Origin: Strigamia acuminata
Taxonomy: Eukaryota > Arthropoda > Chilopoda > Geophilomorpha > Linotaeniidae
Assembly: GCA_949358305.1 (NCBI GenBank)
Contig: OX442322.1
Location: forward strand, 9,858,001-9,922,000
Reading direction: 5' to 3'
DNA length: 64,000 nucleotides
The translations under genes and the position numbers were made by a program. Shown in pieces: positions 1 through 64,000 of this stretch (its first letter is position 1; each line of letters begins with the position of its first letter). The notes below the pieces were generated by a model. That model searched no databases, was not told the origin of the DNA, and saw only the letters and a list, made by a program, of their open reading frames with translations.

Positions 1-2337
1 GTAGGAAAACACTCTCAAAAGTCGGTTGTAATTGCTAAAACGTCGGAAAAATTTGTAAATAAAATTCTCTTTAACTTGAATAGTCATAACAATTATTTTT
101 CTCTCTTCATCGGGTGGGTTTTCCTGTATAACTTCTTTCTTTTCCAGTTTTGAAACATCAACTCCGTCCCACCAAAGTTTACTGTTCATCAATGTTTTTG
201 AGTTGTGTGGACGGGTCAATAAGTCAGCTGGATTGAATTCGGTTGGCACATGAGACCATTGCTCAGACTTGGAGAAGGAAATAATTTCCTGAACACGGTT
301 TGAGACATACGGTTTCCAAACATTTTTGTCTGAATTAATCCAGGCGAGTGTAATAGTGGAGTCCGAGTAGTAACGAACTTCAGTGACGGGGTATCCAGGA
401 AGAAAGTTCTCGAGCAGATATTTCGTCATTCTGACTCCAACCACTGCTGCTGTTAATTCGAGTTGAGGAAGAGTAACTTTTTTGGCTGGCGCAATACGGC
501 ATTTACTTAACAACAATGTTCTTTTGCCCTCCACGTTGACGACAAAAATCGTGCAGCCAAATGCTTTTGTGCTGGCGTCACAAAAAACTTCTAGAGTTAT
601 TTCCTGACCTGAATAAGTAGTTAACCAACGTTGAACTTTTAGTTCCTTGAGTTGTTGGATGTCGGAATTCCATTCTTCAATTTCTTTTTTCTCTGAATCA
701 AGAATTTTTTCATCCCATTTTTTCGTTCGAGCCCAGATCGCTTGAATGAGCAATTTCATTTGCAGAATCACAGGAGCTAAGAGTCCCATGGGATCGAAAA
801 TTGATGCTAAAAATGAGACAACTTCTCGCTTCGTGATCGGAATTTTTTCAATTTTCGGTATTTTAAACATTATCATGTCCTTTTCTGTGTCCCACAGTAT
901 GCCGAGCATTTTAATGATTCCAAGATTAGAAAACTCCTCGCCTCGCATGTGGAATCCCTCTTTTTTCAAGTTCTCGAAGACGTCTTTGCTGCAAGTCGCC
1001 CACTTCACAAGGGGAAGTTTTCCGCTGTCTAAAATCATTTTCAATCTCTCGCAATGTGTCGTCGTGTCGGCTGGAAAATCTCCTCCAGATGTTAAGTCAT
1101 CCATAAAAATTCCATCATCAAGCGCATCAACTTCTTTGGCGTGTGTTTTCTCAAATTGTTTTGCATGTTTTCTTATGGTTGCGCATAGGAGGAATGGTGA
1201 GGAAATAACACCAAAGGGCACGACGATCATTCTCAGGATCATAATGTTATTCCACAGGTTTTGCCACGAATAAGGCTGCTTAAAATAATCACGAGCCACC
1301 CACAGAAAGCGTAGAAAGTTTCTTTGAGTCGGGTTGATCATAACCTGTAGGAATGCCTGCTTGATATCCGCTATTATCGGGATGCAATAAAGACGAAATC
1401 TCACAATAACAAGAATTAAGTCAGGGTTGAGGGAAGGTCCCGGAAATAAACAGTCATTAAGGGAAAGTTTTCCCTTCTTGGATGAAGACGCGTTAAACAC
1501 GACTCTAAATTTGGAAGTATCTCGATCCTCTTTTATGACGGGGTGGTGAGGTATATTATATATCCCCTTCTTGAGAAAACGTTCCTCCTTTGGGACTTCC
1601 TCCGCTTGATTTTCCTCGATGTACTGCCACATTGAGTCGTCGTAACGTTTTTTATAGTCCTCATTTGCATCGATTCGTTTAAGCGTATTTGCGAGTTGAT
1701 TCATTGCCAACTCCCAATTCGATTCTAACTCTTTTTCCTGTCCATTGAAGGGGAGCATCACTTCATATCTTCCGTCCTCCAAACGTGTTGTCGTGGATTC
1801 GAATCGGTCTCGAATAAAGTCGGAATCCTTTTCTCCCGAATCTATCCCGATTGCCTCCAAATTCCAGAGCTTGTCCAACTTTTCATTGATATCAACGTTG
1901 CAAGTGTTGCAACACGTGGTTAAGTCGGCTTCATCATCAAACAAATCGATGTTTCCAGCTGCACCGGTGAGAACCCAGCCAAATAAAGTATTTATAAGGC
2001 CCAAATCCTCGTTGATTTTCCTCTTGCCGTCTTTCAGAATTTTCCACCAAACATCCACTCCTAATAAAATGTCAATTTGGGATGTTTTGGCAGGTAATTC
2101 TTCAGCCAATTCAAGATTTAATCCTTTCACCTTTTCTATCACAGTGGAGTTTAAAATTCCTTGCACTCTTGGTAGATTTTCGACCGATAACATTGTCATT
2201 TTGATTTCTTGCGTGTCATTTCTGCTTTTCAAAGTAACGTTAAAAACGTCATAATCCGTTGAAGCAGGAGTAGAATCATTGAAGCGTTGTGTCGTGGCCG
2301 AAATGCTGCCGCACTTTTTCAACTTGATTCTTTCTAC
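1..2337 (-). pseudogene. F1: partial BEL/Pao gag-pol, interrupted
   Basis: The minus strand encodes part of a BEL polyprotein close to element E. Reading from 2337 leftwards, it starts inside the protease (equivalent to about residue 505 of E) and continues through the segment ending FGWVL, the RT with FMDDLT at about 1097-1115, and RNase H (CDAS near 570, YYSD near 365). It leaves the window at about residue 1280 of E. I met no stop codon in the stretches I translated (2337 to about 1730 and around the RT and RNase H motifs), but I did not translate every codon. The frame is cut at 2337 by the B1 LTR, and the upstream gag part is not in the window. Identity to E looks like a sister family rather than the same one. 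The copy cannot be functional as it stands. Confidence 0.85.
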
Positions 2338-4686
2338 TGTAGCAAACAACCTTGGATCTCACAGGAAAAAACTGGCGAATTGGTCACCAAACTCTGGAAA
2401 CCGCCCGAGACTGTATAGTGGTTGAAGAGACAAGTTGAAATCCTCTCTCTGAGCATAAGCCTAACTTGAAGAAGTGTTAGGCCTGACTGCATGAAACTAG
2501 GCCTGACTGCATTTAGATAAAGTGATTGGCAAAACCTCTTTAGCTGCTGGGTAGAAATTCCGGGCTCCCAGGGAGGAGGAGAGCAGGCAAAGCTCTCTAC
2601 TCACAAGTCATCATGTTTATTGAAGTAAAAGAAACCCAGGAATAAATTATCCAAAGAAGGAGGAAAAATATCAACTGGATTTAATACTTAACAAATGATA
2701 ACAACTGTTGCTTCTTTAGCAACCTACTCTTAACAACTGGTCACCTGATTACAATAAATGTCAGTGACCAAACAATACAGATTTGAATAATAACAATAGT
2801 GCCAACAAGGTTTCCGTATTTCTACAACAGATGTCAAACTTAACATAAGTAAAGGCAAAACTTAACCTAACACCTTGATAACATTATGACCTGTGCAAAC
2901 AGCACTTCACTTAAACTTAACAGATAATTCAAAGGCTAAAACTAACATTAGTTACACTCAAAACACAATGCTTAGCCCAAACCCAATCACCACCAACAGA
3001 GGGCGCAACGTGTCACAGTTTTAACCCCTTAACAACCATGCAATAACAAAGGTAAAAGCTTAGATTAATAACAACTAATATTGGTAAATATACAAACAAT
3101 AACTAGTATATATTCCCTACGTCCAGGTTCCAATAAAACCCCAAAAGAAACAATAACAGGGCACCAGTGCAGCACCAAATCTAAGATGGCGACCATGCAA
3201 CTGCCAAAATGACGTGAATGGAGCCAGACAAGGTCGCGAGCGACTCACAGGCCTTCTCAACGATGGATCTGCGTCCTAGAACGGTTAGTACAGCTTTCCC
3301 AGTGCTTGGACATTGAAACCCGACCGATTCAACTCATTTGCAGGACCCATACGACCACGAGAGGCGTCGCAAGGCGTGCGCTCACGCCCGACGCTCGCAA
3401 ACGCTCACAAACGATGTCCAACGTCCATCCAGCGACCCAAGACACCTGTGGACTACCTTAAACACCAATACAAGTTAGTATAAATTAAATTACCAGTGAA
3501 ACAAGCACTAAAACTGCAATTGTGCTTATTTCAAGTTCTCCCGTTTCCCAGCTCACTTATGCTATGGCGGCCATCTTGCCGATGCACGCCTATCTCTCTC
3601 ACAAGTGAACTGGAAACAGGAGAAAACTTATAAATACTAGAAATAACACAAACAAGTGAAAAAGACACATAAAACAATGCCAAAAGACTAAAAACACAAC
3701 TTTCAAACATTCCAGGTGTGGCAGGCGAAGTGACAACCCCCTTGAACTTCCAGGATCGTGACAACAAGGCAACAAACCAACTGGACATGTTGTTTCTAGC
3801 AGTGCTTGAAGACCGTGTTGCACTCTAGAAGACATTTGAAAATGGTTAAAATAAATAACCCTATTTACCAGAACTTGTGAAGAATCCCAAAGAAGAAAGT
3901 CCATTACAGGAAAAAACCTTGATGTGAAACCTGTAAAGTGAGCTGTGAACATGTTGGGACAATTCAATACTATTGTGCTCAAGTTAGCACACAAAAACGA
4001 ATTTATTGTAAAGTTAAAATCTATCAAAACATTACACATAAGAGAGGAGAAAATCAACGTTACTTAGGACTAGAAAAAACATATAACAAGTCAGAGTAGT
4101 TGCTGCGCAACCTACAACAATTAGAGCAGCGGCTCTTAGCAACGAGTGGCAACAATCACTCGCAAGAGGCGGATTGTCCCTCTAGTGACAAAATGATAAA
4201 GCGTATACAAGAAAATACACAGTTTCGAGTATAAAATCATTACAAAAGGCACAAAACCGTAATAAATTAAGACAAAGTGTTTCAAATAAATAAACTAACT
4301 TAGGAACTAACAACAGCAACTCTTTGGACGAATCCAAGCAGTAAAACTCCAAAGAATCAAAGAAAAGATGCAAGATTACCTTAAGAAAGACAGCTTAAAT
4401 CAGGTAATTCACCACTCCCACGTCACAAACTACACAAAATTCATTTAACCTTTAGCCAAAACTTAAGCTGCACTATTAACTAAACACAAACTTAAATTAA
4501 TGATTAATCAAAGCAAATCCGCTATTGCGATAGCAAAAATCCATGTTGCGCGTGCTCGCAACAATGTCAGATATGAGTTGCAAATCTATTCAAACTTGAC
4601 AACAAAATTAAAAAGCCTTTTCTCTCTTTCTGAAGATAAACAACGTGAAATCTTCAGATCTTTTTGTTGCGTTCTTGCTCGCAACA
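2338..4686 (-). repeat. B1 3' LTR, split by a solo LTR
   Basis: On the minus strand this LTR starts TGTTGCGAGCAAGAACGC at 4686 and ends in CTACA at 2338. It is about 1.57 kb once the inserted family-A LTR (3791-4563) and one 4-bp duplication are removed. It is a diverged relative of the B2 LTRs (26723-28229 and 42416-43922), with matching ends and blocks such as the Gln-rich-looking AAC repeats and the motif GGCGGCCATCTTG at 3568-3580. It lies directly downstream of the B1 pol stop codon, so it is the 3' LTR. It interrupts the F1 frame. The flank CTAC (2334-2337) is a presumed target duplication whose partner has been lost. Confidence 0.85.
3791..4563 (-). mobile_element. Solo LTR of family A
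   Basis: This 773-bp LTR lies on the minus strand, starting TGTTGCGAGCACGC at 4563 and ending TAGAAACA at 3791. ATGT directly before it (3787-3790) and directly after it (4564-4567) is a perfect 4-bp target duplication, and no interior sequence is attached. It is therefore a solo LTR left by LTR-LTR recombination. It belongs to the same subfamily as the LTR at 45990-46762, sharing the stretch with GTGCTCAAGTTAGCAC. Short open frames inside it are not genes. Confidence 0.92.
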
Positions 4687-4738
4687 TCGCTGCCAGCCGA
4701 AAAAGAAGCGGACAGCCGGCCTAAGCGACTCGACCACG
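4687..4738 (-). promoter_or_regulatory. B1 pyrimidine tract / GGCTGGCA box before 3' LTR
   Basis: Between the B1 pol stop codon and the 3' LTR the sense strand reads CTTCTTTTTCGGCTGGCAGCGA (split here as CTTCTTTTTCGG and CTGGCAGCGA), matching the same position in C. No polypurine tract is present. Confidence 0.6.
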
Positions 4739-7106
4739 CTAGTCCAGCTCCAAAGCCCTTACGTGTTTGACCGAGCGTCGATATTCCTTTCCATTGGCTG
4801 TAACCACTCTCACGACGCGCACAAAACCATCTTCGCCTGGTAGGACTTCGATGACCCGTGCCAGCGGCCAGAAGTACGGATTGCAGCCGACCTTTTCTAG
4901 CAAGACTATCTGGTCGACTTCCGGATTCTTGAAACGGGAGTCGCCCTTGACTTCATGAAAATTTCTTAGCTGTTTCAGGTAACTCTCGCGCCAAATCCGC
5001 CAGAACTCCCAAACGAAAAGTTGTCTTTTTCTATCCAATCTCCGTAGGTCTTTCTTCTCTATCGCGTGCAGTGGACGGTTGATAACCCACTTGGGCATTC
5101 CTCCAGTGAGAAAGTTCTCAGGGCTGAGAATTCTCCCGCCGTCAACCTCCTCATGTACGTAAGACAGGGGCCTTGAGTTAAGCACGGAGCTTATCTCGAC
5201 GGCTAGCGTCTGAAGCGTCTCCAAGTCTACAGTCCTACGCAGCAGCATCTTACGTAGTTTATCTTTCACCGAACGCACAAGTCTCTCCCAGGCTCCTCCA
5301 GCCCAAGGTGACAATGGTGGGATGAACGACCAAACCACTCTCTTCTCCGAAAGGAACGTCCGGATCCCATCCTTGGTCAGCAATTTACCCCACGACTGTA
5401 TCTCCTGGCTTCCTCGCTCGAAAGTTTTGGAGTTGTCGGAGAACACTTTCGCCGGGTACCCAAATCTGGCGCCGAAACGACGGAAGGCCAGAAGGAACTT
5501 TTCCACCGAAAGGTTCTCAGAGACTTCCAAATGGATCGCTCGTGTTACTAGGCAGGTAAACAACAGAATATAGACTTTTCTTCCTTTCTCCTTATGCTTG
5601 ACTGTGAGAGGGCCGAGGTGGTCAATTCCTGTATGCTGGAACGGGGCTGCCGGCGTGACGCGCTCCATAGGAGGGTCACCAGTGGCTGGGTTATTTCGTT
5701 CCAACCGCTCTCGTTTGCAGACCAAGCAACTCCGGATCACAGCCTTGACCGTTCGGCGTCCTCTTACAATCCAATACTTGTCTCTCAACCGGTAAAACGT
5801 CTCACTTAGCTCACCATGCAGGAGCTGCAAGTGAACCTTCTTGATGATTAGTCTTGTTACCCAACTATCCGGGTGTAAAATGATGGGAAATACCTCGTCA
5901 AAGGGAAGCGCTGACTTCCCTAGACGGCTCCTTAGTCTTAGTAAATCTCTCTCATCCAGAAAAATGTCGAAATTTTTCAGGATAGAGCCCTTTGCCACTT
6001 TCTCTTTCAACATTGCGGCTTGTCTTTCGTCTGGAAAACTCAAGACCTGAGCCAAGCGGATGACTCTTTCCTCGGCAACTTCTATCTCGAGAACCTCGAG
6101 GTCCCTCCCGCGGGCGAAAAAAGGAAGCCAGCGCCGCATGAGCGCGAAAACTCGCACGAGGCGATTAAAACTACTAAATCGCTTGAAAACCTCGCACATA
6201 TGCGCTTCTCCATCTGACGCAACCAAAGCTACCTTTTCCTTTTTTGCCTCTTCCATTGGGAGGTCAACGTCCTCAGGTTCGTCCGCGAGGTCTTCCAACT
6301 GACCGGGCCCGTCCCACCAGAGACGGTTGGCCAAAAGGTTCTTTGCCTCGCATGGGCGTGTCAATACGTCCGCTGGATTCCGGTCCGTCGGGACGTATGC
6401 CCACTGACTCGGACTTGACTTTTCAAGAACTTCTGCCACTCTGTTGGAGACATACGGCTTCCACCTGTTCTTATCAGACTTCAACCACCCGAGCGCAACC
6501 ATTGAGTCCGAGTAATACCTTATCTTCCCAATTGGATAACCTGGTAGGAAATCCTCTAGGATGTACTCCACCATCCGGACTCCAACAACAGTTGCGGTCA
6601 ATTCTAGGCGTGGCAAAGTCAACTTGGTGGTGGGGGCAATTCTGCTTTTGCTCAAGAGCAGTTGGGTCGCGCCTGACGCAGCTCGAACGTAGATCGCGCA
6701 CCCGTACGCTTGTGGACTTGCGTCGCAAAAGACGTCAATGTCCATTTCTTGGCCCGAGTACGTCCCCATCCAACGCTTCACCCGGGCTTCGGTGAGGCGC
6801 TGAAGATCGGCGTACCATTTTGTCACTATCTCTCGGTTCTCTTCGGAGATTATGTCGTCCCATTTGATGTCGCGACCCCACATACTCTGTAAAAGTAGCT
6901 TCATCCGCAAAATGACTGGAGCTATCAACCCCAAGGGGTCGAAGACTGATGCCAATAATGACAGAATGCCCCTCCTTGACTGGGGAATCTCAACACCGGT
7001 CGGGATCCTGAACATTAGCGTATCATCTTGGACGCTCCAAAGGATGCCCAGCATCTTGACAACTCCTAGATCTTCAAACTTGTCTGCACGCATGTGGAAA
7101 TCCTTG
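4739..7106 (-). pseudogene. B1: truncated BEL/Pao pol (RT end, RNase H, integrase)
   Basis: This is an open frame on the minus strand, most similar to the C polyprotein. It starts at the RT segment KDFHMRAD (just after the missing YMDD palm motif). RNase H follows with CDAS near 6724, YYSDSM and NPADV. The integrase has an HHCC zinc-binding region (HLQLLHGELSE ... CLVC) and the catalytic core with TGIDHLGPL, VFSDNSKTF and WERLVRSVK, then a C-terminal tail ending ALELD and a TAG at 4739-4741. Gag, protease and most of RT are absent, because family-A LTR sequence joins at 7106/7107 and the remainder does not reappear in the window. Reading upstream into the LTR extends the frame by about 22 codons of LTR sequence, which are not part of the protein. 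Confidence 0.9.
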
Positions 7107-7880
7107 TGTTGCGAGCACGCGCAACATGGATTTTTTGCTATCGCAATAGCGGATTTGCTTGAATTGATCAATTATTTAAGTTTGTGTTTAGTTAATAGTG
7201 CAGCTTAAGTTTTGGCTAAATGTTAAATGAATTTCGTGTAGTTTGTGACGTGGGAGTTATGTTTTACCTGATTTAAGCTGTCTTTCTTAAGGTAATCTTG
7301 TATTTTTCCTTTGATTCTTTGGAGTTTTACTGCTTGGATTCGTCCGAAGAGTTGCTGTTGTTAGTTCCTAAGTTAGTTCATTTATTTGAAACACTTTGGC
7401 TTAATGTATTACGGTTTTGTGCCTTTTGTAATGATTTTATACTTGAAACTGTGTATTTTCTTGTATACGCTTTATCATTTTGTCACTAGAGGGACAATTT
7501 GCCTCTTGCGAGTGATTGTTGCCACTCGTTGCTAAGAGCCGCTGCTCTCATTGTTGTAGGTTGCGCAGCAACTACACTGTGACTGTTATGTAGATTTCTA
7601 GGGTTAAGATATGTAATTTTCTCCTCTCTTTTCTGTGTACTTTTGATAGATATTAACTTTACATTAAATTCGGTTTGTTTATGTGTTATTTGGCATATTA
7701 GTGGTGAGTTCTTCCAGACACTTATTAGGCCACTTTGCAGGGATTTCAAGCAGGATTTCTCCTGCAATGCATCATCTCTTTTGGAGCTCATCACAAGTTC
7801 TAGTAAGTAGGTTTATTTGTTATAAGCTTTTTCTGTTGTCTTCTAGAGTGCCACACGGCCACAAAGCATTGCTAGAAACA
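7107..7880 (+). repeat. Family-A LTR 1
   Basis: This 774-bp LTR runs from TGTTGCGAGCACGC to TAGAAACA. The first 20 nt can fold on themselves (TGTTGC with GCAACA). It is nearly identical to the LTR at 12212-12985 over the first ~710 bp, but its last ~70 bp differ. The left flank is the B1 pol. Confidence 0.9.
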
Positions 7881-7884
7881 TTTT

Positions 7885-7893
7885 TGGTGCCGT
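7885..7893 (+). promoter_or_regulatory. Primer binding site, short match to tRNA-His
   Basis: TGGTGCCGT lies 4 nt after the LTR. It matches the complement of the tRNA-His 3' end for 9 nt, then diverges (TTTGCTTGACC). The A2 element has the same form at 63113-63130 on the minus strand. Confidence 0.5.
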
Positions 7894-8434
7894 TTTGCTT
7901 GACCAGGATGCTAGCCAAGTGTCGTCAGGTTGCCGTGAGTTCGAAAATGGGTGACATCGCCGCCATTTTCGGAAACAAGATCGGTAATTGCAGTGGAGGC
8001 TGCCAGCGCTTAGTGACGACAGACGCATCGTGTGAAGCCAGCGCATTCACAAGCGCAATGCGTGTGGCTGTCGGTCAAATCGAGAATTGCTGCTCGGGAT
8101 GGCGAAATTCGTCTCAGATTCGCCCAGTACGAGTGCGTCGTATGGCGGAATGCAGCGACCACTTCAGGATCGTCGATGGAGAGAGTTTCGGCAAGATTTT
8201 CCCGGATTTCGTGTGCCCAGTTCGTTGGACAGTACGAGGCTGTGTCCACACAGACGTGCGCCGTCTCACAAGCGACGCGGTCAAGATTCCAGTCGAGTTG
8301 TTTCGTCTTCAGCAGAGCCAGTTTTCTCAGGCAGAATGGACGATCCAGCAAAGAGATTCGTGCCGTCAGCGCACACAGAATGGTCACCGAGTTTGGAAGA
8401 GTCACTCTTCAAGCGTCAGTCGACCGCCAGTTAA

Positions 8435-8448
8435 ACACAACGCAATGT
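8435..8448 (+). promoter_or_regulatory. Conserved leader motif ACACAACGCAATGT
   Basis: This copy of the cross-family leader motif lies about 550 nt downstream of the primer site. Its ATG opens only a two-codon frame here. Confidence 0.6.
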
Positions 8449-11400
8449 ACTAGAATCGGCAATGAAGATTTTGTTTTTTTTGTCGATTATATTTTCTCGT
8501 TTTCATCAAATGTTAATTTTAAGGTTTTTGGGGGATATTCTGGTTGTTTTGGGAGTTTTGGGGCGTTAGTTCTGTTTCATGCTTCTGCATACGTCGTTGT
8601 GCAAGTGTAGCTAGTTTCCACGCCTATTTGCGCCTTGTTTGGAGTCCCCTTAAACTCTAAACTTCTGTTTTTGTCCTCCTCGAATGCGTTTTCTAGTATT
8701 AATGTCATGAGTTTCTTGTTAAAGATACTAAAGAGTAGCTTATATGAATTTATTGGCTTTTTTGTCGGAAATTAATTAGGGAGTTCCTGTCTTTAATTGT
8801 CTACAGTTAGACCTGCGGTTTTTTAAGTAGCTTGCACACGTTTTATTGAGAATTTTTGGCCCAATCCGTGCATACGGTAGTTAGTTGTATTTGAATTTTC
8901 TTTAATCCACTCCCTTTTAATTTGAAATCGCCAACTTATTATACAATAAGCTCTTTGGTCTTGAGTTCTTGTAATTTCCCAGGGTTTTTCCCTTGTTACG
9001 TGTAAACTCTTTGAGAGTTTTTTTAGGCTTACTGACAGGAGCGTCGTCACATTTGCAGATTTTTAGTGGTGTTGGCCAGTTAGTCGTCAGCTTGGGGTCG
9101 ATTAACTCCCGCTTTTAGCTTTCTGCCCTACGCTAAAGTTAAATTACTAGCTATTGTGGGCCAACCAGTTCCCTCTTCTCGTCCTTCCCGCCTATCAGAG
9201 CGGCGGTCAGGGGGGTCCTTGAGTGATCTAGCTTCTTCTCGTCATGTGAGCCTGCTCTTGTGTTTGGAATGTGGACGACCTCTGGTCTTTACGTTTTGTG
9301 TCCAATGTCTTTCATGTGTTGCACGAGTTTCCTCGTGAGCTCTGGTGTCGGTCATCTCTCCGCTTCGGGAGAGGGCACACCCGTTTGTATTCGTGTGTCT
9401 GTAGAACGTTTCTTGTTTTTAGAACGAGATTCGTTCTTTTGCTGCTCATGTCAAGCTGAGCGAGCGCTGGCCCGTGAGGTCAGTCGGTTCTTATCTGTCC
9501 GTCAAATTTCTGTTCGGTTAGATTGTGTTACGACTTGTTTGCAAGTGGGTTTGGATTTAGATAGGCGTGTGACTTCTGTCGGTGCTGGAAGTTTAGAGCA
9601 GCCGATCCGCACCGCCCACTGGGCAAGTCCAGTTTCTGTTGTTGACTGCTGCACCCAGTGTCTACCGCTGGTGATGTACGTTCTGCATTTTCGCTTTCTC
9701 TTCGTGGAAACGTCCGTAGCGTTTCATGAGTCTTCATTAGTGATTAGTCTCGCCTTTTATCGTTTAAAAAAGGGAGTTTAGTTATTCTAGTTCTTTGGGG
9801 CAACCTTAGAATTTGGACATTTTAGCTTATTCGTTTAGGAAATAGCTTGCTTGCTATTTTTGGGTTGTGGCTAGCTAGCGTGGCGTTAGGGTATAGGTAC
9901 TTGTTTTGGATGGTCGTTCTTGCTGTGCACAGCAAGGACTGCCATTCGATGTGTTTCAGAGGGCAGGTTTGCACTGCCATACTCTGTCAGATGTCGTGTC
10001 CGAGACATAGTCCCTGCGCCTTTTGGCGGCCCCTATTTCTACGTTTGCTTCCCGCGACTGAGTAGTTGTTGTTAGTCTTTCATTCCTAGCTCTGCAGTGA
10101 GGCAGACATGCACTAGGCAGGGAGCCCACTCTAGGATGGGTCGAAGGGCGTGTGTGTGCGGCCTTCTTGGCGCCGGCACTCGGCAACACGTTTTAGTCAT
10201 TGGACAACACGTGCTTTCAGTAAAGTGGCGATTTCCGGAAGTCGGCTTGCTGATCGACGATGTGGTCAATGGGTATGTGAGCGAGTCAATTGTCGACTTG
10301 CAGTTGCTTACCGGTTCCAGTAATGCGGTTGGCAACTGGCAAGTCCTTGTGCTCATGTCTATGTGTGACGCCCCTCGCAATCAGGGACGTCAAGCAACCC
10401 TCCCTCTTCTCTCGTTTTTCGGTTCAATCATATTGGTTCCGACTCGGGGTGGGCCAAGCGTTCATACGGTAGCCTCCTTATTGGAGCATGGGGTTTTAAC
10501 TAGATCTAGTTTCTATTTCCCCCTCGGTTAAAGAAGTTTCAGTCTTCGTGGTAGTCTGCTCACAACAGGCTACACGGTGGCCCGAGTGCGGACGTGCAGT
10601 CCATCGGGTACCTCTTTGTTCAAGGCGCATTCGTAAAGCGCAGCTCGGTTGAAAGAAAGCCACCGGTTTTAATTTCTTTTCAACGACGTGATTAGTTTTC
10701 GTGAAGGAAGTGTAGCTTCGCTTCATTTGGTTGCAGTTGCACTGCTTCCAACGTTTTTCAGTATCATATGACACCTGTTGATCTTCAAAAAGAAGCAGGT
10801 CCCTTTCCTTTCTTTTCTCGTGGGGAGGAAATGGATTGATTATTTGGGTACGGACTTGTTCCCTCTTCGGAAAAAAAAGCAGAAGTTTAGTGTTTTGGAA
10901 TTCTTGCTGGTTTTCACAGTTCCGGTTTGCTAGTTTCCTTTGTGAGGCCATACTTGGCCAATAGCTTTAGTGATAATATTGACGTTTTAGCCGGTATTTA
11001 TTTGCACGGAACGTGCTCGTTCTGTTTAGATAATTGAACCGTTTTTCTCTTGTTAGTTAGATAAAGTTGTGGTTGATGGGTCAGCGTGCGCGTGTTTCCT
11101 TGTCGCTGTGGACAAGAGGTCGCAGATGGTTTACACAGTCACCTGACTAAGTCTTTCCTTTTTTCTTTATTCTCTGCTCTTAGCGGTTTCGTGGGTTCAT
11201 GTCAAGTCAGGGTGCGGTCAACGCCTTTGCGTGGCAGTTGCTGCGAATGGTTCGCATTGCCTGAGCTTCATGCCTTCTCGTTCTCTTTTTCCTCTTTCTG
11301 GCGTGATCATGTTAGCTAGGTGGTCATGGCTTTGGGTAAGTTGTTAGTTGGTCACTCTTTGCAAAAGAGTGGTGCCTAGGTCTTGACGGCATTTTCTAGT

Positions 11401-12211
11401 TCTTCGTACGAATGCTGGGTGGTTGGTCAGACGATAGGTCTGGGTCAACGCATTCATTCCCTTATTTTAAATTTTTCTTGTTTTCTAGAAAAGGGTCGTC
11501 CTTAATAGTTTATTAAGTTTGAGTTCGCAGCTCGTGTTTTCGTGCGGACGGAGGTTTCCGTGGCACGTTGCCACTTGAGCGCTGGCTCGAGGACAACGAG
11601 GCGGTGAAGCCTGCCGTGTCTCAAGTTTGTTCTTTTTTGCGTTTCAAGTTTCTTCTAGTCTTCATGTATGTCATGTTCCTTGCGAGGCCATGCTCGATCA
11701 AGAGTTTTTGTCACAGTTTTCCTTTTTTCGACGACGTTTAGTTTTCGGTTCTGAGACTTCTAACCTCGGTGTTTGGTTGGACGATTGTTTTGGACCAGCG
11801 CCTTTCCTCTCTGACAAGGATTTCTGTTCTCCCATTTTTAGTTTTCGTTTAGTTTAAGCGTCTGTCTACGGGTTGACAGACTGAGTTTTCGGACAAGCTC
11901 CCGCAATGTTCTCACGTCGTTTTGGTTAGAAAACCCCTTCAGTCGGATTTTCTGAAGGTTCTTGCGTGTGCGCCACGTGTCTATTGGCGACGCCGTAGCC
12001 CCTTGGTGTCTGGACTAGGTCATCATGGCACGGCCCTTCTCTTTCTTCTCTCGTGTTCTAAGTTTCTTTTAGTGTCTATGGTTTTGCCTTCGCGACTTTC
12101 ACAAAGTCAAGCTTGGCTTCGATACTTTTTCTTTCCGTGCTCTTGGTTTTGATGGGGAATTCCTTCAAAAGTTTTCTGCCTTGCCTTCCCTTCTTCTTTG
12201 GCCGGCAACGC

Positions 12212-12985
12212 TGTTGCGAGCACGCGCAACATGGATTTTTTGCTATCGCAATAGCGGATTTGCTTGAATTGATCAATTATTTAAGTTTGTGTTTAGTTAA
12301 TAGTGCAGCTTAAGTTTTGGCTAAATGTTAAATGAATTTCGTGTAGTTTGTGACGTGGGAGTTATGTTTTACCTGATTTAAGCTGTCTTTCTTAAGGTAA
12401 TCTTGTATTTTTCCTTTGATTCTTTGGAGTTTTACTGCTTGGATTCGTCCGAAGAGTTGCTGTTGTTAGTTCCTAAGTTAGTTCATTTATTTGAAACACT
12501 TTGGCTTAATGTATTACGGTTTTGTGCCTTTTGTAATGATTTTATACTTGAAACTGTGTATTTTCTTGTATACGCTTTATCATTTTGTCACTAGAGGGAC
12601 AATTTGCCTCTTGCGAGTGATTGTTGCCACTCGTTGCTAAGAGCCGCTGCTCTCATTGTTGTAGGTTGCGCAGCAACTACACTGTGACTGTTATGTAGAT
12701 TTCTAGGGTTAAGATATGTAATTTTCTCCTCTCTTTTCTGTGTACTTTTGATAGATATTAACTTTACATTAAATTCGGTTTGTTTATGTGTTATTTGGCA
12801 TATTAGTGGTGAGTTCTTCCAGACACTTATTAGGCCACTTTGCAGGGATTTCAAGCAGGATTTCTCCTGCAATGCATCATCTCTTTTGGAGCTCATCACA
12901 AGTTCTAGTAAGTAGGTTTATTTGTTATAACCATTTTCGATTGTCTTCTAGAGTGCCACACGGTCTTCAAGCACTGCTAGAAACA
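12212..12985 (+). repeat. Family-A LTR 2 (middle)
   Basis: A 774-bp LTR, like LTR 1 for most of its length. In the last ~60 bp it has features of LTR 3 and the A2 LTRs (AACCATTTTC, CGGTCTTCAAGCAC) mixed with LTR-1-like bases. It is the 3' LTR of interior 1 and the 5' LTR of interior 2. Confidence 0.88.
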
Positions 12986-12989
12986 AAGT

Positions 12990-13009
12990 TGGTGCCGTGA
13001 CTCAGGATT
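12990..13009 (+). promoter_or_regulatory. Primer binding site, tRNA-His
   Basis: TGGTGCCGTGACTC followed by A and GGATT matches the complement of the animal tRNA-His 3' end, allowing a one-base insertion. It lies 4 nt after the LTR. Confidence 0.7.
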
Positions 13010-13547
13010 TTCGAACGAAATTCCTCACACGTGTGTATAGAAAAATGGCCGCCATCGCCGCCATTTGTCTGAGCAGGCGGCCTGAAGTCTGCCTGAGTTT
13101 TGTGCCGTCCACCACGTCGAGAGCCGGTGTAGCGTGTGTGGTCATCACACGGGACGAGAATCGCCCAACAGGATGGCGATATTTGTCTCGGGAGCATCCA
13201 GTGAGTTGTGTGCGAGTCTGTGGGTCGCCGACGCCGTCCATGCAGTTCGTACCTGGGTGCCGCCAGTCAAGTTGGCTGTTTTCGAGTTTGCCTTTTCCGG
13301 TGGCCACTCCGGGATCGATCGACGATCTCTCGCCAAGCAGAAGGAGGAAGCGCCACTTGTGCAACATGATAGGACTGTTCAATGCGCCCACCGGTCGAAC
13401 AGTTGTGCCTCCGAATCAAGAATGGTTTCGTCTTGTCGTCGGTCGGGTGTTGTCGTGTCACGTGTCCAGATGGATCCTCCAAGCTGCAGCGCAACTTGCG
13501 AGCTTCGGATATTCAAGCGACAGTTACGCCGCCCGTAGTCCAGTTAA

Positions 13548-13561
13548 ACACAACGCAATGT
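13548..13561 (+). promoter_or_regulatory. Conserved leader motif ACACAACGCAATGT
   Basis: This is an exact copy of the motif, about 557 nt from the primer site. It is preserved although the rest of the leader differs from interior 1. Confidence 0.6.
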
Positions 13562-14188
13562 ACAAGAGTCGGCAATGAAGATTTCGCTTTTTTTTGTCGA
13601 TTATTTTCTTTATGTCAAATGTTAATTTTTAAGATTTTTGGGGGAAATTGTGAGTGTTTGGGTTTTTAAAGGGCGTTAGCTTTCTAGAATGTTTAGGTGT
13701 CGTTTTGAGCTCGTGTGTAAGAAGTTACGCGGCTTTCCCTGGTTTTTTTTTAGCATGTTCGCGCCTTGGGGCGACAGTTTACCTTGACAGGCTGTCCGCA
13801 AGGGCCCTTTAAGTTCCCTACCTCAGCTTTTGCCCTCCTCGCTTACGGTTATGTTGCTATTGTCCTCAGTTCCTTGTTTAAGTGCCAAAGAATGATTTGT
13901 ACGTATTTATTGGCTTTCTGTGTCTGGATTTAATAAGGGAGTCCAATTTTCTGATTGCATTTATGCCTGTGCTGGTTAATAGCTTTATTCTTTGTTCACT
14001 CACGTTTTTGGTGAGAATTTTTGGTTTAATATGTGAGAAGCAAAGCTACTTGTTTCCAAGTTTCCCTTTTTAAACGAGTTTGCCAATTTATCACGTTATT
14101 AGCTCTTTGGACTTGAGTTCTTTGTTCTCCCGGGGTTTTTCCCTTTTTCGTGTAGTCCTTTTAAGAAATTTTTAGGCTTAATGACAGG

Positions 14189-15154
14189 TGTTTCGAGCAA
14201 CAGAAAGGAGGAAAGAGAGACCACAACTGCTCGTCAATTTGATAGTAGTTTGATTTTATGTGTTCGAAAATGTAAAGAAGAGTTACTAATTTCGGTCTTA
14301 TAATTGTATTATTTATTTAGCAAATATCTAATCTTTTTCTGTTGTAATAGGAATTTTACATGTCTTTTTTGTGTGCCAATTTTCAGTAAAGACAATGTTT
14401 GTTAGGTATTTTATCTCTTAGAATGACAAGGTCAAGGTTTAGGAATTTTTAGTCTTGTTTTCCAATGTTTTCATGCTATGTTTACCTATTTCTAAGTCTT
14501 GTCCTGTTCCCAGTTCAGTTGTGAAGGCGGAATGACGGGTTTGAAGCATCTGAGTTGCTTTAAAGGTGCATTGGAAAAGAAGGAATTGTTAATTTTGTAA
14601 TGGATTGCAATTAATGCATTTTTACAGTGTATTTGACTTGCTTTAGATGCGTTATTTGCATATTTAGTTAAGTTTATTCCTATTCTATTTGTTATAATTC
14701 TTTCCAATGATTTCTGTTAATTTTAGTTGATTTTATCTCTATTATGAGGCACAATGCAAGCTTTAACTTATGTTATTTATGAATTTAGTCACTAGGTGCC
14801 TCATGAATTTGTTGTTGCTATAGAATTGTTGTTGTTATGAAGTTGTTACACTCTTGTTATGAAGAATTAGATGTTGTTAAGTTAAATTTGCCTCCATGTT
14901 AATGTTTTGAAATGATTAAAAGCATTATCTGGATTTTTCTACACAAAGCTTTATTTTATTCAACATCCAACATGTGTGAGTAGGGAGATTTAACCCCAAA
15001 CTCCCTGGAGCAGCTTCCTTCAAGAGCAAGGGCAGAAACTCAAGTTACTACACTTCTCCTCTCAGCTAAGCAAAGTATAGGCCTATGGGAAATTTGCCAA
15101 TAATTCCCCACCGCGTTACAACTCGTCGCATCACGGCAGTGGCGAGTTGCAACA
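14189..15154 (+). repeat. TK-element LTR 1
   Basis: A 966-bp LTR from TGTTTCGAGCAACAG to GAGTTGCAACA. It carries the variants AATCTTTTTCTG, GTTAGGTATT and GTTTTCATGC shared with LTR 2. Its last ~280 bp (from GATGTTGTTAAG) differ clearly from LTRs 2 and 3. Confidence 0.93.
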
Positions 15155-15158
15155 TTTT

Positions 15159-15178
15159 TGGTACCGTGACCCAAGGAT
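15159..15178 (+). promoter_or_regulatory. Primer binding site, tRNA-His-like
   Basis: TGGTACCGTGACCC then AAGGATT lies 4 nt after the LTR. It differs from the tRNA-His complement by G to A at position 5 and by a small insertion. The second copy has the same site at 20365. Confidence 0.6.
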
Positions 15179-15580
15179 TTTGTTGTTGCCAACCAGGATT
15201 TTCGTCCAGTTTTTCCAGTGGATTTCAGTGCACGTCATTGCATTTTTAGCCAGGTGTGTGACGTTGATTTCACGGTGATTTGCGTGTGTGTTCCCAGCTT
15301 CACAGTGAGGCAGTGTGTGGCATCTAGTTCGCAGTAAGCAGTGTGGGGTGCCGATTTTCGTGGTGTGAAGTGTGTGGCGACGCGTTTTTCGATTTATTTC
15401 CACTGGATTATTGTCGCCAATTGCGACAGAAGTGTGTTTGTGCTGTGTCGTCCTTCGCAGGCGTCAGGGAGTTGATTCGTCAGTGGATTTTATGTCAAGT
15501 GTAACGAGTTCGGAGTCTTTCTACTGTGGCGGTCAACATAAGGAGACAAGCAAGCGATTTCCTGGTCAACAATTTGAGAA

Positions 15581-15594
15581 ACACAACGCAATGT
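15581..15594 (+). promoter_or_regulatory. Conserved leader motif ACACAACGCAATGT
   Basis: An exact copy of the cross-family motif, 422 nt downstream of the primer site. Confidence 0.6.
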
Positions 15595-15783
15595 CAATCT
15601 TCAAGTTCATCTGCTGATGATAAAGAACAAGATTAATTTTAACTCAATTGCTGTTAGAATTTAAGAATTATATTTATTTAAATTAATTCTTTATCTGATT
15701 TTTCAAGGAAGTTTCTGCCAATTTCGAGCTGTGTTTGGGGAGTTTAAAAGGGGTTTTTTATGTCAATAATTTTAAACATCAAG

Positions 15784-15990
15784 TTATTATCTCTTAAGTG
15801 CGGAGCTATTGTATATGATAGCTAATTATCTCTTTTGTGCAGCGCTATTATAAACTATAGCTATTATCTCTTTTTGTGCGGGGTTATTGTAAAATATAAC
15901 TATTTATCTCTTTGTGCGGGGTTATTGTAAAATATAACTATTTATCTCCTTTGTGCAGTGTTATTGTAAAAGATAACTATTTATCTCGGT
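15784..15990 (+). repeat. Tandem hairpin array, five units
   Basis: Five units of about 38-41 bp follow the pattern TTATCTC...TGTGC...stem-8 nt loop-stem. The stems are at 15804-15823 (AGCTAT/ATAGCT), 15844-15861 (GCTAT/ATAGC), 15883-15900, 15921-15938 and 15960-15977 (all GTTAT/ATAAC). The stem sequence changes on both sides together between units 1-2 and 3-5, as expected for a selected RNA structure. The array recurs in the second copy. Confidence 0.75.
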
Positions 15991-16323
15991 TGTGCGGTTA
16001 GATATTAATTATTAATTTCGAACTAAGTGCATTTTGGGGGAATTATCAAGATATTTATGCGGATAAGTTTATTTGTGCGGTCAATAATTCCGTCCCAGTG
16101 TATTACGTATAGTGTGTTAAGTCAATTTGTCTGTAGTATTCCGGAGTTGAGTTTAGCATTTTATTTCGAGGTCGTTTTTCATTTGCACACCGCATTTGAA
16201 TTAACGTTAAGCAAGTATAAGTAAGAGTCTGTGAAGTTCGGAGAATATTTGTGGGAATTTAATTCGCAGTTATTGAGTTGTTGAATAGAATTTTTATTCT
16301 CATTCTCTCTTTCTCGAGAATAA

Positions 16324-19311
16324 ATGGCAACTGCGGCTGGTTTGACCACGGAAGCAGCGGAAGAGAAAGAAACACAATGGCAAGCCAAGGCCCAAGGAGC
16401 AGAGGATCTGCTCTCGACATCTGCAAACGTTCTCGACGGGGGTGAGCTTGAAGCTCTCCACGCAACAATAGATGCGCAGTTGAGTGACCTTATTGATGAG
16501 CTCGCTGTCTTTAAAGACAAGATAGAACGTTCAGATTACCTGCTTAGTTTGAGACGTCTCGAAGACATTAGGACTAAGGTCAATCTTCTTAAGCAAAGGA
16601 CGAAATTTTCAAAACAGATGCAGGATAAGTTTGGGGCCCATCCAGGCGGAAATACGCTAATGAATTCTGGATTTCTGAACAACTCATCAATCATATCACG
16701 GAAGACTACAAAGCTTCCAAAGCTGACTCTTCAGAAATTTGACGGGAATCCGATGGAGTATAAGAGCTTCATGGATATGTTTTCAACCACAGTTGACGCC
16801 GATGCCGAGTTATCGAACGTCGAAAAACTTCAATATCTTAAATCAAGCTGTATCGGGGAAGCGGAAGTGGCAATCAAGTCGTACCCACTTACTAACGATT
16901 CGTATTTAATGGCACTTAGCAGTTTAGAAGGACTTTTTGGGTCAGAAGTAGCCCAAAAGAACGCTCTGGCGAGGAAAATTCGTGAAGCCGAAGCAGTTAA
17001 AGATTTGTACCCAATCCAGCCGGTAAAATCTCTATTGACGTCCCTCACCGGTGCTTTCCGAACATTAGAACAGTTGAAGTTCCCAGTTACGACTACTGGA
17101 TTATTTCTAATCCCGGAATTATTGCGGAAGTTTCCACCGGAATTGGGAAGACGATTTCATAGGATTTACAAAGGAAACGTAGAAAACGTTAATTTATTTC
17201 TCGAATTTGTAGCAAGCGAAGTCAGAGTAGCAGAATTATCAGACGATAGCGTATTTACCAGTCAGAAAGTCACCAAGAAAAGTGAGAAACCAGCAACTAG
17301 AGAGCAAAAAGAAGAATTACGAGGGACCATGTCATCTTGCGCGGTTGCGCAAAATACGTCATTCGGGTCCAATACGAAAGAATCATTCAAACCAAAATCA
17401 GGTCCAGTCCGGAAATTGATCTGTGCCTTCTGTGAAGGAGATCATTTTAACAATAATTGCGACGCAAATCTGGAAGTTTCGGAGAAATACGACATCGTTA
17501 AGCGAAAACGTCTATGCTTTAATTGCCTGAGACCAAGCCATACAGTGGGTAACTGCCCTGTAAAATTTTGTTGCCGATCATGCGGTGGTCGACACCATTC
17601 TTCAATTTGTAACAGAGGTCATGCGGAAAAGCCAACTGATACCAAAGAAGAGAACGTCTCCGCCAACGTCTCGTTGTCGGTCTCAAGTGACGTCCAGCTA
17701 ATGGTTTTCACAGCATTGTTCGTCCGAAAGAGTGGCGAAACAATCCCAGTTCGTGGATTACTCGATCCGGGTAGTCATCGTTCATATATTACGAAGCGGT
17801 TAGCAAAGAAATTACACCTAAACAAGATTGAGACGTATCACACCATGACCCAGTGTCTGCTGAACAAGGAACCAGTTCCTACAACTCATGACGTGTTTAG
17901 ATTCGAGTTGCAGTCTCGTCACGACAAGCAGAAAGTGTCTGTATTTGCTCTTGATACCGACACACTTCCCAATATAAAGGGAGTGGTAGATCACCAGACG
18001 CTGCAACAAATCAAGTCGTTTAATCTTGAGATGGCAGAACCACATCCCTCCGTGTCGGATGAGGTAGATGTCTTGATCGGAAGCGGAGCATGGTGGAAAA
18101 TAATTCAAGCGGGAACGAAGAGAATTAGTCCAGATTTAGGAATGATGAAAACAGTTTTTGGATGGATTTTAAACGGACAAATTAACTCAAAAGAGCCTTC
18201 CATCTACAAAGACGATATCTCACTGGGAGATGTATCGTGTATGGCGATCGATTCTGGAAAGAAGATGACTTTCAACACTTCAAAAAAGGACAAAGGCGGG
18301 TTTGGACAGGCGAATTCCACATCAATGCCCGACGAGAAAAGCGAAAAGGGTGGAGTACGAGCAAAAGGCGTCATCGCTTCTCGTTTTGCCGCGAGCCGCT
18401 CTAGCGAGCTGGAGGTACGGCATCCTGACGTCCCCATCGAATTGGAAATGGATGGAAAGCGGACGTTTAAAGGGATAAGGTCGGGCAAGATGGCGATTTC
18501 TCAGAGTCCTGACACACTGGAGTCTACGGAAAAGAAAGGAGAATTTCCGAAAAATTTCAAAAAAGATGAAGAAAAGGGTTTAAGTAAATGGAGGAAGATA
18601 TTGAAATGGAGTCGCAAGAAACTCACCAATTCGCACAGAAGATCAAATGCAGTCACAAAGGCCACGGGAAATATACATTTAGTAATTGGCCCAATGTTTT
18701 CTGGAAAAACTACTGCTTTACTTAATGTAATCCGAAATGAAGAAGAAAACTCTTGCCTGCTTGTTAAGCATTTGACAGACGTTAGATATAGTAAAGATGA
18801 AATGGTTAGCCACACCGGACAACGACGTCCAGCGGTTCGGGTCGCGTCGTTACAGGAAATCAAGAAAATTGCGGAGTCGGTCAAGACGATAGGTATCGAC
18901 GAAGGGCAATTTTTCGGAGACATCGATTCGTTTTCCGACAAAATGGCGAACGAAGGAAAGAATGTAATAATTGCCGCTTTAAATGGTGATTTTAAGAGAC
19001 AGGAATTCAAGGCAGTATCTAATCTCATTCCACTAGCGGAAACTATTGTCAAACTTCATGCCAAATGCCACTTTTGTGGAAACCAAGCGTCATTCACCAA
19101 ACGAATATCGGGCGAAACGCAAGTTCAGGTTGTAGGAGGAGAGGAGAAATACAAGCCGACATGTCGTACCTGTTTTCAGAAATCAATCAATTCTATAGAA
19201 GTCAAGAGAAAGCTAATTAATGGAGCGGCACATTTAAGTTTAGCGATTTTGAATCGAAGATTACCTCCATGGGTGGCCAGTTTGATCCGCAAAAAATTGC
19301 GCTTACCTTAA
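16324..19311 (+). CDS. Gag-protease-thymidine kinase polyprotein, copy 1
   Basis: A 995-residue single frame. Residues ~1-120 are a polar, helical-looking Gag N-terminus. Residues ~130-290 are the BEL Gag region (LPKLTLQKFDGNPMEYKSF, resembling DUF1759). Zinc knuckles start near C367, C398 and C417. The retropepsin-like domain has LLDPGSHRSYI (active-site D481) and runs to about 626. A polar, lysine-rich linker (~630-783) follows. Residues 784 to about 955 form a type II thymidine kinase: P-loop GPMFSGKTT 789-797, KHLTDVRYS, SHTGQ, DEGQFF 859-864 with the likely catalytic Glu860, a structural zinc site C915/C918/C947/C950, and lasso-like residues FTKR and GGEEKY. A basic 40-residue tail ends the protein. 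The kinase family phosphorylates thymidine to dTMP, so supplying dTTP for reverse transcription is a plausible role, but that is inference. No RT, RNase H or integrase is present. The start chosen is the first ATG after the leader, with G at +4. Confidence 0.95.
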   Translation: MATAAGLTTEAAEEKETQWQAKAQGAEDLLSTSANVLDGGELEALHATIDAQLSDLIDELAVFKDKIERSDYLLSLRRLEDIRTKVNLLKQRTKFSKQMQDKFGAHPGGNTLMNSGFLNNSSIISRKTTKLPKLTLQKFDGNPMEYKSFMDMFSTTVDADAELSNVEKLQYLKSSCIGEAEVAIKSYPLTNDSYLMALSSLEGLFGSEVAQKNALARKIREAEAVKDLYPIQPVKSLLTSLTGAFRTLEQLKFPVTTTGLFLIPELLRKFPPELGRRFHRIYKGNVENVNLFLEFVASEVRVAELSDDSVFTSQKVTKKSEKPATREQKEELRGTMSSCAVAQNTSFGSNTKESFKPKSGPVRKLICAFCEGDHFNNNCDANLEVSEKYDIVKRKRLCFNCLRPSHTVGNCPVKFCCRSCGGRHHSSICNRGHAEKPTDTKEENVSANVSLSVSSDVQLMVFTALFVRKSGETIPVRGLLDPGSHRSYITKRLAKKLHLNKIETYHTMTQCLLNKEPVPTTHDVFRFELQSRHDKQKVSVFALDTDTLPNIKGVVDHQTLQQIKSFNLEMAEPHPSVSDEVDVLIGSGAWWKIIQAGTKRISPDLGMMKTVFGWILNGQINSKEPSIYKDDISLGDVSCMAIDSGKKMTFNTSKKDKGGFGQANSTSMPDEKSEKGGVRAKGVIASRFAASRSSELEVRHPDVPIELEMDGKRTFKGIRSGKMAISQSPDTLESTEKKGEFPKNFKKDEEKGLSKWRKILKWSRKKLTNSHRRSNAVTKATGNIHLVIGPMFSGKTTALLNVIRNEEENSCLLVKHLTDVRYSKDEMVSHTGQRRPAVRVASLQEIKKIAESVKTIGIDEGQFFGDIDSFSDKMANEGKNVIIAALNGDFKRQEFKAVSNLIPLAETIVKLHAKCHFCGNQASFTKRISGETQVQVVGGEEKYKPTCRTCFQKSINSIEVKRKLINGAAHLSLAILNRRLPPWVASLIRKKLRLP

Positions 19312-19404
19312 GGAGTCATTAGGGAGCTGATCCTAGGTGGATGAGAAGTTTTCAGATTGCTAAGAGGTTCTTCTTCACCTTCTTTTCTTTTCGGCGGCAA
19401 TCTC
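19312..19404 (+). promoter_or_regulatory. TK element 1 3' end: pyrimidine tract and GGCGGCA
   Basis: The sequence directly before the LTR is CTTCTTTTCTTTTCGGCGG followed by CAATCTC. It is rich in pyrimidines, not purines, as in the other families here. The same 93 bp recur at 24519-24611. Confidence 0.6.
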
Positions 19405-20360
19405 TGTTTCGAGCAACAGAAAGGAGGAAAGAGAGACCACAACTGCTCGTCAATTTGATAGTAGTTTGATTTTATGTGTTCGAAAATGTAAAGAAGAGTT
19501 ACTAATTTCGGTCTTATAATTGTATTATTTATTTAGCAAATATCTAATCTTTTTCTGTTGTAATAGGAATTTTACATGTCTTTTTTGTGTGCCAATTTTC
19601 AGTAAAGACAATGTTTGTTAGGTATTTTATCTCTTAGAATGACAAGGTCAAGGTTTAGGAATTTTTAGTCTTGTTTTCCAATGTTTTCATGCTATGTTTA
19701 CCTATTTCTAAGTCTTGTCCTGTTCCCAGTTCAGTTGTGAAGGCGGAATGACGGGTTTGAAGCATCTGAGTTGCTTTAAAGGTGCATTGGAAAAGAAGGA
19801 ATTGTTAATTTTGTAATGGATTGCAATTAATGCATTTTTACAGTGTATTTGACTTGCTTTAGATGCGTTATTTGCATATTTAGTTAAGTTTATTCCTATT
19901 CTATTTGTTATAATTCTTTCCAATGATTTCTGTTAATTTTAGTTGATTTTATCTCTATTATGAGGCACAATGCAAGCTTTAACTTATGTTATTTATGAAT
20001 TTAGTCACTAGGTGCCTCATGAATTTGTTGTTGCTATAGAATTGTTGTTGTTATGAAGTTGTTACACTCTTGTTATGAAGAATTAGATGTAGTTAAGTTG
20101 AATTTGCCTCCATGTTAATGTTTTGAAATGATTAAAAGCATTATCTGGATTTTTCTACACAAAGGTTTATTTTATTCAACATCCAACATGTGTGAGTAGG
20201 GAGATTTAACCCCAAACTCCCTGGAGCAGCTCCCCACAAGATCCAGTGCAGAAACTCAAGTCAACTCATTTCTCCTCTCAGTATAGGCCTATGGGAAATT
20301 TGCCAAGAATTCCCCATCGCGTTACAACTCGTCGCATCACGGCAGTGGCGAGTTGCAACA
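19405..20360 (+). repeat. TK-element LTR 2 (middle, mosaic)
   Basis: A 956-bp LTR. Its 5' part has the LTR-1 states at three sites where LTR 3 differs. From GATGTAGTTAAGTTG (about 20085) to the end it has the LTR-3 states, including the 3' block GCAGCTCCCCACAAGATCC. The switch lies between about 19690 and 20085. Confidence 0.93.
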
Positions 20361-20786
20361 TTTTTGGTACCGTGACCCAAGGATTTTGTTGTTGCCAACC
20401 AGGATTTTTGTCCAGTTCTTCCAGTGGATTTCAGTGCACGTCATTGCATTTTTAGCCAGGTGTGTGACGTCAATTTCACGGTGATTTGCGTGTGTGTTCC
20501 CGACTTCACAGTGAGGCAGTGTGTGGCATCTAGTTCGCAGTAAGCAGTGTGGGGTGCCGATTTTCGTGGTGTGAAGTGTGTGGCGACGCGTTTTTCGATT
20601 TATTTCCACTGGATTATTGTCGCCAATTGCGACAGAAGTGTGTTTGTGCTGTGTCGTCCTTCGCAGGCGTCAGGGAGTTGATTCGTCAGTGGATTTTATG
20701 TCAAGTGTAACGAGTTCGGAGTCTTTCTACTGTGGCGGTCAACATAAGGAGACAAGCAAGCGATTTCCTGGTCCACAATTTGAGAA

Positions 20787-20800
20787 ACACAACGCAATGT
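20787..20800 (+). promoter_or_regulatory. Conserved leader motif ACACAACGCAATGT
   Basis: An exact copy of the cross-family motif in the second TK element. Confidence 0.6.
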
Positions 20801-20989
20801 CAATCTTCAAGTTCATCTGCTGATGATAAAGAACAAGATTAATTTTAATTCAATTGCTGTTAGAATTTAAGAATTATATTTATTTAAATTAATTCTTTAT
20901 CTGATTTTTCAAGGAAGTTTCTGCCAATTTCGAGCTGTGTTTGGGGAGTTTAAAAGGGGTTTTTTATGTCAATAATTTTAAACATCAAG

Positions 20990-21196
20990 TTATTATCTCT
21001 TAAGTGCGGAGCTATTGTATATGATAGCTAATTATCTCTTTTGTGCAGCGCTATTATAAACTATAGCTATTATCTCTTTTTGTGCGGGGTTATTGTAAAA
21101 TATAACTATTTATCTCTTTGTGCGGGGTTATTGTAAAATATAACTATTTATCTCCTTTGTGCAGTGTTATTGTAAAAGATAACTATTTATCTCGGT
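20990..21196 (+). repeat. Tandem hairpin array, five units (copy 2)
   Basis: The same five-unit array as in copy 1, offset by 5206 bp. All five stems are preserved. Confidence 0.75.
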
Positions 21197-21530
21197 TGTG
21201 CGGTTAGATATTAATTATTAATTTCGAACTAAGTGCATTTTGGGGGAATTATCAAGATATTTATGCGGATAAGTCAATTTGTGCGGTCAATAATTCCGTC
21301 CCATTGTATTACGTATAGTGTGTTAAGTCAATTTGTCTGTGGCATTTCAGAGTTGAGTTTAGCAATTTATTTCGAGGTCGTTTTTCATTTGCACACCGCA
21401 TTTGAATTAACGCTAAGCAAGTATAAGTGAGAGTCTGTGAAGTTCGGAGAATATTTCGTGGGGATTTAATTAGCAGTGATTGAGTTGTTGAATAGAATTT
21501 TTATTCTCATTCTCTCTTTCTCGAGAATAA

Positions 21531-24518
21531 ATGGCAACTGCAGCTGGATTGACCGCGGAAGCAGCGGAAGAGAAAGAAACACAATGGCAAGCCAAGGCCC
21601 AAGGAGCAGAGGATCTGCTCTTGACATCTGCAAACGTTCTCGACGGGGGTGAGCTTGAAGCTCTCCACGCAACAATAGATGCGCAGTTGAGTGACCTTAT
21701 TGATGAGCTCGCTGTCTTTAAAGACAAGATAGAACGTTCAGATTACCTGCTTAGTTTGAGACGTCTCGAAGACATTAGGACTAAGGTCAATCTTCTTAAG
21801 CAAAGGACGAAATTTTCAAAACAGATGCAGGATAAGTTTGGGGCACATCCCGGCGGAAATACGCTAATGAATTCTGGATTTCTGAACAACTCATCGATAA
21901 TCTCAAGGAAGACTACAAAGCTTCCAAAGCTGACATTGCAGAAATTCGACGGGAATCCGATGGAGTATAAGAGCTTCATGGATATGTTTTCAACCACAGT
22001 TGACGCCGATGCCGAGTTATCGAACGTCGAAAAACTTCAATACCTGAAATCAAGTTGTATCGGGGAAGCGGAAGTGGCAATCAAGTCGTACCCACTTACT
22101 AACGATTCGTATTTAATGGCACTTAGTAGCTTAGAAGGACTTTTTGGGTCAGAAGTAGCCCAAAAGAACGCTCTGGCGAGGAAAATTCGTGAAGCCGAAG
22201 CAGTTAAAGATTTGTACCCAATCAAGCCAGTAAAATCTCTATTGACGTCCCTCACCGGTGCTTTCCGAACATTAGAACAGTTGAAGTTCCCAGTTACGAC
22301 TACTGGATTATTTCTAATCCCGGAACTATTGCGGAAGTTTCCACCGGAATTGGGAAGACGATTTCATAGGATTTACAAAGGAAACGTGGAAAACGTTAAT
22401 TTATTTCTCGAATTTGTAGCAAGCGAAGTCAGAGAAGCAGAATTATCAGACGATAGCGTATTTACCAGTCAGAAAGTCACCAAGAAGAGTGAGAAACCAG
22501 CAACTAGAGAGCAAAAAGAAGAATTACGAGGGACCATGTCATCTTGCGCGGTTGCGCAAAATACGTCATTCGGGTCCAATACGAAAGAATTATTCAAACC
22601 AAAATCAGGTCCAGTCCGGAAATTGATCTGTGCCTTCTGTGAAGGAGATCATTTCAACAATAATTGCGACGCAAATCTGGAAGTTTCGGAGAAATACGAC
22701 ATCGTTAAGCGAAAACGTCTATGCTTTAATTGCCTGAGACCAAGCCATACAGTGGGTAACTGCCCTGTGAAATTTTGTTGCCGATCATGCGGTGGTCGAC
22801 ACCATTCTTCAATTTGTAACAGAGGTCATGCGGAAAAGCCAACTGATACCAAAGAAGAGAACGTCTCCGCCAACGTCTCGTTGTCGGTCTCAAGTGACGT
22901 CCAGCTAATGGTTTTCACCGCATTGTTCGTCCGAAAGAGTGGCGAAACAATCCCAGTTCGTGGATTACTCGATCCGGGTAGTCATCGTTCATATATTACG
23001 AAGCGGTTAGCAAAGAAATTACACCTAAACAAGATTGAGACGTATCACACCATGACCCAGTGTCTGCTGAATAAAGAACCAGTTCCTACAACTCATGACG
23101 TGTTTCGATTCGAGTTGCAGTCTCGTCACGACAAGCAGAAAGTGTCTGTATTTGCTCTTGATACCGACACACTTCCCAATATAAAGGGAGTGGTAGATCA
23201 CCAGACGCTGCAACAAATCAAGTCGTTTAATCTTGAGATGGCAGAACCACATCCCTCCGTGTCGGATGAGGTAGATGTCTTGATCGGAAGCGGAGCATGG
23301 TGGAAAATAATTCAAGCGGGAACGAAGAGAATTAGTCCAGAATTAGGAATGATGAAAACAGTTTTTGGATGGATTTTAAACGGACAAATTAACTCAAAAG
23401 AGCCTTCCATCTACAAAGACGATATCTCACTGGGAGATGTATCGTGTATGGCGATCGATTCTGGAAAGAAGATGACTTTCAACACTTCAAAAAAGGACAA
23501 AGGCGGGTTTGGACAGGCGAATTCCACATCAATGTCCGACGAGAAAAGCGAAAAGGGTGGAGTACGAGCAAAAGGCGTCATCGCTTCTCGTTTTGCCGCG
23601 AGCCGCTCTAGCGAGCTGGAGGTACGGCATCCTGACGTCCCCATCGAATTGGAAATGGATGGAAAGCGGACGTTTAAAGGGATAAGGTCGGGCAAGATGG
23701 CGATTTCTCAGAGTCCTGACACACTGGAGTCTACGGAAAAGAAAGGAGAATTTCCGAAAAATTTCAAAAAAGATGAAGAAAAGGGTTTAAGTAAATGGAG
23801 AAAGATATTGAAATGGAGTCGCAAGAAACTCACCAATTCGCACAGAAGATCAAATGCAGTCACAAAGGCCACGGGAAATATACATTTAGTAATTGGCCCA
23901 ATGTTTTCTGGAAAAACTACTGCTTTACTTAATGTAATCCGAAATGAAGAAGAAAATTCTTGCCTGCTTGTTAAGCATTTGACAGACGTTAGATATAGTA
24001 AAGATGAAATGGTTAGCCACACCGGACAACGACGTCCAGCAGTTCGGGTCGCGTCGTTACAGGAAATCAAGAAAATTGCGGAGTCGGTCAAGACGATAGG
24101 TATCGACGAAGGGCAATTTTTCGGAGACATCGATTCGTTTTCCGACGAAATGGCGAACGAAGAAAAGAATGTAATAATTGCCGCTTTAAATGGTGATTTT
24201 AAGAGACAGGAATTCAAGGCAGTATCTAATCTCATTCCACTAGCGGAAACTATTGTCAAACTTCATGCCAAATGCCACTTTTGTGGAAACCAAGCGTCGT
24301 TCACCAAACGAATATCGGGTGAAACGCAAGTTCAGGTTGTGGGAGGAGAAGAGAGATACAAGCCAACGTGTCGTACCTGTTTTCAGAAATCAATCAATTC
24401 TATAGAAGTCAAGAGAAAGCTAATTAATGGAGCGGCACATTTAAGTTTAGCGATTTTGAATCGAAGATTACCTCCATGGGTGGCCAGTTTGATCCGCAAA
24501 AAATTGCGCTTACCTTAA
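21531..24518 (+). CDS. Gag-protease-thymidine kinase polyprotein, copy 2
   Basis: A 995-residue single frame with the same domain order as copy 1. By eye it differs at 10 residues: T9A, S31L, then Q to K, V to E, S to L, D to E and P to S across Gag, protease and linker, and K to E, G to E and K to R in the kinase. The P-loop, DEGQFF, both CxxC pairs, the three zinc knuckles and the protease DPG are unchanged. In the kinase segment I count 8 silent and 3 replacement differences between the copies. That pattern suggests the kinase was kept under purifying selection while the two lineages diverged. RT, RNase H and integrase are again absent, so mobility would need proteins from a relative. Confidence 0.95.
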   Translation: MATAAGLTAEAAEEKETQWQAKAQGAEDLLLTSANVLDGGELEALHATIDAQLSDLIDELAVFKDKIERSDYLLSLRRLEDIRTKVNLLKQRTKFSKQMQDKFGAHPGGNTLMNSGFLNNSSIISRKTTKLPKLTLQKFDGNPMEYKSFMDMFSTTVDADAELSNVEKLQYLKSSCIGEAEVAIKSYPLTNDSYLMALSSLEGLFGSEVAQKNALARKIREAEAVKDLYPIKPVKSLLTSLTGAFRTLEQLKFPVTTTGLFLIPELLRKFPPELGRRFHRIYKGNVENVNLFLEFVASEVREAELSDDSVFTSQKVTKKSEKPATREQKEELRGTMSSCAVAQNTSFGSNTKELFKPKSGPVRKLICAFCEGDHFNNNCDANLEVSEKYDIVKRKRLCFNCLRPSHTVGNCPVKFCCRSCGGRHHSSICNRGHAEKPTDTKEENVSANVSLSVSSDVQLMVFTALFVRKSGETIPVRGLLDPGSHRSYITKRLAKKLHLNKIETYHTMTQCLLNKEPVPTTHDVFRFELQSRHDKQKVSVFALDTDTLPNIKGVVDHQTLQQIKSFNLEMAEPHPSVSDEVDVLIGSGAWWKIIQAGTKRISPELGMMKTVFGWILNGQINSKEPSIYKDDISLGDVSCMAIDSGKKMTFNTSKKDKGGFGQANSTSMSDEKSEKGGVRAKGVIASRFAASRSSELEVRHPDVPIELEMDGKRTFKGIRSGKMAISQSPDTLESTEKKGEFPKNFKKDEEKGLSKWRKILKWSRKKLTNSHRRSNAVTKATGNIHLVIGPMFSGKTTALLNVIRNEEENSCLLVKHLTDVRYSKDEMVSHTGQRRPAVRVASLQEIKKIAESVKTIGIDEGQFFGDIDSFSDEMANEEKNVIIAALNGDFKRQEFKAVSNLIPLAETIVKLHAKCHFCGNQASFTKRISGETQVQVVGGEERYKPTCRTCFQKSINSIEVKRKLINGAAHLSLAILNRRLPPWVASLIRKKLRLP

Positions 24519-24611
24519 GGAGTCATTAGGGAGCTGATCCTAGGTGGATGAGAAGTTTTCAGATTGCTAAGAGGTTCTTCTTCACCTTCTTTTCTTTTCG
24601 GCGGCAATCTC

Positions 24612-25567
24612 TGTTTCGAGCAACAGAAAGGAGGAAAGAGAGACCACAACTGCTCGTCAATTTGATAGTAGTTTGATTTTATGTGTTCGAAAATGTAAAG
24701 AAGAGTTACTAATTTCGGTCTTATAATTGTATTATTTATTTAGCAAATATCTAATTTTTTTCTGTTGTAATAGGAATTTTACATGTCTTTTTTGTGTGCC
24801 AATTTTCAGTAAAGACAATGTTTGTTAGATATTTTATCTCTTAGAATGACAAGGTCAAGGTTTAGGAATTTTTAGTCTTGTTTTCCAATGTTTTTCTGCT
24901 ATGTTTACCTATTTCTAAGTCTTGTCCTGTTCCCAGTTCAGTTGTGAAGGCGGAATGACGGGTTTGAAGCATCTGAGTTGCTTTAAAGGTGCATTGGAAA
25001 AGAAGGAATTGTTAATTTTGTAATGGATTGCAATTAATGCATTTTTACAGTGTATTTGACTTGCTTTAGATGCGTTATTTGCATATTTAGTTAAGTTTAT
25101 TCCTATTCTATTTGTTATAATTCTTTCCAATGATTTCTGTTAATTTTAGTTGATTTTATCTCTATTATGAGGCACAATGCAAGCTTTAACTTATGTTATT
25201 TATGAATTTAGTCACTAGGTGCCTCATGAATTTGTTGTTGCTATAGAATTGTTGTTGTTATGAAGTTGTTACACTCTTGTTATGAAGAATTAGATGTAGT
25301 TAAGTTGAATTTGCCTCCATGTTAATGTTTTGAAATGATTAAAAGCATTATCTGGATTTTTCTACACAAAGGTTTATTTTATTCAACATCCAACATGTGT
25401 GAGTAGGGAGATTTAACCCCAAACTCCCTGGAGCAGCTCCCCACAAGATCCAGTGCAGAAACTCAAGTCAACTCATTTCTCCTCTCAGTATAGGCCTATG
25501 GGAAATTTGCCAAGAATTCCCCATCGCGTTACAACTCGTCGCATCACGGCAGTGGCGAGTTGCAACA
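24612..25567 (+). repeat. TK-element LTR 3
   Basis: A 956-bp LTR. Private variants in its 5' part (AATTTTTTTCTG, GTTAGATATT, GTTTTTCTGC) separate it from LTRs 1 and 2, while its 3' third matches LTR 2. The right flank, GTGGTGTTGG, is family-A interior 2. Confidence 0.93.
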
Positions 25568-26722
25568 GTGGTGTTGGCCAGTTAGTCGTCAGCTCGGGGT
25601 CGATTAACTCCCGCTTTTGGCTTTCTGCCCTACGCTAAAGTTAAATTACTAGCTATTGTGAGCCAACCAGTTCCTTCTCCTCGTCCTTCCCGCCTATCAG
25701 AGCGGCGGTCAGGGGGGTCCTTGAGTGATCTGGCTTCTTCTCGTCATGTGAGCCTGCTCTTGTGTTTGGAATGTGGACGACCTCTGGTCTTTACGTTTTG
25801 TGTCCAATGTTTTTCGTGTGCCGCACGAGTTTCCTCGTGAGCTCTGGTGTCGATCATCTCTCCGCTTCGGGAGAGGGCACACCCGTTTGTATTCGTGTGT
25901 TTGTAGAACGTTTCTTGTTTTTAGAACAAGATTCGTTCTTTTGCTGCTCATGTCTTGCTGAGCGAGCGCTGGCCCGCGAGGTCAGTCGGTTCTTACCTGT
26001 CCGTCAATCTCTGCTAGGTTAGATTGTTATACGACTTGTTTGCAAGTGGGTTTGGATTTAGATAGGCGTGTGACTTCTGTCGGTGCTGGAAGTTTAGAGC
26101 AGCCGATCCGCACCGCCCACTGGGCAAGTCCAGTTTCTGTTGTTGACCGCTGCACCCAGTGTCTACCGCTGGTGATGTACGTTCTGCATTTTCGCTTTCT
26201 CTTCGTGGAAACGTCCGTAGCGTTTCATGAGTCTTCATTAGTGATTAGTCTCGCCTTTTATCGTTTAAAAAAGGGAGTTTAGTTATTCTAGTTCTTTGGG
26301 GCAACCTTAGAATTTGGACATTTTAGCTTATTCGTTTAGGAAATAGCTTGCTTGCTATTTTTGGGTTGCGGCTAGCTAGCGTGGCGTTAGGATATAGGTA
26401 CTTGTTTTGGATGGTCGTTTTTGCTGTGCACAGCAAAGACTGCCATTCGATGTGTTACAGAGGGCAGGTTTGCACTGCCATACTCTGTTAGATGTCGTGT
26501 CCGAGACAAAGTCCCTGCGCCTTTTGGCGGCCCCTATTTCTACGTTTGCTTCCCGCGACTGAGTAGTTGTTGTTAGTCTTTCATCCCTAGCTCTGCAGTG
26601 AGGCAGACATGCACTAGGCAGGGAGCCCACTCTAGGATGGGTCGAAGGACGTGTGTGTGCGGCCTTCTTGGCGCCGGCACTCGGCAACACGTTTTAGTCA
26701 TTGGACAACACGTGCTTTCAGT
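25568..26722 (+). mobile_element. Family-A interior 2, second segment
   Basis: This continues interior 2 after the TK array and aligns with 9066-10222 of interior 1. It is non-coding and holds a perfect hairpin at 26420-26437 in which the outer pair is T-A, against C-G in interior 1. It ends with CAGT (26719-26722), the target duplication of B2. Confidence 0.8.
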
Positions 26723-28229
26723 TGTAGCAAACAACCTTGGATCTCACAGGAAAAGACTGGCGAATTGGTCACCAAACTCTGGAAACCGCCCGAGACTGTA
26801 TAGTGGATGATGAAACAAGTTGAATTCTCAGCCCAAGTTGTAGGCCTAAATGCATCTGGAGAAATTAGGCCCAACTGCATTTAGTTGAAGTGATTAAAGC
26901 AGCTCTCTGGATACTGGGGAAAAAACCTTGTGCCTTCAGTGAGGAGGAGAGCATGCAAAACTCTCTACTCACTCATTATCATGTTTCTTGTAGCAGAAAA
27001 CCAGATCAGAAATGATTCACCCAAAGCAGAGTAAAAACACATCAACTGGCTTTATTCTTAACAACAGATAACAACTATTGCTTCTTTTAGCAACCTACTC
27101 TAACAACAGTGCGCCTAGCAACTAAATTATAGCAACAACAAGCTACAATGCAATGATGCAACAATGGCGTAATTCAATCTGAACTAAAATAGCTTAAAAC
27201 CTATGTACATTTGTTCTTAAAACATAAATAGAATTTAGACAAAATAAAGCAATGAAACCAAGGCAAAACTCAATCTAAAATATACTTAACAATTAACAAA
27301 GCAAAAAGAAGATTAACAACCAATGGCAAGGCAGCCTACCTCAATACTCATCTCTGCACTTGTTTGTAAAGTTAAGTGAAATTAACAAATGTACAGTTAA
27401 AACACTTCTATAAAATCACAAAGTATTAAAATAAATATTGCTACCCAGCTTGCTATGTTCTAGGAAAATCTCCCAGCAGTGCTCAAACACAAAGAGAACC
27501 GCTCCTTTCCAAAATGGCGGCCAGGCAGTTGCTAACTGCCGTGAATGAGAGCAGAAACGAGTCAAACAGACTTCCAGGGTCGACCAAGGCATGACAACAG
27601 CGCTGGGACTTCCAAACTCAGTGTGGGGACGTTGCAGGGAAGCCAAACGAGGCGTTTCCTGGTCTCTCTCTCTCCCGAACACGATCCCAATGCGCTCATG
27701 TGCACTCAAATGCCAAGGACACCCAAAACCGTTTGTTTCTTGCTGTCCCACGTCTCCAATGAGCATCAAAACACTAAAACATCCAGCAAAGGTTAGCAAC
27801 CGTCAAAACAATATGTAAAACCTCTTTAAAACTAATAAATACACAGTTTCCTGAATCCAGTTGACCTATGCTATGGCGATTATGCTGAGAATATACACTC
27901 AGCTCATTCACAAGTGTACTGGAACCCGAACCGAACACAAAAACGTCTCAAAAGCAAATAACAGAGGTAAACAACTAATAACAAATACTAAAACAACCAC
28001 AAAACGATCAAAGACATATCCCCTGACCAATTCCAGGTGCGATCGACAACACGACAACCGCCGAGGTCTGCTCTGCATGCGACCGTCGGTCAAAACCGGC
28101 AACTGGACATCTCAGATATGTCCCAAACTCATGGTCAAAACTATGGACTAAAATTAAAAAGATCTTCTACCATTTTCAGAGGTGAAACGCGAGTCTTCTA
28201 ATCTTTTTGTTGCGTCCTTGCTCGCAACA
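26723..28229 (-). repeat. B2 3' LTR
   Basis: On the minus strand it starts TGTTGCGAGCAAGGACGC and ends TTTGCTACA. It appears identical to 42416-43922 and contains CCAAAATGGCGGCC at 27509-27522. TTTATT at 27051-27056 is a possible polyadenylation signal on the minus strand. Confidence 0.92.
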
Positions 28230-30690
28230 TCGCTCCCGGCCGAAAAAGGAAGAGAGCAGCCGCCCTGAAGGAACCGCACCCAAGAAGAAAAGACCGAGCA
28301 GCTTGACTTTCACCTTGCCTATATCTTTTGGCAAGAATCCACAACGAATCATAGAACCCCTTTTCCCAAACGAAAATATATTGACTCTTCTGTTAACAAT
28401 ACATTAACACGAACAGGAGCGGGTCCCTTGAGACGAGAAGACCCTAGGCATACTGCAAAATAACAGAACTCTAACTTGCAACCCGTAATACAAAGAAACG
28501 ACTAACAATCACAAAAAAAAAAGGAGCTTGTCTCTCCCATAAAGATTGACCTGCAGTCAACCTTGGGAAACTGAGACCCACAACCAAGGGGGTCAGTCAA
28601 AGACAAGACACCACTAAACCACGAATAACCTTAAAGCTAAATTAACAAACCTACTTCTCATACACTTCCTTTAAGAGGTAGTTTGAATCCTCAGACAAAA
28701 TTCGCTTCTAAAGACACCGACGCACGCAAGCACCTGAGCTCAGCCATTGATCCAATCAGGAAGCCTGCCAAAGTTGACATCAAACTGAAACGAAAATGCC
28801 GCAGAAAGCTAAAGAAAATTCCTATCTAACTAAACAAAGACAACCAATTCACCGTTGGGACACCAAGCGACCAACCTAAACAGGCGATCAACTCACGACT
28901 TGATGACAAACAATCAGCCAAGCCATCGACCGTCCAATCAGGCGGCAACTCACCGCAAAGGTAAACTCGTGCCCAATTTCCTTTAAACTAAAATATCTTC
29001 AACTAGAAAGAACTAAACTAAACTGTGTAATGAACCAAAAAACCAATTGGAACCAATAACGCGCAATGTCAAAGAACACACCCCCAGTCTAAATACACTT
29101 GAAAAATTAAGAAAATTGTGCTCACTTTTAAAAACAGTTACCCGTTGACATTGCAGAAAACGAAACCCCTCCCTTAGTGAAATCTCCATTCAAACCTCTC
29201 TAGAACTCTCACAACGAGAAGCGGCCACTCAAATTTAAGACAGGTAACTTCAATCGTGCCCCACCCGACTACTAGTACAAAATCTTTTCTCATTTTTTTT
29301 CTACTACAAGCAGGGCTCTGCTAAACTAACGCAAGACAAGCCAAAAATTTGAATCTAAGAGCACAACACATAATTCCCTTTTTTAACAAAAAACTAGGGG
29401 TATCCCCTGACACCGCGAATTATCCTCAATGCTTTCTCTTCAATTCGACCTTCTCTCTGGCTAATATCTCAGCTAAACCTTCCTTTCTATCATAACCCAT
29501 TTTCCTCCCGACAGAAAAAGAAAGCTGCCACGGCGTTTAAACCACTAATGCCAGAGCCAAAAAAGCTTGGAAAAAACAACACCTGTGGATTTCTTTGTGA
29601 GAGAAAACCACTTTTTAAAGGTAAAAACTATGAATTAACTAACCTTTGACTAACTAAGCTTTTGTTTCAGAAGACTTCCGCGAGTATCTGACACGCCACT
29701 AACCCAAACCCCATGGACGTGTGACCGTCAGACTCGTCGCAAAAAGCTCTGAACTCAAACACTAAAAAAAAAAAGACTAATTACTAATTTCTACTATATC
29801 GTCGCCTCTACGTCCTCCTATCGGAAGCTAGCCCAAGGGAACTCGAAATCACGACTTACTCTTTAGATCTAACCCTCGACCTTTTCTCTCAGGAACCCCA
29901 AAAAAAACAGTTGTGCACCTGTGTTCAGCCAAAACACTTGTGCTTCTGTGCTCAAAACTTTGGGTAGGAGGGGGCGTGAAAACAAGTTGCGATCCGCTCA
30001 ACCTTGATCGCACATCTCCCAATGCTTGACGCATTTGACGAATTAACTGACTCAATTTCGTGCATAGGTAAAAGAAACCCGGATCCAAAGGAGGAGAAGA
30101 CTTCCTTGCACAATCTAAGTACCAAGGCAAAGCTTACTGCCTATCTCGGAGGAGCAATGGACAAGACTGAAAGTTGAACAGTGCGCAGAAGCTCAGGAGA
30201 ACGTGAGCAACAGGAATTAAAGTATGGTGAAGAAGCTCACCCTCTAAAACCGATTAGCTCCTCGTGTATTGGGTCCAATAACACGAGTGTCCACCAGAGA
30301 ACCGACACGCTCAAAAAACTGTTCCGTTCCATCCCCCGCGAGACCGAAACTATGCCCCGACTGACGAGGACCCTCAAGAACTTTACCCCATGCACCCTGA
30401 GTGAGTATACGAAACTAAACCTAAAAAAGGAGCGCCTGGCTCTGCATAAAAGAGAAAAGAATATAGAATCCCTGGCCCTTTCTCACATCAAGGTTGTTGG
30501 ACTCGCACCTTGTCACTAAGGGCGAGTGTACCCTGTCCTTGAACAACCGAGAAAGTGAAAGAACTCTGCTTCTGGGCTCCTAACCTTTCACTAACCCTAA
30601 TGCTTGCACAAAAGTGCTTGCTTAAGCCTGATAGACTGAACTATCAATTGCTTAAGAACCTCCAATTCGCTTAAGCCTGACTGACTGAAC
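28230..30690 (-). other. B2 interior, left part, non-coding
   Basis: About 2.5 kb with no recognisable gene on either strand. The longest frames (29849-30130 minus, 93 codons; 30181-30519 plus, 112 codons) resemble nothing I know. The right end (from about 30620) is a repeat with CTTAAGCCTGA and GATAG/CTATC hairpins that continues beyond element C. GAAC at 30687-30690 is the target duplication of C. Confidence 0.6.
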
Positions 30691-31964
30691 TGTTGCGAGC
30701 AGGAACGCAACAAAAAGATTTAGAAGTTTTCCACGTTTTGGCTTCTGAAAAGAAGATTTGACTTTTTAATTTGCTTTTTAGTTTTTGACACAAGTTGGAG
30801 ACATATCTGAGATGTCCGGTTGTTTGGCTGACCAGCGGTCTTGTTTGGTGATGTCCTTGACGGTCGTCATGCTGCCAGTCGCACCTGGATTGGTCGGGAG
30901 ATGTGTTGTCGGTCACTTGTGGTCGTTTTGATGTGATCGTTTTAGTGGTTTAGTAATTCTGTGTATTAGTTTAAGAATTATTAGAGTTGTTTTGAGATAG
31001 GCATATTTTATTTGATTGTTGTTTACCTTTTGCTTGATGTTTTAGGGGGTCAGCGACTTTCCAAGACGTGAGGCAGCAGGTGGCGAGCGGCGTAAAGCTC
31101 CCGTGACAGTTGACGGCATTTGGACGCATCGGATCCGCGTGTGTGTCTAGAGCGGCGTCGATACGCCTTGGTTTGGACTCTCGTTCGAGTCCCCACGCTG
31201 TTTGGAAGGTCCTTGCGTCGATGTCTGGTCAAGGGCGGCTATGGAAGTCTGTCTGGCTCGCTCCTGTTCGCCTGCACAGCTGTTAGCAAGTTGCTGTGCC
31301 GCCATCTTGCATGATGAGCGGTTGGCTTTTGTCTTTGAGAAGGGAAGTTGGCTTTCCTCTGGAACTAAGAATGGGAATTGTTAATACTTGTTTATTTATG
31401 TATTTTATGCCTCTAATAGATGTTAAGTTTAAGCTTTTATTACTTGTTATCAATTTGATGTAAAAGGGGTAAGTTTGAGACACTTAGCGCCCTCTTTGGA
31501 GGCAATAAGTTATTTATAATGAGTAATTGTCATTTGTAGTTAAGCCTATTTTTTAGCGCCATTGTTCACGGTTGCTAGGCGCTTGTTGTTGCTAGGTTGA
31601 GAGTGAGTTACTGTTGTTACTAGCTGTTGCTAGAAGAAGCTTGTTATGGTTGATTTAGAATAAATAAGTTGTTATTCTTTTCTCTTTCTTTGATGTTCTT
31701 CCTTTGGATTATTTCTGAAATGAGTTCCCAGAGAATGAGTGAGTAGAGAGCCAAGCTGACTCTCCTCCTCCTTGAAGACACATTTGCTGGCCCATTAGCT
31801 GAGATGTTTCTCCCATCTGATCTACTGTTTGAGAACTAGGCCTAATGCTAGGCCTAACGCTTTCTGCTGCTGGAATTTCTACTATACGATCATGGATGCG
31901 CAACAGGACAGTTGCCTATGAATGTACCACGCAACTTCCGAGTTCGACATGTCTGTTTGCAACA
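30691..31964 (+). repeat. C 5' LTR
   Basis: It runs from TGTTGCGAGCAGGAAC to TGTTTGCAACA. The first 22 nt form an inverted repeat (TGTTGC/GCAACA). It contains GCCGCCATCTTG (31298-31309), GTAAGT (31469-31474), a possible splice donor, and AATAAA (31659-31664). Confidence 0.94.
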
Positions 31965-31980
31965 GGGGAAGTTGGTTTTT

Positions 31981-32001
31981 TGGTGCCGTGACCCGGATTC
32001 G
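31981..32001 (+). promoter_or_regulatory. Primer binding site, tRNA-His
   Basis: TGGTGCCGTGACCCGGATTC matches the complement of a vertebrate-type tRNA-His 3' end with one mismatch. It is 16 nt after the LTR rather than adjacent to it. Confidence 0.75.
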
Positions 32002-32182
32002 TGCGCGTTTGATCACCGTGCGTGAAGCTAGAGTTTGGCCACTTCACAGACGATTCAGGGGATTTGTGCCAACAGGACGGTTTGTGCAGTTAGCGGCTGG
32101 TTCCGCATGTATTTCCGATCAAGTTTGTGCAGCTGAGAATCGTCTAGAAGCGACCATCAATGCCAGGGGTCCAGATCAAGTG

Positions 32183-32196
32183 ACACAACGCAATGT
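32183..32196 (+). promoter_or_regulatory. Conserved leader motif ACACAACGCAATGT
   Basis: An exact copy of the motif, about 202 nt downstream of the primer site. Confidence 0.6.
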
Positions 32197-32767
32197 GCAG
32201 CAGTTCGCCATGTTTTTGAAGATGACATTCAGTTGTTTCTTTGTGATTTTGATGGGTTTTGCTTTGGGTTTTTATTTGTGTCCTTTTTGGGGGAGATATG
32301 AGTCTTGCTATTGCATTTTAAGTGATATAAAATAAGTTTTGGCTCTACTATAACTGCATAAGCAGGAGAGCAACAGATTTAGCTAGAATAGTCTATAGTT
32401 TGCATGATTTTTAGTGGAATTCTTGTGAACAGGGATTATTTAAGTTCTCTTAGAGCATTTATTTGTAAACAGAAGCAGTTTACTTGTAATTTTAGAAGAG
32501 AGTTAGTCAGTCTGAGTATTTACATTCTCAGAATTGTTAGGGATTTATTCTAAAAAGGTTTCAGTTGAGATTTTGAGTGAGTCTGTGATTCAACCACTCA
32601 AATTATTTTAGAAATCCTCTTGGAGTTTGTCTGTATAGCAGAGAGTTTGGGTGTTTAAGCACTCAGATTCTAAAGGTTCGTCTTAAGTTTAACGTGTGTG
32701 TTGTGTGTTGGTGTAAGGTGACCGTAGTAATTGTCTTTGCTTTCCAACCTTTTCAGGTGCGATCAGC

Positions 32768-35700
32768 ATGTCTACGTCACCAGGAAGAACCTCACCTACA
32801 CCGGTTACAATTCCTAAGCCGGATGAGTTGGACGTTTTGACCTCTCGATTTGAGACGGTTGGGGTCGCAGTTGAGGAGTTGTTGAAGGAATCAAAGGCCA
32901 TTACCGATCCTGCAGAGCTAGAAGCAACTGCTTTAGCCGCAGAGGAACAGATTAAGAAGATGGTTGATGACCTGAACCTGATGCAACCACTGATACCCAG
33001 AGATCAGTACATGACCAACCTTAAGGAGATTGAGGGTTATTACACGCCTATGGCAGTGTTGAAGCACCGTAGCCAAGTGGCGCAACGATTTGTGTCGCAT
33101 TGGACAGCAAATGCGTCGACGTTGTCTGCCAGTACAAGCCAGAATCAGACTAATGTTTCACAACAAAGTAGTCTTTCACAATTAGCGCGAAGAAATCGCA
33201 ACGCTAAACTTCCAAAGTTGGAGATAGCAAAGTTTGGTGGAGAAGTTGTTGAGTTCAAGTCCTTTTTGGATCGATTTGACTCAACAGTGCACACAAACTC
33301 AGACCTCTCGGAAGTAGAGAAGCTGCAATACCTGCAGTCATTCTGCACAGGTGAAGCAGCAACGCTAATATCCACCTTTAGACAAGTGGATGGATCCTAC
33401 GACTTAGCTCGTAGTGAATTGATTCGAAGTTATGGGGACGACGAAGCGCAGCGAGCAGCTTTGCTCAAGTCTCTTAAGGAATTGAAACCAATCACAGAAG
33501 TACACCCTGTCAAGGCGGTGAAGGCGCAACTTACAAAGTTGTCTGCAACCATTAGGGTGCTTGAGCAGTTAAGTGTTCCTGTTCAGACAGCGGGATTTCT
33601 TTTAGCACCTGACGTGTTGAGGAAGTTCCCGCCGATTATGGTCACTCAGTTTTACAGATCCCATGGAACCAAATCCTCAAATTTATTGACGATTTTGGAC
33701 TTTTTTGCCACAGAAGTTAAGCTTCTAGAGCAAGTAGAAGACGTTATGGGATCCAATCTCCTTCACATTAAGAAGGACAAGGTCGATAAGAGCGACCAAA
33801 AAGAGCAACGAAAAGGGACAATGTCCACTTGTGCATTGGCTCAAGGGACAAAGAGCTCGAGTAATCCCAAGTTGACAGTCGATAAAGCGACTTGCATTTT
33901 TTGCAAAGAAGGGCACGCTAACTCCTTTTGCAAAAAAGAGATTAGCGTTGAGGACAAGTCTGCCATTGCGCAAAAGAATCGGCTTTGCTACAATTGTCTG
34001 CAAAGCGGACATATGGCCATTAGATGCCGATTGAAGACGTCTTGTAAGACGTGCGGTGGTCGACACCACTCCAGCATTTGCAGGAAGTCAATCGTTACGA
34101 GTCCAGGTGGGGCAGAGAAGCCTAAGGACGTTAGTGCTAACGTTTCCTTGGCGATCTCGTCAACGCTCCAATTGATGATTTTTACAGCGGAATTAAAGAC
34201 GAAATCTGGTGGTTCGCACACGGTACGTGGGATGTTAGATCCTGGAAGTCACCGTTCTTATATTCTTAAGAGCGTAGCTGACCGGATACGGCTGAAGAGT
34301 TGTGGGTCAATAGAGGCCACAGCCCAACGTCTCAATGAGGAGAACGCAGGGTCAACGTCTTATGACGTATATAAAGTCTTGCTTCAGTCTCGACACGGAG
34401 CCAAAGAGCTCAAGGTGACAGCTTTAAGCGCAAAGAGCTTACCCCATGTGTATGGGATAGCCAGCCCAGATGTTATTCAGAAAGTTAAGAATTTGGGGTT
34501 TGAATTGGCTGAGGACTTACCTTCAACTGCAGGCAATGTTGATATCTTGCTTGGCGTTGATGTCTGGTGGGAAATCTGCTTGGATGGACGCAAACGCCTG
34601 GATAGTCGACTGGGTTTGGTGAACACCATCTTTGGGTGGGTGTTATCAGGAGCAGCTGGGTCGACTGATGTCTTCTCAGAGAGCTCGCGCGACGTTTCTT
34701 GCTGCAACACCTGTGATATTAAAACAGACCGAGACTTGGAGAAGCTATGGAGTTTAGAAGCCGTTGGTATTAGTGCCGGCGAGCGTGATTCCGATTTCAT
34801 TAGAGATCGTTTCGAGAAAACAAAGACAAGAAGAGAAGATGGTCGTTATGAAGTTTGCTTACCTTTCAATGAGCGAATTGGTTCGTTGGAATCCAATTGG
34901 GATTTGGCATTGAATCAGTTGTCGCACACGTTGAGAAGGATTGACAGCAGCAGTGACCACAAAGAACGTTACCACAAAGCCATGTGGGACTACGTGCGCG
35001 AAGAGCACGCAGAAGTAGTACCTCTTGCAGAAAGATACAAGAAGTCTGGCGTTTATGTTATTCCGCACCATCCAGTGATTAGGGAGGATAGGGATACAAC
35101 GAAGTTTAGAGTAGTTTTTAACGCGTCGTCTTCAAAGAAAGGAGTTCCTTCTTTAAACGACTGCTTATACCCTGGTCCGAGCCTTAATCCGGACATTGTG
35201 CCAGTAATTGTTCGTTTCCGACTTTACTGTGTGGTTGCGATAGCGGACATTAAACAAGCCTTTCTTCAGGTATTGATTAAGTTAGAACACTGCGATTACT
35301 TAAGATTTTTGTGGGTTTCCGACGAATATTTTCAGAACGAATATTCATGGCAAAACTTATGGGACCATTTGGTTGTGTTACGGATGATAGTTGTGCCTTT
35401 CGGTGTCAACTCATCCCCGTTTTTGCTCTGCGTGGTTATTCGAGTGCAGGGGCGTCTATATTTAGTCCTTTTTCCGAAGGAAGCAGACGCCCTGGACAAG
35501 GGAATCTACATGGATGACCTGACGTCCGGCGACGATAACGCTGCAAAGACGACGCAACATTGCGTGAATTTACGAACTATTCTAGATGAGGGAAAATTGC
35601 CTCTTGTAAAGTGGGCTACCTCAAGTGCTGAGGTTTTCAACGCGCTTAAGGGAGAAGATTTTCATATGAGAGCAGAGGAATTTAAGGACTTGGACATTAT

Positions 35701-38023
35701 CAAGATGTTGGGTATTGTTTGGAAAGTTCAAGAAGATGTTATCATGTTTAGGATACCTGAAGGAGTTGAGATTACCAGAACAAGAAGGGGTATCTTATCT
35801 TTGGTGGCATCGGTCTTCGATCCTCTCGGATTGATCTCACCGGTCCTCTTGCCGATGAAATTACTTTTGCAGTCCATGTGGGGGCGAGAGATCAAGTGGG
35901 ACGATAGGATTTCGGACGAGAGTTCTGAGCGAGTTACCAAATGGTACACCGACTTGCAACGTCTTATTGACGCAAAGGTCAAGCGATGGATGGGAACTCA
36001 TTCGGGACAAGCACTAGATCTTGAGGTATATTGCGACGCAAGCCCGCAAGCGTATGGATGCGCAATTTATGTCCGCGCTGCATCTGGAGAGTGTCAATTG
36101 CTTCTAAGCAAAGGACGCATTGCTCCGATGACCAAGCTATCCCTACCACGCCTAGAGCTGACCGCCACAGTAGTGGGCGTCCGTATGACAGAGTATTTGA
36201 GGAAGGATTTCCTACCTACCTATCCCATTGGAAAGGTCAGTTATTTTTCTGACTCAATGGTAGCATTAGGCTGGATAAGATCTGTTAAAAACCGTTGGAA
36301 GCCATATGTTTCCAATCGGGTTGCAGAAGTCTTAGAAAAGACTAGTCCGGAACAGTGGACATACATTCCGACAGAGCGGAATCCAGCAGACGTTTTTACG
36401 CGACCTTGCGACGCTAGAAGCCTAATGGCTAACCGTCTTTGGTGGGATGGACCTGGCCAACCAGAAGTTCTTCCTATCGATTTAGATACCGTCGTTTTTC
36501 CGCTTGAGGAAGAGAAAAAAGAGAAGGTTGTTACAGCTAGCATGATGGGAGAAGCATTCACGTTCAAATTTTTTGAACGCTTTAGCTCATTCAGTAAGCT
36601 TGTGAAAGTGTTTGCGCGCATGAGGCGCTGGCTACCTTTTTCTTCTTCGCGTGGGAGGGACCTCGAGTATCTCGAGATGGAGTTAGCCGAGGAAAAGGTT
36701 ATTCGTTTAGCACAGGACGTGTACTTTCGAGACGAGATATTAGCCACAGAGCTTAAGGAGAAGGTCCACAAGGAGTCAATCCTGAAAAATTTCGACATTT
36801 TTCTTGACGAAAAAGAGATTTTGAGACTTAGAAGTCGTTTAGGGAAGTCGACACTGTCTTTCGACGAGGCTTACCCTATTCTGTTACACCCTGACAGCTG
36901 GGTCACCAAACTGATCATTAGACGAGCTCACCTGCAGTTGTTGCACGGTGACCTTAGCGAGACACTTTATCGTGTCCGAGATCGCTATTGGGTGATACGA
37001 GGTCGAAGAACAGTTAAGTCTGTGATTCGTAGCTGCCTAACCTGTAGGAAGGAACGATTAGGACGTCATAATCCTTCTACTGGCGATCCTCCTATGGAGA
37101 GAGTTACGCCGGCAGCTCCGTTTCAAAACACGGGCATAGATCACCTCGGACCATTGAAAATCACGAGTAAGGAAAAGGACAAAAAGGTATACATATTACT
37201 ATTTACCTGCCTGGCGACGAGAGCCATTCACTTGGAAGTCTCGGTTGATTTATCGGTCGAGAAGTTTCTGTTGGCGTTCCGTCGTTTTGGCGCTCGTTTC
37301 GGTTATCCGGCGAAAGTCTTCTCGGACAATTCAAAGACCTTCGAGCGGGGTAGCCAAGAGATTCAATCGTGGGGGAAGTTATTGTGTAAGGACGGGATAA
37401 AGACATTGCTTTCGGAAAAGCGAATAGTCTGGTCTTTTATCCCACCTCTCTCGCCATGGGCGGGCGGAGCTTGGGAGAGGCTCGTCCGTTCCGTGAAGGA
37501 CAAGCTACGGAAGACGTTGCTTTGCCATACAGTCGATTTGGAAACGTTACAGACGCTGTCGGCGGAAGTCAGTTCGGTACTGAACTCGCGTCCTCTTTCT
37601 TACGTACACGAGGAACCTGATGGGGGCCGCGTCATTTCACCCGAACACTTCTTAACAGGAGGTATGCCGAAGTTTGTTATAAATCGACCATTGCACGCCA
37701 TTCGTAGAAAGGATTTACTGCGTCTAGAGAAGAAGCGGAGACTTCACCTCTGGGAGTTTTGGAGGCTTTGGAAGGAAAGCTACTTAAAGCAGCTCCGGAA
37801 CTTCCACGAGGTGAAGGGGGATTCCGCATACAAAAATCCAGAAGTTGGACAAGTGGTTTTGCTGGAGAAAGTAGGAAGCAATCCCTATTTCTGGCCTCTT
37901 GCCCGTATCACCGAGGTCATGCCCGGGGAAGACGGTCTCGTTCGAGTCGTACGTGTGCTTTCGTCAAACGGCAAAGAATACAGACGATCGGTCAAACACG
38001 TACGGGCGTTGGAGCTGGACTAG
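32768..38023 (+). CDS. C Gag-Pol polyprotein
   Basis: A 1751-residue single frame, full length for a BEL element. Gag region with LPKLEIAKFGGEVVEFKSF near 145-165. Three zinc knuckles begin near C376, C407 and C425. Retropepsin MLDPGSHRSYI near 487-497. RT: conserved block with ADIKQAFLQ near 827 and YMDDLTSG near 913. RNase H: CDASPQAYG near 1089, FSDSMVALGW near 1160, NPADVFTRP near 1205. Integrase: HHCC zinc domain from about 1388 (HLQLLHGDLSE ... CLTC) and DDE core with TGIDHLGPL, VFSDNSKTF near 1518 and WERLVRSVK near 1567. The C-terminal tail ends ALELD. All catalytic motifs are present. There is no envelope frame. The start ATG has A at -3 and follows a possible 3' splice site by 11 nt. 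Gag and Pol share one frame without a stop or frameshift. Confidence 0.96.
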   Translation: MSTSPGRTSPTPVTIPKPDELDVLTSRFETVGVAVEELLKESKAITDPAELEATALAAEEQIKKMVDDLNLMQPLIPRDQYMTNLKEIEGYYTPMAVLKHRSQVAQRFVSHWTANASTLSASTSQNQTNVSQQSSLSQLARRNRNAKLPKLEIAKFGGEVVEFKSFLDRFDSTVHTNSDLSEVEKLQYLQSFCTGEAATLISTFRQVDGSYDLARSELIRSYGDDEAQRAALLKSLKELKPITEVHPVKAVKAQLTKLSATIRVLEQLSVPVQTAGFLLAPDVLRKFPPIMVTQFYRSHGTKSSNLLTILDFFATEVKLLEQVEDVMGSNLLHIKKDKVDKSDQKEQRKGTMSTCALAQGTKSSSNPKLTVDKATCIFCKEGHANSFCKKEISVEDKSAIAQKNRLCYNCLQSGHMAIRCRLKTSCKTCGGRHHSSICRKSIVTSPGGAEKPKDVSANVSLAISSTLQLMIFTAELKTKSGGSHTVRGMLDPGSHRSYILKSVADRIRLKSCGSIEATAQRLNEENAGSTSYDVYKVLLQSRHGAKELKVTALSAKSLPHVYGIASPDVIQKVKNLGFELAEDLPSTAGNVDILLGVDVWWEICLDGRKRLDSRLGLVNTIFGWVLSGAAGSTDVFSESSRDVSCCNTCDIKTDRDLEKLWSLEAVGISAGERDSDFIRDRFEKTKTRREDGRYEVCLPFNERIGSLESNWDLALNQLSHTLRRIDSSSDHKERYHKAMWDYVREEHAEVVPLAERYKKSGVYVIPHHPVIREDRDTTKFRVVFNASSSKKGVPSLNDCLYPGPSLNPDIVPVIVRFRLYCVVAIADIKQAFLQVLIKLEHCDYLRFLWVSDEYFQNEYSWQNLWDHLVVLRMIVVPFGVNSSPFLLCVVIRVQGRLYLVLFPKEADALDKGIYMDDLTSGDDNAAKTTQHCVNLRTILDEGKLPLVKWATSSAEVFNALKGEDFHMRAEEFKDLDIIKMLGIVWKVQEDVIMFRIPEGVEITRTRRGILSLVASVFDPLGLISPVLLPMKLLLQSMWGREIKWDDRISDESSERVTKWYTDLQRLIDAKVKRWMGTHSGQALDLEVYCDASPQAYGCAIYVRAASGECQLLLSKGRIAPMTKLSLPRLELTATVVGVRMTEYLRKDFLPTYPIGKVSYFSDSMVALGWIRSVKNRWKPYVSNRVAEVLEKTSPEQWTYIPTERNPADVFTRPCDARSLMANRLWWDGPGQPEVLPIDLDTVVFPLEEEKKEKVVTASMMGEAFTFKFFERFSSFSKLVKVFARMRRWLPFSSSRGRDLEYLEMELAEEKVIRLAQDVYFRDEILATELKEKVHKESILKNFDIFLDEKEILRLRSRLGKSTLSFDEAYPILLHPDSWVTKLIIRRAHLQLLHGDLSETLYRVRDRYWVIRGRRTVKSVIRSCLTCRKERLGRHNPSTGDPPMERVTPAAPFQNTGIDHLGPLKITSKEKDKKVYILLFTCLATRAIHLEVSVDLSVEKFLLAFRRFGARFGYPAKVFSDNSKTFERGSQEIQSWGKLLCKDGIKTLLSEKRIVWSFIPPLSPWAGGAWERLVRSVKDKLRKTLLCHTVDLETLQTLSAEVSSVLNSRPLSYVHEEPDGGRVISPEHFLTGGMPKFVINRPLHAIRRKDLLRLEKKRRLHLWEFWRLWKESYLKQLRNFHEVKGDSAYKNPEVGQVVLLEKVGSNPYFWPLARITEVMPGEDGLVRVVRVLSSNGKEYRRSVKHVRALELD

Positions 38024-38073
38024 AGCGCCGGACCTTTCGGCCGGCTGTTCTCTTCTTTTTCGGCTGGCAGCGA
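38024..38073 (+). promoter_or_regulatory. C pyrimidine tract / GGCTGGCA box before 3' LTR
   Basis: TCTTCTTTTTCGGCTGGC then AGCGA directly abuts the 3' LTR. The canonical polypurine tract is absent. Confidence 0.6.
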
Positions 38074-39347
38074 TGTTGCGAGCAGGAACGCAACAAAAAG
38101 ATTTAGAAGTTTTCCACGTTTTGGCTTCTGAAAAGAAGATTTGACTTTTTAATTTGCTTTTTAGTTTTTGACACAAGTTGGAGACATATCTGAGATGTCC
38201 GGTTGTTTGGCTGACCAGCGGTCTTGTTTGGTGATGTCCTTGACGGTCGTCATGCTGCCAGTCGCACCTGGATTGGTCGGGAGATGTGTTGTCGGTCACT
38301 TGTGGTCGTTTTGATGTGATCGTTTTAGTGGTTTAGTAATTCTGTGTATTAGTTTAAGAATTATTAGAGTTGTTTTGAGATAGGCATATTTTATTTGATT
38401 GTTGTTTACCTTTTGCTTGATGTTTTAGGGGGTCAGCGACTTTCCAAGACGTGAGGCAGCAGGTGGCGAGCGGCGTAAAGCTCCCGTGACAGTTGACGGC
38501 ATTTGGACGCATCGGATCCGCGTGTGTGTCTAGAGCGGCGTCGATACGCCTTGGTTTGGACTCTCGTTCGAGTCCCCACGCTGTTTGGAAGGTCCTTGCG
38601 TCGATGTCTGGTCAAGGGCGGCTATGGAAGTCTGTCTGGCTCGCTCCTGTTCGCCTGCACAGCTGTTAGCAAGTTGCTGTGCCGCCATCTTGCATGATGA
38701 GCGGTTGGCTTTTGTCTTTGAGAAGGGAAGTTGGCTTTCCTCTGGAACTAAGAATGGGAATTGTTAATACTTGTTTATTTATGTATTTTATGCCTCTAAT
38801 AGATGTTAAGTTTAAGCTTTTATTACTTGTTATCAATTTGATGTAAAAGGGGTAAGTTTGAGACACTTAGCGCCCTCTTTGGAGGCAATAAGTTATTTAT
38901 AATGAGTAATTGTCATTTGTAGTTAAGCCTATTTTTTAGCGCCATTGTTCACGGTTGCTAGGCGCTTGTTGTTGCTAGGTTGAGAGTGAGTTACTGTTGT
39001 TACTAGCTGTTGCTAGAAGAAGCTTGTTATGGTTGATTTAGAATAAATAAGTTGTTATTCTTTTCTCTTTCTTTGATGTTCTTCCTTTGGATTATTTCTG
39101 AAATGAGTTCCCAGAGAATGAGTGAGTAGAGAGCCAAGCTGACTCTCCTCCTCCTTGAAGACACATTTGCTGGCCCATTAGCTGAGATGTTTCTCCCATC
39201 TGATCTACTGTTTGAGAACTAGGCCTAATGCTAGGCCTAACGCTTTCTGCTGCTGGAATTTCTACTATACGATCATGGATGCGCAACAGGACAGTTGCCT
39301 ATGAATGTACCACGCAACTTCCGAGTTCGACATGTCTGTTTGCAACA
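38074..39347 (+). repeat. C 3' LTR
   Basis: 1274 bp, with no difference from the 5' LTR that I could find. Confidence 0.94.
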
Positions 39348-39351
39348 GAAC

Positions 39352-39640
39352 TATCATCCGCTTAAAAAACCTCTTAATTGCTTAAGTCTGACGGACTTAA
39401 CTATCATCCGCTTAAGACTCTCTAATTGCTTTTTCTATGGGTTTGTTGGGCCACCGTTAACCAACTAAAGCCTTTTTCTTTGGGTTTGTTGGGCCACCGT
39501 TAACCAACTAAACGTTTTTTTCTTTGGGTTTGTTGGGCCACCGTTAACCAACTAAACGTTTTTTTTTTCCAACTCGGGGTTCGACGGACCAACTGTTAAC
39601 CGACTAAAGCCCTTTTTCTATTGTTCAGTTCGACTGACTT
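39352..39640. repeat. ~48-bp tandem repeat with hairpins, split by C
   Basis: Two related runs of units are seen. The first has CTTAAG...GACTGAACTATC units (also 30620-30690). The second (39428-39612) has four units with GGGTTTGTTGGGCCACCG and TTAACCAACTAAA. In the last unit the stem GTTGG/CCAAC becomes GACGG/CCGAC, with a T-A to C-G change on both sides and one mismatch. Element C inserted between units. Confidence 0.7.
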
Positions 39641-42180
39641 TGGTTAGCAGTGCAAAAATGAACCTATGCAAGTGACTCTTAACTCAACACTCACATGTTA
39701 ATGCTAATTCCCTATCCAACGCGACTCTTGTAACGAGATCTCTCATGCTTATCACGTTACACATTGCAACGTCACGAGGCTGCTTTGGGAATTTGAGGGT
39801 TGACTGACGAACGCCCCGCCCTATCGACGTACTTCAACAACCTCTCTTTTCTGTTTTGACAAATAAGACTTATCTCTCTTTGGCTCTTTCTAACCTTAAT
39901 CCGAACCAACGGGGCTTATTGTCCTCTTTCTTCTCCTACTGCCACTCTGACTGCAAGGCAATAGGCCTTGGCCCTTTGAACCCCAGTCCCAGAATGTATC
40001 CAAGAACTGAGTGTGGGACAACACTGGAATCCATTGTGAGTGGACTACTTAACTATGCTATAACTAAATTCCCTAAGAAACAAATTCGGAAAACTATCTT
40101 AACTTAAACCGCAGGAACAACAAGTCTTCAAAAGAGAGAGAAGTGCTGAGTTTCTCTTTCCAAAAATGAAATTCTACAACATCCTCAAACACTACCTCTC
40201 TCGCTGGCTTTGCTGACCAACCATTGTTCCATTCGTCAATGCGGCACTCTGCTCCGCCAACCGCAAATGGCCTAGTGCCAAATGGGTGCTCGAACAAGCA
40301 GGTCAACTAATCGCACAAAAAAACCCGAATATGTAACTTTCTATTTCTTATAGAGACAACTTTCAATAAAAATAAATTTAAAGACTGTTAACCTCTAATA
40401 TCTAAATTCTACAACTGTGGAGTCTCGAAAAATGCTCTTACAACCCTGATCTGATCAATTAAGCGCCCTTATACCCCTTCCAACCACACAATGTGCAAGG
40501 TGGAGACTGCACTTACTACCATCAATTGTCTCGAATTTGAAAGACTGACTCTAATGGGCGGTCGTTTCACCCTGAACAAGCCCCACCATACAGTGACTAA
40601 CTTTCCAAAAAGGGGGTACCCACCCAACTGATCCACAAGCGCCCTCGCAAAGAGGCTTGGTGGCTGCGAACTTAACAAGCAATTTTCTCCAAAACTCTGA
40701 AAACTAACTTATAACTAAAAGGTTTACACTAAGAAAAATAATGACGAACCCAGTAACGTATCCAAACATCTTAACCAAATTGTGGACGCACTAAAACGAG
40801 ATTTGGCTTGCTTAAAGCAGTCGTTCTGCCCTAAATCCCAAAAAACAACCGAAAAAACGAGCTTACTCCAATCACAAACTAAAGGTACAACAAGCTGGCA
40901 GTGGGAACGTCTACAAATTCTTAGCAGTAACTTCTCAAAAAACCTTTTATCACAAAATGAAACTGATTGGAGGACTGATTTCTAACTTTCCGCCTTCTCT
41001 TTCCAAACAGCTAGTGTGGCTTCTCTTATCTCAACCCACGCACAGGTAATTCTAAAAACCTCACACACCAAAACTTGCTTAAAAACTGCGAAATAACGCG
41101 GAAATTCCCCAAAACAGACTCAAAACACTTCTACGGGTGGTCAGCCCACTGAAAGGTTGTCGGACAAACACGGCAGCCCTTTGAGGCGGAATCCCTCGCC
41201 TCCACTCTCCCACACAACCCAAATAGCAGGCTGAGTGTATTAAAGGAGAAGGAGCGACCACTCGCTTGCGACAACCAAAAAACCAAGCAAACGAGCGCGG
41301 GACCCCTTTCCAACAAGCCTCAAACCTGGCGGCTCCGCAGCAGTCCGAAACCCTCGCAGTTCACAATAGAACTGACCGCACAAACTTAATCAACTCTTAA
41401 ACTTAACAAAATTCTTTTACTTAAACTACTAACAAAGAACAAAAGAAAAAAGACGAATTGGCTTGAAACTTTGCTGCAGTCAAGCAACCATTGTCCAGCT
41501 CCTTGAGCTTGTCTTGGCTGGTGATATGATTCGTCTTTGCTGATTGGCACTCTTTTTCTCAACATTGTGACTTGTACTCTCGATCTTGGGCCCGAACTGT
41601 GGGCTCCCTTTCAATGACGAAACTTGACCAAACAAGCTGCTTTCTCCTCTGCTCTGATGGCAAGCGTCCACCTTCCTGTACAGCTGGGTGACTTGTCCCT
41701 TGGCCCGTCTGCGCCAACCAACAGTCAACCTACATCTTGGACAGTTCAGGCGCTGTGCAGATGTGGAATCATCGTGCTTGACGTGTGGAAACCACAGCTG
41801 CATGCATCTCCATCTCGCCTGATGAGACCAAAACCTTGCGTCGCCCTTCACTGTCGACCACTTGATGACAAAGCGCATATTGGAAGTTCTAAGAATCAAA
41901 GACAACTGTAATGTCCCGCCCAACATGACTGACTCTTGTGTAAACTCAACAACAGGTGAGCCAACACTTAAACTAACTTAAATCAAACAAGAAAAAACTC
42001 CCCTGCTTAAAGCAGTTATAATGGAGTCAAAACGCACTTAAAGTAAAATTACAAAGCAAAAAAATGTACACACTATCCTCCCCCCAAGAGGGCACAACCA
42101 ATCACCCAGTAACAGCCCACCAAAAACACTAAGCATAAACAACTAAATGTTCTTCTTCTTCAGGCAGCTGTCCAACTTGC

Positions 42181-42194
42181 ACATTGCGTTGTGT
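42181..42194 (-). promoter_or_regulatory. Conserved leader motif ACACAACGCAATGT
   Basis: An exact copy on the minus strand, about 190 nt downstream of the B2 primer site. Confidence 0.6.
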
Positions 42195-42384
42195 TGACGA
42201 CTTGGCAGACTCAGGACGTCAATGGCCGCTCTCACGTGACTCTCTGGCGTGCGCACTTGATGCAGGTCGCTCACAGAACCAGCTGCACAAACGAACCAAC
42301 TGGCACGCACCAAACCACTTGAATCACTTGCTGAACGTCCAAATGACCTCTTTTCCATGCGCGCTGTACACACGCGCACGAAAT

Positions 42385-42402
42385 CCTGGAATCACGGCAC
42401 CA
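42385..42402 (-). promoter_or_regulatory. B2 primer binding site, tRNA-His
   Basis: The minus strand reads TGGTGCCGTGATTCCAGG. It matches the tRNA-His complement in the acceptor-stem part, with a mismatch further in. It lies 13 nt inside the LTR border. Confidence 0.65.
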
Positions 42403-42415
42403 AAAAACAGCTCCC

Positions 42416-43922
42416 TGTAGCAAACAACCTTGGATCTCACAGGAAAAGACTGGCGAATTGGTCACCAAACTCTGGAAACCGCCCGAGACTGTATAGTGGA
42501 TGATGAAACAAGTTGAATTCTCAGCCCAAGTTGTAGGCCTAAATGCATCTGGAGAAATTAGGCCCAACTGCATTTAGTTGAAGTGATTAAAGCAGCTCTC
42601 TGGATACTGGGGAAAAAACCTTGTGCCTTCAGTGAGGAGGAGAGCATGCAAAACTCTCTACTCACTCATTATCATGTTTCTTGTAGCAGAAAACCAGATC
42701 AGAAATGATTCACCCAAAGCAGAGTAAAAACACATCAACTGGCTTTATTCTTAACAACAGATAACAACTATTGCTTCTTTTAGCAACCTACTCTAACAAC
42801 AGTGCGCCTAGCAACTAAATTATAGCAACAACAAGCTACAATGCAATGATGCAACAATGGCGTAATTCAATCTGAACTAAAATAGCTTAAAACCTATGTA
42901 CATTTGTTCTTAAAACATAAATAGAATTTAGACAAAATAAAGCAATGAAACCAAGGCAAAACTCAATCTAAAATATACTTAACAATTAACAAAGCAAAAA
43001 GAAGATTAACAACCAATGGCAAGGCAGCCTACCTCAATACTCATCTCTGCACTTGTTTGTAAAGTTAAGTGAAATTAACAAATGTACAGTTAAAACACTT
43101 CTATAAAATCACAAAGTATTAAAATAAATATTGCTACCCAGCTTGCTATGTTCTAGGAAAATCTCCCAGCAGTGCTCAAACACAAAGAGAACCGCTCCTT
43201 TCCAAAATGGCGGCCAGGCAGTTGCTAACTGCCGTGAATGAGAGCAGAAACGAGTCAAACAGACTTCCAGGGTCGACCAAGGCATGACAACAGCGCTGGG
43301 ACTTCCAAACTCAGTGTGGGGACGTTGCAGGGAAGCCAAACGAGGCGTTTCCTGGTCTCTCTCTCTCCCGAACACGATCCCAATGCGCTCATGTGCACTC
43401 AAATGCCAAGGACACCCAAAACCGTTTGTTTCTTGCTGTCCCACGTCTCCAATGAGCATCAAAACACTAAAACATCCAGCAAAGGTTAGCAACCGTCAAA
43501 ACAATATGTAAAACCTCTTTAAAACTAATAAATACACAGTTTCCTGAATCCAGTTGACCTATGCTATGGCGATTATGCTGAGAATATACACTCAGCTCAT
43601 TCACAAGTGTACTGGAACCCGAACCGAACACAAAAACGTCTCAAAAGCAAATAACAGAGGTAAACAACTAATAACAAATACTAAAACAACCACAAAACGA
43701 TCAAAGACATATCCCCTGACCAATTCCAGGTGCGATCGACAACACGACAACCGCCGAGGTCTGCTCTGCATGCGACCGTCGGTCAAAACCGGCAACTGGA
43801 CATCTCAGATATGTCCCAAACTCATGGTCAAAACTATGGACTAAAATTAAAAAGATCTTCTACCATTTTCAGAGGTGAAACGCGAGTCTTCTAATCTTTT
43901 TGTTGCGTCCTTGCTCGCAACA
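42416..43922 (-). repeat. B2 5' LTR
   Basis: 1507 bp, apparently identical to the LTR at 26723-28229. CCAAAATGGCGGCC is at 43202-43215. It is followed by the target duplication CAGT (43923-43926). Confidence 0.92.
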
Positions 43923-43926
43923 CAGT

Positions 43927-45989
43927 AGAGTGGCGATTTCCGGAAGTCGGCTTGCTGATCGACGATGTGGTCAATGGGTATGTGAGCGAGTCAATTGTCG
44001 ACTTGCAGTTGCTTACCGGTTCCAGTAATGCGGTTGGCAACTGGCAAGTCCTTCTGCTCATGTCTATGTGTGACGCCCCTCGCAATCAGGGACGTCAAGC
44101 AACCCCCCCTCTTCTCTCGTTTCTCGGTTCAATCATATTGGTTCCGACTCGGGGTGGGCCAAGCGTTCATACAGTAGCCTCCTTATTGGAGCATGGGGTT
44201 TTAACTAGATCTAGTTTCTATTTCCCTCTCGGTTAAAGAAGTTTCAGTCTTCGTGGTAGTCTGCTCACAACAGGCTACACGGTGGCCCGAGTGCGGACGT
44301 GCAGTCCATCGGGTACCTCCTTGTTCAAGGCGCATTCGTAAAGCGCAGCTCGGTTGAAAGATAGCCACCGGTTTTAATTTCTTTTCAACGACGTGATTAG
44401 TTTTCGTGCAGGAAGTGTAGCTTCGCTTCATTTGGTTGCAGTTGCACTGCTTCCAACGTTTTTCAGTATCGTTTGACACCTGTTGATCTTCAAAAAGAAG
44501 CAGGCCCCTTTCCTTTCTTTTCTCGTGGGGAGGAAATGGATTGATTATTTGGGTACGGACTTATTCCCTCTTCGAAAAAAAAAGCAGAAAGTTTAGTGTT
44601 TTGGAATTCTTGCTGGTTTTCACAGTTCCAGTTTGTTAGTTTCCCTTGTGAGGCCATACTTGGCCAATAGCTTTAGTGATAATATTGACGTTTTTGCCGG
44701 TATTTATTTGCACGGAACGTGCTCGTTTTTTTTAGATAATTGAACCGTTTTCTCTTATTAGTTAGATAAAGTTGTGGTCGATGGGTCAGCGTGCGCGTGT
44801 TTCATTGTCACTGTGAACAAGAGGTCGCAGTTGGCTTGCACAGTCATCTGACCAAGTCTTTCCTTTTTTCTTTATTCTCTGCTCTTAGCGGTTTCGTGGG
44901 TTCATGTCAAGTCAGGGTGCGGTCAACGCCTTTGCGTGGCAGTTGCTGCGAATGGTTCGCATTGCCTGAGCTTCATGCTTTTTCGTTCTCTTTTTCCTTC
45001 TTCTGGCGTGATCCTGTTAGCTAGGTGGTCATGGCTTTGGGTAAGTGGTTAGTTAGTCACTCTTTGCGAAAGAGTGGTGCCTAGGTCTTGACGGCATTTT
45101 CTAGTTCTTCGTACGAATGCTGGGTGGTTGGTCAGACGATAGGTCTGGGTCAACGCATTCATTCCCTTATTTTGCATTTTTCTTGTTTTCTAGAAAAGGG
45201 TCGTCTTTAATAGTTTAATAAGTTTGAGTTCGCAGCTTGTGTTTGCAGGCGGACGGAGGTTTCCGTGGTACGTTGCCACTTGAGCGCTGGCTCGAGAACA
45301 ACGAGGCGGTGAAGCCTGCCGTGTCTCAAGTTTGTTCCTTTTTGCGTTCCAAGTTTCTTCTAGTCTTCATGCATGTCTTGTTCCTTGCGAGACCATGCTC
45401 GTTCAAGAGCTTTTGTGACAGTTTTCCTTCCTCTTTGACGAGGATTCTCGTTTTCCTGTTTTTAGCTTTCATTAGTTTAAGCGTCTGTCTACGGGTTGAC
45501 AGACTGAGCTTTCTGAGAAGCTCCCGCAATGTTCTCACGTTGTTCCGGTTAGAAAACCCGTTCAGTCGGATTTTCTAAAGGTATTTTGTGTGTGTGCCAC
45601 GTGTCTATTGGCGACGTCGTAGCCCCTCGGTGTCTGGAGTAGGTCATCGTGGCACGGCCCTTCTCTTTCTTCTCTCGTGTTTTAAGTTTCTTTTAGTTTT
45701 TGTTGGTTGTTGATAGGAAGTGCGCCGCAACGCAACTTCTCTTTTCTTTCGTCTCTCCGGTGTTTTTGGGCCGCGATCCGACTTCGATGCCCTTGACCCT
45801 GGGACGCTCCTAGAGGTCTCGGATGTTTAGGTTACAGCTTTTTGCCTTCGTGTCTATGGTTTTGCCTTCGCGACTTTTACAAAGTCGAGCTTGGCTTCGA
45901 TACTTTTTCTTCCCGTTCTCTTGGTTTTGATGGGGAATTCCTTCAACGGTTTTCTACCTTGCCTTTCCTTCTTCTTTGGCCGGCAACGC
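43927..45989 (+). mobile_element. Family-A interior 2, third segment
   Basis: This aligns with 10223-12211 of interior 1. It is non-coding and has the hairpins CACTCTTT/AAAGAGTG near 45059 and GTCTGTC/GACAGAC near 45482. It contains about 150 bp near 45700-45850 (TTGTTGGTTGTTGATAGG onward) that interior 1 lacks. It ends with a pyrimidine tract and GGCCGGCAACGC before the LTR. Confidence 0.8.
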
Positions 45990-46762
45990 TGTTGCGAGCA
46001 CGCGCAACATGGATTTTTGCTATCGCAATAGCGGATTTGCTTTGATTAATCATTAATTTAAGTTTGTGTTTAGTTAGTAGTGCAGCTTAAGTTTTGGCTA
46101 AAGGTTAAATGAATTTCGTGTAGTTTGTGACGTGGGAGTGGTGAATTACCTGATTTAAGCTGTCTTTTTTAAGGTAATCTTGTATCTTTTCTTTGATTCT
46201 TTGGAGTTTTACTGCTTGGATTCGTCCAAAGAGTTGCTGCTGTTAGTTCCTAAGTTAGTTCGTTTATTTGAAACACTTTGTCTTAATTTATTACGTTTTT
46301 GTGCCTTTTGTAATGATTTTATACTCGAAACTGTGTATTTTCTTGTATACGCTTTATCATTTTGTCACTAGAGGGACAATTCGCCTCTTGCGAGTGATTG
46401 TTGCCACTCGTTGCTAAGAGCCGCTGCTCTAATTGTTGTAGGTTGCGCAGCAACTACTCTGACTTGTTATATGTTTTTTCTAGTCCTAAGTAACGTTGAT
46501 TTTCTCCTCTCTTATGTGTAATGTTTTGATAGATTTTAACTTTACAATAAATTCGTTTTTGTGTGCTAACTTGAGCACAATAGTATTGAATTGTCCCAAC
46601 ATGTTCACAGCTCACTTTACAGGTTTCACATCAAGGTTTTTTCCTGTAATGGACTTTCTTCTTTGGGATTCTTCACAAGTTCTGGTAAATAGGGTTATTT
46701 ATTTTAACCATTTTCAAATGTCTTCTAGAGTGCAACACGGTCTTCAAGCACTGCTAGAAACA
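45990..46762 (+). repeat. Family-A LTR 3
   Basis: 773 bp, of the same subfamily as the solo LTR at 3791-4563. Its 3' flank is minus-strand family-A interior (A3), so it was inserted into that element. Confidence 0.9.
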
Positions 46763-48461
46763 GGGCGTCACACATAGACATGAGCACAAGGACTTGCCAG
46801 TTGCCAACCGCATTACTGGAACCGGTAAGCAACTGCAAGTCGACAATTGACTCGCTCACATACCCATTGACCACATCGTCGATCAGCAAGCCGACTTCCG
46901 GAAATCGCCACTTTACTGAAAGCACGTGTTGTCCAATGACTAAAACGTGTTGCCGAGTGCCGGCGCCAAGAAGGCCGCACACACACGCCCTTCGACCCAT
47001 CCTAGAGTGGGCTCCCTGCCTAGTGCATGTCTGCCTCACTGCAGAGCTAGGAATGAAAGACTAACAACAACTACTCAGTCGCGGGAAGCAAACGTAGAAA
47101 TAGGGGCCGCCAAAAGGCGCAGGGACTATGTCTCGGACACGACATCTGACAGAGTATGGCAGTGCAAACCTGCCCTCTGAAACACATCGAATGGCAGTCC
47201 TTGCTGTGCACAGCAAGAACGACCATCCAAAACAAGTACCTATACCCTAACGCCACGCTAGCTAGCCACAACCCAAAAATAGCAAGCAAGCTATTTCCTA
47301 AACGAATAAGCTAAAATGTCCAAATTCTAAGGTTGCCCCAAAGAACTAGAATAACTAAACTCCCTTTTTTAAACGATAAAAGGCGAGACTAATCACTAAT
47401 GAAGACTCATGAAACGCTACGGACGTTTCCACGAAGAGAAAGCGAAAATGCAGAACGTACATCACCAGCGGTAGACACTGGGTGCAGCAGTCAACAACAG
47501 AAACTGGACTTGCCCAGTGGGCGGTGCGGATCGGCTGCTCTAAACTTCCAGCACCGACAGAAGTCACACGCCTATCTAAATCCAAACCCACTTGCAAACA
47601 AGTCGTAACACAATCTAACCGAACAGAAATTTGACGGACAGATAAGAACCGACTGACCTCACGGGCCAGCGCTCGCTCAGCTTGACATGAGCAGCAAAAG
47701 AACGAATCTCGTTCTAAAAACAAGAAACGTTCTACAGACACACGAATACAAACGGGTGTGCCCTCTCCCGAAGCGGAGAGATGACCGACACCAGAGCTCA
47801 CGAGGAAACTCGTGCAACACATGAAAGACATTGGACACAAAACGTAAAGACCAGAGGTCGTCCACATTCCAAACACAAGAGCAGGCTCACATGACGAGAA
47901 GAAGCTAGATCACTCAAGGACCCCCCTGACCGCCGCTCTGATAGGCGGGAAGGACGAGAAGAGGGAACTGGTTGGCCCACAATAGCTAGTAATTTAACTT
48001 TAGCGTAGGGCAGAAAGCTAAAAGCGGGAGTTAATCGACCCCAAGCTGACGACTAACTGGCCAACACCACTAAAAATCTGCAAATGTGACGACGCTCCTG
48101 TCAGTAAGCCTAAAAAAACTCTCAAAGAGTTTACACGTAACAAGGGAAAAACCCTGGGAAATTACAAGAACTCAAGACCAAAGAGCTTATTGTATAATAA
48201 GTTGGCGATTTCAAATTAAAAGGGAGTGGATTAAAGAAAATTCAAATACAACTAACTACCGTATGCACGGATTGGGCCAAAAATTCTCAATAAAACGTGT
48301 GCAAGCTACTTAAAAAACCGCAGGTCTAACTGTAGACAATTAAAGACAGGAACTCCCTAATTAATTTCCGACAAAAAAGCCAATAAATTCATATAAGCTA
48401 CTCTTTAGTATCTTTAACAAGAAACTCATGACATTAATACTAGAAAACGCATTCGAGGAGG
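46763..48461 (-). mobile_element. A3: family-A interior, truncated (left segment)
   Basis: The reverse complement of this segment aligns with roughly 8690-10374 of interior 1 at high identity. It stops abruptly at the LTR border at 46762/46763, and its 3' part and 3' LTR are not in the window. No gene is present. Its right end GAGG (48458-48461) is the target duplication of element E. Confidence 0.85.
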
Positions 48462-49934
48462 TGTTGCAAACAACGTGGAATAATTTAGAAACTACTTTTA
48501 TTGCCAATTTGTGTCTGAATAAATGTTTCCAAAGTGTGTTTTATTTTGCATAACATTTCAGTTTTTATTTACAGGATTTTTGCATTATTAAAATGTTTTT
48601 AGTGCTTTCAGATACTGATGTTTGATGAAATGTGATATTCCATTGTTTATTGCATTTATTTCTAGTGTTTATTGCGTGATTTTGTGTTACTTTATTCATT
48701 TTCTATCAATTTGTGTGATTTCGGGTGAAATTTGGTGCATTTGTCGTTAAACAGTTCACTAGTGTTATCGACGTGACGTCATATTTCAAGTTCTAGTTCG
48801 GTTTTTGTTCAAACTTCTAACCTTCCGTTTGGACGGAATTTTGATGGTTAGAATTGTTTTTGACATTGTTTTAGACTAATTTGGGGGTGATCTGTTGATT
48901 CGTGCACTCTAATTTCGTCCCGGAACAGCCGTTTTTCTGCTACGAGCGATCGTGACGGACCCCGCATGTGCGTTGCCGTCCAAGATCGTTTCGTTCGGTT
49001 TGCGGTTGATTTCAAGTGTTCTTTCATTAAAAAGTGTCTTGTTTTGCGGGAAATTACATTCCCTGAACTTATTTACTTATTTCAAAGTGTTTACATAAGT
49101 TATTTCTTGTGTTGAAATTCAAACCTTGTGTTTTGCCGCCAATGTAGAGTTTACCGGACGCCATGTTGGATTTTGCCGATGATTTGTAAATCTTTCATGT
49201 CGCTTTGTTTTTATATCTCAATTGGTGTTAGTACTATTTAGTTTTAATGTATTTCAATGCAAAATCTTTACTTATTTGGTTTTGTGTGTGACTTTGAATT
49301 CAAACTTGATGATTATGTCATTTTGCTTGTCTTTGATTGGTTAGGCCCAATTGTCTGCCTAGCGATCACTGTTTTCGCTGTTTTCTCAGTGTTTTGATTA
49401 ACGAATTTTGTTGTTACGATAGACTTTATTATTCCTGAGTTTTTTGTGCTCATTTTGAGCTATTACACATTATTTTTAATACATTTCTCGTAATTTGTTG
49501 TCTTTGCTTGAAATTGCATTTCCTCCGTTTCCGTGGCAACGGAGTATTTTCTTTATTGTACTTTGACGACAATTGGCTTGTTGCGTGCCTTTTGATTGAT
49601 AATGTGTAATTATTGAGTTGCCATTTTATATTTGATTAAAATAGTCGTGTTAATGTTAACTCTTGTATTTTCTGCTTTTGACCCATTTCCAATGTGTCCT
49701 GAGTAGAGAACCATTTTTCCCAGACTGGCCAATGGATCAGCAAACACTTTGGATACCATGCAAAAGTGTTTCCAACAGTTAAACCTTCATGTAACAGGAG
49801 ATTTTGAGGCGAATCAAGTGCATTTCCACACGGTACACGTACGAATTTCACTATACGATCGTTTGAGTTTGTTGGCGGGAGTTTCGAATCGCCACATCTC
49901 AGTTCTTCTCTGTTCCTGTTGACTGACCGCAACA
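48462..49934 (+). repeat. E 5' LTR
   Basis: It runs from TGTTGCAAACAACG to GACCGCAACA. The start folds as GTTG-CAAA-CAAC. AATAAA is at 48518-48523, and ACGCCATGTTGG at 49158-49169 resembles a YY1 core. Confidence 0.94.
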
Positions 49935-49949
49935 TCGAATAAGAATTTT

Positions 49950-49969
49950 TGGTGCACGTGACCATGGAT
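49950..49969 (+). promoter_or_regulatory. Primer binding site, tRNA-His-like
   Basis: TGGTGC, an extra A, then CGTGACC and GGATT match the tRNA-His complement with an insertion. It lies 15 nt after the LTR. Confidence 0.55.
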
Positions 49970-50179
49970 TTCGTCTGCTTCTTGTGGGTTTTTTCCGGTT
50001 CATCATTTGATACGTTCAACCGTGCGTCTGGTGCGATTGACGGAAATTACGTCTGTGAGTCGTCGTCTGCTAGAATGGTCGTCGTTCAACGTGGCAACAG
50101 CCACAACGGGGATTTATTTGGCGTCGATCACGAACATTTCTGTGCAAGCAACGAGATTCTTCGGTCGACATCTTGGATT

Positions 50180-50193
50180 ACACAACGCGCTGT
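50180..50193 (+). promoter_or_regulatory. Leader motif variant ACACAACGCGCTGT
   Basis: The first nine bases match the cross-family motif exactly; the ATG part is changed. It lies about 230 nt downstream of the primer site. Confidence 0.5.
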
Positions 50194-50845
50194 GCTGGAA
50201 AGCCGATTTGCCCCTGAAATAATTGCTTATTCTTGTGTTTTGCATTCAGTGCTTGTATTTCTAAGATTTTGGTTGCATGGGGGTATTGTATTGGGTATTT
50301 CAAAGCTGTTTTTGCTGTTTCCTAAGCTAGTTTTGAGGGAAAATTCACTGAAAGTGTATTTTATTGTGAATTTTTCAAGTGCTTTCTTGAATTTTGTGCA
50401 TGCATCTCCATATAACTGGCTTAACCAGGGGAGGTTTAGATTTTTTGGAGTTAGAAACTGTTCAGTCTCTCATTGCAAGAGCTGTCAGTTATTATCGTGA
50501 ATCTGATAGTGATTTTCTGGCTAGATTCGTTCCGTACGAACAGCAGAAATAATTCAAACTTGTGTAGGACTTTCTGAGTCACGTTTTTTAATCCGTGATC
50601 AAGGTCGCTCGTTTGTTTTGGCATCCTTGATTGCTAAAACACTCGATATTCTTGTGCATTTTCAAGGTTTTTTGTCGTTTGGGCAAGAAAACTTTGAAAA
50701 ATTCTGTTCTTTTAAAGTGAATGATTGTGAATTTTATTCTTTTCAAGTATAAAGTTTAAGTTATATTCTTTTTAAGTTTAAAGCGAAGTGTTTTGTTGTT
50801 CAAAATATTATCTTCTGTTTCATATTTTACAGCCGTGAATTTGAG

Positions 50846-53800
50846 ATGGAGAGAGATAGAGAAACAGAAACTTCCGAACGCGATTTACTCACTGTGGAGC
50901 AAATTGAAATACTAGAGACCAGGTGGGAAGCACAACTTTCATCTCTCAACGACTTGCTGTCTTTGTCGGAGAAGACGAGCGATCCAGGAGAGTTAGAAGC
51001 GCTTCTGCTTACTGCAAATCTGAAAGAGACACGCGTTGTAAATGGCCTGAACGAGCTTCAAGTCTACTGTGAGCACGCGTTTTACCTTGAGAGTGTCGAG
51101 AAACTGGAATCATCACAAACGAGAGTGGAACTTCTCCGAAGAAGGTGGGAGGTTTCAAAGCGGTCTCTTCCAACCCTTGGAGGAAGACTCAACATGTCTA
51201 CAGTTTCCGGTGCAAATACATCCCTGAATACTTCGACTTCTTTCCGCAAGAATTCCAAGTTGCCCAAACTTGAATCTGTAAAGTTTGACGGGGAGATAAT
51301 CAAATACAAGACGTTTAAGAGCAACTTTGAAACTTCTGTTCATAATGACCCAGATCTGAGCAGTGTTGAAAAGTTGCAATACCTTCAAACTATGTGTACA
51401 GGTGAGGCTGCGGCTTTGATTTCCACCTTTCCTTTGATCGAGGAATCCTATGACTTGGCACGGGAAGAACTTGATCGTAACTATGGCGATGAGGATGCGC
51501 AACAGACGGCTCTCATCCAATCCATTCGAGACTTGAAGACTGTTTCAAGCATATACCCGACAAAGGTGTTGAAAGCAAATTTGACGAAAATTTCTTCAAC
51601 AATACGACTTCTAGAGCAACTGAAGATTCCTGTACGGACATCTGGTGCATTTCTGATGCCGGACATTCTTAGCAAGTTTCCTGCTCCAATGACTTTGCGT
51701 TTTTACCAAGTCCATGGACTGTCTTGCAAGAACATTTTGACTTTGCTTGACTTTTTTCAAAAGGAAGTAGCTATGGCAGAACGCACTGAAGCTGTTTCTC
51801 CATCTGAAAAAGCAAAGAAGGAAAAGTCTGAAGTTGAAAAGGCTAAAGTTAAAGGATCCATGACGACTTGCACCGCGACGCAAGACTCAAAATCGTCTTC
51901 AAGCTCCAAAGTGAAGACAGAGTCGAGACAAGAGAACAAGTCTGCGAATTCCAAGGCACTCAAGTGCATTTTTTGTCAAGAAGACCATTTGAGCGGTTCT
52001 TGCAAAAAGGAGTTCGAAATCAATGCAAAGATTGAATTGATAAAGAAAAACAGACTTTGCTTTAATTGTTTTCGAACAGGTCATCGCGTTGGTGACTGCA
52101 AAGTGAAGTTTTCCTGCAAGCATTGTGGCGGAAGACACCATTCAACCATTTGTAAGAAGTCTGAGGTGAACAATTCTCCAAGTCCGACAGAGAAGCCAAA
52201 GGAGTCGCAAGTGACCACACACGTCTCGTGCGCGATATCCACTTCTCTTCAACTTATGATTTTTGTTGCTGACCTCAAAACCAAATCTGGAGGTTCACAC
52301 CACATCCGAGGCATGATTGACCCGGGTAGCCATCGGTCATTCATTACAACTGAACTGGTGAACCGACTAAAACTGAAGAAGTGCGGCAGTATTTCTGCGA
52401 CCACACAACGGTTCAACGATTCTATGCCTGCTGCCACTGATTACGACGTATACAACGTTACTCTTCAAAGCAAAAATGACGCACAAAACTTCAAATTATC
52501 AATGCTTTCAGTGGAAAATTTGCCGAAAGTGCAAGGCATTTTGAATGCATCGGTAATAGAAAAGGTGAAGAAGCTGAATCTTGAACTTGCCGAAGATCTG
52601 CCAGCCAAGACATCTCAAATAGACATTCTTTTGGGAGTTGATGCTTGGTGGAAAGTCATTAAAGATGGCAAAAAGAAAATCAACGACGATCTTGGACTCA
52701 TAAATACGTTATTTGGATGGGTGCTTATCGGAGCAGCCGGAAATACGGATTTATTCGAAGATGAAGCTGATTTGACTTCATGTTGTAATACTTGCAACAT
52801 TGAAATCCATGAACAATTAGACAAACTTTGGAATTTAGAGGCAATTGGGATTAATGCTGGTGAAAAAGAATCCGATTTCACAAGAGATCGATTTGAAGCC
52901 ACGACAAAACGTCTCGATGACGGAAGATACGAGGTGATGCTGCCTTTTAATGGACAAGAAACTGACTTGGACTCAAACTGGGAGCTCGCACTTAACCAAT
53001 TAGCCAACACATTGAAGAGAATCGACTCAAATGACGATTATAAGAAGCGATATGACGACTCAATGTGGCAATACATTGAAGAAAACCACGCTGAGGAAGT
53101 TCCAACTGAAGAACGGTTCCTAAAGAAAGGGATATATAACATTCCACATCATCCAGTGATCAAAGAGGACCGGGAAACAACGAAATTCAGAGTCGTATTC
53201 AATGCGTCGTCTGCGAAAAAAGGAAAACGCTCATTAAATGACTGCCTTTTTCCTGGACCATCCTTAAATCCAGATTTGATATTGGTGATGGTCAGATTCA
53301 GATTGTATTGCATTCCAATCATCGCTGACATTAAACAAGCATTCCTCCAAGTAATGATAAACCCCACACATAGGAACTTTCTGCGTTTTTTGTGGGTTTC
53401 GAAGCAATATTTCAAGAACCCCTATTCGTGGAGAAATTTGTGGAATAATATTATGATTTTGAGGATGATAGTCGTACCATTTGGAGTTATTTCCTCTCCT
53501 TTTCTCCTGTGCGCAACAATTCGGAAACAAGCTGATCAATACAAGGAGACACATCCGAAAGAAGTTGATGCACTGGACGCCGGGATATACATGGATGATT
53601 TAACTTCTGGAGGTGATCACACGACAGACACAACAAAGCATTGTGAAGAATTAAAAATGATTTTGGATGACGGGAAACTCCCACTTGTTAAATGGGCGAC
53701 AGCCAATGAAAAGGTTTTCAATGACATCAAAGAAAAGGGATTTCACATGAGAAGTGACGAATTCTGTGAACAGGGAGTGATAAAAATGCTTGGAATCTTA

Positions 53801-56098
53801 TGGGACACGCAAGAAGACGTCCTCATGTTCAGGATTCCACAAATGGACATTATTCCGAACACAAGACGTGAAGTTCTCTCTTTGGTAGCCTCTATTTTCG
53901 ACCCGATGGGACTCATTTCTCCAGTCGTTTTGAAAATGAGACTCCTTCTTCAAGACATTTGTCTACGTACAAAGAACTGGGACGGAAGAATTTCGGACTC
54001 AGAAAAGCAAGAGATTGACGAATGGAGTCGAGACATCCAGAAATTAAAAGACTATAAGGTACCTCGATGGTTAGAAACCTATTCTAATGAAGAGTTGAGT
54101 ATTGAAGTTTTCTGTGATGCCAGCACTAAAGCCTTTGGATGTGCAATTTTCATCGTCAACAACAAAGGAAAAAGAACTTTGCTACTCAGCAAATGTAGAC
54201 TAGCCCCTGCAAAAAAGATTACCTTGCCTAGACTTGAATTAACTGCTGCGGTCGTTGGTGTACGGATGTGTCAGTATTTGACAAATAACTTTCTGCCAGG
54301 TTATCCAATCAAAACCATTCGATATTTTTCTGATTCCACCATAACTTTGGCTTGGATCAACTCGAAGAAAAATGAGTGGAAGCCTTATGTTTCTAACCGC
54401 GTTCAGGAAATTGTTTCATCGTCTGACGCAAGCCAATGGTCACATATTCCGACAGAGTTCAATCCTGCAGATCTACTTACACGACCACACGATGCAAAAA
54501 CATTAATGACAAATAAACTTTGGTGGAACGGCGTGGACGTTTCTAAAATCGAAAAAGTCGAGGTCGTGCAAGAAAAACTACCCGAAGAAGAAATAAAGAT
54601 TGTGGTTATGAATGTTCAAGTTAAAGAAACGTTTTTGAGCAAATTTTTCAAAAGATTTCGCAACTTCAACCGTCTAGTTAGAGTATTTTCGTACATTTTG
54701 CGCTGGAAATCTCATCGTTTTCGCGGCGAAGATCTCGCGCAACGCGAAATGGAATCTAGTCAAATTAGGATTCTTCAATTTTCACAGGACATCTATTTTC
54801 GAGAAGAGATCGAAGCTGTGAGAAACAAGACTGAAGTTGAGAGATCATCCCCTTTGAAAAATTTCGAATATTTCTTAGATGAGGATGGGCTTTTACGTTT
54901 GCGCAGCAGACTGAGATTGTCTTTGCTTTCATTTGACGAAAAATACCCGATTCTTTTGCATAACGAAAGTTGGGTAACTAGACTAATTATTCGCAAGACT
55001 CATCTTGATCTCATGCATGGAGATTTGAGTGAAACGCTTTATCGAATTCGTGAGAAATTTTGGGTTCTCCGAGGACGCAGGACCATTCAAACTGTGATAA
55101 GAGAATGTTCCGTTTGCAGAAGGACTAAACTTGCAAGAAATAATCCGTCTACTGGAGAATTACCGAAAGAAAGAGTAACCCCAGCAGCTCCTTTTCAACA
55201 CACCGGAATCGATCATTTAGGACCTATTTTTGTGGGAAAGGACAAAAAACGATTGAAGAAAACATACATTTTATTATTCACTTGTATGGTTACACGAAGT
55301 TTACATCTCGAAGTGTCCGAAGATTTATCCACTGAGAAATTCTTATTGGCATTCAGAAGATTTTGTGCTCGTTACGGTTGTCCAGCAAAAGTCTTCTCGG
55401 ACAACAGTAAAACCTTTGAAAAAGGAAGTACACAAATTCAGTCATGGGGAAAACTGATTGGCCGTTCGGACATAAAAACATTTCTGTCTGAGAAAAGGAT
55501 TGTATGGACATTTATCCCTCCACTTTCACCGTGGATGGGAGGAGCTTGGGAGAGACTAGTCCGTTCAGTAAAGGATAAATTGCGGAAAACTTTATTGAGA
55601 CACACTGTGGATTTAGAAAATTTACAAACCTTGGTTCTTGAGATCAGCTCCGTGTTGAATTCACGACCTTTGTCGTATGTACACGAAAATATAGACGGCG
55701 GCAGAATCCTTTCACCTAAAAACTTTTTAACGGGAGGTATGCCGAAATACATGATCAACAAGACCTTGAATGCAATCAAGAAAAGTGACCTTCGAAAACT
55801 CGACAAGAAAAGAAGACAGTTCATTTGGGATTTTTGGAGTATATGGAAACACAGTTACTTGATGCAGTTAAGAAACTTTTACGAGGTCAAAGGAGATAAG
55901 TCTTTTCAAAACCCCAAAATTGACCAGATTGTTCTTCTTGAAAAGATGGGAACCAACCCTTACTTTTGGCCTCTTGCCAGGATAAAACAAGTGTTTCCTG
56001 GCGATGATGGACTAATTCGCATCGTTAGTGTTGTGCTTCCCGATGGAAGAGAGTTGCGTCGTTCTGTAAGGCATATTAGAGCCCTTGAACTTGATTGA
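50846..56098 (+). CDS. E Gag-Pol polyprotein
   Basis: A 1750-residue single frame. Gag region with LPKLESVKFDGEIIKYKTF near 138-156. Zinc knuckles from about C374, C405 and C424. Retropepsin MIDPGSHRSFI near 489-499. RT with ADIKQAFLQ near 827 and YMDDLTSGG near 915. RNase H with CDASTKAFG near 1091, FSDSTITLAW near 1162 and NPADLLTRP near 1207. Integrase with the HHCC region from about 1386 (HLDLMHGDLSE ... CSVC) and DDE core TGIDHLGPI, VFSDNSKTF near 1516 and WERLVRSVK near 1566. It ends ALELD. No motif is missing and there is no envelope frame. It is colinear with C throughout but clearly a different family; F1 (1-2337) is its closer relative here. The start has G at -3 and +4. Confidence 0.96.
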   Translation: MERDRETETSERDLLTVEQIEILETRWEAQLSSLNDLLSLSEKTSDPGELEALLLTANLKETRVVNGLNELQVYCEHAFYLESVEKLESSQTRVELLRRRWEVSKRSLPTLGGRLNMSTVSGANTSLNTSTSFRKNSKLPKLESVKFDGEIIKYKTFKSNFETSVHNDPDLSSVEKLQYLQTMCTGEAAALISTFPLIEESYDLAREELDRNYGDEDAQQTALIQSIRDLKTVSSIYPTKVLKANLTKISSTIRLLEQLKIPVRTSGAFLMPDILSKFPAPMTLRFYQVHGLSCKNILTLLDFFQKEVAMAERTEAVSPSEKAKKEKSEVEKAKVKGSMTTCTATQDSKSSSSSKVKTESRQENKSANSKALKCIFCQEDHLSGSCKKEFEINAKIELIKKNRLCFNCFRTGHRVGDCKVKFSCKHCGGRHHSTICKKSEVNNSPSPTEKPKESQVTTHVSCAISTSLQLMIFVADLKTKSGGSHHIRGMIDPGSHRSFITTELVNRLKLKKCGSISATTQRFNDSMPAATDYDVYNVTLQSKNDAQNFKLSMLSVENLPKVQGILNASVIEKVKKLNLELAEDLPAKTSQIDILLGVDAWWKVIKDGKKKINDDLGLINTLFGWVLIGAAGNTDLFEDEADLTSCCNTCNIEIHEQLDKLWNLEAIGINAGEKESDFTRDRFEATTKRLDDGRYEVMLPFNGQETDLDSNWELALNQLANTLKRIDSNDDYKKRYDDSMWQYIEENHAEEVPTEERFLKKGIYNIPHHPVIKEDRETTKFRVVFNASSAKKGKRSLNDCLFPGPSLNPDLILVMVRFRLYCIPIIADIKQAFLQVMINPTHRNFLRFLWVSKQYFKNPYSWRNLWNNIMILRMIVVPFGVISSPFLLCATIRKQADQYKETHPKEVDALDAGIYMDDLTSGGDHTTDTTKHCEELKMILDDGKLPLVKWATANEKVFNDIKEKGFHMRSDEFCEQGVIKMLGILWDTQEDVLMFRIPQMDIIPNTRREVLSLVASIFDPMGLISPVVLKMRLLLQDICLRTKNWDGRISDSEKQEIDEWSRDIQKLKDYKVPRWLETYSNEELSIEVFCDASTKAFGCAIFIVNNKGKRTLLLSKCRLAPAKKITLPRLELTAAVVGVRMCQYLTNNFLPGYPIKTIRYFSDSTITLAWINSKKNEWKPYVSNRVQEIVSSSDASQWSHIPTEFNPADLLTRPHDAKTLMTNKLWWNGVDVSKIEKVEVVQEKLPEEEIKIVVMNVQVKETFLSKFFKRFRNFNRLVRVFSYILRWKSHRFRGEDLAQREMESSQIRILQFSQDIYFREEIEAVRNKTEVERSSPLKNFEYFLDEDGLLRLRSRLRLSLLSFDEKYPILLHNESWVTRLIIRKTHLDLMHGDLSETLYRIREKFWVLRGRRTIQTVIRECSVCRRTKLARNNPSTGELPKERVTPAAPFQHTGIDHLGPIFVGKDKKRLKKTYILLFTCMVTRSLHLEVSEDLSTEKFLLAFRRFCARYGCPAKVFSDNSKTFEKGSTQIQSWGKLIGRSDIKTFLSEKRIVWTFIPPLSPWMGGAWERLVRSVKDKLRKTLLRHTVDLENLQTLVLEISSVLNSRPLSYVHENIDGGRILSPKNFLTGGMPKYMINKTLNAIKKSDLRKLDKKRRQFIWDFWSIWKHSYLMQLRNFYEVKGDKSFQNPKIDQIVLLEKMGTNPYFWPLARIKQVFPGDDGLIRIVSVVLPDGRELRRSVRHIRALELD

Positions 56099-56156
56099 TG
56101 TGTGTTTTGCAGACTTCTCTCATCTCTCTTCTCTCTCTTTCTCGCTGGCAATTCGT
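56099..56156 (+). promoter_or_regulatory. E pyrimidine tract / GCTGGCA before 3' LTR
   Basis: A run of about 35 pyrimidines (TCTCTCTTTCTCGCTGGC, then AATTCGT) lies directly before the 3' LTR, where a polypurine tract is expected. Confidence 0.6.
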
Positions 56157-57629
56157 TGTTGCAAACAACGTGGAATAATTTAGAAACTACTTTTATTGCC
56201 AATTTGTGTCTGAATAAATGTTTCCAAAGTGTGTTTTATTTTGCATAACATTTCAGTTTTTATTTACAGGATTTTTGCATTATTAAAATGTTTTTAGTGC
56301 TTTCAGATACTGATGTTTGATGAAATGTGATATTCCATTGTTTATTGCATTTATTTCTAGTGTTTATTGCGTGATTTTGTGTTACTTTATTCATTTTCTA
56401 TCAATTTGTGTGATTTCGGGTGAAATTTGGTGCATTTGTCGTTAAACAGTTCACTAGTGTTATCGACGTGACGTCATATTTCAAGTTCTAGTTCGGTTTT
56501 TGTTCAAACTTCTAACCTTCCGTTTGGACGGAATTTTGATGGTTAGAATTGTTTTTGACATTGTTTTAGACTAATTTGGGGGTGATCTGTTGATTCGTGC
56601 ACTCTAATTTCGTCCCGGAACAGCCGTTTTTCTGCTACGAGCGATCGTGACGGACCCCGCATGTGCGTTGCCGTCCAAGATCGTTTCGTTCGGTTTGCGG
56701 TTGATTTCAAGTGTTCTTTCATTAAAAAGTGTCTTGTTTTGCGGGAAATTACATTCCCTGAACTTATTTACTTATTTCAAAGTGTTTACATAAGTTATTT
56801 CTTGTGTTGAAATTCAAACCTTGTGTTTTGCCGCCAATGTAGAGTTTACCGGACGCCATGTTGGATTTTGCCGATGATTTGTAAATCTTTCATGTCGCTT
56901 TGTTTTTATATCTCAATTGGTGTTAGTACTATTTAGTTTTAATGTATTTCAATGCAAAATCTTTACTTATTTGGTTTTGTGTGTGACTTTGAATTCAAAC
57001 TTGATGATTATGTCATTTTGCTTGTCTTTGATTGGTTAGGCCCAATTGTCTGCCTAGCGATCACTGTTTTCGCTGTTTTCTCAGTGTTTTGATTAACGAA
57101 TTTTGTTGTTACGATAGACTTTATTATTCCTGAGTTTTTTGTGCTCATTTTGAGCTATTACACATTATTTTTAATACATTTCTCGTAATTTGTTGTCTTT
57201 GCTTGAAATTGCATTTCCTCCGTTTCCGTGGCAACGGAGTATTTTCTTTATTGTACTTTGACGACAATTGGCTTGTTGCGTGCCTTTTGATTGATAATGT
57301 GTAATTATTGAGTTGCCATTTTATATTTGATTAAAATAGTCGTGTTAATGTTAACTCTTGTATTTTCTGCTTTTGACCCATTTCCAATGTGTCCTGAGTA
57401 GAGAACCATTTTTCCCAGACTGGCCAATGGATCAGCAAACACTTTGGATACCATGCAAAAGTGTTTCCAACAGTTAAACCTTCATGTAACAGGAGATTTT
57501 GAGGCGAATCAAGTGCATTTCCACACGGTACACGTACGAATTTCACTATACGATCGTTTGAGTTTGTTGGCGGGAGTTTCGAATCGCCATATCTCAGTTC
57601 TTCTCTGTTCCTGTTGACTGACCGCAACA
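56157..57629 (+). repeat. E 3' LTR
   Basis: 1473 bp, with one difference from the 5' LTR by eye. It is followed by the target duplication GAGG. Confidence 0.94.
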
Positions 57630-57633
57630 GAGG

Positions 57634-57996
57634 ACAAAAACAGAAGTTTAGAGTTTAAGGGGACTCCAAACAAGGCGCAAATAGGCGTGGAAACTAGCTA
57701 CACTTGCACAACGACGTATGCAGAAGCATGAAACAGAACTAACGCCCCAAAACTCCCAAAACAACCAGAATATCCCCCAAAAACCTTAAAATTAACATTT
57801 GATGAAAACGAGAAAATATAATCGACAAAAAAAACAAAATCTTCATTGCCGATTCTAGTACATTGCGTTGTGTTTAACTGGCGGTCGACTGACGCTTGAA
57901 GAGTGACTCTTCCAAACTCGGTGACCATTCTGTGTGCGCTGACGGCACGAATCTCTTTGCTGGATCGTCCATTCTGCCTGAGAAAACTGGCTCTGC
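57634..57996 (-). mobile_element. A3 interior, middle segment with leader motif
   Basis: This continues A3 to the right of E. On the minus strand it carries the end of the leader, the motif at 57860-57873 and the G-run region. It ends in CTGC (57993-57996), the target duplication of A2. Confidence 0.85.
57860..57873 (-). promoter_or_regulatory. Conserved leader motif ACACAACGCAATGT
   Basis: An exact copy of the motif on the minus strand in A3. Confidence 0.6.
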
Positions 57997-58757
57997 TGTT
58001 TCTAGCAGTGCTTGAAGACCGTGTTGCACTCTAGAAGACATTTGAAAATGGTTAAAATAAATAACCCTACTTACTAAAACTTGTGATGAGCTCCAAAAAA
58101 GATGATGCATTGCAGGAGAAATCCTGCTTGAAATCCCTGCAAAGTGGCCTAACAAGTGTCTGGAAGAACTCACCACTAATGTGTTAAATAACACATAAAC
58201 AAACCGAATTTATTGTAAAGTTAACATCTATCAAAATACACAGAAAAAGAGAGGAGAAAATTACATATCTTAACCCTAGAAAACTACATAACAAGTCACA
58301 GTGTAGTTGCTGCGCAACCTACAACAATTAGAGCAACGAGTGGCAACAATCATTCGCAAGAGGCGAATTGTCCCTCTAGTGACAAAATGATAAAGCATAT
58401 ACAAGAAAATACACAGTTTCAAGTATAAAATCATTACAAAAGGCACAAAACCGTAATACATTAAGACAAAGTGTTTCAAATAAACGAACTAACTTAGGAA
58501 CTAACAGCAGCGACTCTTTGGACGAATCCAAGCAGTAAAACTCCAAAGAATCAAGGAAAAGATACAAGATTACCTAAAAAAAGACAGCTTAAATCAGGTA
58601 AAACATAACTCCCACGTCACAAACTACACGAAATTCATTTAACATTTAGCCAAAACTTAAGCTGCACTCTTAACTAAACACAAACTTAAATAATTGATCA
58701 ATTAAAGCAAATCCGCTATTGCGATAGCAAAAATCCATGTTGCACGTGCTCGCAACA
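57997..58757 (-). repeat. A2 3' LTR
   Basis: 761 bp; on the minus strand TGTTGCGAGCACGTGC to TAGAAACA. It is shorter than the other family-A LTRs, partly because the AGAGC/GCTCT hairpin segment is missing near 58330. Confidence 0.92.
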
Positions 58758-61700
58758 GCGTCGCCGGCCAAAGAAGAAGGGAAGGCAAGGCAGAAAACCG
58801 TTGAAGAAATTCCCCATCAAAACCAAGAGCACGGGAAGAAAAAGTACCGAAACCAAACTCGACTTTGTGAAAGTCGCAAAGGCAAAAAGCTGTAACCTAA
58901 ACATCCGGGACCTCTAGAAGCGTCACGGAACCAAGAGCGTCGAAATCGGATTGTGACCCAAAAACACCGGAGAGAAGAAAGAGAAGGGCCGTGCCATGAT
59001 GCCCTAGTCCAGACACCAAGGGGCCACGGCGTCGCCAATACCCACGTGGCGCACACGCAAAAAACCTTTAGAAAATCCGACTGAACGGGTTTTCTAACCA
59101 AAACGACGTGAGAACATTGCGGGAGCTTGTCCGAAAGCTCAGTCTGTCAACTCGTAGACAGACGCTTAAACTAATGGAAACTAGAAGCAGGAAAACGAGA
59201 ATCCTCGTCAAAGAGGAAGGGGTGCTGGTCAATAACACTTGCCTGACCACACACCGAGGTTCAAAATCTCAATACCGAGAACTAAACGTCATCGAAAAAA
59301 GAAAACTGTCACAAAAAACTCTTGACCGAGCATGGCCTCGCAAGGAACATGACATACATGAAGACTAGAAAGAAAACTTGGAACGCAAAAGAGAACGGAC
59401 TTGAGACACGGCAGGCTTCACCGCCTCGTTGTCCTCGAGCCAGCGCTCAAGTGACAGCGTACCACGGAAACCTCCATCCGCACTAAAACACGAGCTGCGA
59501 ACTTAAACTTATTAAACTACTAAAGACGAACCTTTTATAGAAAACAAAAAAAATACAAACTAAGGGAATGAATGCGTTGACCCAGACCTATCGTCTGACC
59601 AACCACCCAGCATTCGTACGAAGAACTAGAAAATGCCGTCAAGACCTAGGCACCACTCTTTCGCAAAGAGTGACTAACTAACAACTTACCCAAAGCCATG
59701 ACCACCTAGCTATCATGATCACGCCAGAAGGAGGAAAAAGAGAACGAGAAGGCATGAAGCTCAGGCAATGCGAACCATTCGCAGCAACTGCCACGCAAAG
59801 GCGTTGACCGCACCCTGACTTGACATGAACCCACGACACCGCTAAGAGCAGAGAATAAAGAAAGAAAGGAAAGACGTAGTCAGGTGACTGTGCAAGCCAA
59901 CTGCGACCTCTTGTCCACAGCGACAAGGAAACACGCGCACGCTGACCCATCGACCAAAACTTTAACTAACTAATAAAAGAAAAACGGTTCAATTATCTAA
60001 AAAAAAACGAACACGTTCCGTGCAAATAAATACCGGCAAAAACGTCAATATTATCACTAAAGCTATTGGCCAAGTATGGCCTCACAAGGGAAACTAAAAA
60101 ACTGGAACTGTGAAAACCAGCAAGAATTCCAAAACACTAAACTTTCTGCTTTTTTTTCGAAGAGAGAATAAGTCCGTACCCAAATAATCAATCCATTTCC
60201 TCCCCACAAGAAAAGAAAGGAAAGGGACCTGCTTCTTTTTGAAGATCAACAGGTGTCAAACGATACTGAAAAACGTTGGAAGCAGTGCAACTGCAACCAA
60301 ATGAAGCGAAGCTACACTTCCTGCACGAAAACTAATCACGTCGTTGAAAAGAAATTAAAACCGGTGGCTTTCTTTCAACCGAGCTGCGCTTTACGAATGC
60401 GCCTTGAACAAGGAGGTACCCGATGGACTGCACGTCCGCACTCGGGCCACCGTGTAGCCTGTTGTGAGCAGACTACCACGAAGACTGAAACTTCTTTAAC
60501 CGAGAGGGAAATAGAAACTAGATCTAGTTAAAACCCCATGCTCCAATAAGGAGGCTACTGTATGAACGCTTGGCCCACCCCGAGTCGGAACCAATATGAT
60601 TGAACCGAGAAACGAGAGAAGAGGGGGGGTTGCTTGACGTCCCTGATTGCGAGGGGCGTCACACATAGACATGAGCAGAAGGACTTGCCAGTTGCCAACC
60701 GCATTACTGGAACCGGTAAGCAACTGCAAGTCGACAATTGACTCGCTCACATACCCATTGACCACATCGTCGATCAGCAAGCCGACTTCCGGAAATCGCC
60801 ACTCTACTGAAAGCACGTGTTGTCCAATGACTAAAACGTGTTGCCGAGTGCCGGCGCCAAGAAGGCCGCACACACACGTCCTTCGACCCATCCTAGAGTG
60901 GGCTCCCTGCCTAGTGCATGTCTGCCTCACTGCAGAGCTAGGGATGAAAGACTAACAACAACTACTCAGTCGCGGGAAGCAAACGTAGAAATAGGGGCCG
61001 CCAAAAGGCGCAGGGACTTTGTCTCGGACACGACATCTAACAGAGTATGGCAGTGCAAACCTGCCCTCTGTAACACATCGAATGGCAGTCCTTGCTGTGC
61101 ACAGCAAAAACGACCATCCAAAACAAGTACCTATACCCTAACGCCACGCTAGCTAGCCGCAACCCAAAAATAGCAAGCAAGCTATTTCCTAAACGAATAA
61201 GCTAAAATGTCCAAATTCTAAGGTTGCCCCAAAGAACTAGAATAACTAAACTCCCTTTTTTAAACGATAAAAGGCGAGACTAATCACTAATGAAGACTCA
61301 TGAAACGCTACGGACGTTTCCACGAAGAGAAAGCGAAAATGCAGAACGTACATCACCAGCGGTAGACACTGGGTGCAGCGGACAACAACAGAAACTGGAC
61401 TTGCCCAGTGGGCGGTGCGGATCGGCTGCTCTAAACTTCCAGCACCGACAGAAGTCACACGCCTATCTAAATCCAAACCCACTTGCAAACAAGTCGTATA
61501 ACAATCTAACCGAACAGAAATTGACGGACAGATAAGAACCGACTGACCTCACGGGCCAGCGCTCGCTCAGCTAGACATGAGCAGCAAAAGAACGAATCTC
61601 GTTCTAAAAACAAGAAACGTTCTACAAACACTCGAATACAAACGGGTGTGCCCTCTCCCAAAGCGGAGAGATGATCGACACCAGAGCTCACGAGGAAACT

Positions 61701-63134
61701 CGTGCGGCACACGAAAAACATTGGACACAAAACGTAAAGACTAGAGGTCGTCCACATTCCAAACACAAGAGCAGGCTCACATGACGAGAAGAAGCCAGAT
61801 CACTCAAGGACCCCCCTGACCGCCGCTCTGATAGGCGGGAAGGACGAGGAGAAGGAACTGGTTGGCTCACAATAGCTAGTAATTTAACTTTAGCGTAGGG
61901 CAGAAAGCTAAAAGCGGGAGTTAATCGACCCCGAGCTGACGACTAACTGGCCAACACCACTAAAAATTTGCAAATGTGACGACGCTCCTGTCATTAAGCC
62001 TAAAAATTTCTTAAAAAGACTACACGAAAAAGGGAAAAACCCCGGGAGATCAAAGAACTCAAGTCCAAAGAGCTAATAACGTGGTAAATTGGCAAACTCG
62101 ATTAAAAAGGGAAACTTGGAAACAAGTAGCTTTGCTTCTCACATATTAAACCAAAAATTCTTACCAAAAACGTGAGTGAACAAAGAATAAAGCTATTAAC
62201 CAGCACAGGCATAAATGCGATCAGAAAATTGAACTCCCTTATTAAATCCAGACACAGAAAGCCAATAAATACGTACAAATCATTCTTTGGCACTTAAACA
62301 ATGAACTGAGGACAATAGCAACCTAACCGTAAGCGAGGAGGGCAAAAACAGAAGTTTAGGGTTTAAGGGGACTCCAAACAAGGCGCAAATAGGCGTGGAA
62401 ACTAGCTACACTTGCACAACGACGTATGCAGAAGCATGAAACAGAACTAACGCCCCAAAACTCCCAAAACAACCACAATTTCCCCCAAAAACCTTAAAAT
62501 TAACATTTGATGAAAACGAGAAAATATAATCGACAAAAAAACGAAATCTTCATTGCCGACTCTAGTACATTGCGTTGTGTATAACTGGCGGCCGACTGAC
62601 GCTTGAAGAGTGACTCTTCCAAACTCGGTGACCATTCTGTGTGCGCTGACGGCACGAATCTTTTGGCGGGACTGTCCGGTACAACTGAGAGAACTCGCTC
62701 TGCTGCTGAAGAAACAACTCGACTGGAATCTTGACCGCGTCGCTTGTGAGACGACGCACGTCTGTGTGGACACAGCCTCGTACTGTCCAACGAACTGGGC
62801 ACACGAAATCCTGGAAAATCTTGCCGAAACTCTCTCCATCGACGATCCCGAAGTGGTCGCTGCATTCCGCCATACGACGCACTCGTACTGGGCGAATCTG
62901 AGACGAATTTCGCCATCCCGAGCAGCAATTCTCGATTTGACCGACAGCCACACGCATTGCGCTTGTAAATGCGCTGGCTTCACACGATGCGTCTGTCGTC
63001 ACTAAGCGCTGGCAGCCTCCACTGCAATTACCGATCTTGTTTCCGAAAATGGCGGCGATGTCACCCATTTTCGAACTCACGGCAACCTGACGACACTTGG
63101 CTAGCATCCTGGTCAAGCAAAACGGCACCAACTT
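58758..63134 (-). other. A2 interior, non-coding
   Basis: The reverse complement aligns with interior 1 (7881-12211), including a similar leader. On the minus strand the primer site is at 63113-63130 (short match) and the motif at 62567-62580. The leader is open in several frames: 256 codons sense (62562-63332, running in from the LTR), 178 codons sense and 131 codons antisense (62610-63005). A pyrimidine tract with GGCCGGCGACGC precedes the 3' LTR. No retroviral-type domain was found. Confidence 0.75.
62567..62580 (-). promoter_or_regulatory. Conserved leader motif ACACAACGCAATGT
   Basis: An exact copy of the motif on the minus strand in A2. Confidence 0.6.
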
Positions 63135-63895
63135 TGTTTCTAGCAGTGCTTGAAGACCGTGTTGCACTCTAGAAGACATTTGAAAATGGTTAAAATAAAT
63201 AACCCTACTTACTAAAACTTGTGATGAGCTCCAAAAAAGATGATGCATTGCAGGAGAAATCCTGCTTGAAATCCCTGCAAAGTGGCCTAACAAGTGTCTG
63301 GAAGAACTCACCACTAATGTGTTAAATAACACATAAACAAACCGAATTTATTGTAAAGTTAACATCTATCAAAATACACAGAAAAAGAGAGGAGAAAATT
63401 ACATATCTTAACCCTAGAAAACTACATAACAAGTCACAGTGTAGTTGCTGCGCAACCTACAACAATTAGAGCAACGAGTGGCAACAATCATTCGCAAGAG
63501 GCGAATTGTCCCTCTAGTGACAAAATGATAAAGCATATACAAGAAAATACACAGTTTCAAGTATAAAATCATTACAAAAGGCACAAAACCGTAATACATT
63601 AAGACAAAGTGTTTCAAATAAACGAACTAACTTAGGAACTAACAGCAGCGACTCTTTGGACGAATCCAAGCAGTAAAACTCCAAAGAATCAAGGAAAAGA
63701 TACAAGATTACCTAAAAAAAGACAGCTTAAATCAGGTAAAACATAACTCCCACGTCACAAACTACACGAAATTCATTTAACATTTAGCCAAAACTTAAGC
63801 TGCACTCTTAACTAAACACAAACTTAAATAATTGATCAATTAAAGCAAATCCGCTATTGCGATAGCAAAAATCCATGTTGCACGTGCTCGCAACA
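63135..63895 (-). repeat. A2 5' LTR
   Basis: 761 bp, apparently identical to 57997-58757, and followed by the CTGC target duplication. Confidence 0.92.
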
Positions 63896-63899
63896 CTGC

Positions 63900-64000
63900 T
63901 GAAGACGAAACAACTCGACTGGAATCTTGACCGCGTCGCTTGTGAGACGGCGCACGTCTGTGTGGACACAGCCTCGTACTGTCCAACGAACTGGGCACAC
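63900..64000 (-). mobile_element. A3 interior, right segment (runs off window)
   Basis: Minus-strand family-A leader sequence that continues 57634-57996 across the A2 insertion. Its 5' LTR would lie beyond the window edge. Confidence 0.8.

Follow-up and report, generated by a model that had tools for sequence, protein, structure and literature searches.

The question raised by this locus is whether a retrotransposon can carry a thymidine kinase (TK) in the place of reverse transcriptase (RT), and what such an enzyme would do for the element. The dNTP supply of the cell is widely considered a limit on retroelements, and dUTPase is a nucleotide enzyme carried by some of them. The preliminary description of the locus had claimed two 995-codon frames, each joining a BEL Gag and a DPG-type protease to a type II TK, that are flanked by LTRs and a primer site and lack RT, RNase H, and integrase. 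This description was borne out in the window, which is the whole 64-kb stretch of DNA analysed here.

Organisation of the tandem Gag-TK units

The region 14189-25567 consists of two BEL/Pao units in tandem (LTR-int-LTR-int-LTR). The features of the tandem and the two intact BELs described below are located on the forward strand. The three LTRs start with TGTTTCG and end with GCAACA: LTR 1 (14189-15154, 966 bp), LTR 2 that is common to both units (19405-20360, 956 bp), and LTR 3 (24612-25567) that exhibits 4 differences in 956 from LTR 2. The primer-binding-site motif TGGTACCGTGACC is found at 15159-15171 in unit 1 and at 20365-20377 in unit 2, and it would presumably pair with the 3' end of tRNA-His, mismatches included. 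The leader of unit 1 (15155-16323) contains a 39-bp repeat of about 5.5 copies at 15786-15997. The Gag-PR-TK frames (16324-19311 in unit 1 and 21531-24518 in unit 2) encode 995 aa each and are 99% identical. The outer ends of the tandem do not exhibit a target site duplication (TSD). Two insertions that lay about 26 bp from each other and recombined at an LTR appear to have formed the tandem, and the left insertion is also present elsewhere as a single copy with the duplication CAGG. A candidate LTR pair around an 810-aa Pol fragment (4742-7171) was ruled out because the repeats on its flanks are inverted.

The frame of unit 1 consists of a DUF1759 Gag domain (16738-17169, residues 139-282, Pfam E 5e-15), three CCHC-like zinc knuckles (17422-17610, residues 367-429, at residues 367, 398, and 417), the protease active-site box DPGSH (17764-17778, residue 481), and the type II TK domain (18667-19176, residues 782-951). 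The TK domain of unit 2 is located at 23874-24383 (residues 782-951). The Pfam protease models scored below their cut-offs (20.8 against 24.3 and 19.4 against 22). The protease region falls within one local alignment with two intact BELs of the window (F1 and F2, see below) that reaches residue 639, and the DPGSH box is common to the Gag-TK frame and both intact BELs. The DUF1759 Gag, the three zinc knuckles, the TG...CA LTRs, the BEL-like primer site, and the short TSD are those of BEL/Pao LTR retrotransposons (Belpaoviridae), and the DPG protease resembles that of F1/F2, whereas RT, RNase H, and integrase are replaced by the TK domain.

These three enzymes were not found in the Gag-TK units by the frame list and Pfam. 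There is no space for Pol since the alignment with the full-length BELs stops at residue 639 and the stop codon is followed by the next LTR after only 93 nt. No hidden Pol was found on either strand of the unit among frames of at least 150 aa, counted outside the antisense frames inside TK. Because BEL-type RT, RNase H, and integrase are missing, Gag-TK is regarded as a non-autonomous BEL derivative.

Identity, origin, and selection of the kinase

The TK domain matched the Pfam TK family over residues 782-951 (E 8e-55, 185.8 bits, cut-off 20.6), and its top match in the PDB sequence search was human TK1 (1w4r, 157.7 bits). The AlphaFold2 model of the domain (mean pLDDT 87.9) resembles human TK1 (Foldseek 1xbt_D, E 3e-20, TMt 0.95, TMq 0.68, rmsd 1.4) and exhibits a helical tail after the domain. 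The motifs in the window are GPMFSGKTT at residue 789, DEGQFF at residue 859, and CxxC at residues 915 and 947 (32 apart). We take DEGQFF to hold the catalytic Glu, the CxxC pairs to bind zinc, and the P-loop to act as such. Fold, sequence family, P-loop, DEGQFF, and double CxxC are all those of type II TKs such as human TK1 and the TKs of poxviruses and other large DNA viruses. The BEL kinase differs from them in its location behind Gag-PR, and none of those kinases is known to be fused to Gag. It is confirmed at the level of sequence that the Gag-PR-TK frame carries, in the place of RT, a complete type II TK with the predicted core catalytic residues.

Two Gag-TK families (A and B) were identified that share 59% identity in Gag-PR and 57% in TK. 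Both families retain the core residues of the P-loop (GPM..GKT), DEGQFF, the two CxxC pairs, and the GG..[KR]Y loop in their TKs, which are placed on one branch (support 98/98). TK and Gag-PR identities move in step over three pairs (80/83%, 57/59%, and 92/93%). Separate captures of TK by the two families are not favoured since the divergence of TK follows that of Gag-PR and a single branch holds the BEL TKs. A bacterial origin is not favoured either, since the BEL TKs group with human TK1 (95/93) in a tree where human is the sole animal TK and arthropod and poxvirus TKs are absent. Prokaryote TK loci exhibit 33-40% identity (80 listed of at least 550) and TK loci of viral contigs exhibit 27-39% identity (n=8).

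The dN/dS values of TK in three informative pairs are 0.112, 0.159, and 0.116 (upper 95% bounds 0.177, 0.328, and 0.312), as obtained by pairwise Nei-Gojobori on few copies, with the A-B comparison saturated and one copy (L023) itself frame-broken. The linker acquired values of 0.402, 0.527, and 0.665 in the same pairs, and Gag-PR acquired values of 0.04-0.12. TK thus appears, from these ratios, to be under purifying selection as Gag-PR is, unlike the linker. Neutral decay of the kinase had been named in the preliminary description as a finding that would count against it, and none was seen (TK dN/dS 0.11-0.16). A recent neutral capture is rejected on the same values. Transduced gene pieces occur in LTR elements, so the kinase might be an effect-free passenger whose capture, and amplification along with the element, were recent; the upper bounds of dN/dS and the single TK branch shared by two diverged families make this very improbable.

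The fold might also be retained for a non-catalytic role, such as a zinc-linked oligomer, a scaffold for RNA or particle, or the capture of a partner's Pol, rather than for dTMP synthesis. Type II TKs are tetramers, the domain occupies the position where Pol would join Gag, and the helical tail lies behind it. However, GPM[FY][AS]GKT, DEGQFF, and GG..[KR]Y are retained in two families that are only 57% identical in TK, and a scaffold need not keep such segments; we consider a non-catalytic role unlikely. The captured TK is instead read as a putative working enzyme in a long-lived lineage.

Copies across the genome

Uninterrupted Gag-TK frames were counted by hand in 84 of the 150 scored TK matches in the genome, on many scaffolds. 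Besides the pair in the window, 18 LTR pairs about 5.2 kb apart were located, and their two LTRs had equal scores in 15 of them. Perfect TSDs of 4-5 bp are present in 17 of the 18 copies with both LTRs located (14 distinct flanks). The absence of further copies and an assembly chimera had also been named beforehand as speaking against the element. The region is repetitive and bears satellite, as would suit an assembly chimera or an annotation error, but the 84 listed copies, which are intact and spread over many scaffolds, the two families, and the precise TSDs refute this explanation, which we regard as having a negligible chance of being correct. Judging from these copies, the Gag-TK lineage is one that has recently spread and was putatively active until recently.

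On six long scaffolds, all 72 listed Gag-TK copies are located within about 10 of 131 Mb, in blocks that contain a 140-bp satellite. These blocks are free of the 150 best BEL Pol matches. A TTAGG telomere was observed at one of the six contig ends examined, which points to an arthropod host. The confinement of Gag-TK copies to satellite-bearing blocks is new here; like the two old families and the TK repeats of another lineage, it was not foreseen in the preliminary description.

The same genome contains many TK copies in several repeat families, including those repeats of another lineage, which may indicate a general benefit of TK dosage. The kinase might then be cargo that aids the host cell through extra thymidine salvage and is retained by host-level selection. 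However, the Gag-TK copies are young, numerous, and fused to a Gag-PR that experiences strong purifying selection of its own, whereas such a gene would be expected to leave the fusion and become fixed at one locus. We therefore judge host benefit to be quite unlikely. The host genome also contains exons of the dNK family, so dTMP could be host-derived.

Candidate partners and proposed role

The intact BELs of the window are F1 (30691-39347) and F2 (48462-57629). F1 encodes a Gag-Pol of 1751 aa (32768-38020) between identical LTRs with the TSD GAAC, and F2 encodes a Gag-Pol of 1750 aa (50846-56095) with 1 LTR difference in 1473 and the TSD GAGG. Their motifs are TTTTTTGGTGCCGTGACC and TTTTTGGTGCACGTGACC. 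F1/F2 resemble Gag-TK in their LTR ends, their primer site, and the length of the TSD. Because the LTRs are alike only in their ends and short motifs and the Gag identity is only 37-38%, no close autonomous partner is pinpointed. F1/F2 look like members of another BEL clade than Gag-TK, and BELs of their type are the likely enzyme donors. Since the signature left by Gag-TK integration resembles that of the intact BELs, a supply of RT and integrase in trans, as had been proposed from the sequence at the outset, is the natural reading.

We favour, as fairly probable, an old and recently active non-autonomous BEL/Pao lineage that captured an animal-type TK at the place of Pol, uses RT and integrase supplied by a partner, and has a kinase that aids reverse transcription. 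The Gag-PR-TK precursor would build a particle around its own RNA, and the kinase would thereby be carried in the particle or made at the site of reverse transcription. RT, RNase H, and integrase would come in trans from intact F1/F2-type BELs of the same compartment. The kinase would convert thymidine to dTMP and raise dTTP where it is limiting, and this gain would favour the element that bears the kinase. We infer in this way that the kinase feeds reverse transcription. A dNTP limit on retroelements has been proposed (PMC4982230); for LINE-1, the data reported in that review point to a mechanism other than dNTP depletion.

The plant TR-GAG non-autonomous LTR elements also have LTRs and Gag without Pol, one of them was observed transposing in Arabidopsis, and Coffea TR-GAG is also among centromeric retrotransposons (PMC8704663, PMC5818461); their mobilisation is reported in PMC8704663. 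In contrast, Gag-TK is an animal BEL/Pao element that comes in two diverged families and has a protease as well as a captured enzyme. The Arabidopsis TR-GAG has a highly similar and potentially autonomous counterpart, whereas none of the 71 Gag candidates scored, out of 1268, was a close autonomous relative of Gag-TK. The dUTPase retroviruses (FIV, EIAV, MMTV, and MPMV; PMC3185545) likewise carry a nucleotide-metabolism enzyme, that of MMTV in the Gag-Pro protein, but the enzyme of Gag-TK is a kinase and takes the place of Pol instead of accompanying it. Bdelloid LTR retrotransposons also captured additional ORFs, but these were added to conserved ORFs and no TK is mentioned in the excerpts of PMC5408684.

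A Pol-less element that keeps all core kinase residues over an old family split would provide a natural test of whether the dTTP supply is limiting for animal retrotransposition. Gag-TK would also show that a long life is possible for an element relying on the RT of others, and it may be the animal equivalent of the Gag-only elements that belong to the centromeric retrotransposons of plants. It is possible, although doubtful, that Pol-less Gag-PR-TK elements and Pol-bearing BELs form a durable two-part system in a shared satellite-rich and possibly centromeric niche, where the Pol-less part outlasted the old family split because the kinase boosts reverse transcription, perhaps that of the partner too. 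Two further Gag-TK copies are embedded in F2-like Pol sequence, the second as judged by eye.

Architecture of the Gag-TK elements

The two tandem units of the window represent a non-autonomous BEL element with a captured and conserved type II thymidine kinase (TK). The Gag-protease-TK frames of unit 1 (16324-19311, + strand) and unit 2 (21531-24518, + strand) both encode 995 aa. The frame exhibits Pfam matches to DUF1759 (BEL Gag, E 5e-15) and to TK (PF00265, residues 782-951, E 8e-55), which confirms the fusion reported in the preliminary description. The three zinc knuckles, GPMFSGKTT P-loop, DEGQFF, and two CxxC pairs spaced 32 residues apart that had been reported were all located in the frame. 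The reported DPG-type protease stands in part, where the DPGSH box is present and its region lies inside the local alignment with two intact BELs of the window (F1, 30691..39347, and F2, 48462..57629, both + strand), but the protease models score below their Pfam cut-offs. This single local alignment reaches residue 639 with 37-38% identity. Past that residue, where RT would come in BELs, a linker of about 140 residues is followed by the kinase. RT, RNase H, and integrase had been described as absent; they have no Pfam match within the Gag-TK frame and only 93 nt lie between the stop codon and the next LTR.

The units are flanked by three LTRs (14189-15154, 19405-20360, and 24612-25567), as had been described, which start with TGTTTCG and end with GCAACA. 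The described primer site, TTTTTGGTACCGTGACC, is located 3' of LTR 1 and of LTR 2. The equivalent site is TTTTTTGGTGCCGTGACC in F1 and TTTTTGGTGCACGTGACC in F2. We take TGGTGCCGTGAC to be complementary to the 3' end of tRNA-His, the putative primer. The leader of the Gag-TK unit contains 39-bp repeats. A pyrimidine-rich tract ending with CGGCKGGCA precedes the 3' LTR in the Gag-TK element and F1, and a near form is found in F2; no plain polypurine tract was seen.

No target duplication was found at the outer ends of the tandem unit. In an empty-site relative on the other strand of the window the two flanks are 26 bp apart, and the copy in locus L005 shares the left site of the tandem, with duplication CAGG (CCTG on the other strand). 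The tandem is therefore probably derived from two neighbouring insertions that recombined.

Copies in the genome and selection on the kinase

The genome (237.5 Mb, 157 contigs) was searched with PF00265, where 150 of 205 candidates were scored and listed. These 150 comprise 84 uninterrupted Gag-TK frames by hand tally (32 of 995 aa, 5 of 1002 aa, 34 of 1013 aa, and 13 of 1009 aa), 8 shorter or broken Gag-TK pieces, and 58 other TKs. The LTR query returned 101 candidates, and the 40 that were scored include 18 LTR pairs about 5.2 kb apart besides LTR 1 and LTR 2; scores are equal within 15 of these pairs. The genome search proposed in the preliminary description thus yielded many Gag-TK copies with LTRs. 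The 35-base boundaries were fetched for all 18 pairs. A perfect duplication of 4-5 bp is present at 17 pairs and lacking at one (GGGA/GAGA). There are 14 distinct flanks among the 18 pairs, some pairs being duplicated copies of one insertion. The single copies in L021, L022, and L027 also exhibit 4-bp duplications. An assembly chimera is rejected by the 84 uninterrupted listed frames and the duplications at 17/18 LTR pairs. The Gag-TK elements are real, abundant, under selection, and recently active.

The Gag-protease (Gag-PR) query returned 1268 candidates, of which 71 were scored. One of the listed TKs is present at the expected distance in 64 of them, and the other seven have frames of 767-991 aa without a listed TK. 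No Gag-Pol element with this type of Gag was found among the 71 scored of 1268 candidates, since no frame in them exceeds 1013 aa.

Pairwise Nei-Gojobori dN/dS was calculated for nine pairs of fetched copies. The values for Gag-PR, linker, TK, and tail are 0.069, 0.402, 0.112, and 0.340 for A versus A' (L002); 0.103, 0.527, 0.159, and 0.244 for B versus C (L021, L023); 0.109, 0.616, 0.159, and 0.260 for L020 versus L023; and 0.039, 0.665, 0.116, and 1.224 for two B subfamilies (L021, L020), where the tail has 10 changes only. L021 versus the Gag piece of L023 gives 0.047. Two comparisons within family A involve copies that are too alike to weigh, namely unit 1 versus unit 2 (Gag-PR 0.077, linker 0.275 from 2 changes, TK 0.105) and unit 1 versus L022 (Gag-PR 0.116, TK 0.145 from 3 changes, tail 0.714). 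The two pairs between families A and B are at or close to saturation (linker 0.429 and 0.444; TK 0.118 when calculable). The evolution of TK therefore resembles that of Gag-PR and differs from that of the linker. Neutral evolution of the kinase, which had been named as evidence against the earlier reading, was not seen, as dN/dS of TK is near that of Gag-PR and below that of the linker. The identities of TK and Gag-PR also change in step (80/83, 57/59, and 92/93%), which suggests that the fusion predates the A-B split. The loop GG..KY is GG..RY in several family A copies, including unit 2.

Genomic blocks and possible suppliers of RT and integrase

On six long scaffolds, 72/72 listed Gag-TK matches are located in one block each (C1 64.2-66.6 Mb, C5 12.2-15.5 Mb, C8 6.8-7.6 Mb, C9 0.3-1.1 Mb, C11 0.1-0.6 Mb, and C13 7.9-10.3 Mb); the blocks, drawn after the matches were seen, total 10.2 of 131.1 Mb. 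Of the remaining 20/92 matches, short contigs carry 18, and C4 and C6 a single one each. The spans are much shorter than expected from uniform placement (0/20000 in five scaffolds and 5/20000 in C11), a null that does not include segmental duplication, which contributes to the clustering as seen from shared flanks. Among the best 150 of 1068 candidates for BEL Pol (PF05380), 94 are on the six scaffolds and none is in the blocks. This separation is not absolute because two of the 150 lie just outside the block edge on C8 (6.76 and 6.795 Mb) and one is on the small contig C63, as is a Gag-TK copy.

A satellite with a 140-bp repeat unit, present as 26.8 copies in L022, directly adjoins the element in L003, L007, L008, L020, L021, and L022, and is 2.2 kb off in L019. 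No satellite of this kind was found in the window, L001 (the copy also represented by L019), L002, L004 (the window copy), L005, L006, L023, and L027. By eye, 7/14 distinct flanks are this satellite. The blocks, which carry copies of this satellite, are candidate centromeric or heterochromatic regions.

F1 and F2 are intact Gag-Pol BELs with LTR differences of 0/1275 and 1/1473 and 4-bp duplications GAAC and GAGG, and their ends and primer site are related to those of the Gag-TK element. They probably belong to a different clade from the dispersed BELs among the best 150 of 1068, judging from their PF05380 scores of 136-139 bits, as the best 150 end at 164 bits. Truncated BEL Pol sequences akin to F1 and F2 are found at window 1-1929 and 4742-7171 (both - strand), the latter with a continuous 810-aa frame in which the F1/F2-like Pol fragment spans 4742-7105. 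A Gag-TK copy on C9 interrupts the integrase region of an F2-like element (93% identity in 247 aligned aa, roughly the first 10 being in the LTR), and one on C5 is in a 3' Pol region that is similar by eye. F1/F2-like BELs are thus present in the blocks. RT and integrase might be supplied in trans to the Gag-TK element by such BELs, also by analogy with a TR-GAG element in Arabidopsis that is reported to have transposed without its own Pol (PMC8704663). TR-GAGs have also been reported among centromeric retrotransposons in Coffea (PMC5818461).

Elsewhere in the fetched sequences, the TTAGG telomere repeat, which points to an arthropod, was observed at 1/6 contig ends, and direct repeats of about 200 bp were seen by eye in the spacer that precedes 5.8S rRNA (L028:785-1310).

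Relatives and putative function of the kinase

The tree was constructed from 36 TKs (12 from this genome, human TK1, 18 from 80 fetched prokaryote loci, and 5 from 8 viral-contig loci). All six BEL TKs are on one branch (98/98) and six other TKs of the genome are on a separate branch (98/98). Both branches are in a group that also includes human TK1 and a viral-contig sequence on a long branch, apart from 18/18 prokaryote and four viral-contig sequences (95/93, midpoint root). The AlphaFold2 model of the TK domain, built from 29 aligned sequences, matches human TK1 and also poxvirus, herpesvirus, and giant-virus TKs.

TK converts thymidine to dTMP, and the simplest reading is that the putative TK, particle-borne or co-expressed, would improve dTTP supply. 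Exons of the dNK family are present in the host genome. The dUTPase of some retroviruses is reported to keep uracil out of viral DNA (PMC3185545). No description of TK in an LTR retrotransposon was found in the titles and abstract starts of the open-access PMC papers listed, and no open-access PMC paper was found on thymidine kinase together with Bel-Pao transposable elements.

Other TKs of the genome were also observed in repeats. A different single-frame TK of 190 aa (L018:4763-5329, L017:4686-5255, and L025:4542-5111) sits in a dispersed repeat longer than 4.2 kb, with 40 matches among the 150 listed; it shares about 50% identity with the BEL TK and clusters with the other TKs of the genome. 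In L009-L014, L024, and L026, the TK frames are 169-269 aa long and belong to a long common repeat adjoining tandem repeats, with frames of 1118 and 1999 aa where the tandem repeats keep the frame open. Several are found near the end of a contig or on a short one, and this repeat may be subtelomeric. A further class of 221/239 aa is located beside a minisatellite (L015:4501-5160 and L016:4627-5343), with 5 among the 150 listed.
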